The position numbers were made by a program, and so were the translations under genes. A DNA stretch of 64,000 nucleotides, taken from NCBI RefSeq assembly GCF_900182555.1, contig NZ_FXTH01000016.1:1-64000 (forward strand), given 5' to 3'. This document shows positions 1 through 64,000 of this stretch, piece by piece. A model generated the notes under the pieces. That model was not told the origin of the DNA. It searched no databases and was given only the letters and a program-made list of their open reading frames with translations. Position 1 is the first letter of the stretch. The number at the start of each line of letters is the position of its first letter. This stretch comes from Fodinibius sediminis (lineage in GTDB: Bacteria > Bacteroidota > Rhodothermia > Balneolales > Balneolaceae).

Positions 1-97
1 TTGTCTTGCGTAGTCATGGTGAGTCTGCGTTTAGTGATTAGGTTGTTGGATACTCTAATCTAACTAAACTGTCAGATTTCATCGTGACTACTTCAAC

Positions 98-1048
98 TTA
101 TGTATTGAAATCCAATCTGTCGGAGATATTTCTTATGTTTTTTTTATGCTCTTCTTCTTGTTCTTTCTCTTTCTTCTTTTGATTCCATTCTTGTTTCCTT
201 TTTGCCTTAATCTCCTTGTTAGCTTCTTCAACTGCTAACAGAAGTGTGTCTCTGTGGTACTTTTCAACTTCCTTAATAGTAGTTCCATCTAATATAATTT
301 TATCTCCTATTACACTTGCAATTCCGGGTCTATGCATGGATGTATATCTTGGTGGTCTGTCCCAATATCTTATAAAAGACTCTGACCAATCAAAGGAAGG
401 GTTACGAGTTAGTTTGAATGGTATTTTGTAAAGGGCGCTTCCTCTGGTGTTATCATTTCTGGGACTTGTTACTTCATCAACTACGACACCTTCAATTTCA
501 ATTGGATCAAATGAAAAATCCTCGTTACTTATTTTTTTAGATTTTTGTTTGTGTTCAGTTTTTTCTTTGAAGTTGGGCTTTTCACCAATAGGTGGTGCTT
601 TTTCTCTTTCACCATGAATCGTAACAAGAAGGTCTGAAAAATATCTTTCAAACTGATTCTCATCTCTAAAATCAATAAAATAGCGACCTTTCAACCAAGT
701 TGGCATTGATTTTTCTTTGTCACCTTTTCGAATCAGAGGTATAAATTTCTTCTTATTTCTATTTGATAAAGCTTCACCAGTCATAATATCGCCTTCATAC
801 CCAACTCCCCCTTCTCGATTATCAGATCTCTTTTTATAACGAGGAGTGCAGACGACAAGTATATAGTCATTTTCTCTTATTGCTTTCTCCATAAATTCCG
901 GTAGTTGATCACCAGGCGCAGTTTCCCATTGGTCTAAGGTTACGTCGACACCTTTCTTCCTCAATTTTTTTGAGAGGCTTTTAACCCACTTTTTATGGGT
1001 TTCACTATCCCAAGAATAAGAAATGAAAGCTTTCGGTATTGATGGCAT
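98..1048 (-). CDS. SEFIR/TIR-type domain protein
   Basis: Cytosolic protein of 316 residues. Residues 1-150 form a SEFIR domain (a TIR relative): FISYSWDSETHKKWV at the N-terminus, then DQWETAPGDQLPEFMEKAI, YILVVCTP and GGVGYEGDIMTG in the family order. The remaining part is not recognised and ends in a charged lysine/glutamate-rich tail. In bacteria, TIR and SEFIR domains commonly sit in anti-phage or signalling proteins, some of them NAD-degrading; whether this one is an enzyme cannot be told from sequence. It has no signal peptide or membrane segment. The gene is much more AT-rich than the metal genes to its right, which suggests separate acquisition. Its downstream end lies close to the window edge. 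Confidence 0.85.
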   Translation of the reverse strand: MPSIPKAFISYSWDSETHKKWVKSLSKKLRKKGVDVTLDQWETAPGDQLPEFMEKAIRENDYILVVCTPRYKKRSDNREGGVGYEGDIMTGEALSNRNKKKFIPLIRKGDKEKSMPTWLKGRYFIDFRDENQFERYFSDLLVTIHGEREKAPPIGEKPNFKEKTEHKQKSKKISNEDFSFDPIEIEGVVVDEVTSPRNDNTRGSALYKIPFKLTRNPSFDWSESFIRYWDRPPRYTSMHRPGIASVIGDKIILDGTTIKEVEKYHRDTLLLAVEEANKEIKAKRKQEWNQKKKEKEQEEEHKKNIRNISDRLDFNT

Positions 1049-1186
1049 TTTGTTATTAATGTTTATTTATTTGTGTATAATGACCATGCGCATATGCTGC
1101 GTGCAGGCCAACGTTGATTTAAATAACAAAATGTACTACAGAAATTAAGTAATGCAAAACCAGCAGGTATGGGCGAGGCACGTCCG

Positions 1187-1903
1187 CTAAAATTTTATTT
1201 CATCAAGGCTTAAAGAACCTGAAATAAACTGATCACCTTGATGGTTCATAGCTTCATATTTTTTACTAGCTTTGTTTTCATTTTTAAAAAAGTATTTAGA
1301 ATATCTGACTCTTCCTGAAATTGAAAACTTGTTGATTAAGAGATATTTGCTCCCTATATCCCAAAGTTTAATTTGAAACCTATGGTCGTTTTCTTCAAGT
1401 TCATTTTTCTTTAATTCTTCAGCATTATAGAAGGAATTAAATTCTTTTTGCCCAAATTTGGAGCTTGAGTACCATTTCTTACCTGTTTCATCGTAAACTA
1501 ATACCTTATATATCTTCCCAATATTATAGTTTTTAGGCAAGCGATCTGTTTTTATAAGGACTTCTTGTGATTTTCCTTCCGTTAATTCTTTTGAAGAACC
1601 TTTGCCTAGATAATATTTTCTCTGGTCTTCATTGATTCCAAAGAAGTTTTCCCACCATTTATTAGATCTATATATGCCAAAAATTTTGGCAATTGAAATA
1701 GGTCGCCTTCCTTTATTTGCAATTTTAATACGAAATTTTACAGAAGGAGGGAGTTCAACTTCTGGAAACTGGTACTCATATTTGGGAGTAATTAATAAAT
1801 CTGGCTTATCCTTAATAAATCTGCTGAATTTTATAAAAAGAGCAATAGAACCAGTTATTGCACCCCAGATTGCTATAATTAATGTGATTGTTTCAGTGCT
1901 CAA
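1187..1903 (-). CDS. membrane-anchored hypothetical protein
   Basis: 238 residues, not recognised. The N-terminus has one hydrophobic segment (about residues 7-25, TLIIAIWGAITGSIALFIKF) followed by a soluble domain, so it is probably anchored in the inner membrane with the domain on one side. The soluble part contains a beta-rich stretch (PPSVKFRIKIANKGRRPI) resembling the opening of small immunoglobulin-like sensor or effector domains. It lies 138 bp upstream of the SEFIR gene on the same strand and has the same AT-rich composition, so the two may be transcribed together and arrived together. No function is assigned. Confidence 0.6.
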   Translation of the reverse strand: MSTETITLIIAIWGAITGSIALFIKFSRFIKDKPDLLITPKYEYQFPEVELPPSVKFRIKIANKGRRPISIAKIFGIYRSNKWWENFFGINEDQRKYYLGKGSSKELTEGKSQEVLIKTDRLPKNYNIGKIYKVLVYDETGKKWYSSSKFGQKEFNSFYNAEELKKNELEENDHRFQIKLWDIGSKYLLINKFSISGRVRYSKYFFKNENKASKKYEAMNHQGDQFISGSLSLDEIKF

Positions 1904-2275
1904 GCTGTCAGATTTTTTTAGCGTACTAACCTATAATTATATCAACAAGCCTCGTACATGATAATATTGGGATGCAGGACTCTATGTTCTTAAATAATCA
2001 GTTTAAATACAAACTTCGTATTATGTGCCGATATTATGCATCATAGCAACCGGCAGTTGTTGATATAATATGTTGACATAACATGCCTGGAAGCTTTATG
2101 AAAAAGGGAGGGATATTCGGCAATTCACAACACATTCCTGATGTAACTTGACTACGGTAATAGAAATATATGAACTATCTTTTAAGCTTATTTCACTGGA
2201 CCCAATAGTTAATAGGGAAGGGGATCTATCAATTTTGATAAAAGTGGTTGTCTCTCGGTATCAATGCAAAAGATT

Positions 2276-2392
2276 TTTGTTCCTATTAGAATTTCTGCAA
2301 AAGGAACATAATAAGGAACAAAGGCGATCATTATAAATACATGTATATCAAAAGGTTATACCAATATTTGAATATTTGCCAATAGGAACAAA
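2276..2392. repeat. 12-bp perfect inverted repeat pair
   Basis: TTTGTTCCTATT at 2276-2287 is the exact reverse complement of AATAGGAACAAA at 2381-2392, with 93 bp between them. A further GGAACAAAG lies near 2314. The interval has no recognisable gene. These could be remnants of element ends or a chance pairing in AT-rich DNA. Confidence 0.4.
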
Positions 2393-2589
2393 GTATGAAG
2401 TTATCACTGGACACGTAAAATAAAATAATGGGAATTGGTAATTTTGGCCTGTAATATATGTTTAAACGGCGAGAGAAGCGTTTTTGATTATTTTACTTTC
2501 GGGAGTAAAAAAGACCAAAAGTGCTAAATTGGATTAATATGGACAGGCAGTTTAAAATAAATTTGCTTAAAAAAGCTTCTTAGTGAATA

Positions 2590-2880
2590 ATATAGCACGG
2601 GCCGCGAGCGGTCCTCTTATGGACCTCGGCGGTAGGTGCCTTTACAACGGGATACAGGTGCCGGAGCGTTGTTCCCGGGGAGCAATGGTCCATCCCCAGG
2701 GCTTTGGCTATTACGGGCAAAACGGAAGGTGTTTAGAGGCTGTGAACAAAGGTAAGGGAGAAAAAAGGGAATCCCTTCTTTCCTCCTTTGAGAAGCGAAA
2801 ACCGATGGCCGCCCCCGGCGGCCGCAGCCATATCTGTCATATAAGCCCCGGTTATGTAAAGTAGGTATACCACGGGTCGC
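2590..2880. other. GC-rich block with consecutive hairpins
   Basis: This stretch is far more GC-rich than the DNA on either side and contains at least four hairpins in a row: GGTCC-TCTTAT-GGACC near 2610, TTGTTCCC-G-GGGAGCAA near 2670 (one G-T pair), a long imperfect stem centred near 2772 (GGAGAAAAAAGGGA against CCCTTCTTTCCTCC) and GGCCGCC-CCC-GGCGGCC near 2808. No protein-like reading frame fits. It could be a structured RNA or the remnant of a mobile intron. I do not recognise a known RNA family (no RNase P, tmRNA, SRP or group II domain V signature). Confidence 0.35.
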
Positions 2881-3041
2881 AATAATAATATTACACGAGT
2901 CACATAAAAGATCATTAGCTGACCGAACGACTCGGCTGAACGTGAAAATGTTGATCATGGCCCAACACATGAAGCAAACGGCAAAGATGAACCCCGTTCA
3001 AATAGCACTCTTTTAATTTTGTGATTTATTCTCTATAATAG

Positions 3042-3536
3042 GGTCTAATAAAATCGATTGTACCTATCAAAACCATTAGATCTACATATCGAACCGGTAC
3101 CAAAGGCATAGCTGCAGCGCTTATTTTCTTATTTAGTCTGCATTTCCTGAGTATCCACGGCATCGCAGATGCTCTGGTTCTGTGTTTTGAGGAAAATGGC
3201 GATGTCAATATCGAGTCGGTCGCCGGTTCTTTTCTTTCGATCCCCTCGGAGGATATGATGCATGCCGAGCCCCATCACGATACCAACGCCTCTACCTACC
3301 ATACCGGTCAAAGCCATCACAGCGATCTCGCTTTTTCAGCGACCTGTTCCAAAGAACAACGAACGACGCGGTTCGATCAGGATCGCACGCTCAAGGTTCT
3401 TGACGGTATTCTGTATAGCAAGGTTGAACATCTCCCGCAATCACGAGTATTTCACCTTGTTTCATACGCCCCTCCCTTAATCGAGGATGCCATAACAGCC
3501 TCGCTAACAACCGTTGTTCGCATTCTCTACCACTAA
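3042..3536 (+). CDS. small secreted/membrane protein before RND operon, start unresolved
   Basis: The frame is open from 3042 (stop TAG at 3039) to a stop at 3534. It encodes a hydrophobic segment (GIAAALIFLFSLHFLSIHGI) followed by ALVLCFEENGDVNIES, a histidine-rich part (HAEPHHD) and a C-terminus ending TTVVRILYH. No ATG, GTG or TTG exists in frame before residue 60 or so, so the gene either starts at a rare codon (ATT 3057 or an internal CTG) or has lost its 5' end. A protein of similar plan (N-terminal hydrophobic segment, cysteines, ending VTQLLI) lies before the second efflux operon at 19490. Small proteins of this kind are common before CusABC-like operons in Bacteroidota. Function unknown. 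Confidence 0.5.
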   Translation, partial: GLIKSIVPIKTIRSTYRTGTKGIAAALIFLFSLHFLSIHGIADALVLCFEENGDVNIESVAGSFLSIPSEDMMHAEPHHDTNASTYHTGQSHHSDLAFSATCSKEQRTTRFDQDRTLKVLDGILYSKVEHLPQSRVFHLVSYAPPLIEDAITASLTTVVRILYH

Positions 3537-3654
3537 GTAGTTCCAGCCCTTTTTAGATCACTTCTTCATTGCAAGCAAGGCACCCGCTAAGGAATAACTA
3601 TATCCTGCCGGTGCTGCTTGCCCCTCTATAACAGCAAAAAATTGGCTGGAATAC

Positions 3655-5025
3655 ATGAAACTATTTTTAAAAACCGTGCTGGTCCTCGGCATGCTTGTAC
3701 TTGCTGCCGGATGCGCCAGCGAACAGACCCTTATTGAACCACCCTCGGAAAGTACCTTGGGAGACCAAAACTACGGGCAATCTCCCGCCCTAAATAAAAA
3801 CGTAGCCCCGCAGGATACAGCATCAACGGTAACGATATCAGATACCCTCACGTTTTCGGATGCGCTCTCCAAAGCCCTGCTCGAAAATCCCCGGCTGCAA
3901 AGCTATGGCTGGCAGGTTCGCGCGAAGGAAGCCGAGCGACTGCAGGCCTCGCTACTGCCTAATCCCCGTCTGCAGGCCGAAATGGAAAACGTTGGCGGCA
4001 GCGGCCCCTTTGAGGGCCTGGACAATCGTGAAATCACCATCCGGCTCGGACAAAAAATCCTGCTGGGCGCCGATCGCCTCAAAGCCAAACGCCTGGCCGG
4101 ATACAACAGGCAGCTGGCGGGCTGGGACTATGAAACCCAGCGCCTGGACGTGCTTACTGGCGTCACACAAGCCTATATTTCGGCGTTGGAAGCCCAACAG
4201 CAGTGGAACCAGCAGCAAGCGTTGGTTACCCTGGCAGAAGAGCTATTTCATTCTATTTCTGCCCAGGTGGACGCCGGAAAAGTTTCTCCCATTGCTGCAA
4301 CAAGGGCTAAGGTTGAGCTTTCCCGGGTCCGCATCGACCTGAAAAATGCGCGCAGCACTTTTGAGACCGCCCGCAGCAACCTGGCCTCCTTTTGGGGAAA
4401 CAAACAGCCTGCCTTCGAAGGACTGGCCGGAACGCTGGCCAAAACCGATTCTTTACCAGCCTACTCCTCGCTGGCCCAATATATCTCGCGTAATCCCGAC
4501 GTAGCGCGATGGGCCACTGAGATGCAGCAGCGGGAATCCAGGCTGGCATTAGAGCGGGCCAAAGGCATTCCTGACCCTACCATTAGCGGCGGCTATAAAC
4601 GCTTCGAAGATGTGGGGGCCGAAGCAGCGGTCGTGGGAATCTCCATACCGCTCCCCCTTTTCGATCGCAATCAAGGCGATATTAAAGCAGCTAAATACCA
4701 AATTTGGCGCGGCCGATCACAGCGACAGGCGGCGGTTACAGAAGTAACCCGGGCCCTGCAAGAAGCCTATAACCGGCTGCAAGCCTCTTATCAGGAGCTA
4801 CAACAGCTGCAGGAAGAGGTGTTGCCGGGCGCACAATCTGCTTTCAAGGGTATTCAATCCGGTTACCGGCAGGGGAAGTTTGATTACCTGGAGGTGCTGG
4901 ATGCCCAGCGTACGCTTTTTACCAGCCGCACCCGCTACATTCAGGCATTAGCTGAATATAATCGGGCCGTAGCCGAAATCGAGCGACTGATCGGCACCCC
5001 GCTTTCTGACATACCATCCAATTAA
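3655..5025 (+). CDS. czcC: CzcC/CusC-like outer-membrane efflux factor
   Basis: Outer-membrane channel of a tripartite heavy-metal RND pump, 456 residues. The signal peptide ends in a lipobox (LAAGC at residues 18-22), so it is probably a lipoprotein. The rest has the TolC-family pattern of two helical-hairpin repeats: LSKALLENPRL...ARLQASLLPNPRLQAE style motifs start each half, with long coiled-coil stretches, and the C-terminal FDYLEVLDAQRTLFTSRTRY segment is typical of CzcC/CusC. The length fits the family. It is first in the operon, 21 bp before the adaptor and followed by the pump, so it should form the exit duct of that complex. The substrate ion cannot be read from this subunit. Confidence 0.9.
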   Translation: MKLFLKTVLVLGMLVLAAGCASEQTLIEPPSESTLGDQNYGQSPALNKNVAPQDTASTVTISDTLTFSDALSKALLENPRLQSYGWQVRAKEAERLQASLLPNPRLQAEMENVGGSGPFEGLDNREITIRLGQKILLGADRLKAKRLAGYNRQLAGWDYETQRLDVLTGVTQAYISALEAQQQWNQQQALVTLAEELFHSISAQVDAGKVSPIAATRAKVELSRVRIDLKNARSTFETARSNLASFWGNKQPAFEGLAGTLAKTDSLPAYSSLAQYISRNPDVARWATEMQQRESRLALERAKGIPDPTISGGYKRFEDVGAEAAVVGISIPLPLFDRNQGDIKAAKYQIWRGRSQRQAAVTEVTRALQEAYNRLQASYQELQQLQEEVLPGAQSAFKGIQSGYRQGKFDYLEVLDAQRTLFTSRTRYIQALAEYNRAVAEIERLIGTPLSDIPSN

Positions 5026-5046
5026 TGATTTAACGCATTACCTATC

Positions 5047-6345
5047 ATGAAGAAATCAATTATATATATAACCATAGTAGGAATTTTTATAGCCGGAGGA
5101 ATCATAACCGGTTGTGGTTCAAGTAGTACCGAAAATGGAACTTCACAATCCGCCCAGCAGCAACATAGTGAAGAAGACGGGCAACACACAGAAGGGTCCG
5201 GCGACCATTCCTCAGAGGAAGGGCAGCACAGCTCCGAATCCGGTGGCCAACACCAGGAGGAGGGAGGGGGCCATACCGGCCAGGTGCACTTAACTGAGCA
5301 GCAACGCCAAAGCCTCGGGATCAATGTAGAAACCCTGAACTCCGGCAGCGCGGCCTCGACTATAGCCCGACCGGCCAATATCACCTACGATCTGGATAAC
5401 ATTGCCAAAGTAGGTCCCCGTCTTGAAGCCAAGGTTGTCAAGGTGCTTAAAGATCTGGGTGAGCAGGTAACCCGCGGGGAACCCATTGCATTAATGAGCA
5501 GCGTAGAGCTCGGCAAAACCAAAGCCGAATTCCTGCGCCTGAAAGCGCGCCTGAAATCGGAACAGGCCCGTTATGAGCGCGAGCAGTCGCTGTATGAGCA
5601 GCAAATATCCAGCCAGGCCGAACTGCTCGAAGCTGAGGCCAACTATCAAGAAGCCCGGGCTGAATTGAATGCTACAGCTGAAGCCTTGCGGCTCTACGGC
5701 CTGTCTCAAACCGATATTCAACAGATTGAAGCCGGAAGTGACCAGCCGCTTTCCCGGTTTTATATTAGCAGTCCTATTGATGGCGTCATCCAGGAGCGTA
5801 ACCTTTCGCCGGGCCAAACGGTGAGCTCCAGTGAAACGCCAGTTCATGTCGCGAACCTGTCCCAAATGTGGGTGATGATTGACGCCTATGAACAAGACAT
5901 CCGGTATATCGAGCCGGGTCAAACGGTGAACATTTCTGTTCGGAGCATCCCCAATGAAACGTTTGAAGGGACCGTAAACTGGATTTCCTACGCCCTTGAA
6001 GAAGACAGTCGCACCATGCCCATACGGGCCACCCTAAAAAATACGGACCGACAACTTCGGGCCGGGATGTTCGGTACGGCTCGCATTCAGACCGGCCGGC
6101 AGCGCAGCATTGCCATGATACCGGTGGACGCCGTACAAACCATTGAGGGCGAATCCAGGGTGTTTGTCCCCGGCGGAGAAGCGGGCAGTTTCCGACCCGT
6201 TTCGGTCCGGCTGGGAGCAGAAAATGAAGGGCTTGTGGAGGTGCTTTCCGGGCTACAACCGGGAGACCAGGCCGTAACCGCTGGCGCTTTTGACTTAAAA
6301 TCAGCGTTAACCGCCCAAACCCGTAGCGCCTCGCACGGGCATTAG
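5047..6345 (+). CDS. czcB: CzcB/CusB-like periplasmic adaptor, His/Glu-rich N-terminus
   Basis: Membrane-fusion protein (HlyD family) of 432 residues joining the RND pump to the outer-membrane factor. It has a lipoprotein signal (ITGC at about residue 21-24). A low-complexity linker rich in His, Glu, Ser and Gly (about residues 30-78, for example HSEEDGQHTEGSGDH) follows and could bind metal ions. The lipoyl-like half (GPRLEAKVVKVLKDLGEQV), a coiled-coil hairpin, the second half (SPIDGVIQERNLSPGQTV) and the beta-barrel/membrane-proximal part follow in the usual order. It lies 21 bp after czcC and 58 bp before the pump gene. An adaptor for heavy-metal efflux is well supported; the ion specificity is not. 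Confidence 0.9.
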   Translation: MKKSIIYITIVGIFIAGGIITGCGSSSTENGTSQSAQQQHSEEDGQHTEGSGDHSSEEGQHSSESGGQHQEEGGGHTGQVHLTEQQRQSLGINVETLNSGSAASTIARPANITYDLDNIAKVGPRLEAKVVKVLKDLGEQVTRGEPIALMSSVELGKTKAEFLRLKARLKSEQARYEREQSLYEQQISSQAELLEAEANYQEARAELNATAEALRLYGLSQTDIQQIEAGSDQPLSRFYISSPIDGVIQERNLSPGQTVSSSETPVHVANLSQMWVMIDAYEQDIRYIEPGQTVNISVRSIPNETFEGTVNWISYALEEDSRTMPIRATLKNTDRQLRAGMFGTARIQTGRQRSIAMIPVDAVQTIEGESRVFVPGGEAGSFRPVSVRLGAENEGLVEVLSGLQPGDQAVTAGAFDLKSALTAQTRSASHGH

Positions 6346-6403
6346 AAGGCACATTACGGGCAACCATTTCAATTGCTAATGAATTTTAAATCGATGTTGA
6401 ATT

Positions 6404-9400
6404 ATGCTTGAACAGATTATTGATCGTGTACTTAAAAACAGGTTGACCATTTTTTTGATGGTTGCGGCGGTAGGGGTCTATGGGTATTTTTCCTTTCAGG
6501 AAGTCCCCATCGATTCCTTTCCTGATGTATCGCCCCCGCTTGTACAGGTGTTTACCTCCAGCCCCGGACTTTCGCCGGTGGACGTGGAGACCCAAATTAG
6601 CTATCCCATTGAGATTTCTATGTATGGGCTTCCGAAACTGGATCGCGTGCAAAGCACCTCCATCTTTGGGCTCTCGCGAGTCAACATTTATTTCGAGGAG
6701 GGCACCGATATCTACTTTGCCCGCCGCCTGGTCATGGAGCGGCTTGCTAAGGCCAGAAATGAGATTCCAGACGGCCTTGGCAATCCTCAGCTTGGCCCTA
6801 TTACCACCGGCCTTGGGACGGTGATGATGTATGAAGTAAAAAATAAAAAAGGCGCTGATAACACCCTGATGGAACGTCGCACGGCCCAGGACTGGATCGT
6901 AAAGCCACAGCTGCGGACCGTGCCCGGGGTCACCGGCGTGCTTTCGCTGGGCGGGGATGTCCGGCAGTTCCAGGTCAATGCCGATATGAACGCCCTGGTC
7001 TCTCGCGGTCTGACGCTTAAGGATTTGGAGCAAGCCATCAATACCAATAACCGAAATGTGGGGGCCTCCTTCTTGGAACGCGGGGGGGAAGAGTATCTGG
7101 TCCGCGGGTATGGCTGGATTGATTCCCATAATAAGGGACTGGAGGACATCCGTAATATCATTGTTTCCAACCAGGATGGTACCCCCGTCTATGTCAAAGA
7201 CTTGGCCGAGGTTACCTTTGGCTCGGAGATAAAGCGGGGGACACTGATTGCCAACGGGGAAGAATCGGTCGGCGGATTCGTCCTCAAGCTCATCGGTACC
7301 AATACCCAGGATCTGCTGGCCCAGATAGACCAGAAAGTGGATGCCATTAATAAGGCCCTGCCCGAGGGCATGGTGATGGAGACCTTTTACTCCCAGGGGG
7401 AACTGGTAGACAAAGCCGTGGGAACGGTCACCAACGCCTTGTATATCGGGGCTATCTTAGTCTTGGTGGTGCTGTTCTTTTTCATGGGCGATGTGCGGTC
7501 TACGCTCATTATTATCTCAACCGTGCCGATTGCCTTTCTTATTGCTTTTATTGGGATGAACCTGATGGGCATATCAGCGAACTTAATGAGTCTGGGGGGG
7601 CTTGCCATCAGCATTGGCATGATCGGGGACAGTGCCACCGTGATTGTGGAGAATACGTACCGGCTCCTTGAGGAACGCAAAGGGCAAAATGTATCCCTTC
7701 TACGGGTGGTAGGGGAGGCCGCACGCGAGGTCATCCGACCGGTCGTATTTGCCACCAGCATTATCATCATCGTGTTTCTGCCGCTCTTTTCCCTGGAGGG
7801 CGTTGAAGGTAAAATGTTCAAGCCCCTGGCCTACACCATCACCTTTGCCCTGGCCGGAGCGATCTTTCTGGCTTTGACTTATATTCCCATCATTTCCAGC
7901 TATATCCTCCCGGATAAAGGAATGGATAAGGAACCGTGGCTGGTCCGTAAAGTGAAGGGAGTAAGCCGTCCGCTGATTGAAAAAAGTACTAAATATCCAA
8001 AGATGGTATTTGGGGCGGCGCTGGTGTTGTTTGCCGCAAGCATGGCCCTGTTTCCGTTTTTGGGCACCGAGTTTCAGCCGACCTTGCGGGAAGGGACGTT
8101 TGCGGTGCGGTCGGTACTGCCGCCGGGCGCCAACCTGCCGACGACCCAAGAGTATGCCAAACGCCTGCAGGAATCCATGCAGACCTTTCCGGAAGTAGAA
8201 GGCGTCTATTCGCGGGTTGGTCGCGCGGAAGTCGGGGGGGATCCCGAACCGGTGAATGTAATCTTTAATGTGGTAGATCTTAAGCCACTGGACCAGTGGG
8301 ACGAAGGCCGCGACTACGAAGAATTGCAGTCGGCTATGGCCCAAAAACTAACTGAGGATCTGCCGGGAGTGGCTTCTAACTTTTCTCAGCCCATTCAGCT
8401 ACGCACCGATGAGCTGCTCAGTGGCGTTCGGGCCCAGGTAGTAGCCAGTCTGTACGGGGACAATCTGGATACGCTGGCCCGGAAAGCACAGGAAATTGCC
8501 GCTGTGGCCGAAAGCGTGGAAGGGGCAGTTGACGTACGCGCCCAACAGCAGGGCGGGAAACCCCAGATTTTGGTTCGCCCCGACCGCGAGCAGCTCGCGC
8601 GGCTGGGCATCAGCATCAACGACTTCCTGAATACCGTAGAAACCGGCATCGGTGGCTCAGTGGCCGGACAGGTATTTGAGGGCATCCGCCGCTTTGACAT
8701 CTTTGTGCGCCTGCAAGAGGGCCAGCGAAGCCAAATCAATCAACTTCGCGAGCTCCCCATACGAACAGCTAAAGGCGCACTTGTTCCCCTTTCTCAAATT
8801 GCTGATGTCGAAGTCTTTACCGGACCCAAGCAGATATCCCGGAACAAAGCCAGCCGGCGAACCTACGTGCAGTTAAACGTCCGGGGCCGCGACATGGGCA
8901 GCGTGGTCAGTGAAATCCGCAGGAAAGTAGAAGCACAGGTGAACCTGCCGGCGGGCTATTTTACCGAATACGGTGGGCAGTTTGAAAACCAGCAGCGAGC
9001 CATGAGCCGGCTGATGGTCGTTGTGCCTATTACCCTGGGCCTTATTTTCTTCATGCTGTTCTCGACCTTTGGCAGCTGGCGCTATGCGGTGCTTATTTTC
9101 CTGAATATTCCCTTTGCGACCATTGGGGGTATCTTTGCCCTTTGGGTTTCCGGGCTATATCTCTCTGTCCCCGCAGCGGTCGGTTTTATTGCCATTTTCG
9201 GGATTGCCGTACTCAATGGACTGGTGCTCGTCAGCTATATCAACCAACTCCGGGAGGAGGGCATGGAAATGGAGAAATCAGTGGTACAGGCATCCCTGCT
9301 CAGGCTTCGCCCGGTGCTTATGACGGCCTTAACGACCGGTCTGGGTCTACTCCCGTTGCTACTGGCCAATGATATCGGCTCTAACGTGCAACGCCCGTTG

Positions 9401-9508
9401 GCGGCCGTCGTCGTGGGTGGGCTATTTACCTCTACGCTGCTTACGCTGGTAGTGCTGCCAACCATCTACAAGTGGTTTGCCGAACCGGTCAGCCACGCAG
9501 AACTGTAA
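6404..9508 (+). CDS. czcA: heavy-metal RND efflux pump (CusA/CzcA family)
   Basis: Proton-driven inner-membrane pump of 1034 residues, the normal length for HME-RND proteins, with two blocks of six membrane helices around two large periplasmic loops. The fourth helix reads LAISIGMIGDSATVIVEN, close to the CusA-type pattern and unlike the DFG..VDGA pattern of the second pump in this window. The three methionines that bind Cu/Ag in E. coli CusA do not appear at the matching places (RTDELLSGVR and EPVNVIFNVVDLKP are seen instead), so simple CusA specificity is doubtful. It is third in the operon; a hairpin and a PII-like gene follow. The gene symbol marks the family and not a proven zinc/cobalt/cadmium role. 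Confidence 0.92.
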   Translation: MLEQIIDRVLKNRLTIFLMVAAVGVYGYFSFQEVPIDSFPDVSPPLVQVFTSSPGLSPVDVETQISYPIEISMYGLPKLDRVQSTSIFGLSRVNIYFEEGTDIYFARRLVMERLAKARNEIPDGLGNPQLGPITTGLGTVMMYEVKNKKGADNTLMERRTAQDWIVKPQLRTVPGVTGVLSLGGDVRQFQVNADMNALVSRGLTLKDLEQAINTNNRNVGASFLERGGEEYLVRGYGWIDSHNKGLEDIRNIIVSNQDGTPVYVKDLAEVTFGSEIKRGTLIANGEESVGGFVLKLIGTNTQDLLAQIDQKVDAINKALPEGMVMETFYSQGELVDKAVGTVTNALYIGAILVLVVLFFFMGDVRSTLIIISTVPIAFLIAFIGMNLMGISANLMSLGGLAISIGMIGDSATVIVENTYRLLEERKGQNVSLLRVVGEAAREVIRPVVFATSIIIIVFLPLFSLEGVEGKMFKPLAYTITFALAGAIFLALTYIPIISSYILPDKGMDKEPWLVRKVKGVSRPLIEKSTKYPKMVFGAALVLFAASMALFPFLGTEFQPTLREGTFAVRSVLPPGANLPTTQEYAKRLQESMQTFPEVEGVYSRVGRAEVGGDPEPVNVIFNVVDLKPLDQWDEGRDYEELQSAMAQKLTEDLPGVASNFSQPIQLRTDELLSGVRAQVVASLYGDNLDTLARKAQEIAAVAESVEGAVDVRAQQQGGKPQILVRPDREQLARLGISINDFLNTVETGIGGSVAGQVFEGIRRFDIFVRLQEGQRSQINQLRELPIRTAKGALVPLSQIADVEVFTGPKQISRNKASRRTYVQLNVRGRDMGSVVSEIRRKVEAQVNLPAGYFTEYGGQFENQQRAMSRLMVVVPITLGLIFFMLFSTFGSWRYAVLIFLNIPFATIGGIFALWVSGLYLSVPAAVGFIAIFGIAVLNGLVLVSYINQLREEGMEMEKSVVQASLLRLRPVLMTALTTGLGLLPLLLANDIGSNVQRPLAAVVVGGLFTSTLLTLVVLPTIYKWFAEPVSHAEL

Positions 9509-9516
9509 TCCTAAAT

Positions 9517-9545
9517 TCCCTCGGGCTGCCAAACGGTCTGAGGGA
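9517..9545 (+). promoter_or_regulatory. intercistronic hairpin between pump and PII-like gene
   Basis: TCCCTC (9517-9522) pairs with GAGGGA (9540-9545) in the 53-bp gap between the pump gene and the PII-like gene. No T-run follows, so it is more likely an attenuating or mRNA-stabilising stem than a full terminator. A longer stem lies at the equivalent place in the second efflux operon (25707-25746). Confidence 0.45.
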
Positions 9546-9561
9546 TTAAACACATACCATT

Positions 9562-9879
9562 ATGAAAGAAATTAAAGCGTTTATCCGAACCAACATGATT
9601 GACTATGTTATTGACGCCATTGAAAATTTGCCCGATGCGCCCGGTATTACGCTGAGTGACGTGCGCGGCTGGGGGCACCCTAAAGAAGGCCCGGCCCAGC
9701 TGGTCCAGCGCATTAAGCTGGAGACCGTAGTACCTGCCCGCCGCGTGGATGAAATAATCACCGTTATTACTGAAAAGGGACGAACCGGAAACCATGGTGA
9801 TGGAAAAATCTTTGTCTCAAATGTCGAACAAGGCGTCCGCATTCGAACAGGGGAAACGGATGAGGAGATCATCCGTTAG
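9562..9879 (+). CDS. PII-like signalling protein linked to RND efflux
   Basis: 105-residue protein of the PII superfamily. The N-terminal MKEIKAFIRTN strand and the C-terminal GDGKIFVSNVEQGVRIRTGE match the PII fold signatures, including the region that binds adenine nucleotides in GlnB/GlnK. The T-loop lacks the YRGAEY uridylylation motif and reads GWGHPKEGPAQ, so it is not a classical nitrogen regulator. A PII subgroup is known beside heavy-metal RND pumps, and this one sits directly after such a pump, as does a second copy at 25769. It may adjust pump activity to the energy state or metal level; this is inference. A strong terminator follows at 9904. Confidence 0.88.
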   Translation: MKEIKAFIRTNMIDYVIDAIENLPDAPGITLSDVRGWGHPKEGPAQLVQRIKLETVVPARRVDEIITVITEKGRTGNHGDGKIFVSNVEQGVRIRTGETDEEIIR

Positions 9880-9903
9880 GTAGTCCAGCCAACCCCGGGT
9901 TGT

Positions 9904-9933
9904 CGCCACCTGACGGTGGCGGCAGCTTTTTTT
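9904..9933 (+). terminator. rho-independent terminator after first efflux operon
   Basis: Stem CGCCACC / GGTGGCG with a TGAC loop (9904-9921), closely followed by seven T at 9927-9933. It lies 25 bp after the stop of the PII-like gene and closes the operon. Confidence 0.85.
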
Positions 9934-10072
9934 ACTCAAACCCAGGATCGGTGATCATGCTGAAACTATTCCTGCGTAACCTCCATCACTATCCTGCGGG
10001 CTGCCCCTGCCTGACCACAGCGGTAGCTTTATCAGTACGCTATGAAATAATATCAGATTAGAAGAAACTGCT

Positions 10073-10318
10073 ATGGCTTCTAAAAACAGACTTAAATATG
10101 TAGTTGTCGCTGTAATGCTGATTCTGGCGGGGGTTGCCATGGCCGATGCGCTGGGCGCCTTTAACCCCAAGCCTTACACCAAAGTATCCAAAGGATCGCA
10201 TGCCCATTATGTGCCGGCGGACCGGGATCCGGATGTTTCGATTACCCGATTCCCTAAGCGCCCGCCGGGGCCCGGGGAAACCATTACCCCGCAAGGACAG
10301 ATAGTACGAAAGAACTAA
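10073..10318 (+). CDS. small membrane-anchored or secreted hypothetical protein
   Basis: 81 residues. One N-terminal hydrophobic segment (YVVVAVMLILAGVAMADALG) is followed by a polar tail rich in proline, with His residues in KGSHAHYVPADRDPD. It is either anchored in the inner membrane or exported after cleavage near MADALGA. It is placed 44 bp before the cupredoxin gene on the same strand, so a periplasmic metal-related role is possible. I do not recognise a family. Confidence 0.6.
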   Translation: MASKNRLKYVVVAVMLILAGVAMADALGAFNPKPYTKVSKGSHAHYVPADRDPDVSITRFPKRPPGPGETITPQGQIVRKN

Positions 10319-10362
10319 CACATTACCTTAATCTTCAATACTAACCTCAAATCATCGTCATT

Positions 10363-10920
10363 ATGCATTTATTGACCTACATGCTGCTCTTACTGGCTTT
10401 TCTGGCTGGGTGCGGCGGCGGAGAGCAACAACCTCAATCACAGGAGACACAAGCACAAACCCAGGAGATAAGAACCATTGATATTATTGGTGTGGACCAG
10501 ATGAAATATGTGGTGAAGGAAGAAGGGAAGCTGCTGGGAACGGCTGAAACCATCAAAACCTCCGGTGGCGATTCCTATCTGCTGCTTCAGACTATTGAGG
10601 CCACGCCCGGGGAGAAGCTGCGTATTCGCCTCACGACCGTGAGCGACCTTCCCGCCACGGCCATGGCTCATAACTGGGTGCTGCTGAAGCTGGGGATTGA
10701 TCCGGCCAGCTTCACAAAAGAAGCAATGAAAGCCAAAAGTAGTGAGTACATTCCCGAAGGCCGAACCGATGATATCATTGCCCATACCGGGCTTGCCGGC
10801 GGGGGAGAGACGGTTGAGGTCACGGTTACCGTCCCCGAGAAAACCGGCGACTATAATTATCTGTGCACGTTTCCCGGCCACTTTGCAGCAGGAATGAAAG
10901 GGAAACTCGTTGTTCAGTAA
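10363..10920 (+). CDS. azurin/plastocyanin-like cupredoxin lipoprotein
   Basis: 185-residue periplasmic copper protein. A lipobox (FLAGC at about residues 13-17) indicates lipidation. The C-terminal 130 residues form a cupredoxin domain with the type-1 copper ligands visible: His in MAHNWVLLK, then Cys, His and Met in YLCTFPGHFAAGMKG. This pattern is closest to azurin/auracyanin. A Gln-rich linker (about residues 22-36) joins anchor and domain. Such proteins carry electrons or buffer copper. The neighbours are an efflux operon and an AraC-type regulator with a metal-binding-like segment. Confidence 0.88.
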   Translation: MHLLTYMLLLLAFLAGCGGGEQQPQSQETQAQTQEIRTIDIIGVDQMKYVVKEEGKLLGTAETIKTSGGDSYLLLQTIEATPGEKLRIRLTTVSDLPATAMAHNWVLLKLGIDPASFTKEAMKAKSSEYIPEGRTDDIIAHTGLAGGGETVEVTVTVPEKTGDYNYLCTFPGHFAAGMKGKLVVQ

Positions 10921-11004
10921 TCCGGTAGTACAGCATCATAACCCGACCATTTTGAGGTGGCTCTGGACAACGCCTGCCTCATTATATTATATCCTAAGCT
11001 GACA

Positions 11005-11574
11005 ATGATGAATGATAGCTATTTTCACATAAAAAATATGGTGTGCAAACATTGCGGGGAAGTGCTCGAGGCGAAGTTGGTGGACGCTGGGTTTCCAATC
11101 AAACATATTGAACTGGGGCGGATAGAATTCGCCCGGCCGATTGATGAGGAAGAGCTCACTGAATTATGGGAGGTTGTCCACCAAAATGGCTTTGAAATTG
11201 TGAGCGATCGAAGCAGCCAGCTAGTCGAACAAATCAAACATCTAATTATAGGCCTCATACACCATGGTAAGCGATTGGATACCACGTTATCACAGTATCT
11301 ATCTGATCGACTTCATAAAGAGTACCAGCACCTCAGCCGGTTGTTTTCCGATGTAGAGGGAAACTCTATTGAACGATTTTACATCCTTCAAAAGATTGAA
11401 CGGGCCAAGGAGCTCATTGTCTATGGGGAGCACACCATGGCAGAAATTGCTTATCGGTTAGACTACAGCAGCCAGCAGCATTTTTCCAGGCAGTTTAAAA
11501 AAGAAACCGGGCTAACCCCCTCGCATTTCAGAGACATCAAAGAAAATAAGCGTATCTCCATCGACCGGTTATAA
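11005..11574 (+). CDS. AraC-family regulator with HMA-like N-terminal segment
   Basis: About 189 residues if started at ATG 11005 (an upstream GTG at 10957 is also in frame). The N-terminal 70 residues resemble a ferredoxin-like heavy-metal-associated domain: IKNMVCKHCGEVLEAKL carries Cys-x-x-Cys. The C-terminal half is an AraC DNA-binding domain with both helix-turn-helix units (TMAEIAYRLDYSSQQHFSRQ and FKKETGLTPSHFRD). A metal-sensing transcription regulator is the natural reading. It follows the cupredoxin gene and precedes nhaA, with a terminator between it and nhaA. Its targets are not visible. Confidence 0.8.
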   Translation: MMNDSYFHIKNMVCKHCGEVLEAKLVDAGFPIKHIELGRIEFARPIDEEELTELWEVVHQNGFEIVSDRSSQLVEQIKHLIIGLIHHGKRLDTTLSQYLSDRLHKEYQHLSRLFSDVEGNSIERFYILQKIERAKELIVYGEHTMAEIAYRLDYSSQQHFSRQFKKETGLTPSHFRDIKENKRISIDRL

Positions 11575-11747
11575 CAAAATAATGCACAAGAAGATCATAA
11601 AAATGCAAGAGTTACCCTCACATAATCAACAACTTACCAGCAGAGGCTATCACACAATAGCCTTATCCCTATGCGCTTTGATGAAGTGGTACTGTGATAT
11701 GATTACTCCATACATTTCATCATAATCCCTAAGCGTTAAATTGGCAG

Positions 11748-11779
11748 GCACCGCTGTTTGACCGCGGCGGTGCTTTTTT
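11748..11779 (+). terminator. rho-independent terminator upstream of nhaA
   Basis: GCACCGC (11748-11754) and GCGGTGC (11767-11773) form the stem, followed by six T (11774-11779). It ends transcription from the cupredoxin/AraC side and implies that nhaA has its own promoter or depends on readthrough. Confidence 0.8.
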
Positions 11780-11815
11780 ATGATTCAAAATGGCCATTAA
11801 TAATAATTAGGAACC

Positions 11816-13171
11816 GTGCAAAGTTCAAAACGTTATACCTCTGTTCTTCATTTTTTTAAAAAAGATTCCGCGGCCGGCCTGATGCTCCTGTTGGCAACGG
11901 TAGCAGCCCTTGTCATAGCCAATAGCCCACTTAATAAATGGTATGAGCACCTGTTGGAGTTAGAGTTTACCATCGGCTTTTCTTCGCTGGTGATTGAACA
12001 CTCGGTTCACGAATGGATTAATGACGGACTGATGGCGATTTTTTTCCTGTTGGTCGGACTGGAAATCAAGCGGGAGCTGAAGTACGGGGAGCTTTCGACG
12101 TTACAATCGGCGCTTCTTCCCGTTATTACCGCAATGGCGGGAGCTTTCGTGCCGGCCCTCATTTTTTGGGGGCTCAACGGCGGCTCGGATTTTATGAACG
12201 GCTGGGCCATTCCCATGGCTACCGATATTGCGTTTGTTATCGGCGTGTTGGCGGTGCTGGGTTCCCGGGTGCCGGTGTGGGCTAAAGTTTTTGTCACGGC
12301 CATAGCCGTCGTGGATGATCTCATTGCCGTGCTGGTGATCGCCTTCTTCTATACCGAACAGATAAGCATGGCGGCGCTGTCCGTTGCTGGTCTATGCCTG
12401 CTGGTATTATTGCTATTTAACTACAAAAACGTCAATAACCTGGCGCCCTATCTTTTGGTAGGGGGGATCATGTGGGTTGCGGTGCTTAAATCCGGAGTCC
12501 ACTCCACGATAGCCGGGGTCCTGCTGGGATTTGCCCTACCGGCCGCTCGGGGCTGGAGCCTGGACCAGTTAAAAGAATATGCCCAAGAAGGCTTTGATCT
12601 TTTTAAACAAGCAGCCGATGAGGACCTGCCGGTGACCAGGGAACAGGCCCTGCACCATATGGATGAGACCGTACAGCATGCGCAATCGCCGCTGCACCGA
12701 CTGGAGCATAAACTGCATACCGCAGTCTATTTTGTAATCATGCCACTGTTTGCTTTTGCCAATGCCGGGGTTATTTTTGACCCTAACGTAATGAGCCAGG
12801 CCTTAATATCGCCTCTCACCTGGGGCATAGCGATTGGATTATTCATTGGAAAACAGGTCGGTATTTTCGGAGCTACCTGGCTGCTTACCATACTGGGCAT
12901 CTCCGGATTGTCCGCTGAAAAAGAAACCTGGAAGGTGGTGTACGGAGTGGCCCTGCTGGCGGGCATTGGGTTTACGATGTCACTGTTTATTGCCGGCTTG
13001 TCTTTTACTGATCCCACCTTACTGGAGTTTACAAAAGTCGGCATTCTTATCGGTTCGCTGGTCAGTGGCGTGTTGGGTTACCTTGTACTCAGCCGCCGCC
13101 CAGATTTCGAAGCCGAAGAACAGGAGCCGTTTGATTTATCGGAGCAGAAGCAGGTGCAAACGGAACCATAA
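11816..13171 (+). CDS. nhaA: Na+/H+ antiporter NhaA
   Basis: Inner-membrane antiporter that exports Na+ (or Li+) in exchange for protons. 451 residues, longer than the E. coli protein (388) because of a polar insert (about residues 255-305, EDLPVTREQALHHMDETVQ) and a charged tail. The paired aspartates of the ion site are seen in AVVDDLIAVL, the helix-IV aspartate in MATDIAFVIGVLAVLG and the conserved lysine in FIGKQVGIFG. The start is GTG. The 11.7-kb terminator separates it from the upstream regulator. It fits a salt-living host and sits among metal genes, where it may support the proton gradient used by RND pumps. Confidence 0.95.
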   Translation: MQSSKRYTSVLHFFKKDSAAGLMLLLATVAALVIANSPLNKWYEHLLELEFTIGFSSLVIEHSVHEWINDGLMAIFFLLVGLEIKRELKYGELSTLQSALLPVITAMAGAFVPALIFWGLNGGSDFMNGWAIPMATDIAFVIGVLAVLGSRVPVWAKVFVTAIAVVDDLIAVLVIAFFYTEQISMAALSVAGLCLLVLLLFNYKNVNNLAPYLLVGGIMWVAVLKSGVHSTIAGVLLGFALPAARGWSLDQLKEYAQEGFDLFKQAADEDLPVTREQALHHMDETVQHAQSPLHRLEHKLHTAVYFVIMPLFAFANAGVIFDPNVMSQALISPLTWGIAIGLFIGKQVGIFGATWLLTILGISGLSAEKETWKVVYGVALLAGIGFTMSLFIAGLSFTDPTLLEFTKVGILIGSLVSGVLGYLVLSRRPDFEAEEQEPFDLSEQKQVQTEP

Positions 13172-13228
13172 CCTGGGTAACAGTTCATTTTTAAACTGGC
13201 TTAAAACATTGTAAAACCATCAAATTAT

Positions 13229-13663
13229 ATGAATACATTAGTGCTTGATATCAGCGATGTACTGCATCAGGTGGCCAATGCCGAGGATCAGTGCATTGAT
13301 CGTTTAAAGGGCAGTCTCGAAAAAAGAAATGGAATTAAGCAGGTCCGACTGGATACAGAAGAACCAGGTCCAGAACTTTGTATTTACTTTGATGAAGATA
13401 TCATTTCGGCAAGCCAAATAAAACATATCGCAACCCAGACGGCTGGTAAACTGGATGATACCTTTGGCCATCTGTGGATTAGAATGCGGGCAGTGCGAGA
13501 CCAGAACCACCGGCAGGCCGTAACGACTCTTCTCAATAATTTTAAGGGCGTTATGAATGTGTGGGTAATTCCCACCGGATGGATCTTTTTAGAGTTTAAC
13601 AGGTATATTACACAGGAAGCGGTTTTATTAGAGCTGATTGAAAAAATGGATTTAGTCGTTTAA
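13229..13663 (+). CDS. tandem HMA-like protein, paralogue of the P1B ATPase N-terminus
   Basis: 144-residue soluble protein that looks like two small ferredoxin-like domains. It aligns throughout with the first ~150 residues of the P-type ATPase at 15113: shared segments include the DTFGHL motif, IKHIA/IKNMA, TGWI..LE.NR and LLE.IEKM.L. Neither domain has the CxxC of classical HMA domains; one Cys (AEDQCIDRL, matching VEDKCVYRL) and one Cys in LCIYFD/VCIHFN are conserved in both proteins. A free copy of an ATPase metal-binding domain suggests a chaperone or a regulator of that pump, but no such family function is known to me. It lies 58 bp after nhaA. Confidence 0.7.
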   Translation: MNTLVLDISDVLHQVANAEDQCIDRLKGSLEKRNGIKQVRLDTEEPGPELCIYFDEDIISASQIKHIATQTAGKLDDTFGHLWIRMRAVRDQNHRQAVTTLLNNFKGVMNVWVIPTGWIFLEFNRYITQEAVLLELIEKMDLVV

Positions 13664-13693
13664 AAAAATGCAATTTTTAATCCCGGAGGTTCT

Positions 13694-13922
13694 ATGAAAC
13701 CACGCATGCTATCTACGGAGGAAATCAAAACCATATACAACAGGTGGACTGTGGTATATGATGCTTCGCTCTGGTCATTTTACCTGTTGGAATTTAAAGT
13801 GCGGGACAGGGTTCAAATTTGGATTACTTACAAAAAAAGTTGGACCTAAAGGTTCTATTATCGGGGTTGACCTTTCGTATAGCCTGATAAACGCAAAAAA
13901 TAGTTCGCTTTTTTCAGATTGA
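13694..13922 (+). pseudogene. decayed class I SAM methyltransferase
   Basis: An ATG at 13694 preceded by GGAGG begins a frame reading MKPRMLSTEEIKTIYNRW and VVYDASLWSFYLLEFKVRDR, the usual opening of UbiE-like methyltransferases, then stops. A second frame resumes with VGPKGSIIGVDLSYSLINAK, the family's motif II region. The glycine-rich SAM-binding motif that should lie between them is missing, so a short internal deletion and frameshift destroyed the gene. The remains run into the stop of the convergent rhomboid gene. A complete relative lies at 58857. Confidence 0.7.
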
Positions 13923-14546
13923 ATGATGATTCTCTCCCTTGAGTCCCCATATCTTGATTAAAACATAACCAAACACCATGCCACCGAGGTGGGCAAAGTT
14001 GGCCACGTTCGAATCAGTGCGGGTAAGGCCGCTTACCAATTCAATCACCCCAAAAATGGCAACGAAATATTTTGCCTTTATAGGGATTGGGGGGATTAAC
14101 AATATAATATATCGGTCGGGAAACATCATGCCAAAGGCCAACAAGATCCCATAAACCGCCCCCGAAGCGCCAACCGTGGGGGTGCCGGAAGAGACGACCA
14201 AGAGCTGTATAAGGCCCGCTCCGATGCCCGTTGCAAAATAATAAATAGTAAACCGGTTGGTTCCCCAGTAATTTTCGATGGCCTGGCCAAACATCCAAAG
14301 CGCAAACAGGTTAAAAAAGATATGGCCTAACCCAGCATGCAGAAACATATAGCTAACGGGTTGCCAGATCTCAAACTGTCCGGAGCCAACGGGCCATAAT
14401 GCTCCGTAGGCAAACAGTAACTCGCCGATAACCGGCGTGTTCAGGGCTAAAAAGAAGACCCCGTTTATAATCAGAAGATGCTTGACGGCCGGCGGAAAAA
14501 CAGAAAATTGCGTGCCGGGACTATATCGATTATTTGAATAGCTCAT
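13914..14546 (-). CDS. rhomboid-family intramembrane serine protease
   Basis: 210 residues with six hydrophobic helices. The catalytic serine motif GASGAVYG and the catalytic histidine in FAHLGGMVFGY are present, as is the HAGLGHIFFN loop that forms the oxyanion region. It cleaves membrane-spanning segments of substrate proteins; the substrate here is unknown. It lies convergent to the methyltransferase remnant and divergent from the SpoIIAA-like gene. Start at 14546 is the only ATG before the first helix. Confidence 0.92.
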   Translation of the reverse strand: MSYSNNRYSPGTQFSVFPPAVKHLLIINGVFFLALNTPVIGELLFAYGALWPVGSGQFEIWQPVSYMFLHAGLGHIFFNLFALWMFGQAIENYWGTNRFTIYYFATGIGAGLIQLLVVSSGTPTVGASGAVYGILLAFGMMFPDRYIILLIPPIPIKAKYFVAIFGVIELVSGLTRTDSNVANFAHLGGMVFGYVLIKIWGLKGENHHSI

Positions 14547-14736
14547 AGGCTATTAGTCTGAGGCAGTTCGGATTACATAAGGTAAGGTACGGATTATGTG
14601 TTTAACTTGATTGCAAATCAGGCGGTTTTTCCCGTTTCCTCATAATTCTGCACGGTTTTTACATAAACCTGCAAGTCTGTTCTGTGTTTAACGTGTATTA
14701 TGTAAGTGAAGCAAGTTTAATTAAAGGCGTTTTACC

Positions 14737-15120
14737 ATGCTTACGGTTAATAATAATGAATCGCAAAACGGTGTTTTGGCCTTGCAGGTAACCGATAAAC
14801 TAACGGAAGGTGTTTTGAATGATCTTGTGCCTGTATTAAAAAAACATGTCTCCCAACATAATGATCCCCATTTAATCCTGGTTATGGAAAACTTTAAGGG
14901 CTGGGAAGATGCCGCCGCGTTCTGGAAAGATCTTCGGCTGGATGCCGAATATATCGGTTCGTTTGATCGCATTGCTATCATAGGGGAGGCAAAGTGGCAA
15001 CAATGGGGCACGCAGCTGTTGAACCCCCTGTTCAACGAAGAATTACAATTCTTTTCCCTCGATCATGCGGGGAGCGCATGGAATTGGATTCGTAAATCAC
15101 ATGAAGGAACGGATGAATAA
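14737..15120 (+). CDS. SpoIIAA-like (STAS/SEC14-type) protein
   Basis: 127-residue cytosolic protein of the SpoIIAA-like/STAS family: an N-terminal beta strand (VLALQVTDKLTEG), LILVMENFKGWEDAAAFWKD, and FDRIAIIGEAKWQQWG are the family segments. Such proteins are found beside membrane transporters and are thought to bind lipids or regulate partners. Its stop codon overlaps the start of the P-type ATPase by 8 bp (ATGAATAA), so the two are translationally coupled and this protein probably serves the ATPase. Confidence 0.8.
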   Translation: MLTVNNNESQNGVLALQVTDKLTEGVLNDLVPVLKKHVSQHNDPHLILVMENFKGWEDAAAFWKDLRLDAEYIGSFDRIAIIGEAKWQQWGTQLLNPLFNEELQFFSLDHAGSAWNWIRKSHEGTDE

Positions 15121-17806
15121 ATTAACGATTAACCTGCCCATATTACTACCGGATATTCCTGATGTAGAAGATAAGTGTGTCTACCGTCTCATCACAACAC
15201 TTGAGGGCCGGGAAGGAATACACCGGGTACATATAAAAAGGGAGGAAGAGGATTCACTAGTATGCATCCACTTTAATCCCGAGATAATTTCTCTTCGGCA
15301 TATAAAAAATATGGCCCGTCAGGCGGGCGCTCAGCTTCAGGATACTTTTGGGCACCTGTTGCTGGAAGTCCGGGGTATCCGTCATCCCCGTCATGCCCGC
15401 ACGATCACACGGCGGCTGCAAAAGTTAAGGGGGGTTGTTAGTGCCTATGCCGGGGCTACCGGCTGGATACAATTGGAATATAATCGGAGCATGGTAAATG
15501 ACCATAGCCTGCTGGAATCGATTGAAGAAATGGGGTTGACAATCAAGCAGCTTTCCAACAGCTTCTCGGATGGGCATCCGTATCCCCCGGGGCGCCAAAA
15601 TGAGCTTGATTCGACCATCGATGATGAATCAGCCAGCCTGGAAATAGCCCCGGCCCAGCGCCATTCCGATAACCAATCCCTGCTTGAAGAACAAAAACAA
15701 GAACATCCTGAAAGTCCTGATTTCCCTCAACACACCGATGCCCAACAGCATGAAAAAGATAAATCCGGCGATACGGATGAAGGCGATCACGAGCATAGTC
15801 ACGAAGATGATGGCCACGGCAATGATCACGCTCATGACGATGAGGAAGAACACGCCCATGCCCACGACCATGGGGGCATCTTCGGGGAGAAAACGGAGCT
15901 GATCTTTTCGCTGATCTGCGGGGGGCTGCTCGCGGTTGGCTTTGGGCTCTCCTTTGCCGGCGGGGTCCCCGGCTGGGTATCTTTGGTCCTGTATGTAGGG
16001 TCCTACTTTTTTGGCAGTTACTACCTGGTCCAGGAGGCCTACACCGAAGTGAAGGCCGGTAATTTTGAGATTGACTTTCTGATGCTGGTAGCGGCCATCG
16101 GAGCAGCCATCCTCGGCGAATGGGCTGAAGGGGCCCTGCTGCTTTTCTTGTTCAGCCTCGGCCACTCCCTGGAACACTATGCCATGGGCCGGGCCCGAGA
16201 GGCCATCAAGGGACTGGCGGAATTGGCGCCGAAAACCGCCCTTCGAAAAATAGACGGAACCACCGAAGAAGTACCGGTAGAAGAGCTGCAGGTCGGAGAG
16301 GTGATTGTGATTAAACCGAACAGCAAAATTTCGGCCGATGGGGTGGTCATTAACGGCCATAGCAGCGTGAACCAAGCGTCCATCACCGGAGAAAGCGTGC
16401 CCGTAGATAAGATGGAGTATGAGGATCCCGAGGCGGTGGACCAAGACGCTGACTCTATTGATGATAAATACCGCGTGTTTGCCGGCACTATCAACGGCAA
16501 CGGCAGCTTGGAGGTGAAGGTGACCAAACTATCCAAAGACTCCACGCTCTCGCGGCTCATCAAGCTGGTCAACGAAGCCGAAGCCCAGAAGTCACCCACT
16601 CAGCAGTTTACCGATAAATTTGAAACCTATTTTGTTCCTGCCGTACTCATGCTGGTGGTCGTATTGAACTTTGCCTTTCTGGTAATCAATGAACCGTTCT
16701 CGGCCAGTTTTTACCGCGCGATGGCGGTGCTGGTAGCGGCCAGTCCCTGTGCGCTGGCGATTTCTACGCCCAGCGCGGTACTCAGTGGCGTAGGCCGTGC
16801 GGCACGCAGCGGGGTACTCATCAAAGGGGGGCGACCGCTGGAGAACCTTGGCATCCTCAAGGCGCTGGCCTTTGACAAGACGGGAACGCTCACTGAGGGG
16901 GAACCAAGACTTACTGATGTGATTACTTTTGATGGCATTGACGAAAATGAACTGGTAAAAACCGCCGTGGCTGTCGAAAGCCTGAGCGATCACCCGCTGG
17001 CCGGGGCGGTGGTCCGTGACGGTAAAGAGAAACTACATGGTGCTGATCTGCCGGAGGCCGAGGATCTGGAATCCATTACCGGCCGGGGCGTCAAGGCCAA
17101 AATGAACGGCTCGCTGGTCCACATCGGCAATTTGGAATTATTTGAAGAGGCCGATGGCATAAAACTGTCTGATGACCTCAAACAACAGGTAGAGGAGTTG
17201 GAGGGGGCAGGCAAGACTACTATGGTGGTGCGCAGCGGCAACCGCTACCTGGGTATTCTGGGGCTGATGGATACCCCGAGGGAGGATGCTAAGGAGGTCA
17301 TTCAAAAGCTGCGCAGTATGGGGCTGACTCACCTGATTATGCTTACCGGCGACAACCAGCGGGTAGCCGATGCTGTAGCCAAGGAAATCGGTATCGACGA
17401 TCCCAAAGGCAATCTGCTGCCGGAAGACAAGGTGGAGGCGATCAAACAGCTGCGGGAAGGAGAAGGCCATGTGGCGATGGTCGGGGACGGGGTCAACGAC
17501 GCTCCGGCGATGGCCAACAGCACCGTAGGTATTGCCATGGGGGCCGCGGGCTCTGATGTGGCACTGGAAACCGCCGATGTGGCCCTGATGGCCGACAAGA
17601 TTTCCGTGCTGCCGTTCGCTATCGGACTGAGTCGCAAAACCAAATCGATTATTAAGCAAAACCTATGGATCAGTCTGGGTATGGTGGCGCTGCTTGTACC
17701 CGCTACGATTCTCGGCCTCAGCATGGGATGGGCGGTTATTGGCCATGAAGGATCAACGGTGGTAGTGGTCTTCAATGCGCTGCGACTGTTGGGATACAAA
17801 TCCTAA
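15113..17806 (+). CDS. P1B-4-type heavy-metal P-type ATPase with tandem N-terminal domains
   Basis: 897 residues from ATG 15113, chosen because AAGGAA lies just before it and the stop of the preceding gene overlaps. Residues 1-155 match the stand-alone protein at 13229. Residues about 224-256 are a His/Asp/Glu-rich linker (HSHEDDGHGNDHAHDDE). The catalytic core has the SPC transport motif (Cys about 546), phosphorylation motif DKTGTLTEG (Asp about 588), MLTGDN and GDGVNDAPAM, and a last helix with HEGST. SPC together with HEGxT is the P1B-4 signature (Co2+, Zn2+ or Fe2+ export). P1B-4 pumps usually lack N-terminal metal-binding domains, so the added module is unusual. Confidence 0.9.
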   Translation: MNKLTINLPILLPDIPDVEDKCVYRLITTLEGREGIHRVHIKREEEDSLVCIHFNPEIISLRHIKNMARQAGAQLQDTFGHLLLEVRGIRHPRHARTITRRLQKLRGVVSAYAGATGWIQLEYNRSMVNDHSLLESIEEMGLTIKQLSNSFSDGHPYPPGRQNELDSTIDDESASLEIAPAQRHSDNQSLLEEQKQEHPESPDFPQHTDAQQHEKDKSGDTDEGDHEHSHEDDGHGNDHAHDDEEEHAHAHDHGGIFGEKTELIFSLICGGLLAVGFGLSFAGGVPGWVSLVLYVGSYFFGSYYLVQEAYTEVKAGNFEIDFLMLVAAIGAAILGEWAEGALLLFLFSLGHSLEHYAMGRAREAIKGLAELAPKTALRKIDGTTEEVPVEELQVGEVIVIKPNSKISADGVVINGHSSVNQASITGESVPVDKMEYEDPEAVDQDADSIDDKYRVFAGTINGNGSLEVKVTKLSKDSTLSRLIKLVNEAEAQKSPTQQFTDKFETYFVPAVLMLVVVLNFAFLVINEPFSASFYRAMAVLVAASPCALAISTPSAVLSGVGRAARSGVLIKGGRPLENLGILKALAFDKTGTLTEGEPRLTDVITFDGIDENELVKTAVAVESLSDHPLAGAVVRDGKEKLHGADLPEAEDLESITGRGVKAKMNGSLVHIGNLELFEEADGIKLSDDLKQQVEELEGAGKTTMVVRSGNRYLGILGLMDTPREDAKEVIQKLRSMGLTHLIMLTGDNQRVADAVAKEIGIDDPKGNLLPEDKVEAIKQLREGEGHVAMVGDGVNDAPAMANSTVGIAMGAAGSDVALETADVALMADKISVLPFAIGLSRKTKSIIKQNLWISLGMVALLVPATILGLSMGWAVIGHEGSTVVVVFNALRLLGYKS

Positions 17807-17851
17807 GTGAGCCTTTTTTAAAAATATTCCCACATCATACTGGTGACGTTT

Positions 17852-18028
17852 ATGAAATGGACCTTTGAAGATTTTGGTGCCGACCTGAAGGATTTAAATC
17901 CAAAGGTGCGTGAAAAAGCATTGGAAATTGCCAACCGGATGATGGAGGAGGGCGATGGCTCCGAAGGTGAAGTTATTAAACAGGCGGTAAAAGAAGCCCA
18001 GGAATGGTTTTTGGATAAACAGGCCTAG
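17852..18028 (+). CDS. small acidic protein of unknown function
   Basis: 58 residues from ATG 17852 (GTG 17843 is an alternative). It is a short soluble protein with the pattern DLKDLNPKVREKALEIANRM followed by an acidic turn and AVKEAQEWF. This resembles a widespread family of short proteins that have a conserved LNPKVREKAIEIAN-like helix and a closing Ala/Glu/Trp helix, often with stress genes. It follows the ATPase by 45 bp and may be cotranscribed. No biochemical role is known to me. Confidence 0.6.
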   Translation: MKWTFEDFGADLKDLNPKVREKALEIANRMMEEGDGSEGEVIKQAVKEAQEWFLDKQA

Positions 18029-18065
18029 AAAGTAAACTCAAATTAATTTGTACAAGATCTTTTTG

Positions 18066-18778
18066 ATGAAGAAAGGTTTTCTCGTTCCGGTTCTTTTGTC
18101 TGTTCTATTTTTCTCTCTGTCAGCCCAGCAAGAAGAGCTTTGACCAGAGGCACAGCTCGGCCTCATCACTGCCTCACCGGGCAATGAACTCTATACAATT
18201 TTTGGCCACACCGGCCTGCGGATTGCCGGCACGGCCAATCACATCGACCGCACCTATAACTACGGCACCTTCGATTTTGATACCGATGGCTTCTACCGGA
18301 AATTCGCCCTTGGCAACCTGCAGTATTTCCTTTTAGTAAACCGTTACGAAAGGGCAAAACCAGTCTACCTGAAGGCCGGGCGCGCCATCACCGAGCAGTG
18401 GATAAATCTAAGCCCGGAGCAAACCCAATTACTGTCCCGCTATTTAGAAAACAACGCAAAACCCGAAAACCGGTACTATTCTTAAGTTCTTTTATGATAA
18501 CTGTACCACCCGAGTATATGAGACCCTTAACCAAATGGAACTGGAATATTGTATGGTCTGCTTCGGGCCTGCCGGCTTTTATATTTTCTTTTGCGGGTAG
18601 TAAACAACTTTCAAGAAGTTATAAGGTGTTTTTGGTACTATATGCAGCAATTCTTCTCCTCTTTCTGCTAAGCTGGTCAATAATTTCTCAACAGAGACCC
18701 TATGCAATTTTACCTCTTCTTTTATTGTTGGGATTTCTTAGTATCAAAAAGCATTCCGAATCACTTAATTCGGAATGA
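18066..18778 (+). pseudogene. decayed DUF4105 membrane protein gene
   Basis: ATG 18066 opens a signal peptide (GFLVPVLLSVLFFSLSAQ), then an in-frame TGA interrupts the frame after EEL. It continues with ITASPGNELYTIFGHTGLRI and YNYGTFDFDTDGFYRKFALG, the DUF4105 signature. A stop at 18483 follows; a +1 frame then gives KFFYDNCTTRVYETL, the family's DNCTTR motif, and a third frame gives a hydrophobic C-terminus (TKWNWNIVWSASGLPAFIF and two more helices) like the family's membrane domain. The middle is missing. One stop, two frameshifts and an internal deletion make this a pseudogene. The family is a Bacteroidota envelope protein. Confidence 0.75.
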
Positions 18779-18998
18779 GTTGAGTTGATGCGTTATGGGC
18801 TTGTCAATCATCTACTTGTTCAGAAGTTTGGAAACGTTGAGATAACTGCTCTGAACCCAGATATTTTTATTAACAAAACCAATAAATATGAGTCTCAAAG
18901 ATTTTAGTGGTAATTTAGAATTGAAGTGGGAGGATTTATACAGGTGGCCCTATGTATGAATTTTACTTGTGCACATTAATCAACGAATATTTATTTCA

Positions 18999-19418
18999 AT
19001 GAAGATGACTACCCATGAGCAACGATTACAGAGCAGAAATATACAACCGACCGCTATGCGCATGCGGATTCTTAGCTTCATGGCTGAAACTAAGTCGGTT
19101 TTAAGTCTGTCAGATCTTGAAGAAAAGTTTACCCATGCAGATCGGACAACACTTTACCGTACATTAAAAACATTTTTGGAACATGGTTTGGTGCATCAAA
19201 TCCACGATTCAAGTGGCATAGCAAAATATGCTCTTTGTTCTGAAAACTGCACGTGTTCGTATCCAGATGATGTACATGTTCATTTCTATTGTTCATCTTG
19301 TGAACAGACGTTTTGTTTTCCTCACCTAGGTATTCCTGATTACGACCTGCCTGAAAAATTCATCCCCTCTTATGGTAATTTTGTGATTACCGGGCGCTGC
19401 CCTTCGTGTTCTTCATGA
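18999..19418 (+). CDS. Fur-family metal-responsive repressor
   Basis: About 139 residues from ATG 18999 (GTG 18969 is also in frame). The winged helix (MRMRILSFMAETKSVLSLSDLEEKF, shown here by its first part MRMRILSFMAETK) and TTLYRTLKTFLEHGLVHQI are typical of Fur/Zur. The C-terminal domain has HVHFYCSSCEQTFCF and ITGRCPSCSS, two CxxC pairs that hold structural zinc. Metal specificity (Fe, Zn or other) cannot be fixed. It stands just before the second RND efflux operon, and two Fur-box-like palindromes lie between its stop and that operon, so it probably controls it. Confidence 0.88.
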   Translation: MKMTTHEQRLQSRNIQPTAMRMRILSFMAETKSVLSLSDLEEKFTHADRTTLYRTLKTFLEHGLVHQIHDSSGIAKYALCSENCTCSYPDDVHVHFYCSSCEQTFCFPHLGIPDYDLPEKFIPSYGNFVITGRCPSCSS

Positions 19419-19443
19419 TCTTTGCAATTGAGTTGCATTACAT

Positions 19444-19479
19444 ATAATGCTATTATCTGAGGTTTGCTTAATCATTATA
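19444..19479 (+). promoter_or_regulatory. two Fur-box-like sites before the second efflux operon
   Basis: ATAATGCTATTAT (19444-19456) has ATAAT/ATTAT arms, and TTAATCATTATA (19468-19479) matches half and centre of the classical Fur box. They lie 11-46 bp before the GTG at 19490 and 26-61 bp after the fur-like gene. Operator function is inferred from position and similarity. Confidence 0.45.
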
Positions 19480-19489
19480 CTTTACAGAC

Positions 19490-19924
19490 GTGCACTTTTT
19501 TAGGACATATGTAAGGAGATTTAATTTTGCGATAACTGCAATTTTTATTTTTTCATGGGTAGGATTTTCCCTCCTTTTACCTCTAAGTGTTTCTGCATTA
19601 GCAAATACTCATGTTGTATCCTCTATTTACAATACAGACAAAGGTTGTTTTGATATTGTGTTAGCACATTCTGAAAAATCTAACTCAGAATACAACAAAG
19701 TTGAACAAAAAAAACACCTTCAATTTCAAAACCAGTGCTGCTATGATGATGCGAGGATAAGAAATGAGTGCCCAGACTGCACTATTGCGTTACCAACTTT
19801 TTCTTATTTGCTTGGCAACTATGTTGGGCCTGGTTTTCAATTTACGACATCTATATACCTTAAAAACGGCTTATTCTCTCCCGCAACTCTTAAGGTTATT
19901 AAAGTCACTCAACTCCTAATTTAA
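19490..19924 (+). CDS. secreted or membrane hypothetical protein before second RND operon
   Basis: 144 residues from GTG 19490. An N-terminal hydrophobic stretch (FAITAIFIFSWVGFSLLLPL) acts as signal or anchor. Four or five cysteines follow (KGCFDI, NQCCYDD, NECPDC), a spacing that could bind metal. The C-terminus ends LKVIKVTQLLI. It shares its plan and position with the protein at 3042. Both stand directly before heavy-metal RND genes, suggesting a helper role in efflux such as periplasmic metal capture; this is inference. No characterised family is recognised. Confidence 0.6.
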   Translation: MHFFRTYVRRFNFAITAIFIFSWVGFSLLLPLSVSALANTHVVSSIYNTDKGCFDIVLAHSEKSNSEYNKVEQKKHLQFQNQCCYDDARIRNECPDCTIALPTFSYLLGNYVGPGFQFTTSIYLKNGLFSPATLKVIKVTQLLI

Positions 19925-20073
19925 TACCTTCCTTTCTCTATTTAGCAGAAACAAACTCTGCCCCATTCATTTTCTTAACGGACTGCATAACCGTGGGTCA
20001 ACAATAGGTTTCAGCCATTGTATTTGAATAAGACCGGCATTAACGGTAAATCTATATTCACACAGCTATCAAC

Positions 20074-23000
20074 ATGATCAACAAAATTATTGCCTTTTCA
20101 ATTAAGAACAAGTTCATCATCGGCTTGTTCATTCTGACTCTTATAGGAGTAGGAATATATTCCATGATGACCATCAATCTGGGATCGGTTCCTGATATTA
20201 CAAACAACCAAGTGCAGGTGATTACGGTATCGGAAAATTTATCCACCGAAGATATCGAACAATTTGTAACCTATCCCGTGGAGCTTGCGATGGGAAACCT
20301 GCCCGGAGTAACTGAAATCCGTTCGGTATCCCGATTTGGCTTATCCGTGGTTACCATCGTTTTCGAAGATGATATGGGGACCTATTTACCCCGGCAACTG
20401 GTACAGGAAAAACTAAGTGAACTGGGTGAAACGATTCCCGAGAATTTTGGAAGTCCATCCATGGGGCCCATTTCAAGCGGATTGGGCCAAATTTACGAGT
20501 ATTCCATTGAGATCGATCCTGCATACGAAGACCAATACACGCCCAATGAACTCCGCACAATTCAGGATTGGATCATCAAGCGCCAAATGGTGCTTTTAGA
20601 CGGCGTGGTAGAGGTTAACTCCTTTGGCGGCGGCATCAAGCAATACGAAGTGGCCATAAATCCTGAAAAGCTAAACGCTATGGGAGTCAGTATTTCAGAA
20701 GTGTATGAGGCAATGTCCCGGAATAATGTGAATACCGGCGGGGCCTACATTGAGAAAAACAGGATGGCTAATTTTATCCGTGGTGAAGGCTTGGTACGTA
20801 GTCTTGACGACATAGGAAATATCGTCGTAAAGAACGAAAATGGACTACCTGTTCTGGTCAGGGACGTAGCGGAAGATGTTACATATGGAACACAAATTCG
20901 GTATGGGGCTTTTACGCAGGATGGTGAAGAAGCGGTAGGTGGCATCATTATGATGTTGAAAGGGGCAAACCCGAATGCAACCATTCAGAATGTCCAGGAA
21001 AGAATTGCTGAAATTCAAAAGTCGCTGCCAGAAGGCTTAAAAATTGAGCCTTTCCTCGACCGAAGTGCACTCATCGAGCGAACCACCAGCACGGTTACCA
21101 CAAACCTGGTGGAAGGTGCATTGATCGTAGTTTTCGTATTGGTAATACTCTTAGGCAGTTTGCGCGGAGGATTGATTACTGCCTCGTTAATCCCGCTCTC
21201 CCTGCTTTTTGCTTTTATCATGATGAAGGCCACCGGGGTGTGGGCCAATCTCATGAGCCTTGGCGCCATCGATTTCGGTATCATTGTTGACGGGGCTGTT
21301 ATTATTGTTGAAGGCACCGTGCATGAAATTGAAAAAAGGCTGAAGTCCAATAAACAGGCTTTCAGTAAAACAGAAATGAATGAAATTGCCTATAAGGCAA
21401 GCACTACCATGATGAATGCTGCGTTCTTTGGTCAGTTGATAATATTGATTGTATTTGCTCCTATCCTGTTTCTGAAAGGGGTAGAAGGCAAGATGTTCCG
21501 TCCTATGGCATTCACCTTTGGGTTTGCTGTATTAGGCGCCATTATTTTGTGCCTGACCTATGTTCCAATGGTCTCGGCACTGTTTATGAAACCCTCACAA
21601 AATAAACAAGGATGGTTTGCCCGGTTTGAGCGGGGCCTTGATCGTGTCAGCAACAAACTTATATCCTTTATTCAGAAGGGCTACGATCCGCTTATCCAAT
21701 GGTCGTTAAAGCGAAAAGCCGTTGTGATTGTAGTTGCCATACTGCTTTTCGGCGCTGCCATGTTCACGTTTTTGAGAATGGGCGGGGAATTTATTCCACA
21801 ATTGGATGAAGGGGACATCGCCATGCAGGCCTTGATCCGTCCCGGCAGTGGATTAACGGAAGCGATTGATCAATCCAAAAAAATTGAGACTACGCTGTTG
21901 GAAGAATTTCCGGAGATAGAAACAGTAACCGCTCGCATAGGGGTTGCTGATATTCCCACGGATCCTATGCCTATGGATATTGCGGATATGTATATCATTC
22001 TGGAAAAGAATCAAGACAATTGGGTCTCTGCCGAATCTAAAGAAGAACTGATAGAAAATATAAAGAGCAAACTCGATAAGACCATGGTCGGTGTAAATTT
22101 TGTTTTCACCCAGCCGGTTGAGCTCAGGTTTAATGAACTTCTGGAAGGAGTACGAGAAGACATCGCCGTAAAACTATACGGAGACGATATAGACGTACTG
22201 GCGGAAAAAGTTCAGGAAATGGCTCAAATAATCCAGACTATTCCGGGGGTGGGTGATGTGAGTCCCGAGCGTACGGCCGGGCTTCCTCAAATGACCGTCC
22301 GGTATGACCGGCAAAAAGTGGCTCAGTACGGATTGGATATTACAAAGCTTAACCAGTACATAAGTTCTGCCTTTGCCGGAGGTGTTGCCGGAGTGGTATT
22401 TGAAGGCGAAAGACGATTTGATCTGGTGATCCGCTTTGATGAAGCCTATCGTACCGGTATCGAGGATATTCGCAACCTGTATGTAGATCTGGAAAACGGA
22501 GCACAAGTGCCTGTTAAAGAAATAGCAGATATCAGTTATCAGCCCGGTCCAATGCAGATTTCGCGGGATAACACCTTTCGAAGAAGCTATGTTGGTGTGA
22601 ATACCCGGGGACGAGATGTGGAATCGGTGGTATTGGATATTCAGAAGAAACTGGAAGCCGAATTGAATCTGCCGCCGGGCTACTACATTACCTACGGGGG
22701 TGAATTTGAGAACCTGCAACGGGCCAAGAACCGATTGGCTATTGTAGTGCCTATAGCCCTGTTTCTTATCTTTGTGCTGCTGTACTTCGCGCTTAAATCG
22801 TTCTCACAGTCGGTAATGATCTATCTGGCTATTCCCCTTGCTTCTATTGGAGGGGTCTTTTTCCTGGCTTTACGTGGAATGGACTTCAGTATTTCTGCCG
22901 GAGTTGGTTTCATTGTATTGTTCGGAGTGGCTGTGCTAAACGGCCTTGTGCTCGTCAGCCGTTTTAATTCATTAAAAATCGAAGGTGTTATGGATTTACA

Positions 23001-24474
23001 AGAACGAATTTTGACAGGTACCAAAGAGCGACTTCGACCCATTTTGTTGACCGCCACGGCGGCCATCATGGGCTTTACTCCGATGGCGTTTTCAACCACA
23101 GCCGGTGCTGAAGTACAGCGGCCGCTGGCCACAGTTGTCATTGGCGGGTTAATAAGCGCCACACTGCTTACGTTGGTCGTGCTGCCCATCCTGTATGCGT
23201 ACATAGAAAAGCGTAAAATGAGAAAACACAAGCTGGGTAGTACTTCTATGGCCTCCGTTATGTTGCTTATTTTGGGTGGAAGCCTGTTACTTTCGCCTGA
23301 TTCTATGCAGGCCCAGGAACGTGTGCTGAATGATACCCTACCCCAACTTGGGCTGGAGCAGGCCGTCCAGCAAGCGCTGAAAAATTATCCTTCTCTTCAG
23401 GCGGCCAAGCTTGAAATTGAGAACAGAAAAACACTTCAAAAAACAGCCTGGGACTTCGGCGATACCAACCTCTTTACCGGAAGTGAAGAATTCGGCAACG
23501 GTTCGGATGGTGTTACCACAAAATTTGGTGTTCAACAGCAGTTTGATCTGTTTGGTGTTTTGCCAAGATTAAACCATCAGAAAGAACAGACACAACTTGC
23601 CCGTTTGAACTATGATCTATCAGAGTTAGAACTCCGGCTCAGGGTAAAACAGGACTGGGCAATGGTTTTCACCACTAAACAACAATATGAGATCTATAAT
23701 CGCCTGAACCAGCAGTTCAGGGATATTGCCAGGGCCGCTGAATTAAAACTTAAGACGGAGGAAATTTCCCGGCTGGGATATCTGAATATCATGAATCAGG
23801 CTAACCAAATTGCCATAGAATCCGAACAGGCTTACCGTGATTACGGTGCTGCTGTTCGTGCTTTTAACAAATGGTTTGAGGGGGATTCGTTATACACGGT
23901 TCAAAGTGCTTCAGCCGAACAGCTCGTACAACCTTTACAGGCAGATTCCACATTCAGCCATCCGCTGATTGCTTTTTATCAACAAAGGATTGATGTGGCG
24001 GAGGCATTGATTAAAGAACAAAGAAGTCAGTTTCTCCCCCGTTTTCAAGCCAGTTATGGCTGGCAGGAAATAGCCGGGCAAGGTGGGTTTAATTCCTATG
24101 AGATTGGGGTCAGCCTCCCCATATTCTTCTGGTCGAAGGCAGGGAAAACGCAATCCGCCCGGATTGAACGAAATATTGCCCGTCAAAACCTGTACCAGGC
24201 TCAGCGAGAATTCAACAGTACCTATAGCAGTATCCGGGAAAACCATGAGAAATGGTTGCGCTCGTGGAAATATTACCGACAGGAAGCACTCCCTCTTGCC
24301 AAAGAACAACGAAAAGGTGCCATTACCTCCTATGAAGAAGGAGCCATAGGCTATGTGGTATTTCTTCAAAGCATCAGAGACGCTATCCGCATCGAAATTG
24401 ACTCATGGAACGCCTTTGGTAATTATCTGAATAGCCAATTCCAGTTAGAATACTACCTCAACAAAACTCAATAA
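20074..24474 (+). CDS. CzcA-type RND pump fused to TolC-like outer-membrane factor
   Basis: 1466 residues. Residues 1-1040 are a complete HME-RND pump with twelve predicted helices; helix IV reads LGAIDFGIIVDGAVIIVEG, the DFG..VDGA..E pattern of zinc/cobalt/cadmium pumps. Near residue 1049 a second start-like segment (MRKHKLGSTSMASVMLL then a hydrophobic run ending MQAQ) looks like a signal peptide, and residues 1086-1466 are an outer-membrane factor of the CzcC kind. The frame is continuous. This fusion is known in Bacteroidota; the internal signal suggests cleavage or a membrane hairpin placing the factor outside. The adaptor follows 22 bp downstream. Confidence 0.92.
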   Translation: MINKIIAFSIKNKFIIGLFILTLIGVGIYSMMTINLGSVPDITNNQVQVITVSENLSTEDIEQFVTYPVELAMGNLPGVTEIRSVSRFGLSVVTIVFEDDMGTYLPRQLVQEKLSELGETIPENFGSPSMGPISSGLGQIYEYSIEIDPAYEDQYTPNELRTIQDWIIKRQMVLLDGVVEVNSFGGGIKQYEVAINPEKLNAMGVSISEVYEAMSRNNVNTGGAYIEKNRMANFIRGEGLVRSLDDIGNIVVKNENGLPVLVRDVAEDVTYGTQIRYGAFTQDGEEAVGGIIMMLKGANPNATIQNVQERIAEIQKSLPEGLKIEPFLDRSALIERTTSTVTTNLVEGALIVVFVLVILLGSLRGGLITASLIPLSLLFAFIMMKATGVWANLMSLGAIDFGIIVDGAVIIVEGTVHEIEKRLKSNKQAFSKTEMNEIAYKASTTMMNAAFFGQLIILIVFAPILFLKGVEGKMFRPMAFTFGFAVLGAIILCLTYVPMVSALFMKPSQNKQGWFARFERGLDRVSNKLISFIQKGYDPLIQWSLKRKAVVIVVAILLFGAAMFTFLRMGGEFIPQLDEGDIAMQALIRPGSGLTEAIDQSKKIETTLLEEFPEIETVTARIGVADIPTDPMPMDIADMYIILEKNQDNWVSAESKEELIENIKSKLDKTMVGVNFVFTQPVELRFNELLEGVREDIAVKLYGDDIDVLAEKVQEMAQIIQTIPGVGDVSPERTAGLPQMTVRYDRQKVAQYGLDITKLNQYISSAFAGGVAGVVFEGERRFDLVIRFDEAYRTGIEDIRNLYVDLENGAQVPVKEIADISYQPGPMQISRDNTFRRSYVGVNTRGRDVESVVLDIQKKLEAELNLPPGYYITYGGEFENLQRAKNRLAIVVPIALFLIFVLLYFALKSFSQSVMIYLAIPLASIGGVFFLALRGMDFSISAGVGFIVLFGVAVLNGLVLVSRFNSLKIEGVMDLQERILTGTKERLRPILLTATAAIMGFTPMAFSTTAGAEVQRPLATVVIGGLISATLLTLVVLPILYAYIEKRKMRKHKLGSTSMASVMLLILGGSLLLSPDSMQAQERVLNDTLPQLGLEQAVQQALKNYPSLQAAKLEIENRKTLQKTAWDFGDTNLFTGSEEFGNGSDGVTTKFGVQQQFDLFGVLPRLNHQKEQTQLARLNYDLSELELRLRVKQDWAMVFTTKQQYEIYNRLNQQFRDIARAAELKLKTEEISRLGYLNIMNQANQIAIESEQAYRDYGAAVRAFNKWFEGDSLYTVQSASAEQLVQPLQADSTFSHPLIAFYQQRIDVAEALIKEQRSQFLPRFQASYGWQEIAGQGGFNSYEIGVSLPIFFWSKAGKTQSARIERNIARQNLYQAQREFNSTYSSIRENHEKWLRSWKYYRQEALPLAKEQRKGAITSYEEGAIGYVVFLQSIRDAIRIEIDSWNAFGNYLNSQFQLEYYLNKTQ

Positions 24475-24496
24475 CAGCTTTTAAATCAATAAAGAA

Positions 24497-25696
24497 ATGA
24501 ATACTCCAAATATATATGTAATCTTACTGGCTTTCCTGGCATCTGTTTTTACAGCCTGTGGAGAGACCAACACCGATGAAAATGAACAAGTTGTCACAGA
24601 GCTTGCCGGTGTGGTTGAGGCAGAAGAAAATATGGTTCATTTGTCGGGGCTGAAATTCAACAGCCTTGGAATGAAATTGGATACCTTGTCCCTGCGCTTT
24701 CTCTCAGAGAGTGTTGAAGCAAATGGCCAGCTGGAAGTCCCCCCACAACATGAGGCAACCGTAACCGCGGTTTTGGGAGGTAATATTGGTTCTATAGAGG
24801 TTATTGAGGGAGATCAGGTGTCAAAAAATCAGACTCTTGCCTTCCTTTCCCATCCCAATTTAACCAAGGTTCAAACCGAATATGTGCGGTTATACCAGCG
24901 CATGTTGTTTTTAGATCAGGAATTCCAGCGGCAGACAAGGTTATATGATGAAGAGGTAGGCTCCGGCCAAACCTACCAACAGACAAAAGCTGAATATGAA
25001 TCGGTTAAGGCGGAGGTCAAGGGATATGAAGCCCAGCTGACTCAGCTTAACCTGGATGTTGAACAAATACGAAACGGCGATATTTATTCGTCGGTGCCGG
25101 TAGTCAGCCCTATAGATGGGTATATCGAAAAGGTTCAGATTCAAATTGGTCAGTACGTGGATCCTCAAACAACCATGTTCGAAATTGTGGATAATGAGCA
25201 CGTCCATGCTGACTTGATGGTCTTCGAAAAAGACGTCCATAAAGTAAAAAAAGGCCAACCCATCTCTTTTACCGTTCAATCTGTACCGGATCAAGTACTT
25301 ACGGCTACTATTTATTCGGTGGGCAAACAGTTTGAACAAAATCCAAGGGCTGTGCACGTACACGCCGAAATTGATCAGAAAGAGAGCTTCCTGATTCCGG
25401 GAATGTATATCAACGGTACGATTCACACAGCAGAAAATAAAGTCCTTGCTTTACCCGAAAATGCCATTGTTGAGGACGAGGGTAAAACCTACCTATTCAC
25501 CGCAGAACAACAAGAGGAAAACGGAAATACCGAATGGTCTTTCACTCCGGTAGAAATTATGACCGGCATTGAGGAAGACGGTTGGGTAGAAGTGAAACTG
25601 TTAGAACAATTGCCGGATGGAGCACGTGTAGCTTGGAACAATGCCTACTACCTGATTTCTGAAATGAAGAAAAGCCAGACTTCGCACGATGATTAA
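24497..25696 (+). CDS. czcB: CzcB-like periplasmic adaptor of the second RND pump
   Basis: 399-residue membrane-fusion protein with a lipobox (FTACG at about residues 17-21). It shows the lipoyl half-motif (TAVLGGNIGSIEVIEGDQV), a coiled-coil hairpin, SPIDGYIEKVQIQIGQYV and a beta-barrel region (FTVQSVPDQVLTATIYSVGK). It lacks the His-rich linker of the first operon's adaptor. It follows the fused pump/outer-membrane factor and is followed by a strong stem-loop and a PII-like gene. It bridges the pump and the channel in the periplasm. Confidence 0.9.
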   Translation: MNTPNIYVILLAFLASVFTACGETNTDENEQVVTELAGVVEAEENMVHLSGLKFNSLGMKLDTLSLRFLSESVEANGQLEVPPQHEATVTAVLGGNIGSIEVIEGDQVSKNQTLAFLSHPNLTKVQTEYVRLYQRMLFLDQEFQRQTRLYDEEVGSGQTYQQTKAEYESVKAEVKGYEAQLTQLNLDVEQIRNGDIYSSVPVVSPIDGYIEKVQIQIGQYVDPQTTMFEIVDNEHVHADLMVFEKDVHKVKKGQPISFTVQSVPDQVLTATIYSVGKQFEQNPRAVHVHAEIDQKESFLIPGMYINGTIHTAENKVLALPENAIVEDEGKTYLFTAEQQEENGNTEWSFTPVEIMTGIEEDGWVEVKLLEQLPDGARVAWNNAYYLISEMKKSQTSHDD

Positions 25697-25706
25697 CAAA
25701 AACTAT

Positions 25707-25746
25707 TCCTGCAAAGCCATATTTGTGTTTTTATGGCTTTGCAGGA
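25707..25746 (+). promoter_or_regulatory. strong stem-loop between adaptor and PII-like gene
   Basis: A perfect 14-bp stem TCCTGCAAAGCCAT (25707-25720) and ATGGCTTTGCAGGA (25733-25746) with a 12-nt loop fills most of the 72-bp gap. Only TTAATA follows, so it is a partial terminator or an mRNA-stability element. It lies at the same place relative to the PII-like gene as the hairpin in the first operon. Confidence 0.65.
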
Positions 25747-25768
25747 TTAATACATAAACCACAGTATC

Positions 25769-26098
25769 ATGAAAGAAATCAAAGCCTTTATAAAACCAAA
25801 CAGAGTAGAAAATGTAGTTGCAGCTCTCCAAGAAGCAGGACATGAAAGTGTTACGCTTTCCAAAGGAGAAGGTACCGGAGCATACAAACAGAAAGATGCG
25901 TCCCCATCGCTGGATTTTCACTTTACGGACAGTCCGGTGGTAAAATTGGAGCTGGTATGTCAGTGCGATGAATCCGATAACGTTGTTCAACTTATCTGTG
26001 CCAATGCCCAAACGCCGGAACGCAGTGACGGCATCATTTACGTTACGGAGATTCAAAAAGCATTTAGAATCAAAACTTGTGAGCCTTTTGATAAATAA
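25769..26098 (+). CDS. PII-like signalling protein, second copy
   Basis: 109 residues. It opens with MKEIKAFIKPNRVENVVAAL, typical of PII, and has the central strand LDFHFTDSPVVKLELVCQCD and SDGIIYVTEIQKAFRIKTCE in place of the classical C signature. The T-loop is short (EGTGAYKQKDAS) and has no uridylylation tyrosine in the usual context. It differs from the copy at 9562 and contains cysteines (CQCD, ICAN, KTCE) that could bind metal. Its place after an RND adaptor supports a role in metal efflux rather than nitrogen control. Confidence 0.82.
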   Translation: MKEIKAFIKPNRVENVVAALQEAGHESVTLSKGEGTGAYKQKDASPSLDFHFTDSPVVKLELVCQCDESDNVVQLICANAQTPERSDGIIYVTEIQKAFRIKTCEPFDK

Positions 26099-26157
26099 AA
26101 ACAGATGATTCTTTCTCACGATTAATTGAAATTATGTATGCTTAAGTAAATTTAGCC

Positions 26158-26949
26158 ATGAAAAAATCCACATTTAACATTCCGCAAATGGATTGCTCGG
26201 CCGAAGAGCAAATGATTCGAATGAAGTTGGAAGGTATTGAGGAGGTCCAATCACTAAACTTTAATATTCCGAATCGAACATTAGAAGTGTATCACAAGAA
26301 TAGTCACAATGAGATTGAGCAAGCCCTTGATCCCTTGAATTTGGGGTCCAAGTTGGATTCAACTGAAGAGGCAACTGAGGTATCTTTTTCTAATGAGAAG
26401 AAACAGAAAAAGATATTATGGTGGGTGCTGGGGATTAACCTAAGCTTTTTTATCATAGAAATGACAGGGGGATGGATTGTCAACTCTATGGGGTTGATTG
26501 CAGATTCACTGGATATGCTGGCAGACGCCTCCGTATACGGGCTTAGCCTGTTTGCAGTCGGTAGTGCCGTTGCCAGGAAAAAGAAAGTGGCTAAAATAAG
26601 CGGCTATCTTCAGATGGGCCTGGCGTCTTTGGGCTTTTTAGAGGTGCTACGTAGGTTTTTCGGTGTGGGAGACATGCCGGTTTTTCAATGGATGATTATC
26701 ATTGCCTCCATTGCTCTGGCCGGAAATATGGCAACACTCTGGCTCATCAATAAAGCGAATAGTCAGGAAGCTCATATGAAAGCAAGTTCTATTTTTACCT
26801 CGAATGATATTATCGTCAATGGTGGGGTTATCGTAGCGGGTATTCTTGTTTTTATATTTGATTCAAGATGGCCTGATCTGCTTATTGGTGCCATTGTTTT
26901 CAGTTTCGTTATGCGTGGTGCGATTAGAATTCTCAACTTATCAAAATAG
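26158..26949 (+). CDS. CDF-like cation transporter with HMA-like N-terminus
   Basis: 263 residues. Residues 1-70 form an HMA-like domain whose motif reads PQMDCSAEEQM (one Cys where the classical motif has two). Then come about six helices of the cation diffusion facilitator type: IADSLDMLADASVYGLSLF gives the first metal-binding helix with three acidic residues; the partner helix reads ASSIFTSNDIIVNGGVI, where the second family aspartate is Asn. The C-terminal cytoplasmic domain of CDF exporters is absent. It may export divalent metal ions. It is last in the Fur-flanked operon, 59 bp after the PII-like gene. Confidence 0.82.
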   Translation: MKKSTFNIPQMDCSAEEQMIRMKLEGIEEVQSLNFNIPNRTLEVYHKNSHNEIEQALDPLNLGSKLDSTEEATEVSFSNEKKQKKILWWVLGINLSFFIIEMTGGWIVNSMGLIADSLDMLADASVYGLSLFAVGSAVARKKKVAKISGYLQMGLASLGFLEVLRRFFGVGDMPVFQWMIIIASIALAGNMATLWLINKANSQEAHMKASSIFTSNDIIVNGGVIVAGILVFIFDSRWPDLLIGAIVFSFVMRGAIRILNLSK

Positions 26950-27103
26950 CATGGATCCTCAGGATGGTTTGCTATAACCACATCGGCCCATCCGGACGAG
27001 AAAATAAACTTAGTTGTCCATCAAATTCTCTGACCGCTATTTAGAATTTTTGCTGTCAACTACCTATATTTAGACTTATTTTAAATAGTAAAATACAGCG
27101 CGA

Positions 27104-29047
27104 ATGAAGTATTTAACATCATTGCTCAGCCTTCTTCTTGTTGTGGGTATAACAACTAGTTTTTCCTATCCGAATGCAGACGTTCCCAAGCAGAAAGTTC
27201 GAACCTTCATCAACCTGCTCGATTATATCGGCAAGGATTACCCGCGTGCGGTGCAGGACGGGGAGATCATCAGTGAGTTTGAATATAATGAGATGGTGAA
27301 TTTCAGCAGGCAAGTGGCCGATCTCCACACCGAGCTCGGGAAAGAAATTGACCAACCGTCGTTTACTACTCTGGGTAATAATATTGCTAAGCTGCAGAAA
27401 GTAATAGCCGAAAAAGCCCCTGCTGAAAAAGTTAGGCACTTAACAAGCGGCGTTCGCGAGGCCATACTCAAACTCGGGTTGGTGAAGGTCACCCCCAGAC
27501 AGTGGCCCGATTTGGCGAACGGCAAGCAGGTTTTTGAAAAACGCTGCCAAAGCTGCCATGGTGCTGCAGGGTTGGGCGACGGGCCGCTGGCGGCCGGGTT
27601 AAATCCGCCGCCGACCAATTTTCAGGAGTCAGCCAACGCCGACAATATGTCCCCGTTGCAGGCGTATAATACCACTCGACTGGGGCTGGAGGGAACGGCC
27701 ATGCGGGCATTCTCGGAGCTCAGCGACCAGCAGGTATGGGATGTCGCCTTTTATATCAACGCATTGAACTATAAAAGGGAGGTGCCCGATTCGATCCAAA
27801 CCACCATTATGCAAGCTCTGGCCGACACTGCCTCCCTGCGCTCGGTTTCCCTCTATACGAACCAGCAATGGAAAAACCTTTTCAGATCACAACATATTGA
27901 TCCCAAGCAGGGTATGCCGGTAGTACGAGGTTTGACGGAGGATCCATCATCCAGTAGCACCCTCACTAAAGCCTCGGCGCTGCTTGAAAAGTCTCAAAAC
28001 GCATATACAAAAAAGAATTTTCCCCAGGCCCGCCGGTTTGCCCTCGATGCTTATCTGGATGGCGTTGAACCGGTAGAAAGTCAAATTCGTGCTTCCAAAC
28101 CGGAGTTGGTCAAACAAGTAGAAACTAAAATGCTGGCGGTGCGTTCCGCCATTCAGAATCGTGTGGACGAGCAGGAGTTGGCTACGAAAATTCAGTTGGC
28201 CTCCCTGGCCATCCAGGAGGCTCAGAACCTGTTGGATAATCAAGAATATTCATTCTGGGTGAATTTTTTGCTGGCCGCGTCCATTCTGTTGCGCGAGGGG
28301 CTGGAAGCCTTTCTGATTATCATGATAATTCTGAGCGTGCTACGCTCAATGGAGGCTAGCCATGCTGTCAAGTATGTGCATGGCGGGTGGATTGCCGCGC
28401 TACTGCTGGGCATTGTCGGCTGGTTTGTCATTCAGTCACTCATTGGGTTCAGTTCACTGCAACGGGAGCTCATGGAAGCAATCGGAGCAGGTGTTGCCGT
28501 GGTTATGTTACTATACATCGGGTTCTGGATGCATAGCAAGACGCACGTCGCCCAGTGGACGCGCTTCATTAAGGAGAGAGTACATGATTTACTGAGTGAT
28601 CAACGTATCTGGGGGCTGGCGCTACTTTCGTTTATTGTGGTATTCCGAGAAGCGTTCGAGTCAATTATTTTCTTGTCTTCTATTAGTCTTAAATCAGCCG
28701 GGGGCAATGCAGGTATATATCTGGCACTCATTGCGGTAGCGATGCTTATCACCGGTATCGGGTATGTCTTTAACCGGGTGACCCGAAATATCCCCGTCCG
28801 CCAGCTGTTCCGGTATTCTTCGCTCATGCTGGCTGTACTGGCGGTTATCCTGATCGGGAAGGGCGTGCGAAGTCTGCAGGAGGCCGGATACATCGAAATT
28901 GGGAGCCTGCCGGTTAACTGGAATATTCCCGCGCTGGGGCTGTATACTACCTGGCCGACGATACTGGCACAAGTTGCGGTACTAACTATTATCGGGGGAC
29001 TGTGGTACTACAGCAATCATCTGGCACGACAGCTACAAAGTGCATAA
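27104..29047 (+). CDS. cytochrome c / FTR1-type iron permease fusion
   Basis: 647 residues with a signal peptide. The first 380 residues are periplasmic and contain one c-type heme site (CQSCHGAAGLGDGP) and a helical spacer. The C-terminal part has about seven helices with both FTR1 iron motifs, REGLEAFLI and FREAFES. In this family a periplasmic cytochrome c is thought to assist electron or iron handling before permeation. It could import ferric or ferrous iron. It is a single gene with about 150 bp upstream and 344 bp downstream of non-coding DNA. Confidence 0.92.
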   Translation: MKYLTSLLSLLLVVGITTSFSYPNADVPKQKVRTFINLLDYIGKDYPRAVQDGEIISEFEYNEMVNFSRQVADLHTELGKEIDQPSFTTLGNNIAKLQKVIAEKAPAEKVRHLTSGVREAILKLGLVKVTPRQWPDLANGKQVFEKRCQSCHGAAGLGDGPLAAGLNPPPTNFQESANADNMSPLQAYNTTRLGLEGTAMRAFSELSDQQVWDVAFYINALNYKREVPDSIQTTIMQALADTASLRSVSLYTNQQWKNLFRSQHIDPKQGMPVVRGLTEDPSSSSTLTKASALLEKSQNAYTKKNFPQARRFALDAYLDGVEPVESQIRASKPELVKQVETKMLAVRSAIQNRVDEQELATKIQLASLAIQEAQNLLDNQEYSFWVNFLLAASILLREGLEAFLIIMIILSVLRSMEASHAVKYVHGGWIAALLLGIVGWFVIQSLIGFSSLQRELMEAIGAGVAVVMLLYIGFWMHSKTHVAQWTRFIKERVHDLLSDQRIWGLALLSFIVVFREAFESIIFLSSISLKSAGGNAGIYLALIAVAMLITGIGYVFNRVTRNIPVRQLFRYSSLMLAVLAVILIGKGVRSLQEAGYIEIGSLPVNWNIPALGLYTTWPTILAQVAVLTIIGGLWYYSNHLARQLQSA

Positions 29048-29391
29048 CGGATGGGACAAAATGTTGTCGTAAAACATAATGTATCCTATCTGTTCTCTTG
29101 AATGAGGGGGTAGGAGACGGTGCCTTTGGAGCATTAAAACTCCTTGGCAAACAGGCTCGATTGGTCACATTAGAGGGTTACATAAAGTTACATTTCTGCT
29201 AATCATATCACCATTTTCAATAAATGGTATTGGCAGCCCCCATCGTGACTAAAATGAGCGTGGACTAACTTAAATAAACCATTTGTCAGATGAGGGGAGA
29301 GAGAGAGAAAAACTGGAACTAATGCCGGTATATCTGCATATTACAGGATACAGATACCGCAAGGGGTGAATCGATAGCAGTATTTCTTGGT
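29048..29391. other. intergenic gap, no gene recognised
   Basis: 344 bp between the iron permease and the MtrA-like gene. A 33-codon open stretch near 29101 (reading NEGVGDGAFGALKLLGKQ) has no start codon and no recognised match; it might be a gene remnant. No convincing terminator or operator was found. Confidence 0.4.
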
Positions 29392-30060
29392 ATGTCTGAT
29401 CAGAAAAAAATTCTTCGCTCTATTATGCATGGGATAAAGGGGCTTATGCCCACTGATTCTTCCGGAGAACAGACCACGTCGGTTCGGGCCTATCATAAGA
29501 TGCTATCGATCAAAGACCTGTTGCAGGGCAACCTCTTGAATCGCTGGTGGGACCGAGATAGATGGCCCGTTACTTCCGGAAACTATCTGGTTGGCGAGCG
29601 GAAAAGTCCGGTGGCTATCTGCACGCTGACCTCCCCGCAGCTCATGGAGCCGCTCCAGAAAGCCGAAGGAACAGCTATTGTCGGCCGGTTGGTGACCGCT
29701 AACTTAGGCATCGAAAAGATCATCCGGAATATCATTTCCAATCCGAATATTCGGTACCTGCTCCTTTGCGGTGAAGATTCGCCGGTCTTTCACCCGGGAC
29801 AAACGCTGCACTCTCTATTTGAAAAGGGCGTCGATAGCGATCATAGAATCATAGAAGCACAAGGCCATTACCCCGTGCTTATCAATATCGATCGGGAACT
29901 TATAGAGCATTTCAGAAACCACATTGTCCTTATCGACTGCACCGGGGAAGGGAACCTCGACGCTCTACAACGGACGATCATGCGGCTGGGCAAAGCGGAG
30001 ACGGCTCTGCGGTTGGGCGTGGATTACGAACAAGATCATCCTATTCCCCCTCGGGCATAG
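29392..30060 (+). CDS. MtrA-like (tetrahydromethanopterin methyltransferase A) domain protein
   Basis: 222 residues resembling subunit A of methanogen tetrahydromethanopterin S-methyltransferase: GNYLVGERKSPVAICTLTS, IVGRLVTANLGIEKIIRNII, SNPNIRYLLLCGEDSPVFHP and INIDRELIEHF are all family segments. The methanogen protein binds a corrinoid. No other methyltransferase subunits are here, there is no membrane anchor, and the host is a bacterium, so the role is unknown; a corrinoid- or metal-binding protein is possible. Its last 20 bp overlap the end of the convergent CDF gene. Confidence 0.8.
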   Translation: MSDQKKILRSIMHGIKGLMPTDSSGEQTTSVRAYHKMLSIKDLLQGNLLNRWWDRDRWPVTSGNYLVGERKSPVAICTLTSPQLMEPLQKAEGTAIVGRLVTANLGIEKIIRNIISNPNIRYLLLCGEDSPVFHPGQTLHSLFEKGVDSDHRIIEAQGHYPVLINIDRELIEHFRNHIVLIDCTGEGNLDALQRTIMRLGKAETALRLGVDYEQDHPIPPRA

Positions 30061-30955
30061 CATCATCCGGTAAAGCGGGTTCAATATGGATCAGTACGTC
30101 CCGCAGGTACGGGTGCAGGCCCAGCAGCTGGTCTTTGACCTCGTGGGCAATGCGGTGGCCTTCCCGGACGGACAAGTCAGGGGGAACCCGCAGGTGGAAG
30201 TCCATATAGCGATCAAAGCCCATCTTGCGAAGGCGCAGGTTTTTAATGCTCTGCACTTGCGGATGGTTCAAGGCGACTTGCTCTACCTTATCCAGCCATT
30301 CTGGGTTGGGTTGCCTGTCCATGAGTTCTCCCAGGGCCGGGCGGCCCATGCGAAAAGCATTCCCTAAAATGATGACGGCGGCCCCCAGGGCGGCCCAGTC
30401 GTCGGCAATTTCATAACCCGGTCCACCCAGTAAGGCAATAGAAATACCAATGAACGCAGCGCCCGAGGTAATGGCATCACTTCGGTGATGAAAGCCATCG
30501 GCTTTAATGGCCTGACTTTCTACCGATTCCCCAACGCCGGATACATAGCGTGATAGGCCTTCTTTGACAAGAATCACTACAGCGAGCACGCCAAGCGTGA
30601 AGCCCGCGGGTGGGTGGTGGCGCGTGGTTAGGTTTCCGATACTTTCATAGGCGATAAAACCGGCGGCGATGACAAGTCCCAGCACAACGACCAAGGCGGC
30701 GAGGGGTTCGGCTTTGCCGTGCCCATACGGATGATCCTGATCCGGAGGCTTGGCTGAGGTCCGCAGTCCGATAAACATGACGGAGGCCGTAAAAATATCG
30801 CCGACAGACTCGACGGCATCGGCAATGAGAGCAAAAGAATGGCCAAGGATCCCAGCAACAGCTTTAACGACGGCTAACACAACACTAATAGCAATGCCGA
30901 TAGCGGTCGTTTTGAATCCTTGCCGGGCGGGATGCGTGTCGTTTGGGTTACTCAA
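30041..30955 (-). CDS. CDF-family divalent metal exporter
   Basis: About 304 residues if started at TTG 30955, which overlaps the stop of the upstream gene (an ATG at 31018 would overlap that gene by 71 bp and give a polar extension). Six helices carry the metal-binding pairs LIADAVESVGD and ADGFHHRSDAITS, followed by the cytoplasmic domain (LNHPQVQSIKNLRLRKMGFD and GHRIAHEVKDQL). This is the full FieF/MamM-type layout, so it probably exports Zn2+, Fe2+ or similar ions to the periplasm. It is cotranscribed with the DUF2231 gene. Confidence 0.9.
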   Translation of the reverse strand: MSNPNDTHPARQGFKTTAIGIAISVVLAVVKAVAGILGHSFALIADAVESVGDIFTASVMFIGLRTSAKPPDQDHPYGHGKAEPLAALVVVLGLVIAAGFIAYESIGNLTTRHHPPAGFTLGVLAVVILVKEGLSRYVSGVGESVESQAIKADGFHHRSDAITSGAAFIGISIALLGGPGYEIADDWAALGAAVIILGNAFRMGRPALGELMDRQPNPEWLDKVEQVALNHPQVQSIKNLRLRKMGFDRYMDFHLRVPPDLSVREGHRIAHEVKDQLLGLHPYLRDVLIHIEPALPDDAMPEGE

Positions 30956-31445
30956 ATTCGGTACATCTTTTGGTGGGTTGATAGACCGCCGCGCTTTGCT
31001 GGTACACCAGTTTAGCACCCAGGTGGGCGGTATATCCTAAATAAAAGCTTCCCCCGATTAACAGGATGGTGACCGCCCATTGTTTGAGGGCAGAGGTGAT
31101 CCACCGGATGCCCCATAGGTCGAGCAGATCAATAACGGTCCCGGCCGAAAACAGATACCCAAGCGTAAAGGCCGCTTGCTCGTGGGCTTCCAACACGGTA
31201 GGATCACACATGCTGCGATTGACAACGCCATCGGCGATGGTGCCGGTATACACGGCAATCCAGGCAAATCCAAGACCCACGTAGAGCATCACCCGGCTCA
31301 TGGCAAGGGCTACCCCGGCCCGGGAAGAAGTAAGGCCATGCCAAAACAGGCGGGCGATGACTGCCCCCAACAGTAGTACAATGGGAAAATGTACCACCAT
31401 GGGGTGCCACAACTCACTTCTCCACATGCTCGGAAGAGGGTCCAT
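30948..31445 (-). CDS. DUF2231-type membrane protein
   Basis: 165 residues (a start at Met7, position 31427, is also plausible). The N-terminus has the DUF2231 hallmark LWHPMVVHFPIVLLLGAVIA, and four helices follow, with a second conserved set near the end (YLGYTAHLGAKLVYQ). A Cys at CDPTVLEAHEQAAF and one near the C-terminus (KRCTEFE) are present. Members often lie beside metal or cytochrome genes; their role is not settled. The stop overlaps the CDF start, so the two are coupled. Confidence 0.85.
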   Translation of the reverse strand: MDPLPSMWRSELWHPMVVHFPIVLLLGAVIARLFWHGLTSSRAGVALAMSRVMLYVGLGFAWIAVYTGTIADGVVNRSMCDPTVLEAHEQAAFTLGYLFSAGTVIDLLDLWGIRWITSALKQWAVTILLIGGSFYLGYTAHLGAKLVYQQSAAVYQPTKRCTEFE

Positions 31446-31446
31446 G

Positions 31447-31764
31447 TTACTGCAGGATCTCTACGCTAATCGGATCCAGACGCTGACCCGTTTTTTCAAC
31501 TTCGACTTGCACTTGCTGGCCGGTCTGCAAAGTACTGAACGGGACCGTCTGGCCGCCTTGGGTAAGCGTGGTGGTGTCGGTAAAATACAGCTCCAGGCGC
31601 TGCCCGTCCTCGGTTTCCACGTATATTTCGGTTTCCTCGGGGTTGAGCTCGTCAATGGTGCCGGTATAGGTGCCCGACTCTACCACGTCGGTACCACCGC
31701 CTCCGCAAGCGGCAAGCATGAGCGTGAATGCTAAAAATATACTGGCTAATGATATGTGTCTCAT
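31447..31764 (-). CDS. small lipoprotein of unknown function
   Basis: 105 residues. Lipobox LAACG at about residues 17-21 is followed by a glycine linker and a small beta-rich domain (YTGTIDELNPEETEIYVETE, TGQQVQVEVEKTGQ) similar in plan to OB-like or DUF5666-like periplasmic domains. It ends one base before the DUF2231 gene begins, so it is the first gene of a three-gene operon with that gene and the CDF exporter. Function unknown. Confidence 0.75.
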   Translation of the reverse strand: MRHISLASIFLAFTLMLAACGGGGTDVVESGTYTGTIDELNPEETEIYVETEDGQRLELYFTDTTTLTQGGQTVPFSTLQTGQQVQVEVEKTGQRLDPISVEILQ

Positions 31765-32231
31765 AATAATGGTTGGTTAAATGATATATAACAACAATGG
31801 TTGTCTGCGTGCCGAAAAGATAATGATACTTTAGCAAATTCAAACCATGCACAAAAGAGAAAAAAATAAGCCCTAAAGCCTTTGAAAGGTCATTTTTAAA
31901 ATGATTAATGATAAAAATACCGGCATTGTGCTCTATTTCTTAAACGTTGCACCGGCCAATGTTAAAATTAGCTTTAATAGTATTATATATTAGGCAAAGC
32001 TAAAAAATATGCTCATAAAATTATCATTCAAGTAGCTTAGGGGGGAGGCTTCTACTAAAGGGGGTCACCTTTATTTGTTGAAAGGAGAGATAGGTCACGG
32101 ATTGGTTTATATTCATCGTTAAAATAGAGAACTTGAACGGTGGCAATCAGCCCATAGGGAAGGGGAACGGTACATTCATGATGTCATACTGCCCAAGATG
32201 GGCTTCCCTTTTAGCATATAAACAGACGAAA
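31765..32231. other. intergenic gap with promoter for the lipoprotein operon
   Basis: 467 bp, AT-rich, between the end of the 145-residue membrane protein gene and the start of the lipoprotein operon. It must hold that operon's promoter, but I cannot place one firmly. No gene is recognised in any frame. Confidence 0.4.
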
Positions 32232-32669
32232 TCATTTCTGTAATCCCCATCCCAGTGTTCCTCCGTAGATTAGGTGCAAGACCAAGGTAGCAATAGCAAT
32301 TTTAGGGGTGACAGCTAAACCAAATACGCCCCATCCAAGAAATGGCAGTACGATAAGGTCCATAATCAGCCATAGCATAACGCCCCATCCCAAGCCGTAC
32401 CAAATATTTCCTTTGGTTTTTACCCAATTAAACAGAACCGCTCCCCAGAATGCTCCGTATCCGAAGTGGGTGATGATGGCAAATGCTATAATCAATGGTT
32501 TGGGAGCACTACCCAGCAGTCCTTTGGCAATGGCCGCCGGAATGGGTTCGGGAATAGGACTCACGCCGGTGCCCATCCCGATCAGCATGATAATTGACAT
32601 CAAAAGCGTTCCGAGCAGCCCATACCATAGTCCTTTCTTGGTAGATGTGTTCGTAAGCAAAGAAGACAT
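32232..32669 (-). CDS. integral membrane protein of unknown function
   Basis: 145 residues with four predicted helices: GLLGTLLMSIIMLIGMGTG, LIIAFAIITHFGYGAFWGAV, WYGLGWGVMLWLIMDLIVL and IAIATLVLHLIYGGTLGWGL. The layout resembles YagU/DUF6789-like small membrane proteins. Its promoter carries a 30-bp sequence nearly identical to one before ynfA and the ArsR gene 0.4 kb away, so all three are probably one regulon. Function unknown. Confidence 0.7.
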   Translation of the reverse strand: MSSLLTNTSTKKGLWYGLLGTLLMSIIMLIGMGTGVSPIPEPIPAAIAKGLLGSAPKPLIIAFAIITHFGYGAFWGAVLFNWVKTKGNIWYGLGWGVMLWLIMDLIVLPFLGWGVFGLAVTPKIAIATLVLHLIYGGTLGWGLQK

Positions 32670-32678
32670 AACAGAATT

Positions 32679-32708
32679 AATTGTTTATTAATTTTAAAAC
32701 AATTAAAC
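32679..32708 (-). promoter_or_regulatory. operator candidate 1 of the YnfA-linked ArsR regulator
   Basis: A perfect 10-bp inverted repeat TTAATTGTTT / AAACAATTAA (32677-32706) lies 8 bp before the start of the 145-residue membrane protein gene. The 30 bp at 32679-32708 agree with 33101-33130 at 25 of 30 positions by eye. Symmetry, repetition and location next to an arsR-like gene suggest its binding site. Confidence 0.6.
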
Positions 32709-32763
32709 ATATAGATTATCTGTTCTCTATTCAACTCTTTTACTAACGCCAAAAGGTGCGCGG

Positions 32764-33096
32764 CTAACCGCTTCGCGGCCAGTACATCATAATAGCTACC
32801 CCGATCAGAGCAAGCATGGCGCCAATGAGATCATATTTGTCCGGTTGGATCCCGTCCACTTTCCAGCCCCACAACAGGGACAGCACAATAAAAACGCCCC
32901 CATATGCGGCATATACCCGGCCAAAATGGGCCGGTTGCAGCGTAGGAATAAACCCGTATAAGGCCAGCACAACCATACCGGAAAGCCCGTACACCCAGCT
33001 TTTGCTGTCTCTGAGCCAGACCCACACCAGATAGCCACCCCCGATTTCAAGCAGGCCGGCAAGAATAAAGTAGAAGATAGATTTCAGATAGACCAT
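32764..33096 (-). CDS. ynfA: YnfA-family (UPF0060) membrane protein
   Basis: 110 residues from ATG 33096 (a longer frame exists but would cover the operator). Four helices match Ynf[21 protein letters not shown] with the family Glu, [20 protein letters not shown] and [20 protein letters not shown]. YnfA is a small-multidrug-resistance-like efflux protein in enterobacteria. It is divergent from an ArsR regulator with a shared operator, so its expression is probably induced by whatever metal or thiol-reactive signal that repressor senses. Confidence 0.9.
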
Positions 33097-33100
33097 GTCA

Positions 33101-33130
33101 AATTGTTTAAGTAATTTAAAACTGTTAAAC
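33101..33130. promoter_or_regulatory. operator candidate 2 of the YnfA-linked ArsR regulator
   Basis: AATTGTTTAAG...ACTGTTAAAC in the 63-bp gap between ynfA and the divergent arsR gene. It is nearly the same as the site at 32679-32708 and contains GTTTAA/TTAAAC arms. It could control both ynfA and arsR. Confidence 0.6.
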
Positions 33131-33159
33131 TCCTGGGGAAGGTTAATGAATTTACTGCT

Positions 33160-33516
33160 ATGAGCCAATCTCTCGATGTAACGTTTAAAGCGTTAGGACA
33201 TCCCAAACGACTTGCGATTCTCAAGCGGTTAATTCGCCGCGTTCATACGTGCTGTACGGTAAATGCGGAGGAAGAATGCTGCCTGGAAGAGCCTACCTGT
33301 GATTTTGGCGAACTAAAAGAAGATCTTGGCATCTCCAAATCCTCACTCTCTCTTCATCTAAAAGAACTGCGACATGCCGGATTGGTAGAAAAGATTAAAA
33401 CCGGACGGAAAGTTGCGCTGCAGGTGAACCCGGATCGTTTGGAGGAGCTCAAGGAGTTTTTTGAGATTTCTATCGATCAGCAAACACGACAGTGGATGGT
33501 AGATAAGGTAACTTAA
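33160..33516 (+). CDS. ArsR/SmtB-family repressor with cysteine cluster
   Basis: 118 residues. Winged-helix fold with [14 protein letters not shown], the recognition region [21 protein letters not shown] and the wing. An insert after the first helices has seven nearby cysteines or so ([21 protein letters not shown] region), an unusual and likely thiolate metal or metalloid sensing site. It is divergent from ynfA over a shared operator and its stop overlaps the stop of the oxidoreductase gene by 4 bp (convergent). Confidence 0.9.
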
Positions 33517-34865
33517 ACCATATACGAAATATCAGAAGCATGTGACGGATACGCATAGACCATCTTTTTCAGCGCTGTTGCTTTCAGGTTCTGGTTTATG
33601 GCCATGGCAAACAGGTTGATGATTTCCTCGGATTTGCTGCCCAGCACGTGCGCCCCTAACATTTGGCCGTTCTCGTTGTTGAAGATGGTTTTAAAAGCGG
33701 CAGGGGTTTCGTTGGTTCGCCGGTAGGAATACCATTGGTCTGTTTTTTTGAATTTAACTGTCATGTCATGACCCGCATCGCGAGCTTGTTGTTCAGTTAA
33801 CCCGACCATCGCCAGGGGCGGAACAGTAAACACCACGGTAGGTTGGGCCGGATATTCTGCTTTTTTGTTATTTCCTTCCAGCAGGTTGGAAGCCACAACG
33901 TGAGATTCAAAACCGGCAACTGGGGTTAGGGGCAGCCCATCGGTGTCGGCGGCATCTCCGGCGGCATAGACGTTGGCATTGCTGGGACTTTGCAGGTACT
34001 CGTTAACTGTGATTCCCCGCTTACCTCGTTCCACATTTCCTTTCTCCAGATCCATATCGTCAATATCCGGTACGCGTCCCGCACCATGGATCACGAGATC
34101 CCCGGAAATAGACCGGGGCTTCCCCTTTTGGGAAGCTTTAACGGTAAAATCCTGTCCATCCTTTTGTACGGATTGTACTTCGGCTCCGAGATGCGCCGAA
34201 ATACCCAGCTTTTCTGTTTTTTCTAACAAAATATCCACCAAGTCGCCGTCAAAGCCCTCCAGCGGACGCTCTCCGCGATGCACAATATGCACCTTGCTTC
34301 CGGCTCGCGCTGCAATATGGGCAAACTCAAAGGAGATAAAGCCACCACCAACGAAGACGATGGTCTCGGGGAGCTCCTCCAGCTCCAGAAACTCGGTGCT
34401 GGTCGTAAGATGTTCAACCCCGTCAATAGGCAGCGGCGCAGGTTTAGCCCCGGCAGCAATTAAAAAGTTATTGGCTTTCAAGAATTCACCATTTACTTCG
34501 ATGGTTCCTTCGTCAACAAATGATGCCCGTCCGTGGATAGGAGTAATACCAACCTTTTGCATGCCCTTTTCCCGGTGTTCGGGTACGGGCTGGGTAAAAG
34601 ACTCTTTGAACTGCATTAACTGCTGCCAATCTATGTGAGTATCCGTGGGGACGCCGGTACGGTTCATGCGTCGGTTCCAGTCAATTAGTTCGGCCGCCCC
34701 GACCAGCACTTTCTTGGGGTCGCAGCCGCGCAGGGCGCAGGTGCCGCCAAAGGGCCGGGAGTCAATCTGTGCCACCTCCCAGCCTGCTTTAGCGCATTTT
34801 CTGGCAGCCGTCGAGCCGCCTGATCCGGTTCCGATAACAATGAGGTCGAAATTAGATGTTGCCAT
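33513..34865 (-). CDS. FAD-dependent disulfide oxidoreductase, glutathione-reductase/MerA-like
   Basis: 450 residues. FAD motif LIVIGTGSGGSTAARKCAKA, redox-active pair GGTCALRGCDPKKVL, NAD(P) motif VFVGGGFISFEFAHIAARAG, second FAD motif VYAAGDAADTDG and a C-terminal dimerisation domain. The active-site spacing is that of class I disulfide reductases, but the sequence is CALRGC where MerA and glutathione reductase have CVNVGC. It lacks the HMA domain and the C-terminal Cys pair of MerA. It is last in the mercury gene cluster, so a supporting thiol reductase role is likely; the substrate is unknown. Confidence 0.85.
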   Translation of the reverse strand: MATSNFDLIVIGTGSGGSTAARKCAKAGWEVAQIDSRPFGGTCALRGCDPKKVLVGAAELIDWNRRMNRTGVPTDTHIDWQQLMQFKESFTQPVPEHREKGMQKVGITPIHGRASFVDEGTIEVNGEFLKANNFLIAAGAKPAPLPIDGVEHLTTSTEFLELEELPETIVFVGGGFISFEFAHIAARAGSKVHIVHRGERPLEGFDGDLVDILLEKTEKLGISAHLGAEVQSVQKDGQDFTVKASQKGKPRSISGDLVIHGAGRVPDIDDMDLEKGNVERGKRGITVNEYLQSPSNANVYAAGDAADTDGLPLTPVAGFESHVVASNLLEGNNKKAEYPAQPTVVFTVPPLAMVGLTEQQARDAGHDMTVKFKKTDQWYSYRRTNETPAAFKTIFNNENGQMLGAHVLGSKSEEIINLFAMAINQNLKATALKKMVYAYPSHASDISYMV

Positions 34866-34871
34866 AGTTGC

Positions 34872-35627
34872 TTATTTATTTTGACTATCTATTGGTTTAT
34901 CCAACAAAAAAGGTCCGAACCACCGTTTATCTTCTGCCTTTAGAAAGTATTGTACACCAATACCCAGTATGATACCGAATGCAATATGTGCGACCAGGGT
35001 AATCAGGAAGAGTTGCGGCCAGGCATTGTTGACGCCGAAGGGTCCGACCATAGGTCCCATGGGTGGCGCTGTCATCATACCGATCTCAACAACGGTAAGC
35101 CAGGCAACAGCCCAACCGATGGCGCTTTTGTAGCTGGATCGCTTACCCCAGACGAAGGCATAAAACAGACCAAAGTTGGCGCCATTTAGGAAGTGGATGA
35201 GGAAGCCGACCGAGTAGTACCAGGCAAAATTCTTGCTGCCGGTAGCGATCATGCCGAACATTTCAGGCGTGTCGCCCGGAAGCCATTGGTAGATTACGCC
35301 CATTTGACGGAAAAAGTCCAGTCCCACCGTAGCCAGCGCTCCGATGCCGAAACCGACCACAATGCGCCGATAGATATCCGGATAGTGTTTTTTACAGTAC
35401 CACGCTATAACAATTAATCCCAGAATAGCCGGAATATAGACGAAGGGAATATATCCACCGGCAAACTGGTGGGCGGCCATAATCATTTCCGGTCCTTTGA
35501 TTTTCTCCATCACAAGCTGGGCATAACCAGTCGAAAGCGTAACCAGTTGGATGGGTACGGCTCCGCCGAAGAACAATGCCAGCAGGATGAGAAGCGTGCG
35601 CTTGGTGTCTTTCGGTGAAGTATTCAT
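34872..35627 (-). CDS. polytopic membrane protein in the mer cluster
   Basis: 251 residues, about seven helices; not recognised. Prominent segments are LLALFFGGAVPIQLVTLSTG, IPFVYIPAILGLIVIAWYC, NFGLFYAFVWGKRSS, WLTVVEIGMMTAPPMGPMVG and HIAFGIILGIGVQYFL. The methionine/proline-rich MMTAPPMGPMVGPFG turn might hold soft metals. It follows the small membrane gene and precedes the oxidoreductase on the same strand with 6 bp between, so it belongs to the mercury operon. Transport of mercury compounds is possible but is only inferred from position. Confidence 0.65.
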   Translation of the reverse strand: MNTSPKDTKRTLLILLALFFGGAVPIQLVTLSTGYAQLVMEKIKGPEMIMAAHQFAGGYIPFVYIPAILGLIVIAWYCKKHYPDIYRRIVVGFGIGALATVGLDFFRQMGVIYQWLPGDTPEMFGMIATGSKNFAWYYSVGFLIHFLNGANFGLFYAFVWGKRSSYKSAIGWAVAWLTVVEIGMMTAPPMGPMVGPFGVNNAWPQLFLITLVAHIAFGIILGIGVQYFLKAEDKRWFGPFLLDKPIDSQNK

Positions 35628-35684
35628 AAGTTAGCTCTGTGATTTTAAAGTTAAAATGCGGTTTCTTGTTGGAGTTCGTGGGTA

Positions 35685-35915
35685 TTATTTATTTTGTTTG
35701 AAATACCAATATCCAATGAAAGAGATCAACACAACCGCTGCGGCCGCAACCCAAAATCCTTTGGAGACCAGAAGTGCCGACAAACTTATACCTCCCAGCA
35801 ACACGAGCAAGGCAACTCCAATACAACAGATAGCATGCAGCAGGAGAAGTATCAGCGCTGCCCAGGCATCCGACCAGTTATTTTGATTGTTATTCGTGTG
35901 ATCAGTCTTCTCCAT
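35685..35915 (-). CDS. small two-helix membrane protein with Cys-Cys pair
   Basis: 76 residues, two hydrophobic helices. The first contains LLLHAICCIGVALLVLLGG with vicinal cysteines, as in the first helix of MerT, MerF and MerC transporters. The tail is short and positive. It overlaps the end of merF by 14 bp on the same strand. A mercuric-ion import role beside MerF is likely; family assignment is tentative. Confidence 0.7.
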   Translation of the reverse strand: MEKTDHTNNNQNNWSDAWAALILLLLHAICCIGVALLVLLGGISLSALLVSKGFWVAAAAVVLISFIGYWYFKQNK

Positions 35916-36150
35916 CTTTTTGCTTTAACGTTTTATTTTTTTGGTACTGATTATATCCAAAGAAGAAAAGTGCTAAGGATATAAAGAGAACCGGCAGCAG
36001 CACATAGTCCAGATAGGCGGTAAAGGCGGCCAGCCCGGCAGCAGCAAATCCCCATACCAATATTGGAGTGAAACAACACAAGGCGGCAACCAAGGTGCCC
36101 CAGAAGCCAACTTGGGCATATTTGTTCTTCAGGAAATCGAAACGAGACAT
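35902..36150 (-). CDS. merF: mercuric ion importer MerF
   Basis: 82 residues from ATG 36150 (the usual MerF length is about 81). Two helices: LVAALCCFTPILVWGFAAAG with the vicinal Cys pair that takes up Hg2+, and the second helix YVLLPVLFISLALFFFGYN, with a lysine-rich tail. It brings Hg2+ across the inner membrane to mercuric reductase. It follows merA by 32 bp in the operon. Confidence 0.9.
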   Translation of the reverse strand: MSRFDFLKNKYAQVGFWGTLVAALCCFTPILVWGFAAAGLAAFTAYLDYVLLPVLFISLALFFFGYNQYQKNKTLKQKDGED

Positions 36151-36182
36151 AATGTTATATGAATTATTTACTTTGAGATCGA

Positions 36183-37826
36183 TTACACTGCGCAGCAACT
36201 TAGCTTCTTGACGTCTTTGTCGAAGGTGAGTGCCGCCAACTTGATGCCCTCCGAGAGCGTCAGGTACGGGTGGAATTCCGAAATAAGCGATTTAACCGTT
36301 ACGCCGTGACGCATGGCCATGGCCAGTTCCATCAGCAACTCCGAGCCTTCCGGGGCCAGGATGCGGGCACCGACCAGCTGGTCGTTTTCCTTGTTGCGGA
36401 TCAGCTTGATGAACCCGCGCGTATCGCGGGCGGCAATGGAGCGGGGCACGTTATCCAGGGTAAGCTTGGTAGTATCGTAGTTAATACCGGCCTCCCGTGC
36501 CTGTAGCTCGTCCATGCCGATGCCGGCTACCTGCGGATCGGTGAAGATCACCCACGGCAGTACCGAATAATCGGCTTTTCGGGAAGCCCCACGCAGAGCA
36601 TTTTCGGCGGCCAGATTGCCTTCGTAGGCGGCCGTATAAACAAACTGGTATTGGCCGGTTATGTCGCCTGCGGCAAAGATGTTAGGAACGGAGCTGCGCA
36701 TGGATTCATCTACAGGAATGTATCCACGACCGACCGTGTCAATACCGACCTGTTCCAGTCCCAGCCCCCCGGAATTGCCCTGCCGCCCGGTGGCCACCAG
36801 TAGGTGGGTGGCCTTGAGCGTGGTTTCCTGTCCGTTCACGGTCAGTTCTACCATTTTCTCATCACCTGTTGATTTGACTTCTTTCACATCGGTGTTGGTC
36901 AACACGGTAATGCCTTCGTCTTTCAGGTATCCGGTCAGGCCTCGGGCCAGCTCGTCGGGCTGGTCGCTGAGTACGTGCGCCGAGCGTTGCACGATGGTCA
37001 CCTTCGAACCCAGCCGGGCAAAGAGCTGGGCGTTTTCCAGGGCGATATAGCCACCGCCGAATACAATGAGGCTTTCAGGAAGTTCTTCCAGTTCGTAGGC
37101 ACTTTCATTGGTAAGGTATCCGGCCTCCTCCAGTCCGGGAACGTCCGGCACAAAAGTTGAGGCCCCGGTAGCGATCAGAATGTGGTCGGCATGGTACGTT
37201 TCGCCGCCTGCCTCGACGGTATGCTGGTCAACCAGGGTGCCCCGTACTTTCAACAGGGTGATGTTAGGATCGTCCTTGATCACGTCAATATATTTTTGCT
37301 GGCGCAGATCCTGAACCATCTCTCGTTTCTGGTCGATGATCTTCTTAAAATCGGCAATACGGCTTTGGGTTTCGATGCCTTCAAAGCCGGGATTCTTTGC
37401 CCGGTGGTGAGCTTCGGCGGTGCGGATCAGTGTCTTGGAGGGCACACAGCCTACGTTTACGCAGGTACCCCCGGTGGGCAGCCCTTTGTTGATGATGAGG
37501 GCGGTGCCGCCCAGCTCGCTGGCCTTGATGGCTGCGGCAAAGGCAGTGGAACCGCCGCCGATGATCACCAGAGAATACCGGCTCCTGCCGTTTTCCTGGT
37601 CACCGATTTCACCGGTTACCTTGTAGTGTCCAGTCGCATTGATAGTGTCGATCAGTTCCTCTTTGGTGATTTGTTCCGGATCGTAGGTGATCTCGGCTTG
37701 CTCGTCGGGGTAGCTGACGGTTTTGTCCAGCACTCCCTTTTTATCCTCAAATTGGTTGGCCACGGTTCGGGCACAACCGTCGCAGGTCATGCCGCTTATG
37801 GATAGGTTCAGGGTTTGTTCTTTCAT
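36183..37826 (-). CDS. merA: mercuric reductase MerA
   Basis: 547 residues. An HMA domain (GMTCDGCARTV) at residues 1-70 passes Hg2+ to the catalytic core. The core has the FAD motif IIGGGSTAFAAAIKA, the active site GGTCVNVGCVPSKTLIR, an NADPH motif VFGGGYIALENAQLFARLG and FAAGDITG. The C-terminal vicinal pair (KKLSCCAV) that delivers mercury from the partner subunit is present. It reduces Hg2+ to volatile Hg0 in the cytosol with NADPH. A palindromic operator lies 11 bp before the start, matching the one before the arsR gene. Confidence 0.97.
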   Translation of the reverse strand: MKEQTLNLSISGMTCDGCARTVANQFEDKKGVLDKTVSYPDEQAEITYDPEQITKEELIDTINATGHYKVTGEIGDQENGRSRYSLVIIGGGSTAFAAAIKASELGGTALIINKGLPTGGTCVNVGCVPSKTLIRTAEAHHRAKNPGFEGIETQSRIADFKKIIDQKREMVQDLRQQKYIDVIKDDPNITLLKVRGTLVDQHTVEAGGETYHADHILIATGASTFVPDVPGLEEAGYLTNESAYELEELPESLIVFGGGYIALENAQLFARLGSKVTIVQRSAHVLSDQPDELARGLTGYLKDEGITVLTNTDVKEVKSTGDEKMVELTVNGQETTLKATHLLVATGRQGNSGGLGLEQVGIDTVGRGYIPVDESMRSSVPNIFAAGDITGQYQFVYTAAYEGNLAAENALRGASRKADYSVLPWVIFTDPQVAGIGMDELQAREAGINYDTTKLTLDNVPRSIAARDTRGFIKLIRNKENDQLVGARILAPEGSELLMELAMAMRHGVTVKSLISEFHPYLTLSEGIKLAALTFDKDVKKLSCCAV

Positions 37827-37836
37827 AACATTTATT

Positions 37837-37856
37837 ATTTAAGCAAATTCTTAAAT
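37837..37856 (-). promoter_or_regulatory. mer operator candidate before merA
   Basis: ATTTAAGCAAATTCTTAAAT is an inverted repeat with ATTTAAG/CTTAAAT arms, 11 bp before merA. It agrees at 17 of 20 positions with 38969-38988. Probably the binding site of the ArsR-family mer regulator. Confidence 0.65.
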
Positions 37857-37909
37857 TACTGATAAAATAAAACGCCCGAGAATGGTCAAAGCAGGTAACA
37901 GGGCTACTG

Positions 37910-38536
37910 CTAATTGGACTGCTTCTCGGCTACCGTAAAACCGGTTTTGTTGATAGCGGCTTTAATTGTTTCCTGGTTGGTCTTGCTCTGGTCATACCTG
38001 ATGGTTGCCTTACCGGTATCATAGGAAGCGTCGGCTTCCAGAACTCCATCTACACCGCTGGCAGCATTTTCGACAGTTGCCTCACAGCCGGTGCAGGTCA
38101 TCCCTTTAATGTCCCAAGTGATGGTTTGCACCTGGCTTTCCTGCACGTACACGACCTGCTTGTCCTGTTTAGGGAAAAAGGCATCCGAGTAGTAGGGAAA
38201 AGCCAGCAGTAGTGCGGCCAAGAAAGTTACAACGCCCAGAAATCCTTTGGTCTGCCAGAAAGAGGGGTTCTCCTCGCAGGCACAGTCCGGATCCCATTGG
38301 GGTCTGAGCTTTTGATACCAAGCAAAGCCCAGTAGCAGGGCGGTTAGACCAATCAGATAAGGTCGAAAGGGTTCGACCCATGAAAAGGTGGATGCTACAC
38401 CTCCGATACCTGCCAGAAAGGCAAAAACTGGGGTTACACAACACAGGGAGGCGACAAAAGCGGCCATCAGGCCGGCCCCCATCCATTTTGTGTCTGTGCT
38501 ATCTTTAGGCTGATTACTTTTGGTTTGTTCGTTCAT
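37910..38536 (-). CDS. merT: fused mercuric transport protein MerTP
   Basis: 208 residues. The N-terminal three-helix MerT part contains the first-helix Cys pair (FVASLCCVTPVFAFLAG) and a cytoplasmic Cys pair (WDPDCACEE). The C-terminal part is a MerP-like HMA domain with GMTCTGCEATVENA at about residue 145 onward. Fusion of transporter and metal-binding domain in one protein is typical of Bacteroidota mer operons. It imports Hg2+ for MerA. It overlaps the arsR stop by 4 bp (ATGA), indicating translational coupling. Confidence 0.95.
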   Translation of the reverse strand: MNEQTKSNQPKDSTDTKWMGAGLMAAFVASLCCVTPVFAFLAGIGGVASTFSWVEPFRPYLIGLTALLLGFAWYQKLRPQWDPDCACEENPSFWQTKGFLGVVTFLAALLLAFPYYSDAFFPKQDKQVVYVQESQVQTITWDIKGMTCTGCEATVENAASGVDGVLEADASYDTGKATIRYDQSKTNQETIKAAINKTGFTVAEKQSN

Positions 38537-38913
38537 GCGGCTAACACCTCCAGAATATTGTTATCTTTAATTTGATCAAAGCTTGGGGAAAGAATTTCAT
38601 TAAATTGCGGGTTCAGCGAGTAAAAAATGGTTTGGCCGTCGCGCTGGGTCTCCACCAGTCCCCCGTCCTTTAGCTTGCGCAGGTGCTGGGAGACGGCCGG
38701 GACGCTCATGTCCAGGATATCGCTCAGGTCGCAGGGGCAAAGGTGTTCTTCCCGGTTGAGCAGGTAGAGGATCTTCAGGCGCGCGTCGTTGGCTGCCAGT
38801 TTCAGAATATCAGTTAACCGGTCAATAGACCCTTCTACTTCTTCCAGGGAGTCAATACAACGGTTAATCTGGTTTAAGTCGGCGACCTCACGAATACATT
38901 CTTGCTTGCTCAT
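38533..38913 (-). CDS. ArsR-family repressor of the mer operon
   Basis: 126 residues. Helix-turn-helix segments ARLKILYLLNREEHLCPCDL and LDMSVPAVSQHLRKLKDGGL are of the ArsR/SmtB type. The CPCDL cysteines correspond to the metal-binding ELCVCD box of ArsR and CadC. It heads the merTP transcript. Bacteroidota mer operons often use an ArsR protein in place of MerR; here both are present. Two matched palindromes (38969 and 37837) are its probable operators. Confidence 0.92.
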   Translation of the reverse strand: MSKQECIREVADLNQINRCIDSLEEVEGSIDRLTDILKLAANDARLKILYLLNREEHLCPCDLSDILDMSVPAVSQHLRKLKDGGLVETQRDGQTIFYSLNPQFNEILSPSFDQIKDNNILEVLAA

Positions 38914-38968
38914 AGTTTTGGCTGTTGGTTGCGTTTCATTATTACAACATAAGTATAATAAATATATT

Positions 38969-38988
38969 ATTTAATTAAATACTTAAAT
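38969..38988 (-). promoter_or_regulatory. mer operator candidate before arsR-merTP
   Basis: ATTTAATTAAATACTTAAAT, with ATTTAA/TTAAAT arms around eight bases, matches the site before merA. It includes a 14-bp perfect palindrome TATTTAATTAAATA at 38968-38981. It lies 56 bp before the arsR start, between that gene and merR. Confidence 0.65.
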
Positions 38989-39015
38989 AAAGATAAAAAA
39001 TATCTCTGATTGCTC

Positions 39016-39474
39016 TTATCTTAAATTCCTCCCCATTTGACTGTCTCCTTCCAAGGCACCAAGAATAGGACAATCTCCCTTAGGTCCTTCACCGGCACAC
39101 GAATCAATTAAATCTACTAGGGTATTTTTGATTCGCTGCAGATCTTCGATTTTTTCAACCACATCTTGGAATTTTTCCTGTGCTTCGCTTTTAATTTCCG
39201 AGCAGGTAGTATCTTCATCCATACGCAGCTCCAGCAGCTCTTTGATTTCGCTAAGGGTAAACCCAAGTTCTTGTGATCGCTTGATAAACTTGATCTGATC
39301 GATATGGCGTTGGGTGAAGATTCGGTAGCCGGAACGCCAGCGGTCAGGCGTGGGGATGAGCCCCCGCTTTTCGTAGTAGCGCACAGTCTCTTTGTTGACA
39401 TGAGCACGGCTGGCTACCTGACCAATCTTAAACGTGACGACACCCTCATATTTTTGGTCCATCTCTTCTCTCAT
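39016..39474 (-). CDS. merR: Hg-responsive MerR-family regulator
   Basis: 152 residues. The DNA-binding part has FKIGQVASRAHVNKETVRYYEKR-type sequence (shown by VNKETVRYYEKRGLIPTP). The three mercury-binding cysteines of MerR are in place: TTCSEIKSEAQ, then DSCAGEGPKGDCPILGALE, where the Cys-x8-Cys-Pro spacing is MerR-like. It activates mer promoters on binding Hg2+. It lies just upstream of the arsR gene on the same strand. A terminator lies upstream of it, so it must start from a promoter in the 48 bp between. Confidence 0.92.
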   Translation of the reverse strand: MREEMDQKYEGVVTFKIGQVASRAHVNKETVRYYEKRGLIPTPDRWRSGYRIFTQRHIDQIKFIKRSQELGFTLSEIKELLELRMDEDTTCSEIKSEAQEKFQDVVEKIEDLQRIKNTLVDLIDSCAGEGPKGDCPILGALEGDSQMGRNLR

Positions 39475-39508
39475 AATACCAATAGTTATGCTAAAAGTTC
39501 TCCTTACT

Positions 39509-39555
39509 AATGAGAAAGAAAAGATAATAGCCGGAACTAATGCCCGGCTACTATC
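39509..39555 (-). terminator. rho-independent terminator between Cys-rich gene and merR
   Basis: On the minus strand GATAGTAGCCGG pairs with CCGGCTATTATC (39523-39555; one mismatch) and is followed by TTTTCTTTCT. It ends the short cysteine-rich gene transcript. Confidence 0.8.
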
Positions 39556-39567
39556 TTGAGGTTGATA

Positions 39568-39714
39568 TTAGTTTATCTTTTCCATGGTTTTACCACAACA
39601 ACAGGTAGGATTTTGGTCGCCGGAGCAATCAGCCGGGGCGCCTTTGGTAACGGTGACTTCACATCCACAACTGTCGTCAGGGCATTGATATATTTCTCCT
39701 TTTTGTAAGGGCAT
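39568..39714 (-). CDS. small cysteine-rich metal-binding protein (48 aa)
   Basis: A 48-residue protein starting MPLQKGEIYQCPDDSCGCEV and ending with CSGDQNPTCCCGKTMEKIN. It has nine or so cysteines in small clusters, in the manner of metallothionein-like proteins. AAAGGAG-like sequence is not before the start, as usual in this genome. A strong terminator follows 12 bp after the stop. It lies between the copper-linked DUF2231 gene and merR. Small cysteine-rich proteins of this type are found in metal-resistance loci of Bacteroidota; a metal-buffering role is inferred. Confidence 0.7.
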   Translation of the reverse strand: MPLQKGEIYQCPDDSCGCEVTVTKGAPADCSGDQNPTCCCGKTMEKIN

Positions 39715-39859
39715 AATAACATGGCTTTAAAGGTTAAAAGAACAGTTCATCGGTAATATAAGCCCTGTACCATGGTCCAGAGTCAAATGATTATTCTAAT
39801 TATTTGATCTATCACTTAGTTTTAGCCGATTTTACCTGTAGTATACCAAAACAGGGCGA

Positions 39860-40981
39860 TCACAGCTTCGTGAGCCCCATCTTTTGCAGCAGTACGCTTC
39901 CGCTACCATTCATTTTTAGACCTATGCGGCCAGGCTTGGGCGCATCGCCGTGCCCGTGCACCACCATCTCCTTGTTAATGTAGCCCCGGAAGTGCGTTCC
40001 GTTGCCGACCACCCGCACGAAGAGCGGCTGGGACACATCCACACTCCCTTCTTCAAATATTTGTGGTTCACCATTGCTCATACGACCCTGCTTTACCGTG
40101 CCACCGGAAGCAATGGAGACAAAGTCGTAGTTATTCTGATCCTGAATATGGCTCACAAACTCCACGGTTCCGGTAAAGGAGGCCATATCCACATAGTAGT
40201 CGATCTGCTCGGTTTCGTATGATTGATCGCCGGTGAAAAAGGCGTTCAAATCATCACCGGAAAACGACAGGGCATGACCGTTCTCTACTTCTACCACTTC
40301 GGCATTTACAGATTCTGAGCTCCCCGAAATCCACTGAAAGTTTTTTTGCAAAACGTCAATCGCATTTCGCTCAATATTCCAGATCCAGTTGCCGTTTTCA
40401 TTTGTGTTAAATGAAGTGTTGCCCGTCATACTCGTTGTACCAGTACTGTCGGCATGGGTTTCTTCACCCTCGCTGTGCCCATTGTCATGCTCATGCTGCA
40501 CCGGATTTTCGACCTCGGCCGCCTGTACGCCTACGCCGTGCTTGAATACCATTTGGGCCCCGTGATCACCGGCCTGATACAGAAAGTATACCCCCACTAG
40601 TGACACAAGGAAAAAACCAACATGAAATTTCATACGATATTTTCCGCTGGTCCACCATGTAGCTGTAATACGAAAAACAGCATAGACCCCGTAAAACCAG
40701 ACGGTCAACCAAGCCCAATCGGCGTGTTCGGTGAGTACCGGTTGGGCTTCAGCCGACAGCATCACGCTATCCGCGGCGAGCGTTCCGGTATAATAAACAA
40801 TGACGGCAGCCACGGCGCCCACCCCGTACAGAAACGCGGTGGCCTCTTCGGTCCACCATTTTTTCTTTCTCGGCAGAAAGAACGAAACGAAATCAAAAAA
40901 TATAGCAATGCCTAAAATTGCGATCGGGAAATGCACCAGCATCGGGTGGATGTTGGGTGCCCATTCGGGTATAAGACTCAT
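39860..40981 (-). CDS. DUF2231 membrane domain fused to periplasmic jelly-roll domain
   Basis: 373 residues. The N-terminal ~150 residues form a four-helix DUF2231 region opening with APNIHPMLVHFPIAILGI. A polar His/Glu linker (HEHDNGHSEGEETHAD) leads to a C-terminal beta-sandwich of the concanavalin/DUF1080 type (YVDMASFTGTVEFVSHIQD, PLFVRVVGNGTHFRGYINK). The second domain should lie in the periplasm and may bind sugars or metals. The promoter carries the direct repeat CTTAAA-N5-CTTAAA also present before copA/copR, so it is probably copper-regulated. Confidence 0.75.
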   Translation of the reverse strand: MSLIPEWAPNIHPMLVHFPIAILGIAIFFDFVSFFLPRKKKWWTEEATAFLYGVGAVAAVIVYYTGTLAADSVMLSAEAQPVLTEHADWAWLTVWFYGVYAVFRITATWWTSGKYRMKFHVGFFLVSLVGVYFLYQAGDHGAQMVFKHGVGVQAAEVENPVQHEHDNGHSEGEETHADSTGTTSMTGNTSFNTNENGNWIWNIERNAIDVLQKNFQWISGSSESVNAEVVEVENGHALSFSGDDLNAFFTGDQSYETEQIDYYVDMASFTGTVEFVSHIQDQNNYDFVSIASGGTVKQGRMSNGEPQIFEEGSVDVSQPLFVRVVGNGTHFRGYINKEMVVHGHGDAPKPGRIGLKMNGSGSVLLQKMGLTKL

Positions 40982-41048
40982 AAAGCCCTCCGTTTTGTGT
41001 GATTTACTAATTGGTTACTGATAATCCAATATAATATACCTCGTCAAC

Positions 41049-41065
41049 CTTAAATTGAGCTTAAA
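41049..41065 (-). promoter_or_regulatory. CopR-like direct-repeat site before DUF2231 gene
   Basis: CTTAAATTGAGCTTAAA: two CTTAAA half-sites 11 bp apart, the spacing typical of OmpR-family regulators, 68 bp before the gene start at 40981. The flanking AAC and A/T also match the site at 56618. Confidence 0.6.
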
Positions 41066-41079
41066 TGCAGTACATAAAT

Positions 41080-42081
41080 TCAATCTTCCGAATAATACAC
41101 CTCCTGCCAGCTCCAGCCGGTGCTGCGCAGCAAGCCGGCCAGCAGGGCCCGGCGCTTCTTTTCGGGCAGCTGGCCATCCGGGCCCTCTGCCAGCGGAACA
41201 TCGGAGGATTGCAAGTGCTTAAATTCCAGCCCATTTTCGATATCCCCTTCGTGAGCCGCCACAAAATGATGCTTGATGGTGTTCAAAAACTTGCTGATCG
41301 CATCGCGCAGCAGGCGCAGCCCTTGATCCCGGCGGCCGCTTTTGTCCACATGATGCTGTATAATCGTCAGAGCTTCATCCAAATTGGTGAGGTTAATTGA
41401 CAGCGACTCGGAGCGGTTACGGCTGTAGAAATAGTGGACGGCGGGATGCGCAAAATGGTTCTGGTTATGCTTGTTGATCATCTTTTGCAGCTCGGGAGCT
41501 ATCTTTCCCAGTTGCTCAAAGTTTTCGCCATTGAATGCGTTTTTGACGATGGCTTCAGGCGTTTCACCTACGTTCGAAATAAACAAGCTCAGGTTCTTTT
41601 TGTGGATGACGGCTGAGGTGAGGCTTATCAGGTAGGTCATGGCCGTAGTGATAAAAATAAACCCGGCAAAAGAAAACGCCGCTACCACCATTTGCCAGAT
41701 ACCGCCGCCCGGAATGTATTCGCCGTTGCCCATCGTAGAAAGCGTATATCCGCTAAAGTAGATCCTGGCGGCAATGCCCGGTGTGGCACCGCTCTCGGCG
41801 TGGATGACGGAATGGGGATCCCCCATCAACACCAGAAAAAAGCCCAGCCAAAGCAGCGCCAGCCAGAGGGTCACCAGGACAAGGATGTGGGTCATCCCGG
41901 AGAACTGCAGCAGCCACCGGCTGCGGGTCTTGCGGTTTGCCCACAGAAATACACCGGCAATGCCCGATGATACGTGCCGCGCTATCATTCCTGCCCCGTT
42001 AAAGGAGACCGTGGTATAGAAAAAATCGAAGGCGGTGATAACCGTTATCAGAATTCCGAGAATGAGGTAAAGTTCATTCAT
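41080..42081 (-). CDS. ion-channel-like membrane protein
   Basis: 333 residues. Several helices in the first 160 residues, among them ILITVITAFDFFYTTVSF, VLVTLWLALLWLGFFLVLMG and a pore-loop region YTLSTMGNGEYIPGG placed like the selectivity filter of two-helix potassium channels, then AAFSFAGFIFITTAMTYLIS. The filter reads STMGNGEY where potassium channels have TVGYGD, so selectivity is uncertain. The cytoplasmic C-terminal half is helical and unrecognised. It is convergent with nothing and ends 99 bp before the DUF2231 gene. Confidence 0.7.
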   Translation of the reverse strand: MNELYLILGILITVITAFDFFYTTVSFNGAGMIARHVSSGIAGVFLWANRKTRSRWLLQFSGMTHILVLVTLWLALLWLGFFLVLMGDPHSVIHAESGATPGIAARIYFSGYTLSTMGNGEYIPGGGIWQMVVAAFSFAGFIFITTAMTYLISLTSAVIHKKNLSLFISNVGETPEAIVKNAFNGENFEQLGKIAPELQKMINKHNQNHFAHPAVHYFYSRNRSESLSINLTNLDEALTIIQHHVDKSGRRDQGLRLLRDAISKFLNTIKHHFVAAHEGDIENGLEFKHLQSSDVPLAEGPDGQLPEKKRRALLAGLLRSTGWSWQEVYYSED

Positions 42082-42151
42082 TATTTAATCTCGCTTACGC
42101 ATTCAGATAATGAGCCCCGATCCTGTAAAACGCTTGATAATTCGACACGAG

Positions 42152-42571
42152 TTATGTTAAAATATCGTATGCAATTAGAAATTCAGCCGGGCTGTAAACG
42201 GGAAGGGCACTTTCTTTAAAATCTTTTTGATTTCGGGTGACAATCACTTCTAAATTAGCATGTACCCCTGATTGATACAGTACGGCGTCTTCGTAATCCT
42301 TAAAATCACTATCCACCGCCTCTTCCAGTACTACACGATTAATGCTGGAAATATGGAAAATTTTAAGCATTTTCCTGATGTTTTTTTCTGCTTTCTCGCG
42401 GGACAATCCCTTTTCCAGCAAATAAAAAATAGTGGTTACGGTAGTTCCGCAAATCCAGCCTTCTATTTCACTCGTTTCGGCCAATCCTACTACCTGAGAC
42501 GAGGCTTCAAAAAACGGAGTTCGTTCCAGGAATACATCCAATAATACATTCGTATCGAAAAGAACTTTCAT
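42152..42571 (-). CDS. PIN-domain toxin (VapC-like)
   Basis: 139 residues. PIN-domain acidic residues are seen in MKVLFDTNVLLDVFLERTPF, in SDFKDYEDAVLYQSG and in IVTRNQKDFK. PIN proteins of this kind are ribonucleases that are neutralised by a small partner. The antitoxin gene overlaps the start by 4 bp (ATGA), the normal arrangement of a toxin-antitoxin pair. It sits at the edge between the mercury/copper genes and the complex-I-like genes. Confidence 0.88.
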   Translation of the reverse strand: MKVLFDTNVLLDVFLERTPFFEASSQVVGLAETSEIEGWICGTTVTTIFYLLEKGLSREKAEKNIRKMLKIFHISSINRVVLEEAVDSDFKDYEDAVLYQSGVHANLEVIVTRNQKDFKESALPVYSPAEFLIAYDILT

Positions 42572-42813
42572 TTCAGAAATTTATCTTCCAAATGTTTTTT
42601 ATAGTCTTCTTCTCGAATATCTGTATCCTTTAAAATACCTGCCAAAGAAGCGGTAACAGGAGGTAATTTTTGGTGAGAGGACGATTGCTCGGCTTCAATA
42701 AGCGTAAAATAATCAGCTACCATTTGAGAAACCGAGGTTCCTTTTTCTCTGGCTCGTTTTTTGGCCCGCTTAATCAACGAGTCGTCTAATCGGAGCGTTA
42801 ATTTACTTTTCAT
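42568..42813 (-). CDS. ribbon-helix-helix antitoxin
   Basis: 81 residues. The N-terminal KLTLRLDDSLIKRAKKRARE then TSVSQMVADYF is a ribbon-helix-helix DNA-binding fold (DUF6364-like). The C-terminal part (REEDYKKHLEDKFLK) probably wraps the toxin. It is encoded before the PIN toxin and overlaps it by 4 bp, so it both represses the pair and blocks the toxin. Confidence 0.85.
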   Translation of the reverse strand: MKSKLTLRLDDSLIKRAKKRAREKGTSVSQMVADYFTLIEAEQSSSHQKLPPVTASLAGILKDTDIREEDYKKHLEDKFLK

Positions 42814-42880
42814 AGTTAGACGTATTATTTTTAATTAAATGTACGTCATTCCAACGCAGTCAAGCAAGAAAAATTTCGTT

Positions 42881-42895
42881 TGCCTGATACAGGCA
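42881..42895 (-). terminator. weak terminator candidate after nuoN
   Basis: TGCCTG-ATA-CAGGCA, a 6-bp stem 8 bp after the nuoN stop on the minus strand; AAACGAAATTTTTC follows. The T-run is displaced, so this is a weak candidate for the end of the nuo-like operon. Confidence 0.35.
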
Positions 42896-42902
42896 TCCTG
42901 CC

Positions 42903-44261
42903 TCACACCAAAAACCACTGCAAACCCAGCCCCACGCCGATGGTTAAAATAAAGGTCGTAATCCACACAAAGCGGATGCCCGGTTTGACGGCTGCAGGCG
43001 CTTCTTCAGGCTCACTGAAGAACATCGGGATGATGATGCGCAGGTACACGGCCAGGGAAATCACGCTGTTGATGATGGCCGCCACCGCCAGCCAGGTGTA
43101 GCCACTGCCGATGGCCGTGCCGAACAGCAAAAACTTGCCGGCAAAGCCCGCCAGCGGCGGCACGCCCACCAGCGAAAGCAAAAAGATGGTCATGCCCACC
43201 GCCATGGCCGGATGTCGTTTTCCCAGCCCGTTGAAATCACGCAACCGGGGGCCACAGGACTGCGTCACCACAAAAGCGCCGGTGTTCATCACCGCGTAGG
43301 CGATACCAAAAACGACCAGGGCATTCACGGCCAGCCCGCCCTGCTGAATGCCGACGACCCCAATGATAAAATATCCGGCCTGTGCAACAGTGGAATAGGC
43401 CAGCAGCCGAATCACATTATCCTGCCACAGGGCCACCACGTTACCGAAGGTCATGGAGAGCACCGCCACCGCGGCTACCACAAGGGGCCAGTTAAGCACC
43501 TCGGCCGGCAGCTCTCGCGCCACCTGCGCCAACCCGAAGACCGCGCCCACCTTGGGCACGACCGAAAGGTAGGCCGCAATGGAGACCGGTGCGCCCTCAA
43601 AAGCGTCGGGCGTCCAGAAGTGAAAGGGGACCAGCGACCCCGCGTAGCCGATGCCGACCAGCAGGGCCCCGAATCCGAAAATAGCGGCGGCAGATCCCAG
43701 GCCGGGATCATGTAAGGCCGACAGATAGGTGGTGCCGGTCGCCCCCACCCAGAAGGTAAGCCCGAACAGCATGACCGCGCTGGTTACCGAACCGTAGATA
43801 TAGTATTTAAAGGCGCCCTCGGTGGCCCGGTCCGTTTTGGCATAAGCGATCAAGGCCGTCCCCGCCAGCGTGCCGATCAAAATACCAAGCACGATAAACA
43901 TAATGTCACCGGCGCCGGCCAGCAGCAGCGCTCCCAGCGTGGAAAAGATCAACAGGCTATAGACCGTGCCCTCACGATAGGTGTCTTTCAGCTCGCTGCG
44001 CGCCATTACGGCGATCAGTAGAATCGTCAGGCAGAGCATGATGACGGCCCACAGGCTCAGATAATCCACCCGAAAGGTGTTGGAAAAGGCCGTGGTGACG
44101 GTCCCCAGCTTGGATACGGCAACCCCGGAAGCCGCTACCATGCCGATGACGAGCGTCCACAGGCTGCCGCGCGCGCTGCCCATCATCTCGGCCACCAGCG
44201 AACCGATGGCCGTAAGCAGTACCACAATTTGAGGCAGTATAAGGAGTAAGTCGTTGGTCAT
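42903..44261 (-). CDS. nuoN: complex-I-like subunit N (NuoN-like)
   Basis: 452 residues, about fourteen helices, an antiporter-like membrane subunit. Conserved segments include MTFGNVVALWQDNVIRLLAYS, where the Lys/Gln residue of the proton path is Gln in part, and YAVMNTGAFVVTQSCG and LVGVPPLAGFAGKFLLFGTA. It closes the operon nuoA-BD-HJKLMN and should translocate protons in the membrane arm. The NADH-oxidising subunits are absent in this window, so its complex is not ordinary complex I. Confidence 0.9.
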   Translation of the reverse strand: MTNDLLLILPQIVVLLTAIGSLVAEMMGSARGSLWTLVIGMVAASGVAVSKLGTVTTAFSNTFRVDYLSLWAVIMLCLTILLIAVMARSELKDTYREGTVYSLLIFSTLGALLLAGAGDIMFIVLGILIGTLAGTALIAYAKTDRATEGAFKYYIYGSVTSAVMLFGLTFWVGATGTTYLSALHDPGLGSAAAIFGFGALLVGIGYAGSLVPFHFWTPDAFEGAPVSIAAYLSVVPKVGAVFGLAQVARELPAEVLNWPLVVAAVAVLSMTFGNVVALWQDNVIRLLAYSTVAQAGYFIIGVVGIQQGGLAVNALVVFGIAYAVMNTGAFVVTQSCGPRLRDFNGLGKRHPAMAVGMTIFLLSLVGVPPLAGFAGKFLLFGTAIGSGYTWLAVAAIINSVISLAVYLRIIIPMFFSEPEEAPAAVKPGIRFVWITTFILTIGVGLGLQWFLV

Positions 44262-44264
44262 CGG

Positions 44265-45722
44265 CTAAAACCCTAAAAGGTCAGTCGTTGCGTTAATCAT
44301 AGATAACAGCGAATCCGGATATACCCCGATCAAAACGATAGCCGCAAGCAGCGGGATGAACGCCCATAGCTCACGCGGGCCCAAATCGGCTACCTTCTCC
44401 AGTCCACCCGAGGCTTCGCCCATAAACACGCGCTGGATGGCCCGTAAGTAAAAAGCGGTGGTAATCAATAATCCCAGGATGATGAAGCCGGTAGCGACGG
44501 GAGATACCTCGAAGCCGCCCAGAAAGATCTGAAACTCGGCGGGAAAGTGGGCCAGTCCCGGCAGGCCCAGCGAAGCAAAAGCGGCCACGATAAACAGTCC
44601 GCTCAATACCGGGTGCGTTTTCAGCAGCCCGCTCATCTGGTCCATATCGCGGGTGCCAGTGCGATCCTGCAGGGCGCCCACCAGCAAAAAGAGCAGTCCG
44701 GTTACCACGCCGTGACTGATGATCTGCAGCGTGGCGCCGTCCAGCGCCGGGGTTTCGGTGCCCGCCCCCAGGGCCGCCGCGGCCGCCACGCCAAACATCA
44801 TGTAGCCCATATGATTCACGCTGGTGTAAGCCACCAGGCGTTTGATGTCGGTTTGCGCCAGCGCCACCAGTGCACCGTACAGGGCCGTAACTACCGCAAT
44901 GACGATCACATAGGGCGCAAACTGCTGGAAGGCCCCGGGTGTCATCTGAAGCGAAAAACGGATAAAGCCGTAGGCGCCCAGCTTCAGCAATATGCCGGCC
45001 AGGATAGCGCTGCCGGCGGCCGGTGCTTCGGTATGGGCGGCCGGAAGCCAGGTATGCACCGGCACCAACGGTGTCTTGATGGCAAAGGCGATAAACAGTC
45101 CCCAGAACGTGAGCGCGGCCGCCAGTCCGGTCAGCGGCGGGTTGGCGATGAGCGCGCGCATATCGAAGGTGCCGGAAAAGATATAGAGCGACAAAAAGGC
45201 CAGCAGCAGAAACAGGCTGCCGAGCAGCGTATACAAAAAGAACGTCAGTGCGGCCTGCTTGCTGTTTTCATGCCCCCATTCGGCAATAATAAAGTACATG
45301 CCCACCAGCGTGATTTCGAAAAAGACGTAGAACAGGAACAGATCGAGCGACATAAACACGCCCAGGCAAGCCATCTCCAGCATCAGGAATAACATCACGT
45401 AGGTATTGGCTCGTTTTTCGATTTTGGCCGAATAGATGAGCGCCGTCAAAAACAGGAAGGTGGTAAGTATCACAATCGGAAAGCTGATTCCGTCCACCCC
45501 CAGCCGGTAGGCAATGCCGAGCGATGGAATCCAGCTCAGCTGCTCTACCTGGCTGAACCCCGCATCGATACCGCGCAGCCAAATTAAAACAGAGCTAATA
45601 AAGGCGAGTGCTGAGGTGCCAATACCGATGCCGTAGGTAGTTTTCAGGTTTTTCGGCTTCAGCACCAGTATCACCAGTGCTCCCAACAGCGGTAAAAATG
45701 TCGTAATTGATAATAGTGGCAT
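44265..45722 (-). CDS. nuoM: complex-I-like subunit M (NuoM-like)
   Basis: 485 residues, about fourteen helices. Signature antiporter-like parts: FFEITLVGMYFIIAEWG with the key Glu, FAIKTPLVPVHTWLPAAHTE, AGILLKLGAYGFIRF with the central Lys, TDIKRLVAYTSVNHMGYMM and HGVVTGLLFLLVGAL. The charged residues needed for proton transfer are therefore present. It is 3 bp from nuoN and 36 bp from nuoL, in a single operon. Confidence 0.93.
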   Translation of the reverse strand: MPLLSITTFLPLLGALVILVLKPKNLKTTYGIGIGTSALAFISSVLIWLRGIDAGFSQVEQLSWIPSLGIAYRLGVDGISFPIVILTTFLFLTALIYSAKIEKRANTYVMLFLMLEMACLGVFMSLDLFLFYVFFEITLVGMYFIIAEWGHENSKQAALTFFLYTLLGSLFLLLAFLSLYIFSGTFDMRALIANPPLTGLAAALTFWGLFIAFAIKTPLVPVHTWLPAAHTEAPAAGSAILAGILLKLGAYGFIRFSLQMTPGAFQQFAPYVIVIAVVTALYGALVALAQTDIKRLVAYTSVNHMGYMMFGVAAAAALGAGTETPALDGATLQIISHGVVTGLLFLLVGALQDRTGTRDMDQMSGLLKTHPVLSGLFIVAAFASLGLPGLAHFPAEFQIFLGGFEVSPVATGFIILGLLITTAFYLRAIQRVFMGEASGGLEKVADLGPRELWAFIPLLAAIVLIGVYPDSLLSMINATTDLLGF

Positions 45723-45758
45723 TGTTAAATAATTCTTTCTTTAATAGTTGTAACAGAT

Positions 45759-47642
45759 TTACATTAGGATTAAAAACATCAACGCGACAAAGACCACCAG
45801 TCCCCAGACCGACCACAGCAGCTCGCGGTGCACCAGTCCTGATTGGATCCGACGCCCGTAGCGGCCCAGCGCCTGCACCTTTGCGACCAAAAAGGCAATC
45901 AGTCTGTCAATACCGCGCTCGTCGGAGCGCCGGGACCAGTTGCCCAGCCGTAGCCCAAACTTTCCGAATCCAAACACGCCCCGGTGAAGCAGCCCATCGG
46001 AGACTCCCGCCGCTTCTGACAGCTTCAGGGCCGAGCGTCCGGCCTGCAAAACAACCCGGTGAATGCTCTCATCAATCCGCCTGCAACGCCGGGCCAGTTG
46101 CATCACGGGACGGTTCACCAAGACGTGGTATCCTCCGGCCAACGGATAGTTGTTTCGGATAAACTTCACAGCGGAGTGGTGGTACGTTTTTCCCGCCATC
46201 AGCCAGCCGGCGACAAGGCCGGCCAGCGCCGCCAGCAATCCGCCGATTTGGGCTGCTTGGGCTTTGGGAAGGGTAAAACCTGCCATCTCCATCATATTGT
46301 GCAGCAAAAAGCCGCCGCCTATGACAAAAACCAGCATGGCAAGTAAGCCGCCTTGCATCCATCGAAGGCCCCGGGAATTTTGAATTTCTCCGGCTTCGCC
46401 CTTCCATAAAATGCCCAGCGCGCGGCTCATATACATGGCCGTCAACAGCGCGCCTCCCAAGGCCGCGAGGAAATACCACTCCGGCAGCGATGATTGCAGC
46501 CCCGCCGCAAGCACGCCGTCTTTGGAAAAATAGCCGACAAAGGGGGGAATACCGGCCAGCGCCACGGCAGCCACCCCGAAGCCGGTAAAGGTGACTTTTA
46601 ACTTTTTGCCCGCGCCAGTTAATTGTTCAAACTGGGTGGAGCCCGCCCCGTGCTGCCAGATGCCCGCTCCCAAAAAGAGACTGCTTTTCATGAACGCGTG
46701 CGCCACCAGGTGGGCCAGCGCTGCGCCCGGCGACCCGGCCCCGATAGCCAGCACCATAAAGCCCAGCTGACTGGAGGAGGAGGCGGCGAGCATTTCTTTG
46801 ATATCATCGGAAAAAATAGCGGTCAATCCGGTCATTAATATTGTGATCCCGCCCACCGCACCGATCCAGACCAGCATCCCGGGCGAAAACAGGGGAAAAG
46901 CCTTGATCAGCAGCACGATCCCGGCCGCCACCATGGTAGCGGAGTGCAGCAGCGCCGAGACGGGCGTAGGGCCTTTCATCGCGGCCGCCAGCCAGCTTTG
47001 GAAGGGCACCTGGGCCGACTTGCCCGCCGCGGCCAACAGCAGCGCGAGCGCGCCCACTTGCGAGAGGCTTGCCTGCGGGACTTCGGCAATTTTGCTGGAG
47101 CCGCTGCCGAGGATAATCACAAAGACCCCGATATATAATCCTAAATCCGCAAAACGGTTGATCAAAAAAACCTTGTTGGCGGCCCGGCCAGTTTCGGCAT
47201 TCCAGTGCTTGGTGCTGATAAGCAGGTACGAACAAAAACCCAGCACCTCCCAGGCAATGACAAAAAGAATCCAGTCGCCTGCAAACAGCAGCAGTTGCAT
47301 AGCCCCTAAAAAGAGCGAGATGCTACTCCAGAAGCGCCATTTCCCTTTCTGCTCCCCCATATAACCGATGGCGTAAAGAAAAATGAGCGTCGCTACGAGC
47401 CCCACCACCAGCGAGAGGAGCCCGTTCAGGTAGCTTACTTCCAGCCGGAAGGGCAGCCCGGGGAATCCGGCAAAGCTCCAGGAAGCGGCAAAGCCGCCGG
47501 CGACGCTCCAAAAGAGGGCGGCAGATGCACCCGTGGAAATCGCTGCCCCGGCCAGTGATACGTAGCCCTCTTTTTTGCCACCAAACAGCGTCCACAGACT
47601 TGCTGCGGCGGGGGCGAGGAATATGAGTAATAAATAAATCAT
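45759..47642 (-). CDS. nuoL: complex-I-like subunit L (NuoL-like)
   Basis: 627 residues, in the usual range (about 610). Membrane helices carry YLLISTKHWNAETGRAANKV, VPFQSWLAAAMKGPTPVSAL, LHSATMVAAGIVLLIKAFPL with the proton-path Lys, DDIKEMLAASSSSQLGFMVL and HAFMKSSLFLGAGIW. The C-terminal part carries the long lateral-helix region and a final helix (LLWSVWGLVVFVALMFLILM). This is the distal proton pump of the membrane arm. The gap to nuoK holds a repeat element. Confidence 0.93.
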   Translation of the reverse strand: MIYLLLIFLAPAAASLWTLFGGKKEGYVSLAGAAISTGASAALFWSVAGGFAASWSFAGFPGLPFRLEVSYLNGLLSLVVGLVATLIFLYAIGYMGEQKGKWRFWSSISLFLGAMQLLLFAGDWILFVIAWEVLGFCSYLLISTKHWNAETGRAANKVFLINRFADLGLYIGVFVIILGSGSSKIAEVPQASLSQVGALALLLAAAGKSAQVPFQSWLAAAMKGPTPVSALLHSATMVAAGIVLLIKAFPLFSPGMLVWIGAVGGITILMTGLTAIFSDDIKEMLAASSSSQLGFMVLAIGAGSPGAALAHLVAHAFMKSSLFLGAGIWQHGAGSTQFEQLTGAGKKLKVTFTGFGVAAVALAGIPPFVGYFSKDGVLAAGLQSSLPEWYFLAALGGALLTAMYMSRALGILWKGEAGEIQNSRGLRWMQGGLLAMLVFVIGGGFLLHNMMEMAGFTLPKAQAAQIGGLLAALAGLVAGWLMAGKTYHHSAVKFIRNNYPLAGGYHVLVNRPVMQLARRCRRIDESIHRVVLQAGRSALKLSEAAGVSDGLLHRGVFGFGKFGLRLGNWSRRSDERGIDRLIAFLVAKVQALGRYGRRIQSGLVHRELLWSVWGLVVFVALMFLILM

Positions 47643-47688
47643 GTTTTTACAATAAGCTTATGTCAAAGTCTTAAACCGCCGAATAATG

Positions 47689-47748
47689 AACAAGGAATGT
47701 CCAATTTTGAAGTCTCTTTCTTCATTCGTTATTCCTTGTTGGACATTC
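47689..47748. repeat. intercistronic inverted-repeat element between nuoK and nuoL
   Basis: AACAAGGAAT (47689-47698) pairs with ATTCCTTGTT (47731-47740), and the overlapping GAATGTCCAA (47695-47704) pairs with TTGGACATTC (47739-47748). The same words recur in swapped order, the style of interspersed palindromic repeats seen in Bacteroidota genomes. It fills the only long gap inside the nuo-like operon. Confidence 0.65.
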
Positions 47749-47756
47749 GATATTTT

Positions 47757-48062
47757 TCATCCTTTCATATCAGCCGATTCTTCGGATTCGATGGAGCCTT
47801 TGGTCCGAAAGCGCTGCGTGCCGATAGCAAAGCCGACAGCCGCCTCCAGGGCCATCACCGTCATTACCACCAGCACAAACATCTGGATGGAATAGGACTC
47901 CGGGTGCAAGTAGCGCCAGAAAGCGACCAAGTTCACCATGACGGCGCCCAGCATCAGCTCTACGCCCATCATGATCATCACCAGGTTGGTCTGGCTCAGC
48001 GCCCCGTACAGGCCAATGCCGAAGAGGATGGTTCCGATAATAAGGGCGACCGTTAAAACCAT
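47757..48062 (-). CDS. nuoK: complex-I-like subunit K (NuoK-like)
   Basis: 101 residues, three helices, the typical NuoK size. The two membrane glutamates of the proton path are present in NLVMIMMGVELMLGAVMVN and TVMALEAAVGFAIG. The C-terminus has an acidic tail. It lies 1 bp after nuoJ. Keeping both glutamates argues that the membrane arm still moves protons. Confidence 0.92.
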   Translation of the reverse strand: MVLTVALIIGTILFGIGLYGALSQTNLVMIMMGVELMLGAVMVNLVAFWRYLHPESYSIQMFVLVVMTVMALEAAVGFAIGTQRFRTKGSIESEESADMKG

Positions 48063-48063
48063 A

Positions 48064-48588
48064 TCAGTGCTCCTTTTGATTGTTGTTGTGAATAATCAAC
48101 GCCGTGGCCAGGGCGGCGACCATGGCGGTCAGGATTGACGTGCCGGCCGATTCAAAGATCATCATCGAGCGTTGCATCACTTCCATGCCCAAATCGTGGT
48201 TTTGCTGCGCCGGAGCGGGTGCCGCCGGAACGATATCGCCCCAATTTGTGAGCAGAATCACCCCCAGCGCCAGTCCGCCCGTCACGACCGCTGCCACGAT
48301 GGACGGTTTTTCCTGGTGGGTCATGTCCATCTGGCCCAGCCCGCCGGGATCCATCATATACATCATCATAAATATGGCCATGATGCTCATCTCTGTACCC
48401 ATCATCATAATCTGCAGCACGCCCAGGAATTCCGCCTCCATCACCAGAAACATCCCGCCGATCGCCACCATCGAGGCCAGCAGGGAAAAGGCCGAGCGCA
48501 CCATCGAGTTGGTGCGGAACACCCGCCAACCGAACCAGATGGCGATCAGGCCAATGACCATTAATAATGTGATTTGCAGTTCCATCAT
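48064..48588 (-). CDS. nuoJ: complex-I-like subunit J (NuoJ-like), methionine-rich
   Basis: 174 residues, five helices. The general NuoJ plan is kept (LASMVAIGGMFLVMEAEFLG then GVLQIMMMGTEMSIMAIFMM). In ordinary NuoJ the third helix reads like VYAGAIMVLFLFVIML; here the conserved Tyr is missing and the helix and following loop are very rich in methionine (MMMGTEMSIMAIFMMMYMMD, 20 letters, with nine Met). A methionine-lined helix would suit Cu(I) or simply be a hydrophobic replacement. It overlaps nuoH by 4 bp. Confidence 0.85.
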   Translation of the reverse strand: MMELQITLLMVIGLIAIWFGWRVFRTNSMVRSAFSLLASMVAIGGMFLVMEAEFLGVLQIMMMGTEMSIMAIFMMMYMMDPGGLGQMDMTHQEKPSIVAAVVTGGLALGVILLTNWGDIVPAAPAPAQQNHDLGMEVMQRSMMIFESAGTSILTAMVAALATALIIHNNNQKEH

Positions 48589-49487
48589 AGCAGCAATTGA
48601 ATTCCCACTTGCACAATATTAAACAGGGCGGCCGGCACGGCGTACTTCCAACCCCACTCCAGCAGGTGATCGTGGCGGATACGCGGCAACCAGCGGCCCA
48701 CCCAGAAGAAGGAGGCCGCTACCAGCGCTGTTTTAATGAACGTCCACACAAAATCGGGCAGCCAGGGGCCGAGCCATCCGCCCAAAAAGAAGACGGTTAC
48801 GGCCAGCGCGAGCGTCAGAACCAGCAGCAAGCGGCCCAGGCGGAACAAAATTTTACGCGCCCCGGTGAACTCCGCCCAGGCTCCGCCCGCCAGCTCGCCT
48901 TCGGCCACCGGCAGATCAAAGGGCGGCAGAAAGGCCATGGCCATCACCGCGAAGTAGAACAGCAGAAAACCCACCGGCTGGTAGATAATGTTCCAGAGCG
49001 GCGCTTGCGAGCGTACTACTTCCAGCATCCCCATCGACTCGGCCCGCATGACGGCCGCGGTAATGGCCATCACTACCGCCATGGAATAGGCGATGAGCTG
49101 TGCCATGGCGCGCCAGCCGCCAATCATGCCGTAGGCGCCGTTGGCTGACCAGCCCGCCATGATAAGTGAAACCATGATATAGACCAGCGCGGCGTTGATA
49201 AAGAGCGCAGCGGTACCCAGATCAAGCAAAATAGTTCCTTGGGCAAAGGGCAGGATGGCGACCGCCAGCAGCACTACGGCGATGAAAATAATCGGCGTGG
49301 CTTCATAAAAAACGGTGTCGTAGCGGCGGGTACGGATTTCTTCCTGTCCGAAAGCCCGCAAGAATGCATGAAGCGGCCCGGCCCAGTCGAGGCGCCCGCT
49401 AAACGACCAGCGCTCCATCAGGGCCACAAAATAGACTCCTGCTGCAAACAGAATGATAATCGCCGTCCACGTTAATGCTGTACTCAT
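48585..49487 (-). CDS. nuoH: complex-I-like subunit H (NuoH-like)
   Basis: 300 residues, eight helices. Conserved blocks are AGWSANGAYGMIGGWRAMAQ, PPFDLPVAEGELAGGAWAEF and LPRIRHDHLLEWGWK, all NuoH marks. Deviations: the first loop has ERW where NuoH has ERR and GPN, and the helix that normally has SYE has AYS, so the buried Glu there is lost. These residues line the quinone chamber in complex I. Loss suggests that quinone chemistry is changed or absent. It begins directly after the fused subunit's stop. Confidence 0.9.
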   Translation of the reverse strand: MSTALTWTAIIILFAAGVYFVALMERWSFSGRLDWAGPLHAFLRAFGQEEIRTRRYDTVFYEATPIIFIAVVLLAVAILPFAQGTILLDLGTAALFINAALVYIMVSLIMAGWSANGAYGMIGGWRAMAQLIAYSMAVVMAITAAVMRAESMGMLEVVRSQAPLWNIIYQPVGFLLFYFAVMAMAFLPPFDLPVAEGELAGGAWAEFTGARKILFRLGRLLLVLTLALAVTVFFLGGWLGPWLPDFVWTFIKTALVAASFFWVGRWLPRIRHDHLLEWGWKYAVPAALFNIVQVGIQLLL

Positions 49488-51476
49488 CTATTTCACCTCC
49501 GGACTTTTGAGTCCGACTTCCCACGGGGAAATATCCAGCGAGACAATCTGCACCAGCGCGTCCGACAGCTCCGCTTCTTCGCTGAGCGTCGGCACCAGGG
49601 CGGCCAGCGCTTGGGCGGGCGTTTCCAATTGCAGCTGCTTTACCACTCCTTTTTTTACTGAGATCGCAAGGGACAGGGTACCCCGCGGACTTTCAAGCTG
49701 CGCCGAGCCTGAACCGGAGCCGGACAAATCAACCGTATTCCTTTCTTGTTGTTGGTCGGCCTTGTTAATCAACGCAAAGCTTTGCTCAATCTCATCCAGG
49801 CGCACCAGCAGCCGTCCCCAGCCGTTGTTCTCCTCTTTGATGACCGGCTCCCAGCCCAAATCCCGGTACTGCTTTTGCTGCGAGCGCAGATCCTGTTTGA
49901 TTCCCGCGGCTTTGGCCACCGGTCCCGACAGGTGATGCAGCAGGGGGTCGGGAATGATTCCTCCGACGCTTAATTTCGTTTGCAAATATAGCATGGACCG
50001 GATCTGATTTAGAAAAGCGATCAGTTTTTTAGATGATATATCTTTGGTGCGGTGAAGCACATGCCCCCGCGCGGCCTGTCGGTGCATCCATTCGTTGCCT
50101 ACTGTTTTGGCAAAGGTGGCCAGCCAGTTCAGATGGCTGGCAATGCGTTCGTTTTCCAGAGCACAAAGTTCATTAGATAAAATCGAATCATCATTGCCAA
50201 AAGCGTTTGTCAGGGCTTTTTTTGCCAGCAGCCGGTACGTTTGGGGCGTCAACGGGTTGAGCCCCGCCAGCAGATCGGGCAGTTCGGTTGCCTCAAGCGG
50301 CAAGAGCTCTTCAAAAGAACGGGCGGTGAGATCATCTTCCACCCGGGCTTCGATGACGGTATCACCGTCCAGTTCCATGAATACTGACAACCCGCCGGGC
50401 AGGCCGGGGTGAAAGGGCCCGAAGTAGACCTCACTACGGTTCATCGGCAGCCCGTCCCTCGGTCGCGGAAGGTCTTTGGTCATCGCCACCATCGACATAA
50501 AGTCCATATCACCGTGGTCGTGTCCGCCGTGGCCGTGGCCTGCGTGGTTATGTTCATGCTCATCCTGCCCATGTGCGTGTTCTCCATGATCGTGATGTTG
50601 ATGGCCCTTATGTGCACTATGGGAACCGTGCTGATGGCTTTCGTGGCTGTGCTTGTCCGGTGTTCCATGGCAGTCTTTACTGTCCCCGGCTTCGGTATCA
50701 TCAGAATGGTTATGATCGTGATTTTTATGGCTTCCGTGGCTATGGTTGTGTCCTCCATCGGCTTTACCCTGCTGATGGGTGGAATGGTCGTGGCCTTCAT
50801 GATCGCCGTGGCCGTGATGATGGTCGTGTCCGCCGTGATTGTGATTATGACCCTTTTCGTTCTCATGATCACCGTGATCGTGATTATTATGACCGCCATG
50901 TCCGTCATGTGATTCGTGCGATCCATGATCTTCTTCGTGTCCATGCTCATGCTCTTTATGATCGTGCTCACCTTCATCCCCGTTTCCGTGATTATGGTGA
51001 TGATGTGCATGTCCGCCGTTTTCCGAATCTTCAGCCATATTCACCAGAAACTCCGGCGTCCAGGGCTCGGCGTCTTCACTCCAGGCGTGATGTTGAAACA
51101 GTTCCTGAATTTCGGGGAGTGCATCCTCAAGGAAATTATTAGCTAATGCAACATGAAGATCGGGCTTGGGAAGATAAGGGAGCGACTCCGGGCCGGCCAC
51201 CACCAGTACGCGGGGACGCGGAATCTGCTGGTAGGCCACGGCTGCTTTTTGCGCCAGCGGGTCGGGCAGGTTCCCCATTACCAGCAGCACGTTAGCTTCG
51301 CGCGGGTTGGGAGCGATGATGAAGTCTGAGTCCAATTCATTTTGATACATCCTTAAAATATCCGCACCCGGCACCGGAAAAATACAGATATCCTTGGCTG
51401 AGGCCTTGGCCATCCAGCGCCTCAGCCCGCTCATCTTGCCCTTGCGGGCCCCGTATGTCATTACCGGTTTGCTCAT
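49488..51476 (-). CDS. NuoB-like/NuoD-like fusion with long histidine-rich insert
   Basis: 662 residues. Residues 25-130 resemble NuoB (PNPREANVLLVMGNLPDPLA, YQQIPRPRVLVVAG) but lack the four cysteines that hold cluster N2. Residues about 156-322 are a His/Gly/Asp/Glu-rich run with nearly 60 histidines, of the kind found in zinc, nickel and copper carriers. Residues 343-662 resemble NuoD (SEVYFGPFHP, ELDGDTVIEARVEDDL, SGPVAKAAGIKQDLR, GRLLVRLDEIEQS) but the second quinone-site His of HPSxHG is missing (HPGLPGG). NuoC is absent. It would cap the membrane arm in place of the iron-sulfur arm; a metal-responsive or metal-loading role is inferred. Confidence 0.85.
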   Translation of the reverse strand: MSKPVMTYGARKGKMSGLRRWMAKASAKDICIFPVPGADILRMYQNELDSDFIIAPNPREANVLLVMGNLPDPLAQKAAVAYQQIPRPRVLVVAGPESLPYLPKPDLHVALANNFLEDALPEIQELFQHHAWSEDAEPWTPEFLVNMAEDSENGGHAHHHHNHGNGDEGEHDHKEHEHGHEEDHGSHESHDGHGGHNNHDHGDHENEKGHNHNHGGHDHHHGHGDHEGHDHSTHQQGKADGGHNHSHGSHKNHDHNHSDDTEAGDSKDCHGTPDKHSHESHQHGSHSAHKGHQHHDHGEHAHGQDEHEHNHAGHGHGGHDHGDMDFMSMVAMTKDLPRPRDGLPMNRSEVYFGPFHPGLPGGLSVFMELDGDTVIEARVEDDLTARSFEELLPLEATELPDLLAGLNPLTPQTYRLLAKKALTNAFGNDDSILSNELCALENERIASHLNWLATFAKTVGNEWMHRQAARGHVLHRTKDISSKKLIAFLNQIRSMLYLQTKLSVGGIIPDPLLHHLSGPVAKAAGIKQDLRSQQKQYRDLGWEPVIKEENNGWGRLLVRLDEIEQSFALINKADQQQERNTVDLSGSGSGSAQLESPRGTLSLAISVKKGVVKQLQLETPAQALAALVPTLSEEAELSDALVQIVSLDISPWEVGLKSPEVK

Positions 51477-51479
51477 AAA

Positions 51480-51842
51480 CTATTGTCGTTTAAGTCCGCT
51501 TTGCGTCCAGGTGTAAATGAGTCCCAAAAACAGGATGCCCAGGAAAAAACCCATATCCAGTAGGGCGACAAGTCCCAGTTCCTTGTACACTACCGCCCAG
51601 GGATACATATAGGCCATCTCCATATCAAAGGCCAGAAAGAGCAGTGCAAAACCGTAGTAGTGTACGTGGTAGCGATTCCAGGCCGGCTCGGGCGACGGAT
51701 GGCCGCTCTGGGCCGGCATATCCTTGCCGGGCTCATCCACCGTCTCACCCAGCGAACGCTTGATGAGATAAATCATCCACGCCAGCCCCGCCGTGGCCAC
51801 CAGCATGCCGAACAGGATGATGTATTGCTGCAGTGGTTGCAT
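51480..51842 (-). CDS. nuoA: complex-I-like subunit A (NuoA-like)
   Basis: 120 residues, three helices, the normal NuoA length. The conserved acidic helix is present in HYYGFALLFLAFDMEMAYMY with FDMEMAYMYPWAVVYK, as in NuoA's FDIEVVFLYPWA. The loop has an inserted polar stretch (VDEPGKDMPAQSGHPSPEP). It is the first nuo-like gene, 121 bp after the multicopper oxidase stop, so both may share a transcript. Confidence 0.9.
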   Translation of the reverse strand: MQPLQQYIILFGMLVATAGLAWMIYLIKRSLGETVDEPGKDMPAQSGHPSPEPAWNRYHVHYYGFALLFLAFDMEMAYMYPWAVVYKELGLVALLDMGFFLGILFLGLIYTWTQSGLKRQ

Positions 51843-51963
51843 TATTTCATTCTTTAATTGTTATGGAACATATTATGATCCGAATTTTTGATTAAAGCAA
51901 CCCATAAACTTGGTATCAACCTGTCTCAAACATCCTCCGCGACTAAAGGCGCGTCCTTTATTT

Positions 51964-53538
51964 TTAGGTAATTTCAAAATTCGCCATCATGCCGTTGTCT
52001 TCATGCTCCAGGTTGTGGCAGTGAAATACGTACAGGCCTTTGGGGGCATCAAATTTGGTAAGCACGCGCACGGTTTCGCCGGCGCCGACCAGCACGGTAT
52101 CTTTCCAGCCGCGCTCGTGCGGGGATAGCTCTCCGCCGCTGCGCTCCAGCACGTTAAATTGCGTAGCATGAATATGCATCGGGTGCGGCATCGGCATCAT
52201 CGTATTATTGGTGAATTCCCATACTTCAAGTGCACCTTGGGGCACTTTCTGGTCCACGCGCATCATCTCAAAAAACTTTCCGTTGATGGCCGGCCCCTGC
52301 ATCATCTCCATCGTCAGGTTGATACGCCGGCTCCGGTCGGCAGCTGATGCGTCAGGATAGGATCGTTTTGCCAACCTTCCGGGGAGTTCAAACTCCTCCT
52401 GCTTTTCTTTTGCGATTCTGAACTCAAGGATATCTGCCTCTCCACCAGATGTGCTGCCTCGACGGTCCCGATCGCCCATCATTCCCTGCATGCCCCTGCG
52501 GCTTTGCCGGCCATTCATCATCCCGCCATTTCTGTTTCCATCCATCATATCCATCATTCCGCCATTTCTGTTTCCATCCATCATATCCATCATTCCGCCA
52601 CCCCCGTTCTGCGCTTCGGCCTGCATACGCACTTTTTGACCCTTCTCATAACGACTGAAATCGACGAGCAGGTCGGCCCGTTCGCCGGGAGCTAACATAA
52701 CAGAGGATATCTCATGCGGTTGCTCCAGCAGCCCGCCGTCACCACCAATCACATGAAAAGCGTGTCCATCGCTGAACGAGAAATCCAGAATACGGGCGTT
52801 GGACCCGTTGAGCAGCCGCAGCCGGTGCCAGTTTGTGCTTACCTTATGATACGGAGCGGGGCGGCCATTCACCAGCAGCGTATTGCCAAAGAAACCCATC
52901 ATGCGATCCATCCTGCCGATATTATAGGTTAACTGCCCGCTGCTGTTAAACTGCTTATCCTGCACGATCAGCGGCAGCTCGCGGTCCCCGGAGGGCAAGC
53001 CCAACGCCTGCTCCTCGTCGTCTTCCACGATAAAAAAGCCACCCAGTCCCCGATATACCTGCGGACCGGTCAGCTGATCAGGATGCGGGTGATACCAGTA
53101 GGTCCCGGCCCGCTGATCGACGTTGAACCGGTAGTTATAGTTTTGGCCGGGCTGGACTGCATCTTTGGGGTGCCCGTCCATGGCGGGCGGCACGATGAGC
53201 CCGTGCCAGTGAAGGATGCTTTCCTGGGTAATACGATTTTGAAAATTGATATTCAGCGACTGGCCCCGCTTAATGCGTATCGTCGGACTCGGCAGGGCGC
53301 CGTTCAAGGTATAAATATCCGAAGGCGCATCACCGGCCAGCGTTTTTTGAGTGGATTCGGCCACCAGCTCGAAGTCGTTGGCTCGGATCTCTTCCGGAAA
53401 TACCAGCGGCTGAGTGAACGCATTTTGAGGCAGCACAAAGCCCTCTTTAGCTTCCGAGCTACACGCCAGAAGCGCCGACGGCAGAGTTGCTACTGCGCTG
53501 CCGAGGCCAAGATATTTCAGGAATTTTTTGCGATCCAT
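51964..53538 (-). CDS. CueO-like multicopper oxidase lipoprotein
   Basis: 524 residues. The signal (KYLGLGSAVATLPSALLACS) ends in a lipobox, so the enzyme is probably membrane-tethered in the periplasm. Copper ligands are in ILHWHGLIVP, GTYWYHPHPDQ, MPHPMHIHATQF and YVFHCHNLEHEDNGMM. A methionine-rich insert (about residues 315-345, GGMMDMMDGNRN repeated) resembles the Cu(I)-binding Met loop of CueO. It oxidises Cu(I) or organic substrates with oxygen. It is flanked by the SHOCT gene and the nuo-like genes, on the same strand. Confidence 0.93.
   Translation of the reverse strand: MDRKKFLKYLGLGSAVATLPSALLACSSEAKEGFVLPQNAFTQPLVFPEEIRANDFELVAESTQKTLAGDAPSDIYTLNGALPSPTIRIKRGQSLNINFQNRITQESILHWHGLIVPPAMDGHPKDAVQPGQNYNYRFNVDQRAGTYWYHPHPDQLTGPQVYRGLGGFFIVEDDEEQALGLPSGDRELPLIVQDKQFNSSGQLTYNIGRMDRMMGFFGNTLLVNGRPAPYHKVSTNWHRLRLLNGSNARILDFSFSDGHAFHVIGGDGGLLEQPHEISSVMLAPGERADLLVDFSRYEKGQKVRMQAEAQNGGGGMMDMMDGNRNGGMMDMMDGNRNGGMMNGRQSRRGMQGMMGDRDRRGSTSGGEADILEFRIAKEKQEEFELPGRLAKRSYPDASAADRSRRINLTMEMMQGPAINGKFFEMMRVDQKVPQGALEVWEFTNNTMMPMPHPMHIHATQFNVLERSGGELSPHERGWKDTVLVGAGETVRVLTKFDAPKGLYVFHCHNLEHEDNGMMANFEIT
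52525..52596. repeat. two perfect 36-bp tandem repeats in the oxidase Met loop
   Basis: Identical 36-bp copies occupy 52525-52560 and 52561-52596, and encode two copies of a GGMMDMMDGNRN block. Partial copies flank them. The copy number of such an in-frame repeat can vary by slippage, changing the number of methionines. Confidence 0.9.
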
Positions 53539-53567
53539 GCCATTTTACTTTTGAAGTTAACCTTTTT

Positions 53568-53783
53568 TCACTCCAGCAGATCCTTTTTCTTTTCCTTGAA
53601 TTCTTCTTTGCTGATTTCTCCTTTGGCATACCGCTCTTTTAAAATATCCAGCGCTGATTTCTGTGGCGGTGGCGAACCGGTTGGGGTGGCATAGCGCACC
53701 AGCAGTACAATAGCTGCAATGATAATAACCCACCAGAGGATCATCATCCACCAGCCGCCGCCCATTCCGTCAAACATATGCAT
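53568..53783 (-). CDS. SHOCT-domain small membrane protein
   Basis: 71 residues. One membrane helix (WWMMILWWVIIIAAIVLLVRY) is followed by a SHOCT domain, LDILKERYAKGEISKEEFKE, which is a short helix pair found at protein ends. Met and Trp precede the helix. It lies 29 bp before the multicopper oxidase and after copB. Such proteins are frequent in copper operons; the role is unknown. Confidence 0.85.
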   Translation of the reverse strand: MHMFDGMGGGWWMMILWWVIIIAAIVLLVRYATPTGSPPPQKSALDILKERYAKGEISKEEFKEKKKDLLE

Positions 53784-53921
53784 AAATAGTCACCGTTAGG
53801 TTTGTTTTGATTGTCGATTTGGTTCAAGGTTTATAATTAAGGTAAAAATTTCCACTGAATATGGTGTTAAAGAATTATGGCTATTTGTTGTGTTATTTTT
53901 ATGGCTTAGCCATACAGTCGG

Positions 53922-54686
53922 TTAAAACCACATGCGAACGCCGCCGAGCAAACTCAGGTTACTCACATGTCCGCCTTCAGCGCGAGCCATATCGGCGGTT
54001 TCGCCCAGCTTGCGTTCCCAGTTGATGCCGATATAGGGAGCAAATTCCCGGACGAACTCGTAACGGAGCCGGAAGCCGAGCCCGATGTCGTTAAATCCGG
54101 ATCCGACGCCCCATTCCGGAACATCCTGCAGGGCCACACTGGTTTCGAAGATCGGCTGACCGATCAGTCGTTGCGTAAATAGTAGGTCATACTCCGCTTC
54201 CAATGAGGCCGAAATATCACCGTCCTCGCTGACAAACATACCGCCATCAACGTGGAAGAAATAGGGGGCCATGCCTTGCAGGCCAATTACCGCAAAACCT
54301 CTGGACTTGTTGCCCCCATCTTCATAGGCCAGGTCGTATCTTATTCCTCCCTGAATGTCAAAATAAGGACCAATGGCCCGACTGTAGAGGCCCTGGAATT
54401 CCATTTCGGCTTCGCTCTCGGTGGTCAGCGCTTCGCCGTGAGATTTAAACCATAATTTGTTCAGATCTTTGCCTACATACCCTTGCACTTCCCACATCAG
54501 GGGATTGACGCCGCTAACGCTGCGGTACTCCAACTTTTCAGCAATCAGATAGACGTAGGTTTTATCGTCCATCATCAAGTCGTTGCTGAACTCAGGTGCT
54601 TTTTGGGCAAAGGCCGAACTGCCGGTGATTATGATGATAGCGAAAATAGTGAGAATGAATGATGAGGTGCGTTTAATCATGGTCAT
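53922..54686 (-). CDS. copB: copper resistance outer-membrane protein CopB
   Basis: 254 residues (Met3 at 54680 may be the true start). A signal peptide ends near SSAFAQ. The rest is a beta-barrel type protein with family segments ISASLEAEYDLLFTQRLI, GSGFNDIGLGFRLRYEF, REFAPYIGINWERKLG and LLGGVRMWF at the end, as in PcoB/CopB. It is an outer-membrane copper-binding protein. The usual Met/His-rich N-terminal part is short here. It is 57 bp after copA. Confidence 0.93.
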   Translation of the reverse strand: MTMIKRTSSFILTIFAIIIITGSSAFAQKAPEFSNDLMMDDKTYVYLIAEKLEYRSVSGVNPLMWEVQGYVGKDLNKLWFKSHGEALTTESEAEMEFQGLYSRAIGPYFDIQGGIRYDLAYEDGGNKSRGFAVIGLQGMAPYFFHVDGGMFVSEDGDISASLEAEYDLLFTQRLIGQPIFETSVALQDVPEWGVGSGFNDIGLGFRLRYEFVREFAPYIGINWERKLGETADMARAEGGHVSNLSLLGGVRMWF

Positions 54687-54743
54687 TATGGTGCAATTTT
54701 GTATGTCAGAAAGAATTCGTTCGTTAAGGCTCGTTGGATGTAC

Positions 54744-56540
54744 TTACGAATAGTCCTGTCCGTAGATGCTGCCGTCTTCGTCGGCCACCTGGACCACGCG
54801 AAACATGCCGCGTTCCATGTGGTAGAGGATGTGGCAGTGGAAGGCCCAACGCCCTTTGTCACGTGGCGTAATGAGGGCCGAAATCCGCTGCGCAGGTTGT
54901 ACGAGCAGGGTATGCTGGCGGGGATTGTATTGCCCGTTTCCGTTTTCCAGCTCCATCCACATGCCGTGTAGGTGAATCGGGTGTTCCATCATGGTGTCAT
55001 TGACCAGCGTGAGCCGGAGCCGCTCGTTGTGGGTAAATTCAATGGGACCATCCACTTCATGAAACTGCTCGCCGTCGAACGACCACATGTAGCGTTCCAT
55101 ATTGCCGGTTAGGTGTAGTTCTACTTCACGCTGGGCATCGCGGGTGTCTTTGTTGGGACGCAGGCTTTTTAGATCGTTATAGACCAGTACTTTTCGTCCG
55201 TCGTTGCCAAGACCAATACCGGGTTCATCGAGCCGGTCAAACTGGTTTTGGGCAACGGCCGCTGCCCCCGGCCCGTGCTTGTCGGGGCCGTGTTTTACGG
55301 GGGTCTTCTTCATGGCCGGCATTTGCATATCGCTATGATCCATATCTCCGTGGTTCATATCGCCATGGTCCATACCCTCCATGTCGCCCATAGCCATCAT
55401 CATGCCCATGTCTCTCATGCTGCGTTTGGGACGGGGGCGAAGCTCAGGTACCGGCGCTTCCATCCCTTCGCGCGGCGCAAGTGTGCCACGGGCGTAGCCA
55501 CTACGGTCCAGGGATTCGGCAAAAATGGTATAGGGTTTTTCTTCTTTGGGTTCGACAATCACGTCATAAGTCTCAGCAATACCGATACGGAATTCTTCGA
55601 TGGGTACCGCCTCCACATTTTGGCCGTCGGCGGCTACCACCGTCATCTCCAGGCCGGGAATGCGAACATCAAAGGCCGTGGTCCCGGCAGAAGCATTGAT
55701 AAATCGCAGGCGCACTTTTTCACCTTTTTTGAACAAGGCGTTCCAGTTAGAATTGGGACCACGTCCATTCATCAGATACGTATAGGTCGCACTGGTTACA
55801 TCCAGCAGATCCGTGGCGCTCATCCGCATCTTGCCAAAGGAGAGATAATCCTTAACAGCATTACCAAACCCATCTTCTTTGACATCATTGATAAATTCTC
55901 CGAGGTCTCGCTTCTGATAATTATAGTACCCTTCCTGCTTCACGCTGTGTGCCAATACGTCGTGGGGATCTTCAAAGGTCCAGTCGGAGAGTACGATCGG
56001 GTACTCACGGTCGTATTCGACCGGATCTTCATCGGCCGGGTCGATAATCATGGGACCGTAATGGCCGAGCTGTTCCTGCAGGCCCGAGTGGCTGTGATAC
56101 CAGTAGGTACCACTCTGTCGCACTGGATAGCGATATTCAAAGGTTTCACCGGGGGCGATGCCGTCAAAACTAACGCCAGGTACGCCATCCATCTGGAAAG
56201 GCAACAGGATTCCGTGCCAGTGGATAGAAGTCGTATCATCCAGCTTGTTGGTTACTCGAAGCAGTACGTCTTGCCCTTCTTTGAGGCGAATGAGCGGGGC
56301 AGGTACCGTTCCATTAATACCGATGGCTTCTCCTCGCTTTCCATCGATCTGGTGTGCCATTTTGCCGATGGTCAGATCAATAACGTTGTCCGGTCCCTGG
56401 GGAGTGAGTACGTTTTCGTTTGTGGTGTTAAATCCGCCAAGGGCATAACCTGGCAAGATGGAGCTTACTCCTGCAAATGCCGCCATTGAGGCGGTATAAC
56501 GTAGAAAGCGACGGCGTGTCATGTTATTATCTTCACTCAT
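54744..56540 (-). CDS. copA: copper resistance multicopper oxidase CopA
   Basis: 598 residues. A Tat signal with TRRRFLRYTASMAAFAGV sends the folded enzyme to the periplasm. The copper ligands stand in IHWHGILLPF, GTYWYHSHSG, EHPIHLHGMWME and AFHCHILYHMERGMF. A Met/His-rich linker (about residues 375-410, GDMEGMDHGDMNHGDM) binds copper in CopA/PcoA. It oxidises Cu(I) and sequesters copper. The promoter, divergent from the response regulator gene, contains a direct-repeat regulator site. Confidence 0.95.
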   Translation of the reverse strand: MSEDNNMTRRRFLRYTASMAAFAGVSSILPGYALGGFNTTNENVLTPQGPDNVIDLTIGKMAHQIDGKRGEAIGINGTVPAPLIRLKEGQDVLLRVTNKLDDTTSIHWHGILLPFQMDGVPGVSFDGIAPGETFEYRYPVRQSGTYWYHSHSGLQEQLGHYGPMIIDPADEDPVEYDREYPIVLSDWTFEDPHDVLAHSVKQEGYYNYQKRDLGEFINDVKEDGFGNAVKDYLSFGKMRMSATDLLDVTSATYTYLMNGRGPNSNWNALFKKGEKVRLRFINASAGTTAFDVRIPGLEMTVVAADGQNVEAVPIEEFRIGIAETYDVIVEPKEEKPYTIFAESLDRSGYARGTLAPREGMEAPVPELRPRPKRSMRDMGMMMAMGDMEGMDHGDMNHGDMDHSDMQMPAMKKTPVKHGPDKHGPGAAAVAQNQFDRLDEPGIGLGNDGRKVLVYNDLKSLRPNKDTRDAQREVELHLTGNMERYMWSFDGEQFHEVDGPIEFTHNERLRLTLVNDTMMEHPIHLHGMWMELENGNGQYNPRQHTLLVQPAQRISALITPRDKGRWAFHCHILYHMERGMFRVVQVADEDGSIYGQDYS

Positions 56541-56617
56541 AGCTGGTTATATGTCCTCTTTTATTCAGTGTTATAGCAATATGATTCTGAGATAGTGCCG
56601 CAATATAAGGGGTAAAC

Positions 56618-56634
56618 CTTAAATCAAGCTTAAA
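56618..56634. promoter_or_regulatory. CopR-like direct-repeat site between copA and the regulator gene
   Basis: CTTAAATCAAGCTTAAA, two CTTAAA half-sites with an 11-bp period, in the 156-bp divergent region between copA (56540) and the response regulator (56697). It is the pattern bound by OmpR-family regulators and recurs at 41049. Confidence 0.65.
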
Positions 56635-56696
56635 ACATTATTGGTCAGCATCTTTTATCTTTAGGTCGTTATTTAAATAATCAGAAAGTTAGTAGT

Positions 56697-57419
56697 ATGT
56701 GGATATTATTAGTCGAAGATGAAAAACAGCTTGCCCGTTCCCTCAAGCGTGGACTGGAAGAAGAAGGGCATGTAGTGGAAGTGATGCACGACGGAGAGGA
56801 GGCTGAGCTGCAGGGACTGGTCAATGATTACGACATGGTGATCCTGGACTGGCGGTTGCCCCATCGGGACGGCAAGCAAATTCTGGAGCATTGGCGGGCG
56901 GAAGAGCGGACCTTCCCCGTTCTCATGCTAACGGCCCTGGGGGATTTGGATCACAAAGTGTCAGGCCTTGATGCGGGCGCCGATGATTATATGGGCAAGC
57001 CGTTTTCGTTTGAAGAGCTGCTGGCCCGCGTTCGGGCATTGGGACGACGGTCCTCGGAGATGCAGAACGATGAGGTGGTCTCGGTAGGGCCCATTGAGTT
57101 GGATGCGCGCAAACACTGGGTAAAAGTATGCGGTATTAAGCGTTCGCTCAGGCCCAAAGAATTTATTCTGTTGGAACTGTTGCTTGGAGAGCCGGAAACG
57201 GTGTTTTCAAAGACGCAATTAGCCGAGCGGGTCTGGGGCTCGGCCTACCACGTGAGCGATAACACCATTGAAGCTACAATTTCAACACTGCGCCAGAAGT
57301 TGGCCGAATCGTTTGATGAATGCGGGAAAATATTCTTGGAGGATCATTCTCAGGTGATTGAAACGATTCGGGGTGCAGGGTATCGACTACATAGTGACCT
57401 AATTAACAACAATGAGTAG
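56697..57419 (+). CDS. OmpR-family response regulator (CusR/CopR-like)
   Basis: 240 residues. Receiver domain with the phosphorylated Asp in MVILDWRLPHRDG and the KPFSFEELLARVRAL region, then a winged helix with EFILLELLLGEPETVF and HVSDNTIEATISTLRQKL. It is encoded divergently from copA and overlaps the histidine kinase by 8 bp, so it is the copper or silver response regulator of this locus. Its expected binding sites are the CTTAAA direct repeats at 56618 and 41049. Confidence 0.9.
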   Translation: MWILLVEDEKQLARSLKRGLEEEGHVVEVMHDGEEAELQGLVNDYDMVILDWRLPHRDGKQILEHWRAEERTFPVLMLTALGDLDHKVSGLDAGADDYMGKPFSFEELLARVRALGRRSSEMQNDEVVSVGPIELDARKHWVKVCGIKRSLRPKEFILLELLLGEPETVFSKTQLAERVWGSAYHVSDNTIEATISTLRQKLAESFDECGKIFLEDHSQVIETIRGAGYRLHSDLINNNE

Positions 57420-58860
57420 CATTGTGAGTAGCATAACAAGCTTTTTTGATCGGCTCTCAATCTCTAAAAAACTGGCATTTTGGTATGGGCTAAGTTTGTT
57501 CGTGATGCTCAGCCTGTTCGGTTACTTTTTATACGAGTCGTACCATCAGTCGATCCATCATAACTATGATCGCCACCTTCGGTTCGAGGCCGAACAACTG
57601 CTCCCGCATATCAACACCTCCGGGGATACGCTGGCTATTGACTTGTCGGGATATAGTCGCAATGCGGCACTTAAAAGTGGCGTCGAATACGGAACCTACG
57701 TGCGGCTATACAACCAGAACGGCCAACTCATTTACCGGAGTCCGAACTTTATCGATGTCGATCAGCCACTGGAAACAGAGATCCCCAATGAGACGGAAGA
57801 GTATTCCTTCAGCAGCCAATGGCAGGACCTGCCGGCACGAACACTTTTCTACCCGATCCATGACTCCGGTGGAACGTTTTGCGGCTGGCTGGAAGTGACC
57901 GGATTTGAATGGACGCTGCACGAAGAACTGAATCGGTTCAGAAGGTACCTGTTGGTTCTAATTGCCATAAGTGTGGCATTTTCTATTCTCGGGGGATACT
58001 GGCTTTCCCGAAGAGCACTAACGCCGGTAGCCTCTATCAATGAAGCAGCCAAATCAATCACAGCCACCGATTTAGACAAACGTATTCCGGTAAACTACCA
58101 GGTAAAAGACGAGCTGACCGACTTGGCCGAAACCTTTAATATGATGCTCAATCGCCTGCAAAAAGGCTTTGAACGAGAGAAACGCTTTACCTCCGACGCC
58201 GCCCACGAACTCATGACCCCACTTTCATCGATGCGCAGTGATGCCGAGATTATGCTCCGTAAACCCCGTTCCAAAGAGGAATACCAGGAAACGATAGAGC
58301 GTATGCTGAAAGAGGTTCAAAAGATGAGCGAAATGGTGCATCTGTTGCTGCAGCTTTCACGGGTAGAATCGGTACACCGCTCGAAGCCGGAGAAGGTTTG
58401 TATAAGCCGCATTACAGAAGCAGTGGCCGATCAACACCAGGAAAGTGCTCAGGCAAAGAATATCAGTATTCAAACGCAGATTGATCCTGACCTGCAAGTC
58501 CGGGCGCATGGAGCGTACATTGAAGAGGTAATCAACAATCTGATGGAAAATGCTGTGAAGTACACACCTGAAGGTGGCCAGGTAAAGCTGCAACTACAAC
58601 GCAGCAGCGGCAAGGCAGTTATCCACCTGAATGATACTGGCATCGGTTTTGAGGAGGAGACCAAAAAGCATCTTTTTGAACGGTTTTACCGGGCCAATGA
58701 GTCAGAAGTACAACAGCAGTCCGGAAGTGGCTTAGGGCTGCCACTCGTAAAAGCCATTATCGAATTATATGGTGGAAAGATTCGAGCTTATAGTGAAGGA
58801 GAGGGGAAAGGAAGTACATTCGTGGTTGAGTTGCCGCTGGCAGATGGAAAGGAAATTTAA
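57412..58860 (+). CDS. sensor histidine kinase (CusS/CopS-like)
   Basis: 482 residues. Two helices (LAFWYGLSLFVMLSLFGYFL and YLLVLIAISVAFSILGGYWL) bracket a periplasmic sensor part of about 140 residues with histidines (YHQSIHHNYDRH). A HAMP region, the phospho-accepting His in DAAHELMTPLSSMR, and ATP-binding boxes NLMENAVKYTPEGG, DTGIGFEEE and GSGLGLPLVKAII follow. It presumably senses periplasmic copper or silver and phosphorylates its regulator. The stop overlaps that of a convergent gene by 4 bp. Confidence 0.9.
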   Translation: MSSIVSSITSFFDRLSISKKLAFWYGLSLFVMLSLFGYFLYESYHQSIHHNYDRHLRFEAEQLLPHINTSGDTLAIDLSGYSRNAALKSGVEYGTYVRLYNQNGQLIYRSPNFIDVDQPLETEIPNETEEYSFSSQWQDLPARTLFYPIHDSGGTFCGWLEVTGFEWTLHEELNRFRRYLLVLIAISVAFSILGGYWLSRRALTPVASINEAAKSITATDLDKRIPVNYQVKDELTDLAETFNMMLNRLQKGFEREKRFTSDAAHELMTPLSSMRSDAEIMLRKPRSKEEYQETIERMLKEVQKMSEMVHLLLQLSRVESVHRSKPEKVCISRITEAVADQHQESAQAKNISIQTQIDPDLQVRAHGAYIEEVINNLMENAVKYTPEGGQVKLQLQRSSGKAVIHLNDTGIGFEEETKKHLFERFYRANESEVQQQSGSGLGLPLVKAIIELYGGKIRAYSEGEGKGSTFVVELPLADGKEI

Positions 58861-59498
58861 TGCGGTTTGCTCGCTTCGATTTTTTTGAAAATGCCCTTCG
58901 CAGTTAAATCCTGAACCTTTTCAATACTCCAGCCAGCCTTTTCAACATTTTCGACCGTTTGCCGAGCAATGTGAACACCACTTATATAGTGTATTGGGCT
59001 GTCAAGTCTATCCATTAACGAACCTAGCATAGGATTTTCAGCACGCATGTGTTCCAACAGATGAAGTTTACCACCAGGCTTGGTGACGCGCAGGGCTTCT
59101 TTTAATCCCAAAATGGGATCTGGTACCGAGCAAAGCACAAAGGTTGCAACCACTTCGTCAAAATGATTGTCTGGAAAATCCATGTCCTGGGCATCCATCT
59201 CTTTAAGGATAACATGGTCTTTTTGTTTATCCTTCAGCAGCCCTTTTGCCCGTTTGAGCATGCCGGGAGAAAGGTCTATTCCTGTTATTTCAATCTCTTT
59301 AGGGTAGTACGGGATGTTTTTACCAGTGCCCACGCCGATTTCCAATACTTTTGGACCGTGGATCTGTTGCCAAAGTTTTTCTCGCCATTTTTTATACCAA
59401 AGATGTTCGACCGGCCACTCCATCAGATTATATATAACTGATGTAGCGTTGTACCGCTTTTTAGTAAATTGGGTTTGTTTAGGATTTGAATTATTCAT
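58857..59498 (-). CDS. class I SAM-dependent methyltransferase (UbiE-like)
   Basis: 213 residues. SAM motif GPKVLEIGVGTGKNIPYYP, acidic motif EITGIDLSPGMLKRAKGLL, and FDEVVATFVLCSVPDP, typical of small-molecule methyltransferases. No membrane segment. Beside mercury and copper genes it may be a metalloid methyltransferase, but there is no cysteine pattern like that of ArsM, so the substrate is open. It is convergent with the kinase gene. Confidence 0.88.
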   Translation of the reverse strand: MNNSNPKQTQFTKKRYNATSVIYNLMEWPVEHLWYKKWREKLWQQIHGPKVLEIGVGTGKNIPYYPKEIEITGIDLSPGMLKRAKGLLKDKQKDHVILKEMDAQDMDFPDNHFDEVVATFVLCSVPDPILGLKEALRVTKPGGKLHLLEHMRAENPMLGSLMDRLDSPIHYISGVHIARQTVENVEKAGWSIEKVQDLTAKGIFKKIEASKPH

Positions 59499-59538
59499 TC
59501 GAATCGAGACTGTATATTAAATTTATTTTTATTCGGAT

Positions 59539-60243
59539 TTATAGTAAGCGTATCATGAAATAACTCCCGTCATCACTGGTAAGTTTTTGGCGTATGATTC
59601 CCCGTTCTTTATCTACGATTTCAATCACCCCGTAAGCAAACCCTTTTACTTTTATGCCGAGTACATACACCCCAAGATCTACATCTGAGTTAATTTGATA
59701 CTGTCCAGTTTGCAGCGTGTCGTTAGAAACCACCCGCCGGTCGTAGATGGTAATTTTACTCTTTCCTCCCAAAAAGCCCACCAGCCCTTTATCAATATTC
59801 AAGGCAAATTCAATAGATTCCATCTCCCATCCGGGCTTGGGAGCCGTTGGGTAAAAAGCATTCGTATCCAACAGGTTGACCTTGATTTCACTGCCTTTCC
59901 CGTAATCTGTAAAGGGGAAAACATTTAGCAAAACTTTTTGTTCATCTGGTTGGCAGGTATAAAGGGTTTTGGTGCTGTCTTGTAGCTCCCCTTTAGCATT
60001 GTATGAATAAAGTTCAACCGGAAGACGATAGGTATTGGCTTTTTGTTCTATGGAACCGACTATCAGCTTTTGGTACGACTCCAACTCTCCCTCTTTGCTA
60101 TAGTTACATTTTTTGTACTGGTTTCCGTCAATTTCAAAGAGCAGCATTTGGGTATCCTGTCCGAAACCGGATGACGGAAGTAAAATATACAAACACAAGA
60201 TAAAGAATAGTTTTGAGCAGTTCGCTGTTTTTTTCTCAGGCAT
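59539..60243 (-). CDS. secreted hypothetical protein
   Basis: 234 residues. A signal peptide (FFILCLYILLPSSGFGQ) and a beta-rich mature part. The plan is like TapB/DUF3108 envelope proteins: LLFEIDGNQYKKCNYSKEGE, KGSEIKVNLLDTNAF and QINSDVDLGVYVLGIKVKG. It would lie in the periplasm or outer membrane. Neighbours on the same strand are the methyltransferase (40 bp) and the patatin-like lipase (21 bp). No function is assigned. Confidence 0.6.
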   Translation of the reverse strand: MPEKKTANCSKLFFILCLYILLPSSGFGQDTQMLLFEIDGNQYKKCNYSKEGELESYQKLIVGSIEQKANTYRLPVELYSYNAKGELQDSTKTLYTCQPDEQKVLLNVFPFTDYGKGSEIKVNLLDTNAFYPTAPKPGWEMESIEFALNIDKGLVGFLGGKSKITIYDRRVVSNDTLQTGQYQINSDVDLGVYVLGIKVKGFAYGVIEIVDKERGIIRQKLTSDDGSYFMIRLL

Positions 60244-60264
60244 TAATCGAGTATAGTTATTTAG

Positions 60265-61116
60265 TTATTCAATCGGCAAAGGTACGCATCCATAACCTTG
60301 TTCCAGGGCTCGTCTGGAAAATTGGTATGCTTCTTCAATGATCATTTCGGTCTTGCTGAAATCCAGTACACTTGTTAAATGGGTATTAATGCAGAGGTCT
60401 AAGAGATACAGCTCCGTATTGGCAGCAATTTCTTGAATATCGTTTCTAAGCTTTTGGTGCTGGCTGACCTGGGCCGTACGAATGACCATATTGAATAGTC
60501 CCTCCACAGAATTGCTGAACTGGTGCCGGCATTCGCTTAACATGCAGTAGATGGCATCTGCCCCCAGATCATATGCCTTGTCAATTGGAATATTGTTGGT
60601 AATACCTCCGTCCACCAATTGTCTCCCGTTCATTAGCTGGGGAGGAAAATAGACCGGAATAGCGCAGCTGGCCATCAGAGCAGGTAATAGCGATCCATTG
60701 TCCAGATATACCGATCCTGCTTTTTGAAGATCGGCTGCGACCACTGTTAGCGGGATATTGAGCTCTTTAAAAGTATCAACTGGGAGATTCCTTTTTAGGA
60801 ATCGTTTTATACCTGATGGTTTAAACAAACTGGAAGCATTGCCCCATCTCCATAGAAGCTCTGGGTTGAACCGGTAAAGTTTTTGTTCTGAAATTTCTTT
60901 CCAAAGCTTTTTTAAATGACTTATATCCAACCCAGATGCAATGAAAGCTCCATTAATTGCCCCAATTGAAGTACCGATAATAAAATCCGGTTTTACCCCA
61001 TGTTCCACCATCGCTTGATAAAATCCGATTTCGGCCGCCCCTTGAGCCCCGCCTCCGCAAAGAACAAGGGCCGTTTTTTTAGATTCGGCGGGCATACTAT
61101 TGATTGTCCCCATCAT
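60265..61116 (-). CDS. patatin-like phospholipase
   Basis: 283 residues. The patatin catalytic set is complete: glycine-rich ALVLCGGGAQGAAEIGF oxyanion region, the nucleophile elbow DFIIGTSIGAING (G-T-S-I-G), and the aspartate in RQLVDGGITNNIP. No signal peptide; an intracellular lipid acyl hydrolase is likely. The start overlaps the end of the cytochrome c gene by 20 bp, so translation may be coupled. Confidence 0.93.
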   Translation of the reverse strand: MMGTINSMPAESKKTALVLCGGGAQGAAEIGFYQAMVEHGVKPDFIIGTSIGAINGAFIASGLDISHLKKLWKEISEQKLYRFNPELLWRWGNASSLFKPSGIKRFLKRNLPVDTFKELNIPLTVVAADLQKAGSVYLDNGSLLPALMASCAIPVYFPPQLMNGRQLVDGGITNNIPIDKAYDLGADAIYCMLSECRHQFSNSVEGLFNMVIRTAQVSQHQKLRNDIQEIAANTELYLLDLCINTHLTSVLDFSKTEMIIEEAYQFSRRALEQGYGCVPLPIE

Positions 61117-62020
61117 TTATCTTCAATTCTCCGGTATTCCATGGACGAGTTCGTTGGTTGTATCTTTTTGCAACCTGTATAACATCTTCTTGCGAAATTC
61201 TAGTTTGACTGCCTTCACTCTCGCCACGTAGATAATTTAGTATGGCAGCTATTTCTGCCGCACTTAATCGTGCCTTAAATGAGGGCATGCTGCCTTGATA
61301 TTGTTGTTCTTGTACTTCAATCTCACCTTGTAGACCATGAAGTAAAATTCGGATGGGAACGGATTTATTGCCGGTGACCCACTCAGATTCGACCAGTGGT
61401 GGGAAAGCGCCCGATACCCCTTCTGCATTAGCTCCATGACAGGAGGAACAGTTTTGAGAATATAGGTTTTCACCATTTAATAAGGCCGGATCCCCTTCCT
61501 CATTGAAAGGTGTCTCGCTAGGCTCATCCAGTCCGGGAACCATCTTTCTCATATTTCCATACTCTTCAGAGAGGCGGCGGTTCATTCTGGCCATATTTTG
61601 TTGCCCCATTCGTTGGTGCATTCGGGCCATCTGATCGTGCATGCCCATCATCTGGTCATACCACTCACCGGTCATATGACCCTGCATGTGCATGCCCATG
61701 CCTTGCCCCATCATCTTATCGCCCTGCATATGACGTCCCATGTTGCCAGTCATCATTTGTCGGTGGCTGACATCCATGTTGCCGTGCATCTTCTGCATCT
61801 GGTTGTAGAGCGATTGTAAGTCCGAAGGCAGCGTGTCCATTGCGCCTTCATAGTTTGTCAACAGCTTTTTGTAATTAGATTGCAGAGAATCATAGGCGGT
61901 TTCTAATTCCTCCCGTTGTTCCTCACTCATGTAGCCAGAGCCTCCCATTTGACATGAGGATAGAAAAACGAGGAGTCCTATTGTTACCAGATAAAATCCA
62001 ACGTCTTTTTTATTCATCAT
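61097..62020 (-). CDS. Met/His-rich cytochrome c lipoprotein
   Basis: 307 residues. A lipobox (FLSSCQ at about residues 19-24) anchors it to a membrane. A central helical stretch (about residues 75-145) is rich in Met, His and Gln (MTGNMGRHMQGDKMMGQGMG), of the type seen in periplasmic copper-binding proteins. A C-terminal c-type heme domain has NCSSCHGANAEGVSG and Met-containing GSMPSFKARLSAAEIAA as axial-ligand region. It could pass electrons and bind copper. The nearby copper genes fit. Confidence 0.9.
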   Translation of the reverse strand: MMNKKDVGFYLVTIGLLVFLSSCQMGGSGYMSEEQREELETAYDSLQSNYKKLLTNYEGAMDTLPSDLQSLYNQMQKMHGNMDVSHRQMMTGNMGRHMQGDKMMGQGMGMHMQGHMTGEWYDQMMGMHDQMARMHQRMGQQNMARMNRRLSEEYGNMRKMVPGLDEPSETPFNEEGDPALLNGENLYSQNCSSCHGANAEGVSGAFPPLVESEWVTGNKSVPIRILLHGLQGEIEVQEQQYQGSMPSFKARLSAAEIAAILNYLRGESEGSQTRISQEDVIQVAKRYNQRTRPWNTGELKINDGDNQ

Positions 62021-62073
62021 AACTCTCTTTAATCGTTAAAGTTAACCTACTATAAAATGGTATTAATATGGAT

Positions 62074-63609
62074 TTATAGCCAACCATTGCTAAATCCTGC
62101 TTTTTTTAAACCGTTTAAAAGATGCCTGGAGCCACGCATAAGCTTCCAGATCAATTCGGACCTATAATTTTCGATCATTAAGACAACCGGACCAAGATTG
62201 ATACCATAATGATAAGAAGACGTCCACCCATCCTGATTTTTTTGGTTATTGGGATAGGTAAGATTGAAACTACATCTCAGGCAATATTTCCCTGTAATCT
62301 GGGGATACACGTCTTGGAAGTTTTGAATGGTTGGCAACACAATTTCAGGGGCGAAGGGTAGCGAAGCGACTACAGCCCACGGGGCAACCGTGCCATCATC
62401 GGGTCCGTAGGGTGCGCCACGGGCGATATAGCCAAAGAAGGAGCGTTCAATGCCGTTGACTTTTTTTGTACTCCAACCCGGGCCGTCGCTGGCTGTTATT
62501 CCCCAGAAATTTTCTCCGTAGCCTTTAAAGTCTAATGGATTTCGTATGGCGTAATCACGCTGGACATAGGTAGCCCGGCGGCTATTTTTAAAATAATTGG
62601 TCCCTTTTTCCCGCATAAAAGCATCCTGGATACCACGAAAATCGATCCAGATGTGGGAATATTGGTGGATAAACAGCGGTCCGCCGTAGATGAATTCATA
62701 GCCATATATCTTTTTCCATTCATAGGAAGAAGTCCAGGCTTTGTAGCTTTCCCTCGGCAACGGTTGGGACGGAGAGCCAAGAGCGAGGAAGTACAAGAGC
62801 CCAGCCTCGTCATAGCCTTCCCACCGATAGGGTAGAAAGCCGTCCTCTGGTGTCCACCCGTGGGTGATTGTGGCTTTACCGTTGCAAGCCCATTTCCAAT
62901 CGACACGGCGATAAATCTCATCGACCAGGGTTCGGATTTCCTGTTCCTGTTTGGTTTCGCGGTCAAAAAAGGCGGCAGCCAGAAGCATACCAGCCAGCAG
63001 AATACCGGTATCGATCGTCGACAATTCGCACTTACCGGCACGTTTCCCAGTCTTCATATCCAGAAAATGATAATAGAAACCTTTGTGTCCGGTAGCATTT
63101 GGAGCGGGACTTTGCTCGCTGGTCCAAAAGAAGCGCAGGGTGGATAAGGTACGTTGAACTGCTTCGCTTCGTGATATCCAGTCGCGTTCAACTCCCACCA
63201 CATAGGCTCCTAATGCAAAACCGACCGAAGCTATACTGGCAGGCGAACCCAACTGTGAATTGTCTGCTACCAGCCCGTTATTCGGATTGGTTTCATGCAA
63301 GAAATAATCGAAAGCGTGGCGTTGCAACCTATCCAATCTTCCACTATCAAAGTCGGAAGGTGGTTTGTGTTCTGATGGTATCTTTTCGAATCGAATATTT
63401 TCTGATTTTTTTGGTAGCTGACGAAATGCCTCTTCTGTTATCCTTTGGGTAGAAATACCGTCATAAAGTTTATCTTCTATAGCCTTAATTACCCGGTCAA
63501 TCACTTTTGAATCAGCACCGGTAGCAACCAGCATACGGCGTAGCTTAGCCTCATTATAAGGTTCTTTTTCTCCGGATGCTTTTGTGACGTTTATCGTAGC
63601 CATAGGCAA
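62074..63609 (-). CDS. ATP-cone domain fused to glucoamylase-family enzyme
   Basis: 511 residues. Residues 3-70 form an ATP-cone (INVTKASGEKEPYNEAKLRR, STQRITEEAFRQLP), the nucleotide-binding domain of NrdR and ribonucleotide reductase. Residues about 85-490 are a glucoamylase-type (alpha/alpha barrel, related to endo-beta-1,2-glucanases) domain: LGSPASIASVGFALGAYVVG, HQYSHIWIDFRG, YGENFWGITASDGPG and GAPYGPDDGTVAPWAV are its motifs. No signal peptide precedes the ATP-cone, so it is probably cytosolic. The fusion is unusual and suggests nucleotide control of a glucan-degrading activity. Confidence 0.85.
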   Translation of the reverse strand: MPMATINVTKASGEKEPYNEAKLRRMLVATGADSKVIDRVIKAIEDKLYDGISTQRITEEAFRQLPKKSENIRFEKIPSEHKPPSDFDSGRLDRLQRHAFDYFLHETNPNNGLVADNSQLGSPASIASVGFALGAYVVGVERDWISRSEAVQRTLSTLRFFWTSEQSPAPNATGHKGFYYHFLDMKTGKRAGKCELSTIDTGILLAGMLLAAAFFDRETKQEQEIRTLVDEIYRRVDWKWACNGKATITHGWTPEDGFLPYRWEGYDEAGLLYFLALGSPSQPLPRESYKAWTSSYEWKKIYGYEFIYGGPLFIHQYSHIWIDFRGIQDAFMREKGTNYFKNSRRATYVQRDYAIRNPLDFKGYGENFWGITASDGPGWSTKKVNGIERSFFGYIARGAPYGPDDGTVAPWAVVASLPFAPEIVLPTIQNFQDVYPQITGKYCLRCSFNLTYPNNQKNQDGWTSSYHYGINLGPVVLMIENYRSELIWKLMRGSRHLLNGLKKAGFSNGWL

Positions 63610-63614
63610 AGTGG

Positions 63615-63947
63615 TTACTGATGGTCTTTAGCAGGTAGGGTACCATAATATTTGTGGTCAACCTGTTTTCGCCATTGATATCGATCTAAAATACTTTTGA
63701 CTTCCGAAATCGGGGGCTTTTCGTGATAGGACCCATTTAAGAAGAGTACTGGCAGAATCAAGGGATTTCCCAGTTCAGATATCAACGCTTTTGCTTGCTT
63801 GGTATCAAAGCGTAAATCGATAAAGGTAAATGCTTGCTGTTTGGCCCGAAGCAGATTGACTAATTTCTGGAGGTATTCACACCATTCCTTGCAGTAAATA
63901 ATTAAAGTTGAATACTTTTCGAGGTGATTATCATCGGAGTAATTCAT
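63615..63947 (-). CDS. glutaredoxin-like protein
   Basis: 110 residues of thioredoxin fold: TLIIYCKEWCEYLQKLVNLL with the redox site, then LILPVLFLNG with the cis-proline and SYHEKPPISEVKSILD. The cysteines are CxxxC in spacing (CKEWC) rather than the CPYC of glutaredoxin. It is 5 bp upstream of the glucoamylase gene on the same strand. A thiol-transfer or disulfide-binding role is likely, but activity with the altered spacing is uncertain. Confidence 0.75.
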   Translation of the reverse strand: MNYSDDNHLEKYSTLIIYCKEWCEYLQKLVNLLRAKQQAFTFIDLRFDTKQAKALISELGNPLILPVLFLNGSYHEKPPISEVKSILDRYQWRKQVDHKYYGTLPAKDHQ

Positions 63948-64000
63948 TTGGGTACTTAATATTTATTGACATTACAGATATCCTGAGCTTCCTTCAATAC

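Follow-up and report, generated by a model that had tools for sequence, protein, structure and literature searches.

Mercury resistance operons that carry ArsR-like regulators have been described in Bacteroidetes, Sulfolobus and Streptomyces, and the presence of arsR is inversely correlated with that of merR across mer operons (Boyd and Barkay, PMC3466566). That survey tabulates genes, and the word "operator" occurs zero times in its text. In the Firmicutes-type MerR signal, a dyad is placed inside a 20-bp promoter spacer (PMC1526738). A different precedent concerns repressor sites located in the path of RNA polymerase: in the galactose operon of Escherichia coli, the polymerase is reported to override the repressor bound at an internal operator (PMC4693257). 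At the level of promoters, Flavobacteria are described as using a TAnnTTTG box at position -7 (PMC9723704).

The stretch of DNA analysed here, 64,000 nucleotides long and referred to as the window, comes from a Balneolaceae genome, and its closest named loci are those of Fodinibius roseus and F. salsisoli. All genes concerned with the two sites discussed below lie on the minus strand, in the order DUF2231 membrane protein gene, 48-aa Cys-rich gene, merR, arsR, merTP and merA; behind merA follow a merF-like gene, the genes of two membrane proteins of 76 and 251 aa, and that of a 450-aa flavoprotein reductase (Table 1). Both MerA and MerTP score above the curated equivalog cut-offs of their families. 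As the preliminary description had noticed, an ArsR and a MerR regulator coexist in the cluster. The locus resembles the surveyed operons in that an ArsR-family repressor would be in charge of a mer operon, and departs from the reported inverse correlation in that arsR and merR stand together with separate predicted sites (PMC3466566). Parts of different origins seem to have been put together in this cluster: the 450-aa reductase shares 94% identity with its counterpart in genome G007 (compared at L104), as against 86% for arsR and 82% for merTP. Its composite look extends to the merA, merF-like and 251-aa membrane-protein genes, which stand where most relatives have a GDCCVxC gene; in most arsR-merTP operons (L103, L104, L121 and others) this gene for a small GDCCVxC-domain protein occupies the place of the downstream palindrome and merA.

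Table 1. Predicted features of the mer cluster, in window coordinates
Feature	Position	Strand	Remarks
MerR-type promoter	39755..39786	-	TTGACT-CTGGACCATGGTACAGGGCT-TATATT; GTAC dyad, 20-bp spacer
48-aa Cys-rich protein gene	39568..39714	-	first gene behind the MerR-type promoter
Terminator-like hairpin	39521..39557	-	in the interval between the 48-aa gene and merR
merR, MerR-family regulator	39016..39474	-	three cysteines taken to bind mercury
O1, predicted operator of an ArsR-type repressor	38969..38988	-	ATTTAAGTATTTAATTAAAT; 55 nt 5' of the arsR start codon
Candidate -7 box	38948..38955	-	TACTTATG; 5/6 to TAnnTTTG; 13 nt after O1, the modal offset elsewhere
arsR, ArsR/SmtB-family repressor	38533..38913	-	Cys6, Cys19, Cys59, Cys61
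merTP, fused mercury transporter	37910..38536	-	NF033556, 263 bits (cut-off 180)
O2, predicted internal operator	37837..37856	-	ATTTAAGAATTTGCTTAAAT; ends 10 nt 5' of the merA start codon
merA, mercuric reductase	36183..37826	-	N-terminal HMA domain; TIGR02053, 543 bits (cut-off 454)
merF-like transporter gene	35902..36159	-	downstream of merA
450-aa reductase gene	33513..34865	-	

The two palindromes, O1 before arsR and O2 before merA, are as the preliminary description gave them: the hexamers of the ATTTAA-N8-TTAAAT symmetry are exact in both and the 20-mers are identical at 17 of 20 positions. When up to one mismatch is allowed, these are the only two such palindromes in the 64 kb, with 0.33 expected from shuffled sequence. 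In dinucleotide shuffles an exact palindrome appears with a frequency of 0.0002 in the merTP-merA gap and 0.002 in the merR-arsR gap. The exact pattern occurs at three places in the 4.43-Mb genome, and two of them, 1.13 kb apart, are O1 and O2; the third (G000:C1:36843-36862) has an unrelated core. Duplication of O1 is an unlikely origin of O2, which carries the phylum-type TTGCTT core that O1 lacks. Letter for letter, the O2 sequence is also found as the arsR operator of other families (L131, L134 and the Spirosoma linguale plasmid locus L189).

That both palindromes are operators of the local ArsR repressor, as first suggested from the letters of this locus, is a conclusion we draw with considerable confidence, because the palindrome tracks this arsR throughout the phylum, including neighbourhoods without an adjacent merR. 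Loci were collected through ArsR orthologs in 97 relatives and 395 genomes of the phylum, and further ones through merA, which gave 52 arsR loci, some of them sharing a genome or closely related. At least 11 of the 12 arm positions are matched upstream of arsR in 49 of these 52 orthologous Bacteroidota loci (all 12 in 44, 11 in five, and only 10 in the remaining three, L144, L154 and L155), compared with a mean of 0.79 and a maximum of 3 in shuffled upstream sequences; three loci (L148, L150, L151) had been chosen through the palindrome itself, and excluding them leaves 46 of 49. A stricter pattern matches in 23 of 92 genomes of the family and nowhere in the controls, and of the 28 places that it picks out, 23 or more are arsR loci. 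The site was present in four of six named plasmid loci, taken from 16 plasmid matches (Haliscomenobacter, Spirosoma, Adhaeribacter and Pontibacter), and the other two, in Hymenobacter (L191) and Fibrella (L193), had no match at 10 of 12 positions or better. The merR gene adjoins arsR in only eight of the 52 loci, with a merR-like fragment at a ninth (L112), and many arsR loci bear the site with no adjacent merR match (L102, L107-L111 and L113-L117, for example). A search of titles and abstract openings, covering sources other than subscription journals, returned no description of this operator.

Several other occurrences were recorded. Matches to a looser pattern at L147, L149, L152, L153, L156 and L157 stand without an arsR or merTP match and look like chance matches; the one at L147 precedes a gene that we take to resemble YebC. 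At L126 a palindrome complete at 12 of 12 positions, with an unrelated core, lies within the coding end of arsR and was left out of the operator count. In the second copy in F. roseus (L120/L035), the arsR and reductase matches are fragmented like those of a decayed copy and the operator is intact.

The product of arsR has a winged-helix ArsR domain that scores above the cut-offs of PF01022 (64.3 bits; cut-off 22) and NF033788 (85.6; 55), and its best match among solved structures is CadC (PDB 1u2w). A CxC motif in helix alpha-3 together with N-terminal cysteine constitutes a CadC-type metal site, and the N-terminal cysteines of CadC have a 7/11 spacing. The residues of such a thiol metal site are in place here: Cys6, Cys59 and Cys61 are found in all 52 ArsR sequences and Cys19 in 48. 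The protein is thus like CadC in its CxC in the alpha-3 region and its N-terminal cysteines, and unlike it in heading a mer operon and in having the N-terminal cysteines at positions 6 and 19.

The sequence around the arsR operators has the layout of a promoter. Boxes that match TAnnTTTG at 5 or 6 of its 6 positions follow the operator by 8-14 nt, mostly by 13, in 45 of 49 loci; shuffled sequences give a mean of 4.1 and a maximum of 10. A TTG at -33 is part of the Bacteroidota promoter type, and in 40 of the 49 loci a TTG occupies the operator centre at a distance of some 20 nt to the -7 box, so that ArsR on its operator would cover the -33 box. By sequence comparison, then, arsR has an inverted-repeat operator overlapping its own promoter, the arrangement looked for in the ArsR/SmtB family. 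In the window, AATTAA replaces GCTTAA in the core of O1 and the -33 TTG is lost; because of this loss, and with only TACTTATG as a -7 box, its arsR promoter is probably weaker. Operators paired at a distance of 36 bp precede arsR in nine of the 52 loci, which are all closely similar; here about 9-12 nt separate the end of the second operator from the start codon. The arsR promoter at L128 has a further, imperfect palindrome (TTAAGCAAATGCTTAA, after 1485) downstream of its -7 box.

The preliminary description had asked which promoter each regulator governs, and comparison offers an answer at the level of sequence: the palindromes most likely belong to ArsR and another promoter to MerR, for which a separate, conserved promoter with a dyad appears to lie 0.8 kb upstream. 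We think it very likely that MerR acts away from the palindromes. The promoter in question, ahead of the 48-aa Cys-rich gene and merR, contains a dyad in a spacer of the 19-20 bp length expected of MerR targets. Its dyad, GTAC-4-GTACAGGG within a 20-bp spacer, resembles the Firmicutes type, although its left half-site is degenerate (GGAC) and it precedes the 48-aa gene and merR, whereas the promoters given there precede merT or merA (PMC1526738). A 23-base pattern of this type occurs at 22 places in 16 of the 92 family genomes and not at all in the control. Downstream of these 22 sites the 48-aa gene follows at about 70 nt in 19 cases, merR is also present in 16, and arsR as well in seven, within the 1.5 kb that was fetched; the MerR and ArsR modules thus occur both apart and together. 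At L179 (G007:C41:130092) a MerR-type site, the 48-aa gene, merR and merTP follow in series with no arsR match within 1.5 kb, and merTP may be under MerR there. Downstream of the sites at L166, L171 and L178 there are HMA-like reading frames and no 48-aa gene.

We use the label "MerR-type" because the merR product scores 136.6 bits against TIGR02051, below the cut-off of 150.85, yet this is its best-scoring family. The three mercury-binding cysteines of MerR are all present in it, each matched by a cysteine in the structures 4ua1 and 5crl. The 48-aa protein, which gives weak matches to the metallothionein MymT (E 0.0015, far below the cut-off) and to a desulfoferrodoxin N-terminus (E 0.024), is possibly a mercury-binding peptide. 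Hairpins in the interval between its gene and merR are found in the window and in relatives, with differing sequences and strengths.

O2 itself is a strong site. When both strands of the window are scanned with a matrix derived from 25 arsR operators, all from outside the genus of the window, O2 ranks first, with a score of 29.7 against 23.0 for O1 and 9.8 for the best unrelated position; of the two sites, O2 is the nearer to the phylum consensus. A second ArsR-family gene in the window (33160-33516, plus strand), with several extra cysteines and convergent with the 450-aa reductase gene, has no operator-like match to this matrix nearby. In a comparison with F. roseus (L102), O2 is unchanged at 19 of 20 positions; the adjacent upstream 20 nt agree at 10, the next 20 at six, and the first 300 nt of merA at 235. 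Intergenic operators within the operon were found at four of the 52 loci: before merA in the window and L102, before the gene of an HMA protein upstream of merA in L117, and before merTP in L143, in each case ending 9-10 nt 5' of the start codon. Across 395 genomes, eight places have an operator with an ATG 7-13 nt behind it, and three of these are mer loci, including those of the window and of the L117 genome. Since the internal operator is this rare and most merA-carrying operons do without one, O2 cannot be essential.

The earlier proposal that merA has its own regulated promoter was not borne out, as the -33/-7 pair typical of arsR operators (45 of 49) is missing at O2. None of the four internal operators is followed by a -7 box of at least 5 of 6 positions, and a sigma-70 scan of the merTP-merA gap found no promoter. 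Upstream of O2, the window has a weak TTG-N17-TATTTTAT that matches at 4 of 6 positions with a spacing of only 17 nt; L117 likewise has only 4/6 matches upstream of its internal operator, and F. roseus and L143 have none. A terminator in the gap, made up of a hairpin and a T-run, was considered and set aside, the fold there reaching -12.4 kcal/mol (z -0.66) and the terminator scan listing none; in F. roseus a hairpin forms at -10 kcal/mol (z -1.97), without a T-run. An RNA hairpin at O2 itself (-3.6 kcal/mol, z -0.40) was unconvincing. Transcription of merA probably starts at the arsR promoter, and with no standard promoter boxes at O2 and no clear terminator in the gap, we take O2 to be an operator internal to a transcript that reads through from merTP into merA. 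In this respect it is like gal OI, a second operator downstream of the promoter and in the path of the polymerase, with the difference that OI lies within the first gene and 113 bp from its partner, whereas O2 is intergenic and 1.13 kb from O1 (PMC4693257).

What ArsR would do at O2 can be imagined in several ways. Our preferred mechanism, plausible though held at somewhat short of even confidence, is a roadblock to polymerases reading through from upstream, an effect that cannot be taken as automatic because the gal polymerase is reported to override the repressor at its internal operator (PMC4693257). Alternatively, a weak merA promoter might lie just upstream of O2, with ArsR covering its start site. 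O2 does resemble a genuine operator, the weak TTG pair stands directly upstream of it, and CGTTTTA, or CGTTTT with a few more bases, is common to F. roseus; but the spacing and the -7 match are poor, F. roseus lacks the corresponding TTG pair and agrees with the window at just half of the 20 upstream positions, and the sigma-70 scan is empty, so that we regard such a promoter as unlikely. Of a similar, low probability is the idea that O2 is a functionless remnant of an older promoter that arrived with merA when the cluster was assembled. Its closeness to the phylum consensus and the composite appearance of the cluster would fit this origin; the near-complete retention of O2 between two species across a diverged flanking gap, and the same distance to the start codon in two other lineages (L117 and L143), speak against loss of function.

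A DNA loop of about 1.13 kb, in which ArsR bridges O1 and O2 for tighter repression, would make use of two strong sites in one operon and has a possible parallel in the operators paired 36 bp apart that recur before arsR. We nevertheless consider it improbable, given that what is conserved from locus to locus is the distance of the second operator from a start codon and not the spacing of the two operators, and that, to our knowledge, ArsR/SmtB repressors are not generally known to form loops. Binding of the palindromes by MerR is by far the least credible of these possibilities: merR does adjoin arsR at some loci, yet the palindrome persists where no merR is adjacent, neither palindrome gap contains a GTAC core, and a better MerR dyad is found elsewhere.

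Returning to the preferred reading, the combination of ArsR at both palindromes, O2 as an internal block and MerR at a separate promoter is one that we hold to be probable. The CadC-like ArsR would bind O1 and O2. Without mercury, ArsR at O1, a site that spans the -33 region of the promoter of arsR-merTP-merA, would exclude RNA polymerase and so autorepress the operon, while ArsR at O2 would stop polymerases reading through from upstream and keep the reductase off. Binding of Hg(II) to ArsR, through Cys6, Cys19, Cys59 and Cys61, would release both sites. MerR would control the promoter that drives the 48-aa Cys-rich protein gene and merR itself. More tentatively, and with rather less confidence than we place in the roadblock, the locus may form a three-site, two-sensor circuit, in which MerR, at its own promoter, activates a Cys-rich mercury-buffering peptide, O1 serves ArsR in repressing uptake and reduction, and O2, with no promoter of its own, acts as a mercury-released roadblock. 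If so, the threshold for induction of the reductase would differ from that of the transporter encoded in the same operon.

These observations provide a predicted operator for an ArsR-type mercury regulator in Bacteroidota. It coincides with the -33 box of the promoter type of the phylum, and it opens mer regulation beyond the MerR paradigm to direct testing. A class of operators that end 9-12 nt ahead of a start codon also recurs among these loci. The regulator and its site constitute a candidate mercury-sensing part for Bacteroidota, in a cluster where ArsR and MerR mercury sensors would operate side by side on separate predicted targets.

Follow-up and report, generated by a model that had tools for sequence, protein, structure and literature searches.

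Among the closest described systems are relatives of respiratory complex I. In the Ehr (hydrogenase-related) complexes, a NuoB/NuoD-like pair devoid of NiFe ligands is associated with membrane subunits of the Ech/Hyf type, and the inorganic-carbon pumps DabAB/MpsAB combine a NuoL-type subunit with a cytoplasmic metal protein and are driven by the proton-motive force. In complex I, the role of the third transmembrane helix of NuoJ (TM3, the pi-bulge helix) in coupling is much debated. To our knowledge, no redox-free complex I has been tied to copper, and we know of no role in metal homeostasis for any member of the complex I superfamily; a search of the open-access literature, with most subscription papers outside its scope, returned no description of a copper-linked complex I. 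A redox-free use of NuoL/M/N/K-type subunits is found in the Mrp cation/proton antiporters (PMC7419157, PMC9568556).

The window that we analysed, a stretch of 64,000 nucleotides from a contig of Fodinibius sediminis, contains an operon of eight genes in the order NuoA-[B/D]-H-J-K-L-M-N, which are currently annotated as NADH dehydrogenase subunits. This operon lacks the genes for NuoC, E, F, G and I, and so do those of the relatives that were read. As far as sequences and structural models can tell, the operon encodes a conserved and mobile derivative of complex I, which has no recognisable redox centres, carries metal modules and methionine clusters, and is linked to copper genes. The feature is the whole eight-gene complex, which is larger than the single gene noticed at first. 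Its parts are the following:

51480-51842, minus strand: NuoA-like (Pfam Oxidored_q4, E 2.4e-25), canonical Cys loop replaced
49488-51476, minus strand: NuoB-like/NuoD-like fusion with a His-rich linker, 662 aa, second gene of the operon, between NuoA and NuoH
51012-51443, minus strand: NuoB-fold domain of the fusion without the N2 cysteines, residues 12-155 (AlphaFold2 and structural match to NuoB)
50502-51011, minus strand: His-rich linker, disordered, residues 156-325 (pLDDT <50)
50442-50501, minus strand: Met motif F-M-S-M-[VIL]-x-M-T...D-G-L-x-M, residues 326-345, continuing into the ex-quinone-site loop
49512-50441, minus strand: NuoD-fold domain with a degenerate quinone-site loop, residues 346-655 (structural match to NuoD)
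48585-49487, minus strand: NuoH-like (Pfam NADHdh, E 1.7e-56; alignments)
48064-48588, minus strand: NuoJ-like, Met-rich (Pfam Oxidored_q3, E 2.1e-19)
48313-48417, minus strand: TM3 and TM3-4 loop of NuoJ, LQIMMMGTEMSIMAIFMMMYMMDPGGLGQMDMTHQ, which contains a new Glu (E66) and a new His (H91) and is proposed to form the Cu(I)/Ag(I) path
47757-48062, minus strand: NuoK-like, mildly Met-rich (Pfam Oxidored_q2, E 8.8e-18), membrane Glu kept (alignment)
45759-47642, minus strand: NuoL-like proton-channel subunit (Pfam, E 1.4e-56), key Glu/Lys/His kept (alignment)
44265-45722, minus strand: NuoM-like proton-channel subunit (TIGR01972, above its cut-off), key Glu/Lys kept (alignment)
42903-44261, minus strand: NuoN-like (Pfam, E 2.1e-50; alignment)

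The original prediction described the fusion as a NuoB-like part without the four N2 cysteines and a NuoD-like part that has lost one quinone-site His, separated by an insert of about 167 residues with almost 60 His. The exact count is 58 His in residues 156-322 (167 aa), out of 68 in the whole protein. The match of the N-terminal part to NuoB is weak in sequence (NCBIfam nuoB_fam, E 0.043); the profile of the fusion family matches the NuoB chains of the PDB with E ~3e-7, and the domain folded alone with AlphaFold2 (pLDDT 92.9) superimposes on NuoB (Z 11.6, rmsd 2.8, 123 aligned). The C-terminal part is recognised by Pfam Complex1_49kDa (E 3.8e-13), and its AlphaFold2 model matches NuoD (Z 34.5, rmsd 2.2, 311 aligned). 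When the entire fusion is modelled from 24 aligned sequences, two confident domains are obtained with a disordered linker between them.

The four N2 cysteines are indeed absent from the fusion, and the 23 aligned relatives have no conserved Cys, most of them having no Cys at all, which rules out that the cysteines are present at shifted positions. The CxxC pairs of a NiFe site were also looked for, and there is no invariant Cys across the 24 fusions. In the NuoD part, the quinone-site loop reads GPFHPGLPG where the canonical loop is GPQHPSTHG, so that one His is gone in the window protein, as predicted; the second quinone-site His is also lost in 17 of 24 relatives. The sequence search rules out that two genes were joined by an assembly or frameshift error, since more than 20 further genomes and plasmids have the same fusion in one open reading frame.

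The linker had also been likened to those of metal carriers. The window fusion has no match to the HMBD profile (Pfam) and carries the His-rich tract in its place; in Chloroflexota, Rubrobacter/Actinomycetota and Alphaproteobacteria, the linkers contain HMBD domains (PF19335, E 8e-27; detected by profile or motif) together with MDHGxM-type repeats. These domains, and the copper genes found around most loci, support a putative metal-binding function of the linker. A reservation concerns the metal, which might be Ag or, for the His linkers, Zn/Cu(II). The proposal that a metal-binding arm has replaced the electron-transfer arm is likewise supported by the loss of the N2 cysteines, the missing NuoC/E/F/G/I and the predicted metal module.

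The position of the module varies. Some Balneolaceae have a second His-rich insert, within the NuoD domain. In Roseivivax and Acuticoccus, the B/D protein is shrunk to ~300 aa and the His-rich domain forms the C-terminus of NuoJ, which in complex I is cytoplasmic; the NuoJ of Halomonas has a short His tail. By homology to complex I, all these modules would be cytoplasmic and located at the heel. A divergent complex from Chloroflexota (L128, G679:C5:90001-110000, positions 9387-17700) has kept the NuoB cysteines and a separate NuoD, and its NuoJ carries five HMBD domains in the TM3-4 loop (E 8.5e-67). It could be an intermediate on the way from complex I to the fusion family.

Disordered His/HMBD modules of variable length (the linkers of Bacteroidota contain from about 10 to 86 His) resemble metal stores, as would suit a complex devoted to the uptake of copper or silver, or to its delivery, to periplasmic oxidases for example, or else a cytoplasmic copper buffer for which complex I serves as the anchoring scaffold, and not an exporter for resistance. 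We give little credence to this idea, since a plain buffer needs no conserved eight-subunit membrane arm with channel residues, and the genomic context is one of resistance genes. This context is also the reason why, for the proton-coupled copper handling that we propose below, export is the preferred direction.

Regarding the membrane arm, NuoH has a deletion of the quinone-entry loop between TMH1 and TMH2 (GPxxVG), and the Glu of TMH4 is replaced by Ser/Ala, while the acidic TMH5-6 loop is retained. It may be asked whether the complex is still a redox enzyme, in which electrons travel via Met/His-bound copper or quinone, for instance in the oxidation of Cu(I) or quinol coupled to proton movement. 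It does descend from a redox complex, and multicopper oxidases and cytochromes are among its neighbours. We nevertheless consider this improbable: there is no conserved Cys and no Fe-S subunit, the NuoH quinone-entry loop is deleted, the quinone-site His is lost, and flexible His linkers are not electron wires. The L, M and N subunits score best as Nuo subunits in profile searches. In NuoN, the alignment shows that the TM5 Glu is lost throughout the family and the TM7 Lys in Bacteroidota; the proton side is partly altered, which is a point against our own best reading.

The change that says most lies in the membrane arm: it is the Met-rich TM3 of NuoJ, which the original prediction had missed. 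Fifteen Met are near-invariant among 28 relatives from four phyla, mostly in or beside TM3, and only one of these 15 columns is always Met in canonical NuoJ (n=31). The TM3 region of the relatives reads QIMMM[AG]TEM[SA]xMA[IV]FMxM[YF]MMDPGG...M[DE]M[ST]HQ. A Tyr that is canonical in 31/31 sequences has become Met, and an Ala canonical in 30/31 has become Glu, both in 28/28 relatives; most of the Met/Glu columns are also found in three divergent plasmid forms, those of Halomonas, Roseivivax and Acuticoccus. The Met fraction of NuoJ is 11.0% in the family versus 3.7% in canonical proteins, and that of NuoK 9.0% versus 4.9%. In NuoA, TM2 is FDMEMAYMYPW, whose three Met are invariant in 23 relatives and are not Met in the canonical NuoA compared. 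The fusion contributes M327, M329, M332 and M345, present in 24/24 relatives. In complex I, the TMH3-4 loop of ND6 (NuoJ) adjoins the ND3 loop region (PMC9977279).

Two trivial origins of these clusters were discarded. The enrichment is local, NuoL/M/N carrying less Met than their canonical counterparts, so that it is not an effect of composition. The first contig scan used FMSM as a pattern, which might have selected for the motif; relatives found by profile read FMSMVEMT, FMSMIEMT and FMSMLEMT, with all three Met kept.

The genes upstream of the operon in the window, and one on its 3' side, are the following:

51964-53538, minus strand: CueO-type multicopper oxidase (profile matches; context)
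53922-54686, minus strand: CopB copper-resistance outer-membrane protein (Pfam CopB, E 1.1e-76; context)
54744-56540, minus strand: CopA-type copper-resistance multicopper oxidase (TIGR01480, 792 bits, above cut-off; context)
56697-58860, plus strand: two-component regulator pair beside the copper genes (read from sequence; similar pairs occur near some relatives)
41080-42081, minus strand: Ion_trans_2 (K+-channel-like) protein, 3' of the operon in Balneolaceae (Pfam, E 2.6e-5; synteny)

Across loci, the neighbours are mostly copper genes (CopA ATPase, CsoR, CopZ, CueR, CopA/CopB oxidase, CusAB). Of 20 loci, 16 have a copper P-type ATPase at a distance of at most 10 kb, versus 0.6 expected; the calculation takes the loci as independent, although many of those from Rubrobacter are closely related. 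The genes for copA, a CsoR/RicR-like repressor, copZ, nuoA and the fusion succeed one another on a single strand in Rubrobacter tropicus. CueR adjoins the operon in Roseivivax and is close upstream in Acuticoccus, and several other loci are flanked by CopA/CopB, CusA, CopD or cupredoxins. The presence of the CopA ATPase for Cu(I) export at most loci counts against the need for another, large complex.

The K+-channel-like protein recurs near the operon (window 41080-42081; L165:6841-7245) and may be an optional functional partner. Other genes were seen in passing. In the window, mercury resistance genes (MerA, MerT-HMA, MerR-type; 36183-39474) adjoin the copper island, and a DUF2231 membrane protein whose long C-terminal part has no Pfam match (39860-40981) is near the operon. 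A heavy-metal P-type ATPase (16121-17788) has its best scores with general heavy-metal and Zn/Cd types, not copper, and a protein read from its sequence at 27104-29047 resembles a fusion between a cytochrome c and an iron permease of the FTR1 type. On the Halomonas plasmid (L162:19244-21516), the ergothioneine genes egtB-egtD are directly 3' of the operon.

The main rival to our proposal is a copper-gated proton/cation antiporter: copper bound at the heel would open NuoL/M/N and thereby regulate pH, K+/Na+ or the membrane potential under metal stress, and no copper would cross the membrane. The intact channel residues of NuoL/M suit it, as do the Ion_trans_2 channel that accompanies the operon in Balneolaceae and precedes it in Acuticoccus, and the example of Mrp, a case in the same superfamily of work done without redox chemistry. 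We find it rather unlikely, albeit worth serious consideration, as Met occurs throughout TM3 of NuoJ, which exceeds what a sensor site on one face would need.

Relatives were sought by profile searches in samples of three phyla, and were accepted as true when the NuoD-like part matched with E <1e-70 and there was a separate match to the NuoB domain; canonical NuoD and hydrogenases have E >1e-42. Where they were inspected, the weaker matches (E >1e-42) were canonical NuoD or hydrogenase-like, save L128 and L099. In the latter (G519:C68), a 439-aa B/D-like protein neighbours a NuoJ whose start (GYRVFRTDSMVRAAF) is family-like, which may point to a further subfamily. The operon architecture is conserved in more than 20 loci, with the gene order kept wherever there is enough flanking sequence. 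Relatives come from Balneolaceae (F. salsisoli, F. roseus), Salegentibacter, Maribacter, Cyclobacteriaceae, Chloroflexota and Rubrobacter-like Actinomycetota. The operon is on 17 plasmids, from Sulfitobacter, Paracoccus, Roseovarius, Thioclava, Nitratireductor, Roseivivax, Acuticoccus, Halomonas, Vreelandella and Rubrobacter, whose hosts include marine Alpha- and Gammaproteobacteria. A vent-plume paper on strains whose plasmids carry the operon does not mention the complex I genes. No match was found in the phage and viral collections searched. Two genomes have two copies each (G448, C82 and C65; G938, C1 and C2), and Rubrobacter tropicus has one copy on a plasmid.

In a tree of NuoM, the members of the family group together, separately from both canonical sets included. 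L128 is its sister, with an unsure place, its long branch meeting the outgroup. The plasmids of Rhodobacterales and Nitratireductor are nested within the Rubrobacter group, which indicates transfer between phyla. The degenerate NuoB/NuoD sequences could evoke an ordinary complex I remnant or an assembly artefact; this is hardly credible for an operon that is conserved in four phyla, has invariant new residues and forms a single tree group with transfer between phyla.

The complex is not an accessory of complex I either, since the genomes of Salegentibacter and Maribacter (the latter record being a metagenome bin) contain the operon and no match to the canonical NuoD family. The genome of F. 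sediminis has a canonical complex I on contig C8, with the NuoB cysteines, C, D, H, I and the rest; in that stretch (L044, G000:C8:13001-33000) the order is A-B-C-D-H-I-J-K-L-M-N, there is no E, F or G, and genes resembling 2-oxoacid:ferredoxin oxidoreductase are upstream. A further NuoJ-K-L-M-N set of the same genome (L045, G000:C2:374001-394000) is not accompanied by A, B, D or H within the stretch that was read.

On balance, we lean towards the view that the product of the operon is a membrane complex derived from complex I, which no longer transfers electrons and serves to handle copper (possibly silver), in a proton-coupled manner and most likely for export. We infer that Cu(I)/Ag(I) is transported by the complex. 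In a possible mechanism, the flexible module (His-rich or HMBD) would gather Cu(I)/Ag(I) at the cytoplasmic face, and the FMSM..M..M motif, which is ahead of the ex-quinone loop, would hand the metal from the module to NuoJ. The metal would then enter the Met-lined TM3 (with E66 and H91) and cross the membrane, and the flow of protons through NuoL/M(/N) would power this step or be coupled to it. The net result would be a metal extruder driven by the proton-motive force in place of a proton pump driven by quinone. A point against this transport reading is that a helix rich in Met can bind Cu(I) and yet not conduct it. The stronger version, in which a metal pump of a new class has replaced quinone reduction by the passage of Cu(I)/Ag(I) along the Met-lined NuoJ helix, is powered by the proton-motive force through NuoL/M, and has spread between phyla on copper-resistance plasmids, is one that we consider a real possibility, stopping just short of endorsing it.

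If our reading is correct, a complex of the respiratory chain has been converted to metal homeostasis, and plasmids, some of them typed as conjugative, carry a new kind of copper/silver resistance determinant. It would also bear on the coupling between the heel and the pumps of complex I, the redox trigger having been removed here and TM3 of NuoJ being the centre of the change.

Last, we compare the operon with known systems. With respiratory complex I (NDH-1, NuoA-N) it shares A, H, J, K, L, M and N in the usual order, the NuoB and NuoD folds, and the channel residues, which are kept in L and M and partly lost in N. On the contrary, the N2 tetracysteine motif, NuoC/E/F/G/I, the NuoH quinone loop (GPxxVG) and the quinone-site His of NuoD (GPQHPSTHG) are absent, and metal modules and a Met-rich NuoJ are added. 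Regarding the group 4 membrane-bound hydrogenases (MBS and FHL included), the NuoD-like part finds its best PDB sequence match in the 6CFW alpha subunit (E 1.5e-24), but the fusion has no conserved cysteines, hence neither a NiFe site nor the Fe-S cluster of the small subunit. Unlike Mrp (MrpA-G, which has no NuoH, B or D), the operon has subunits of the NuoA, H, J and B/D types, plus the Met/His metal features. It also differs from DabAB/MpsAB in having eight subunits, a copper rather than carbonate context and, among its proteins, no match to the partner DUF2309 (Pfam).

The operon is predicted to be new in function and set apart from complex I, the group 4 hydrogenases, Mrp and DabAB/MpsAB, while it is still a relative of complex I by descent. 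Its parts are individually known: the His-rich loops of CDF/ZIP transporters, the HMBD of CusB/CopA-type proteins and the Met pathways of CTR1 and CusA are elements of the same kinds. Here they are placed on the scaffold of complex I, the HMBD likeness being the one that is a true family match.
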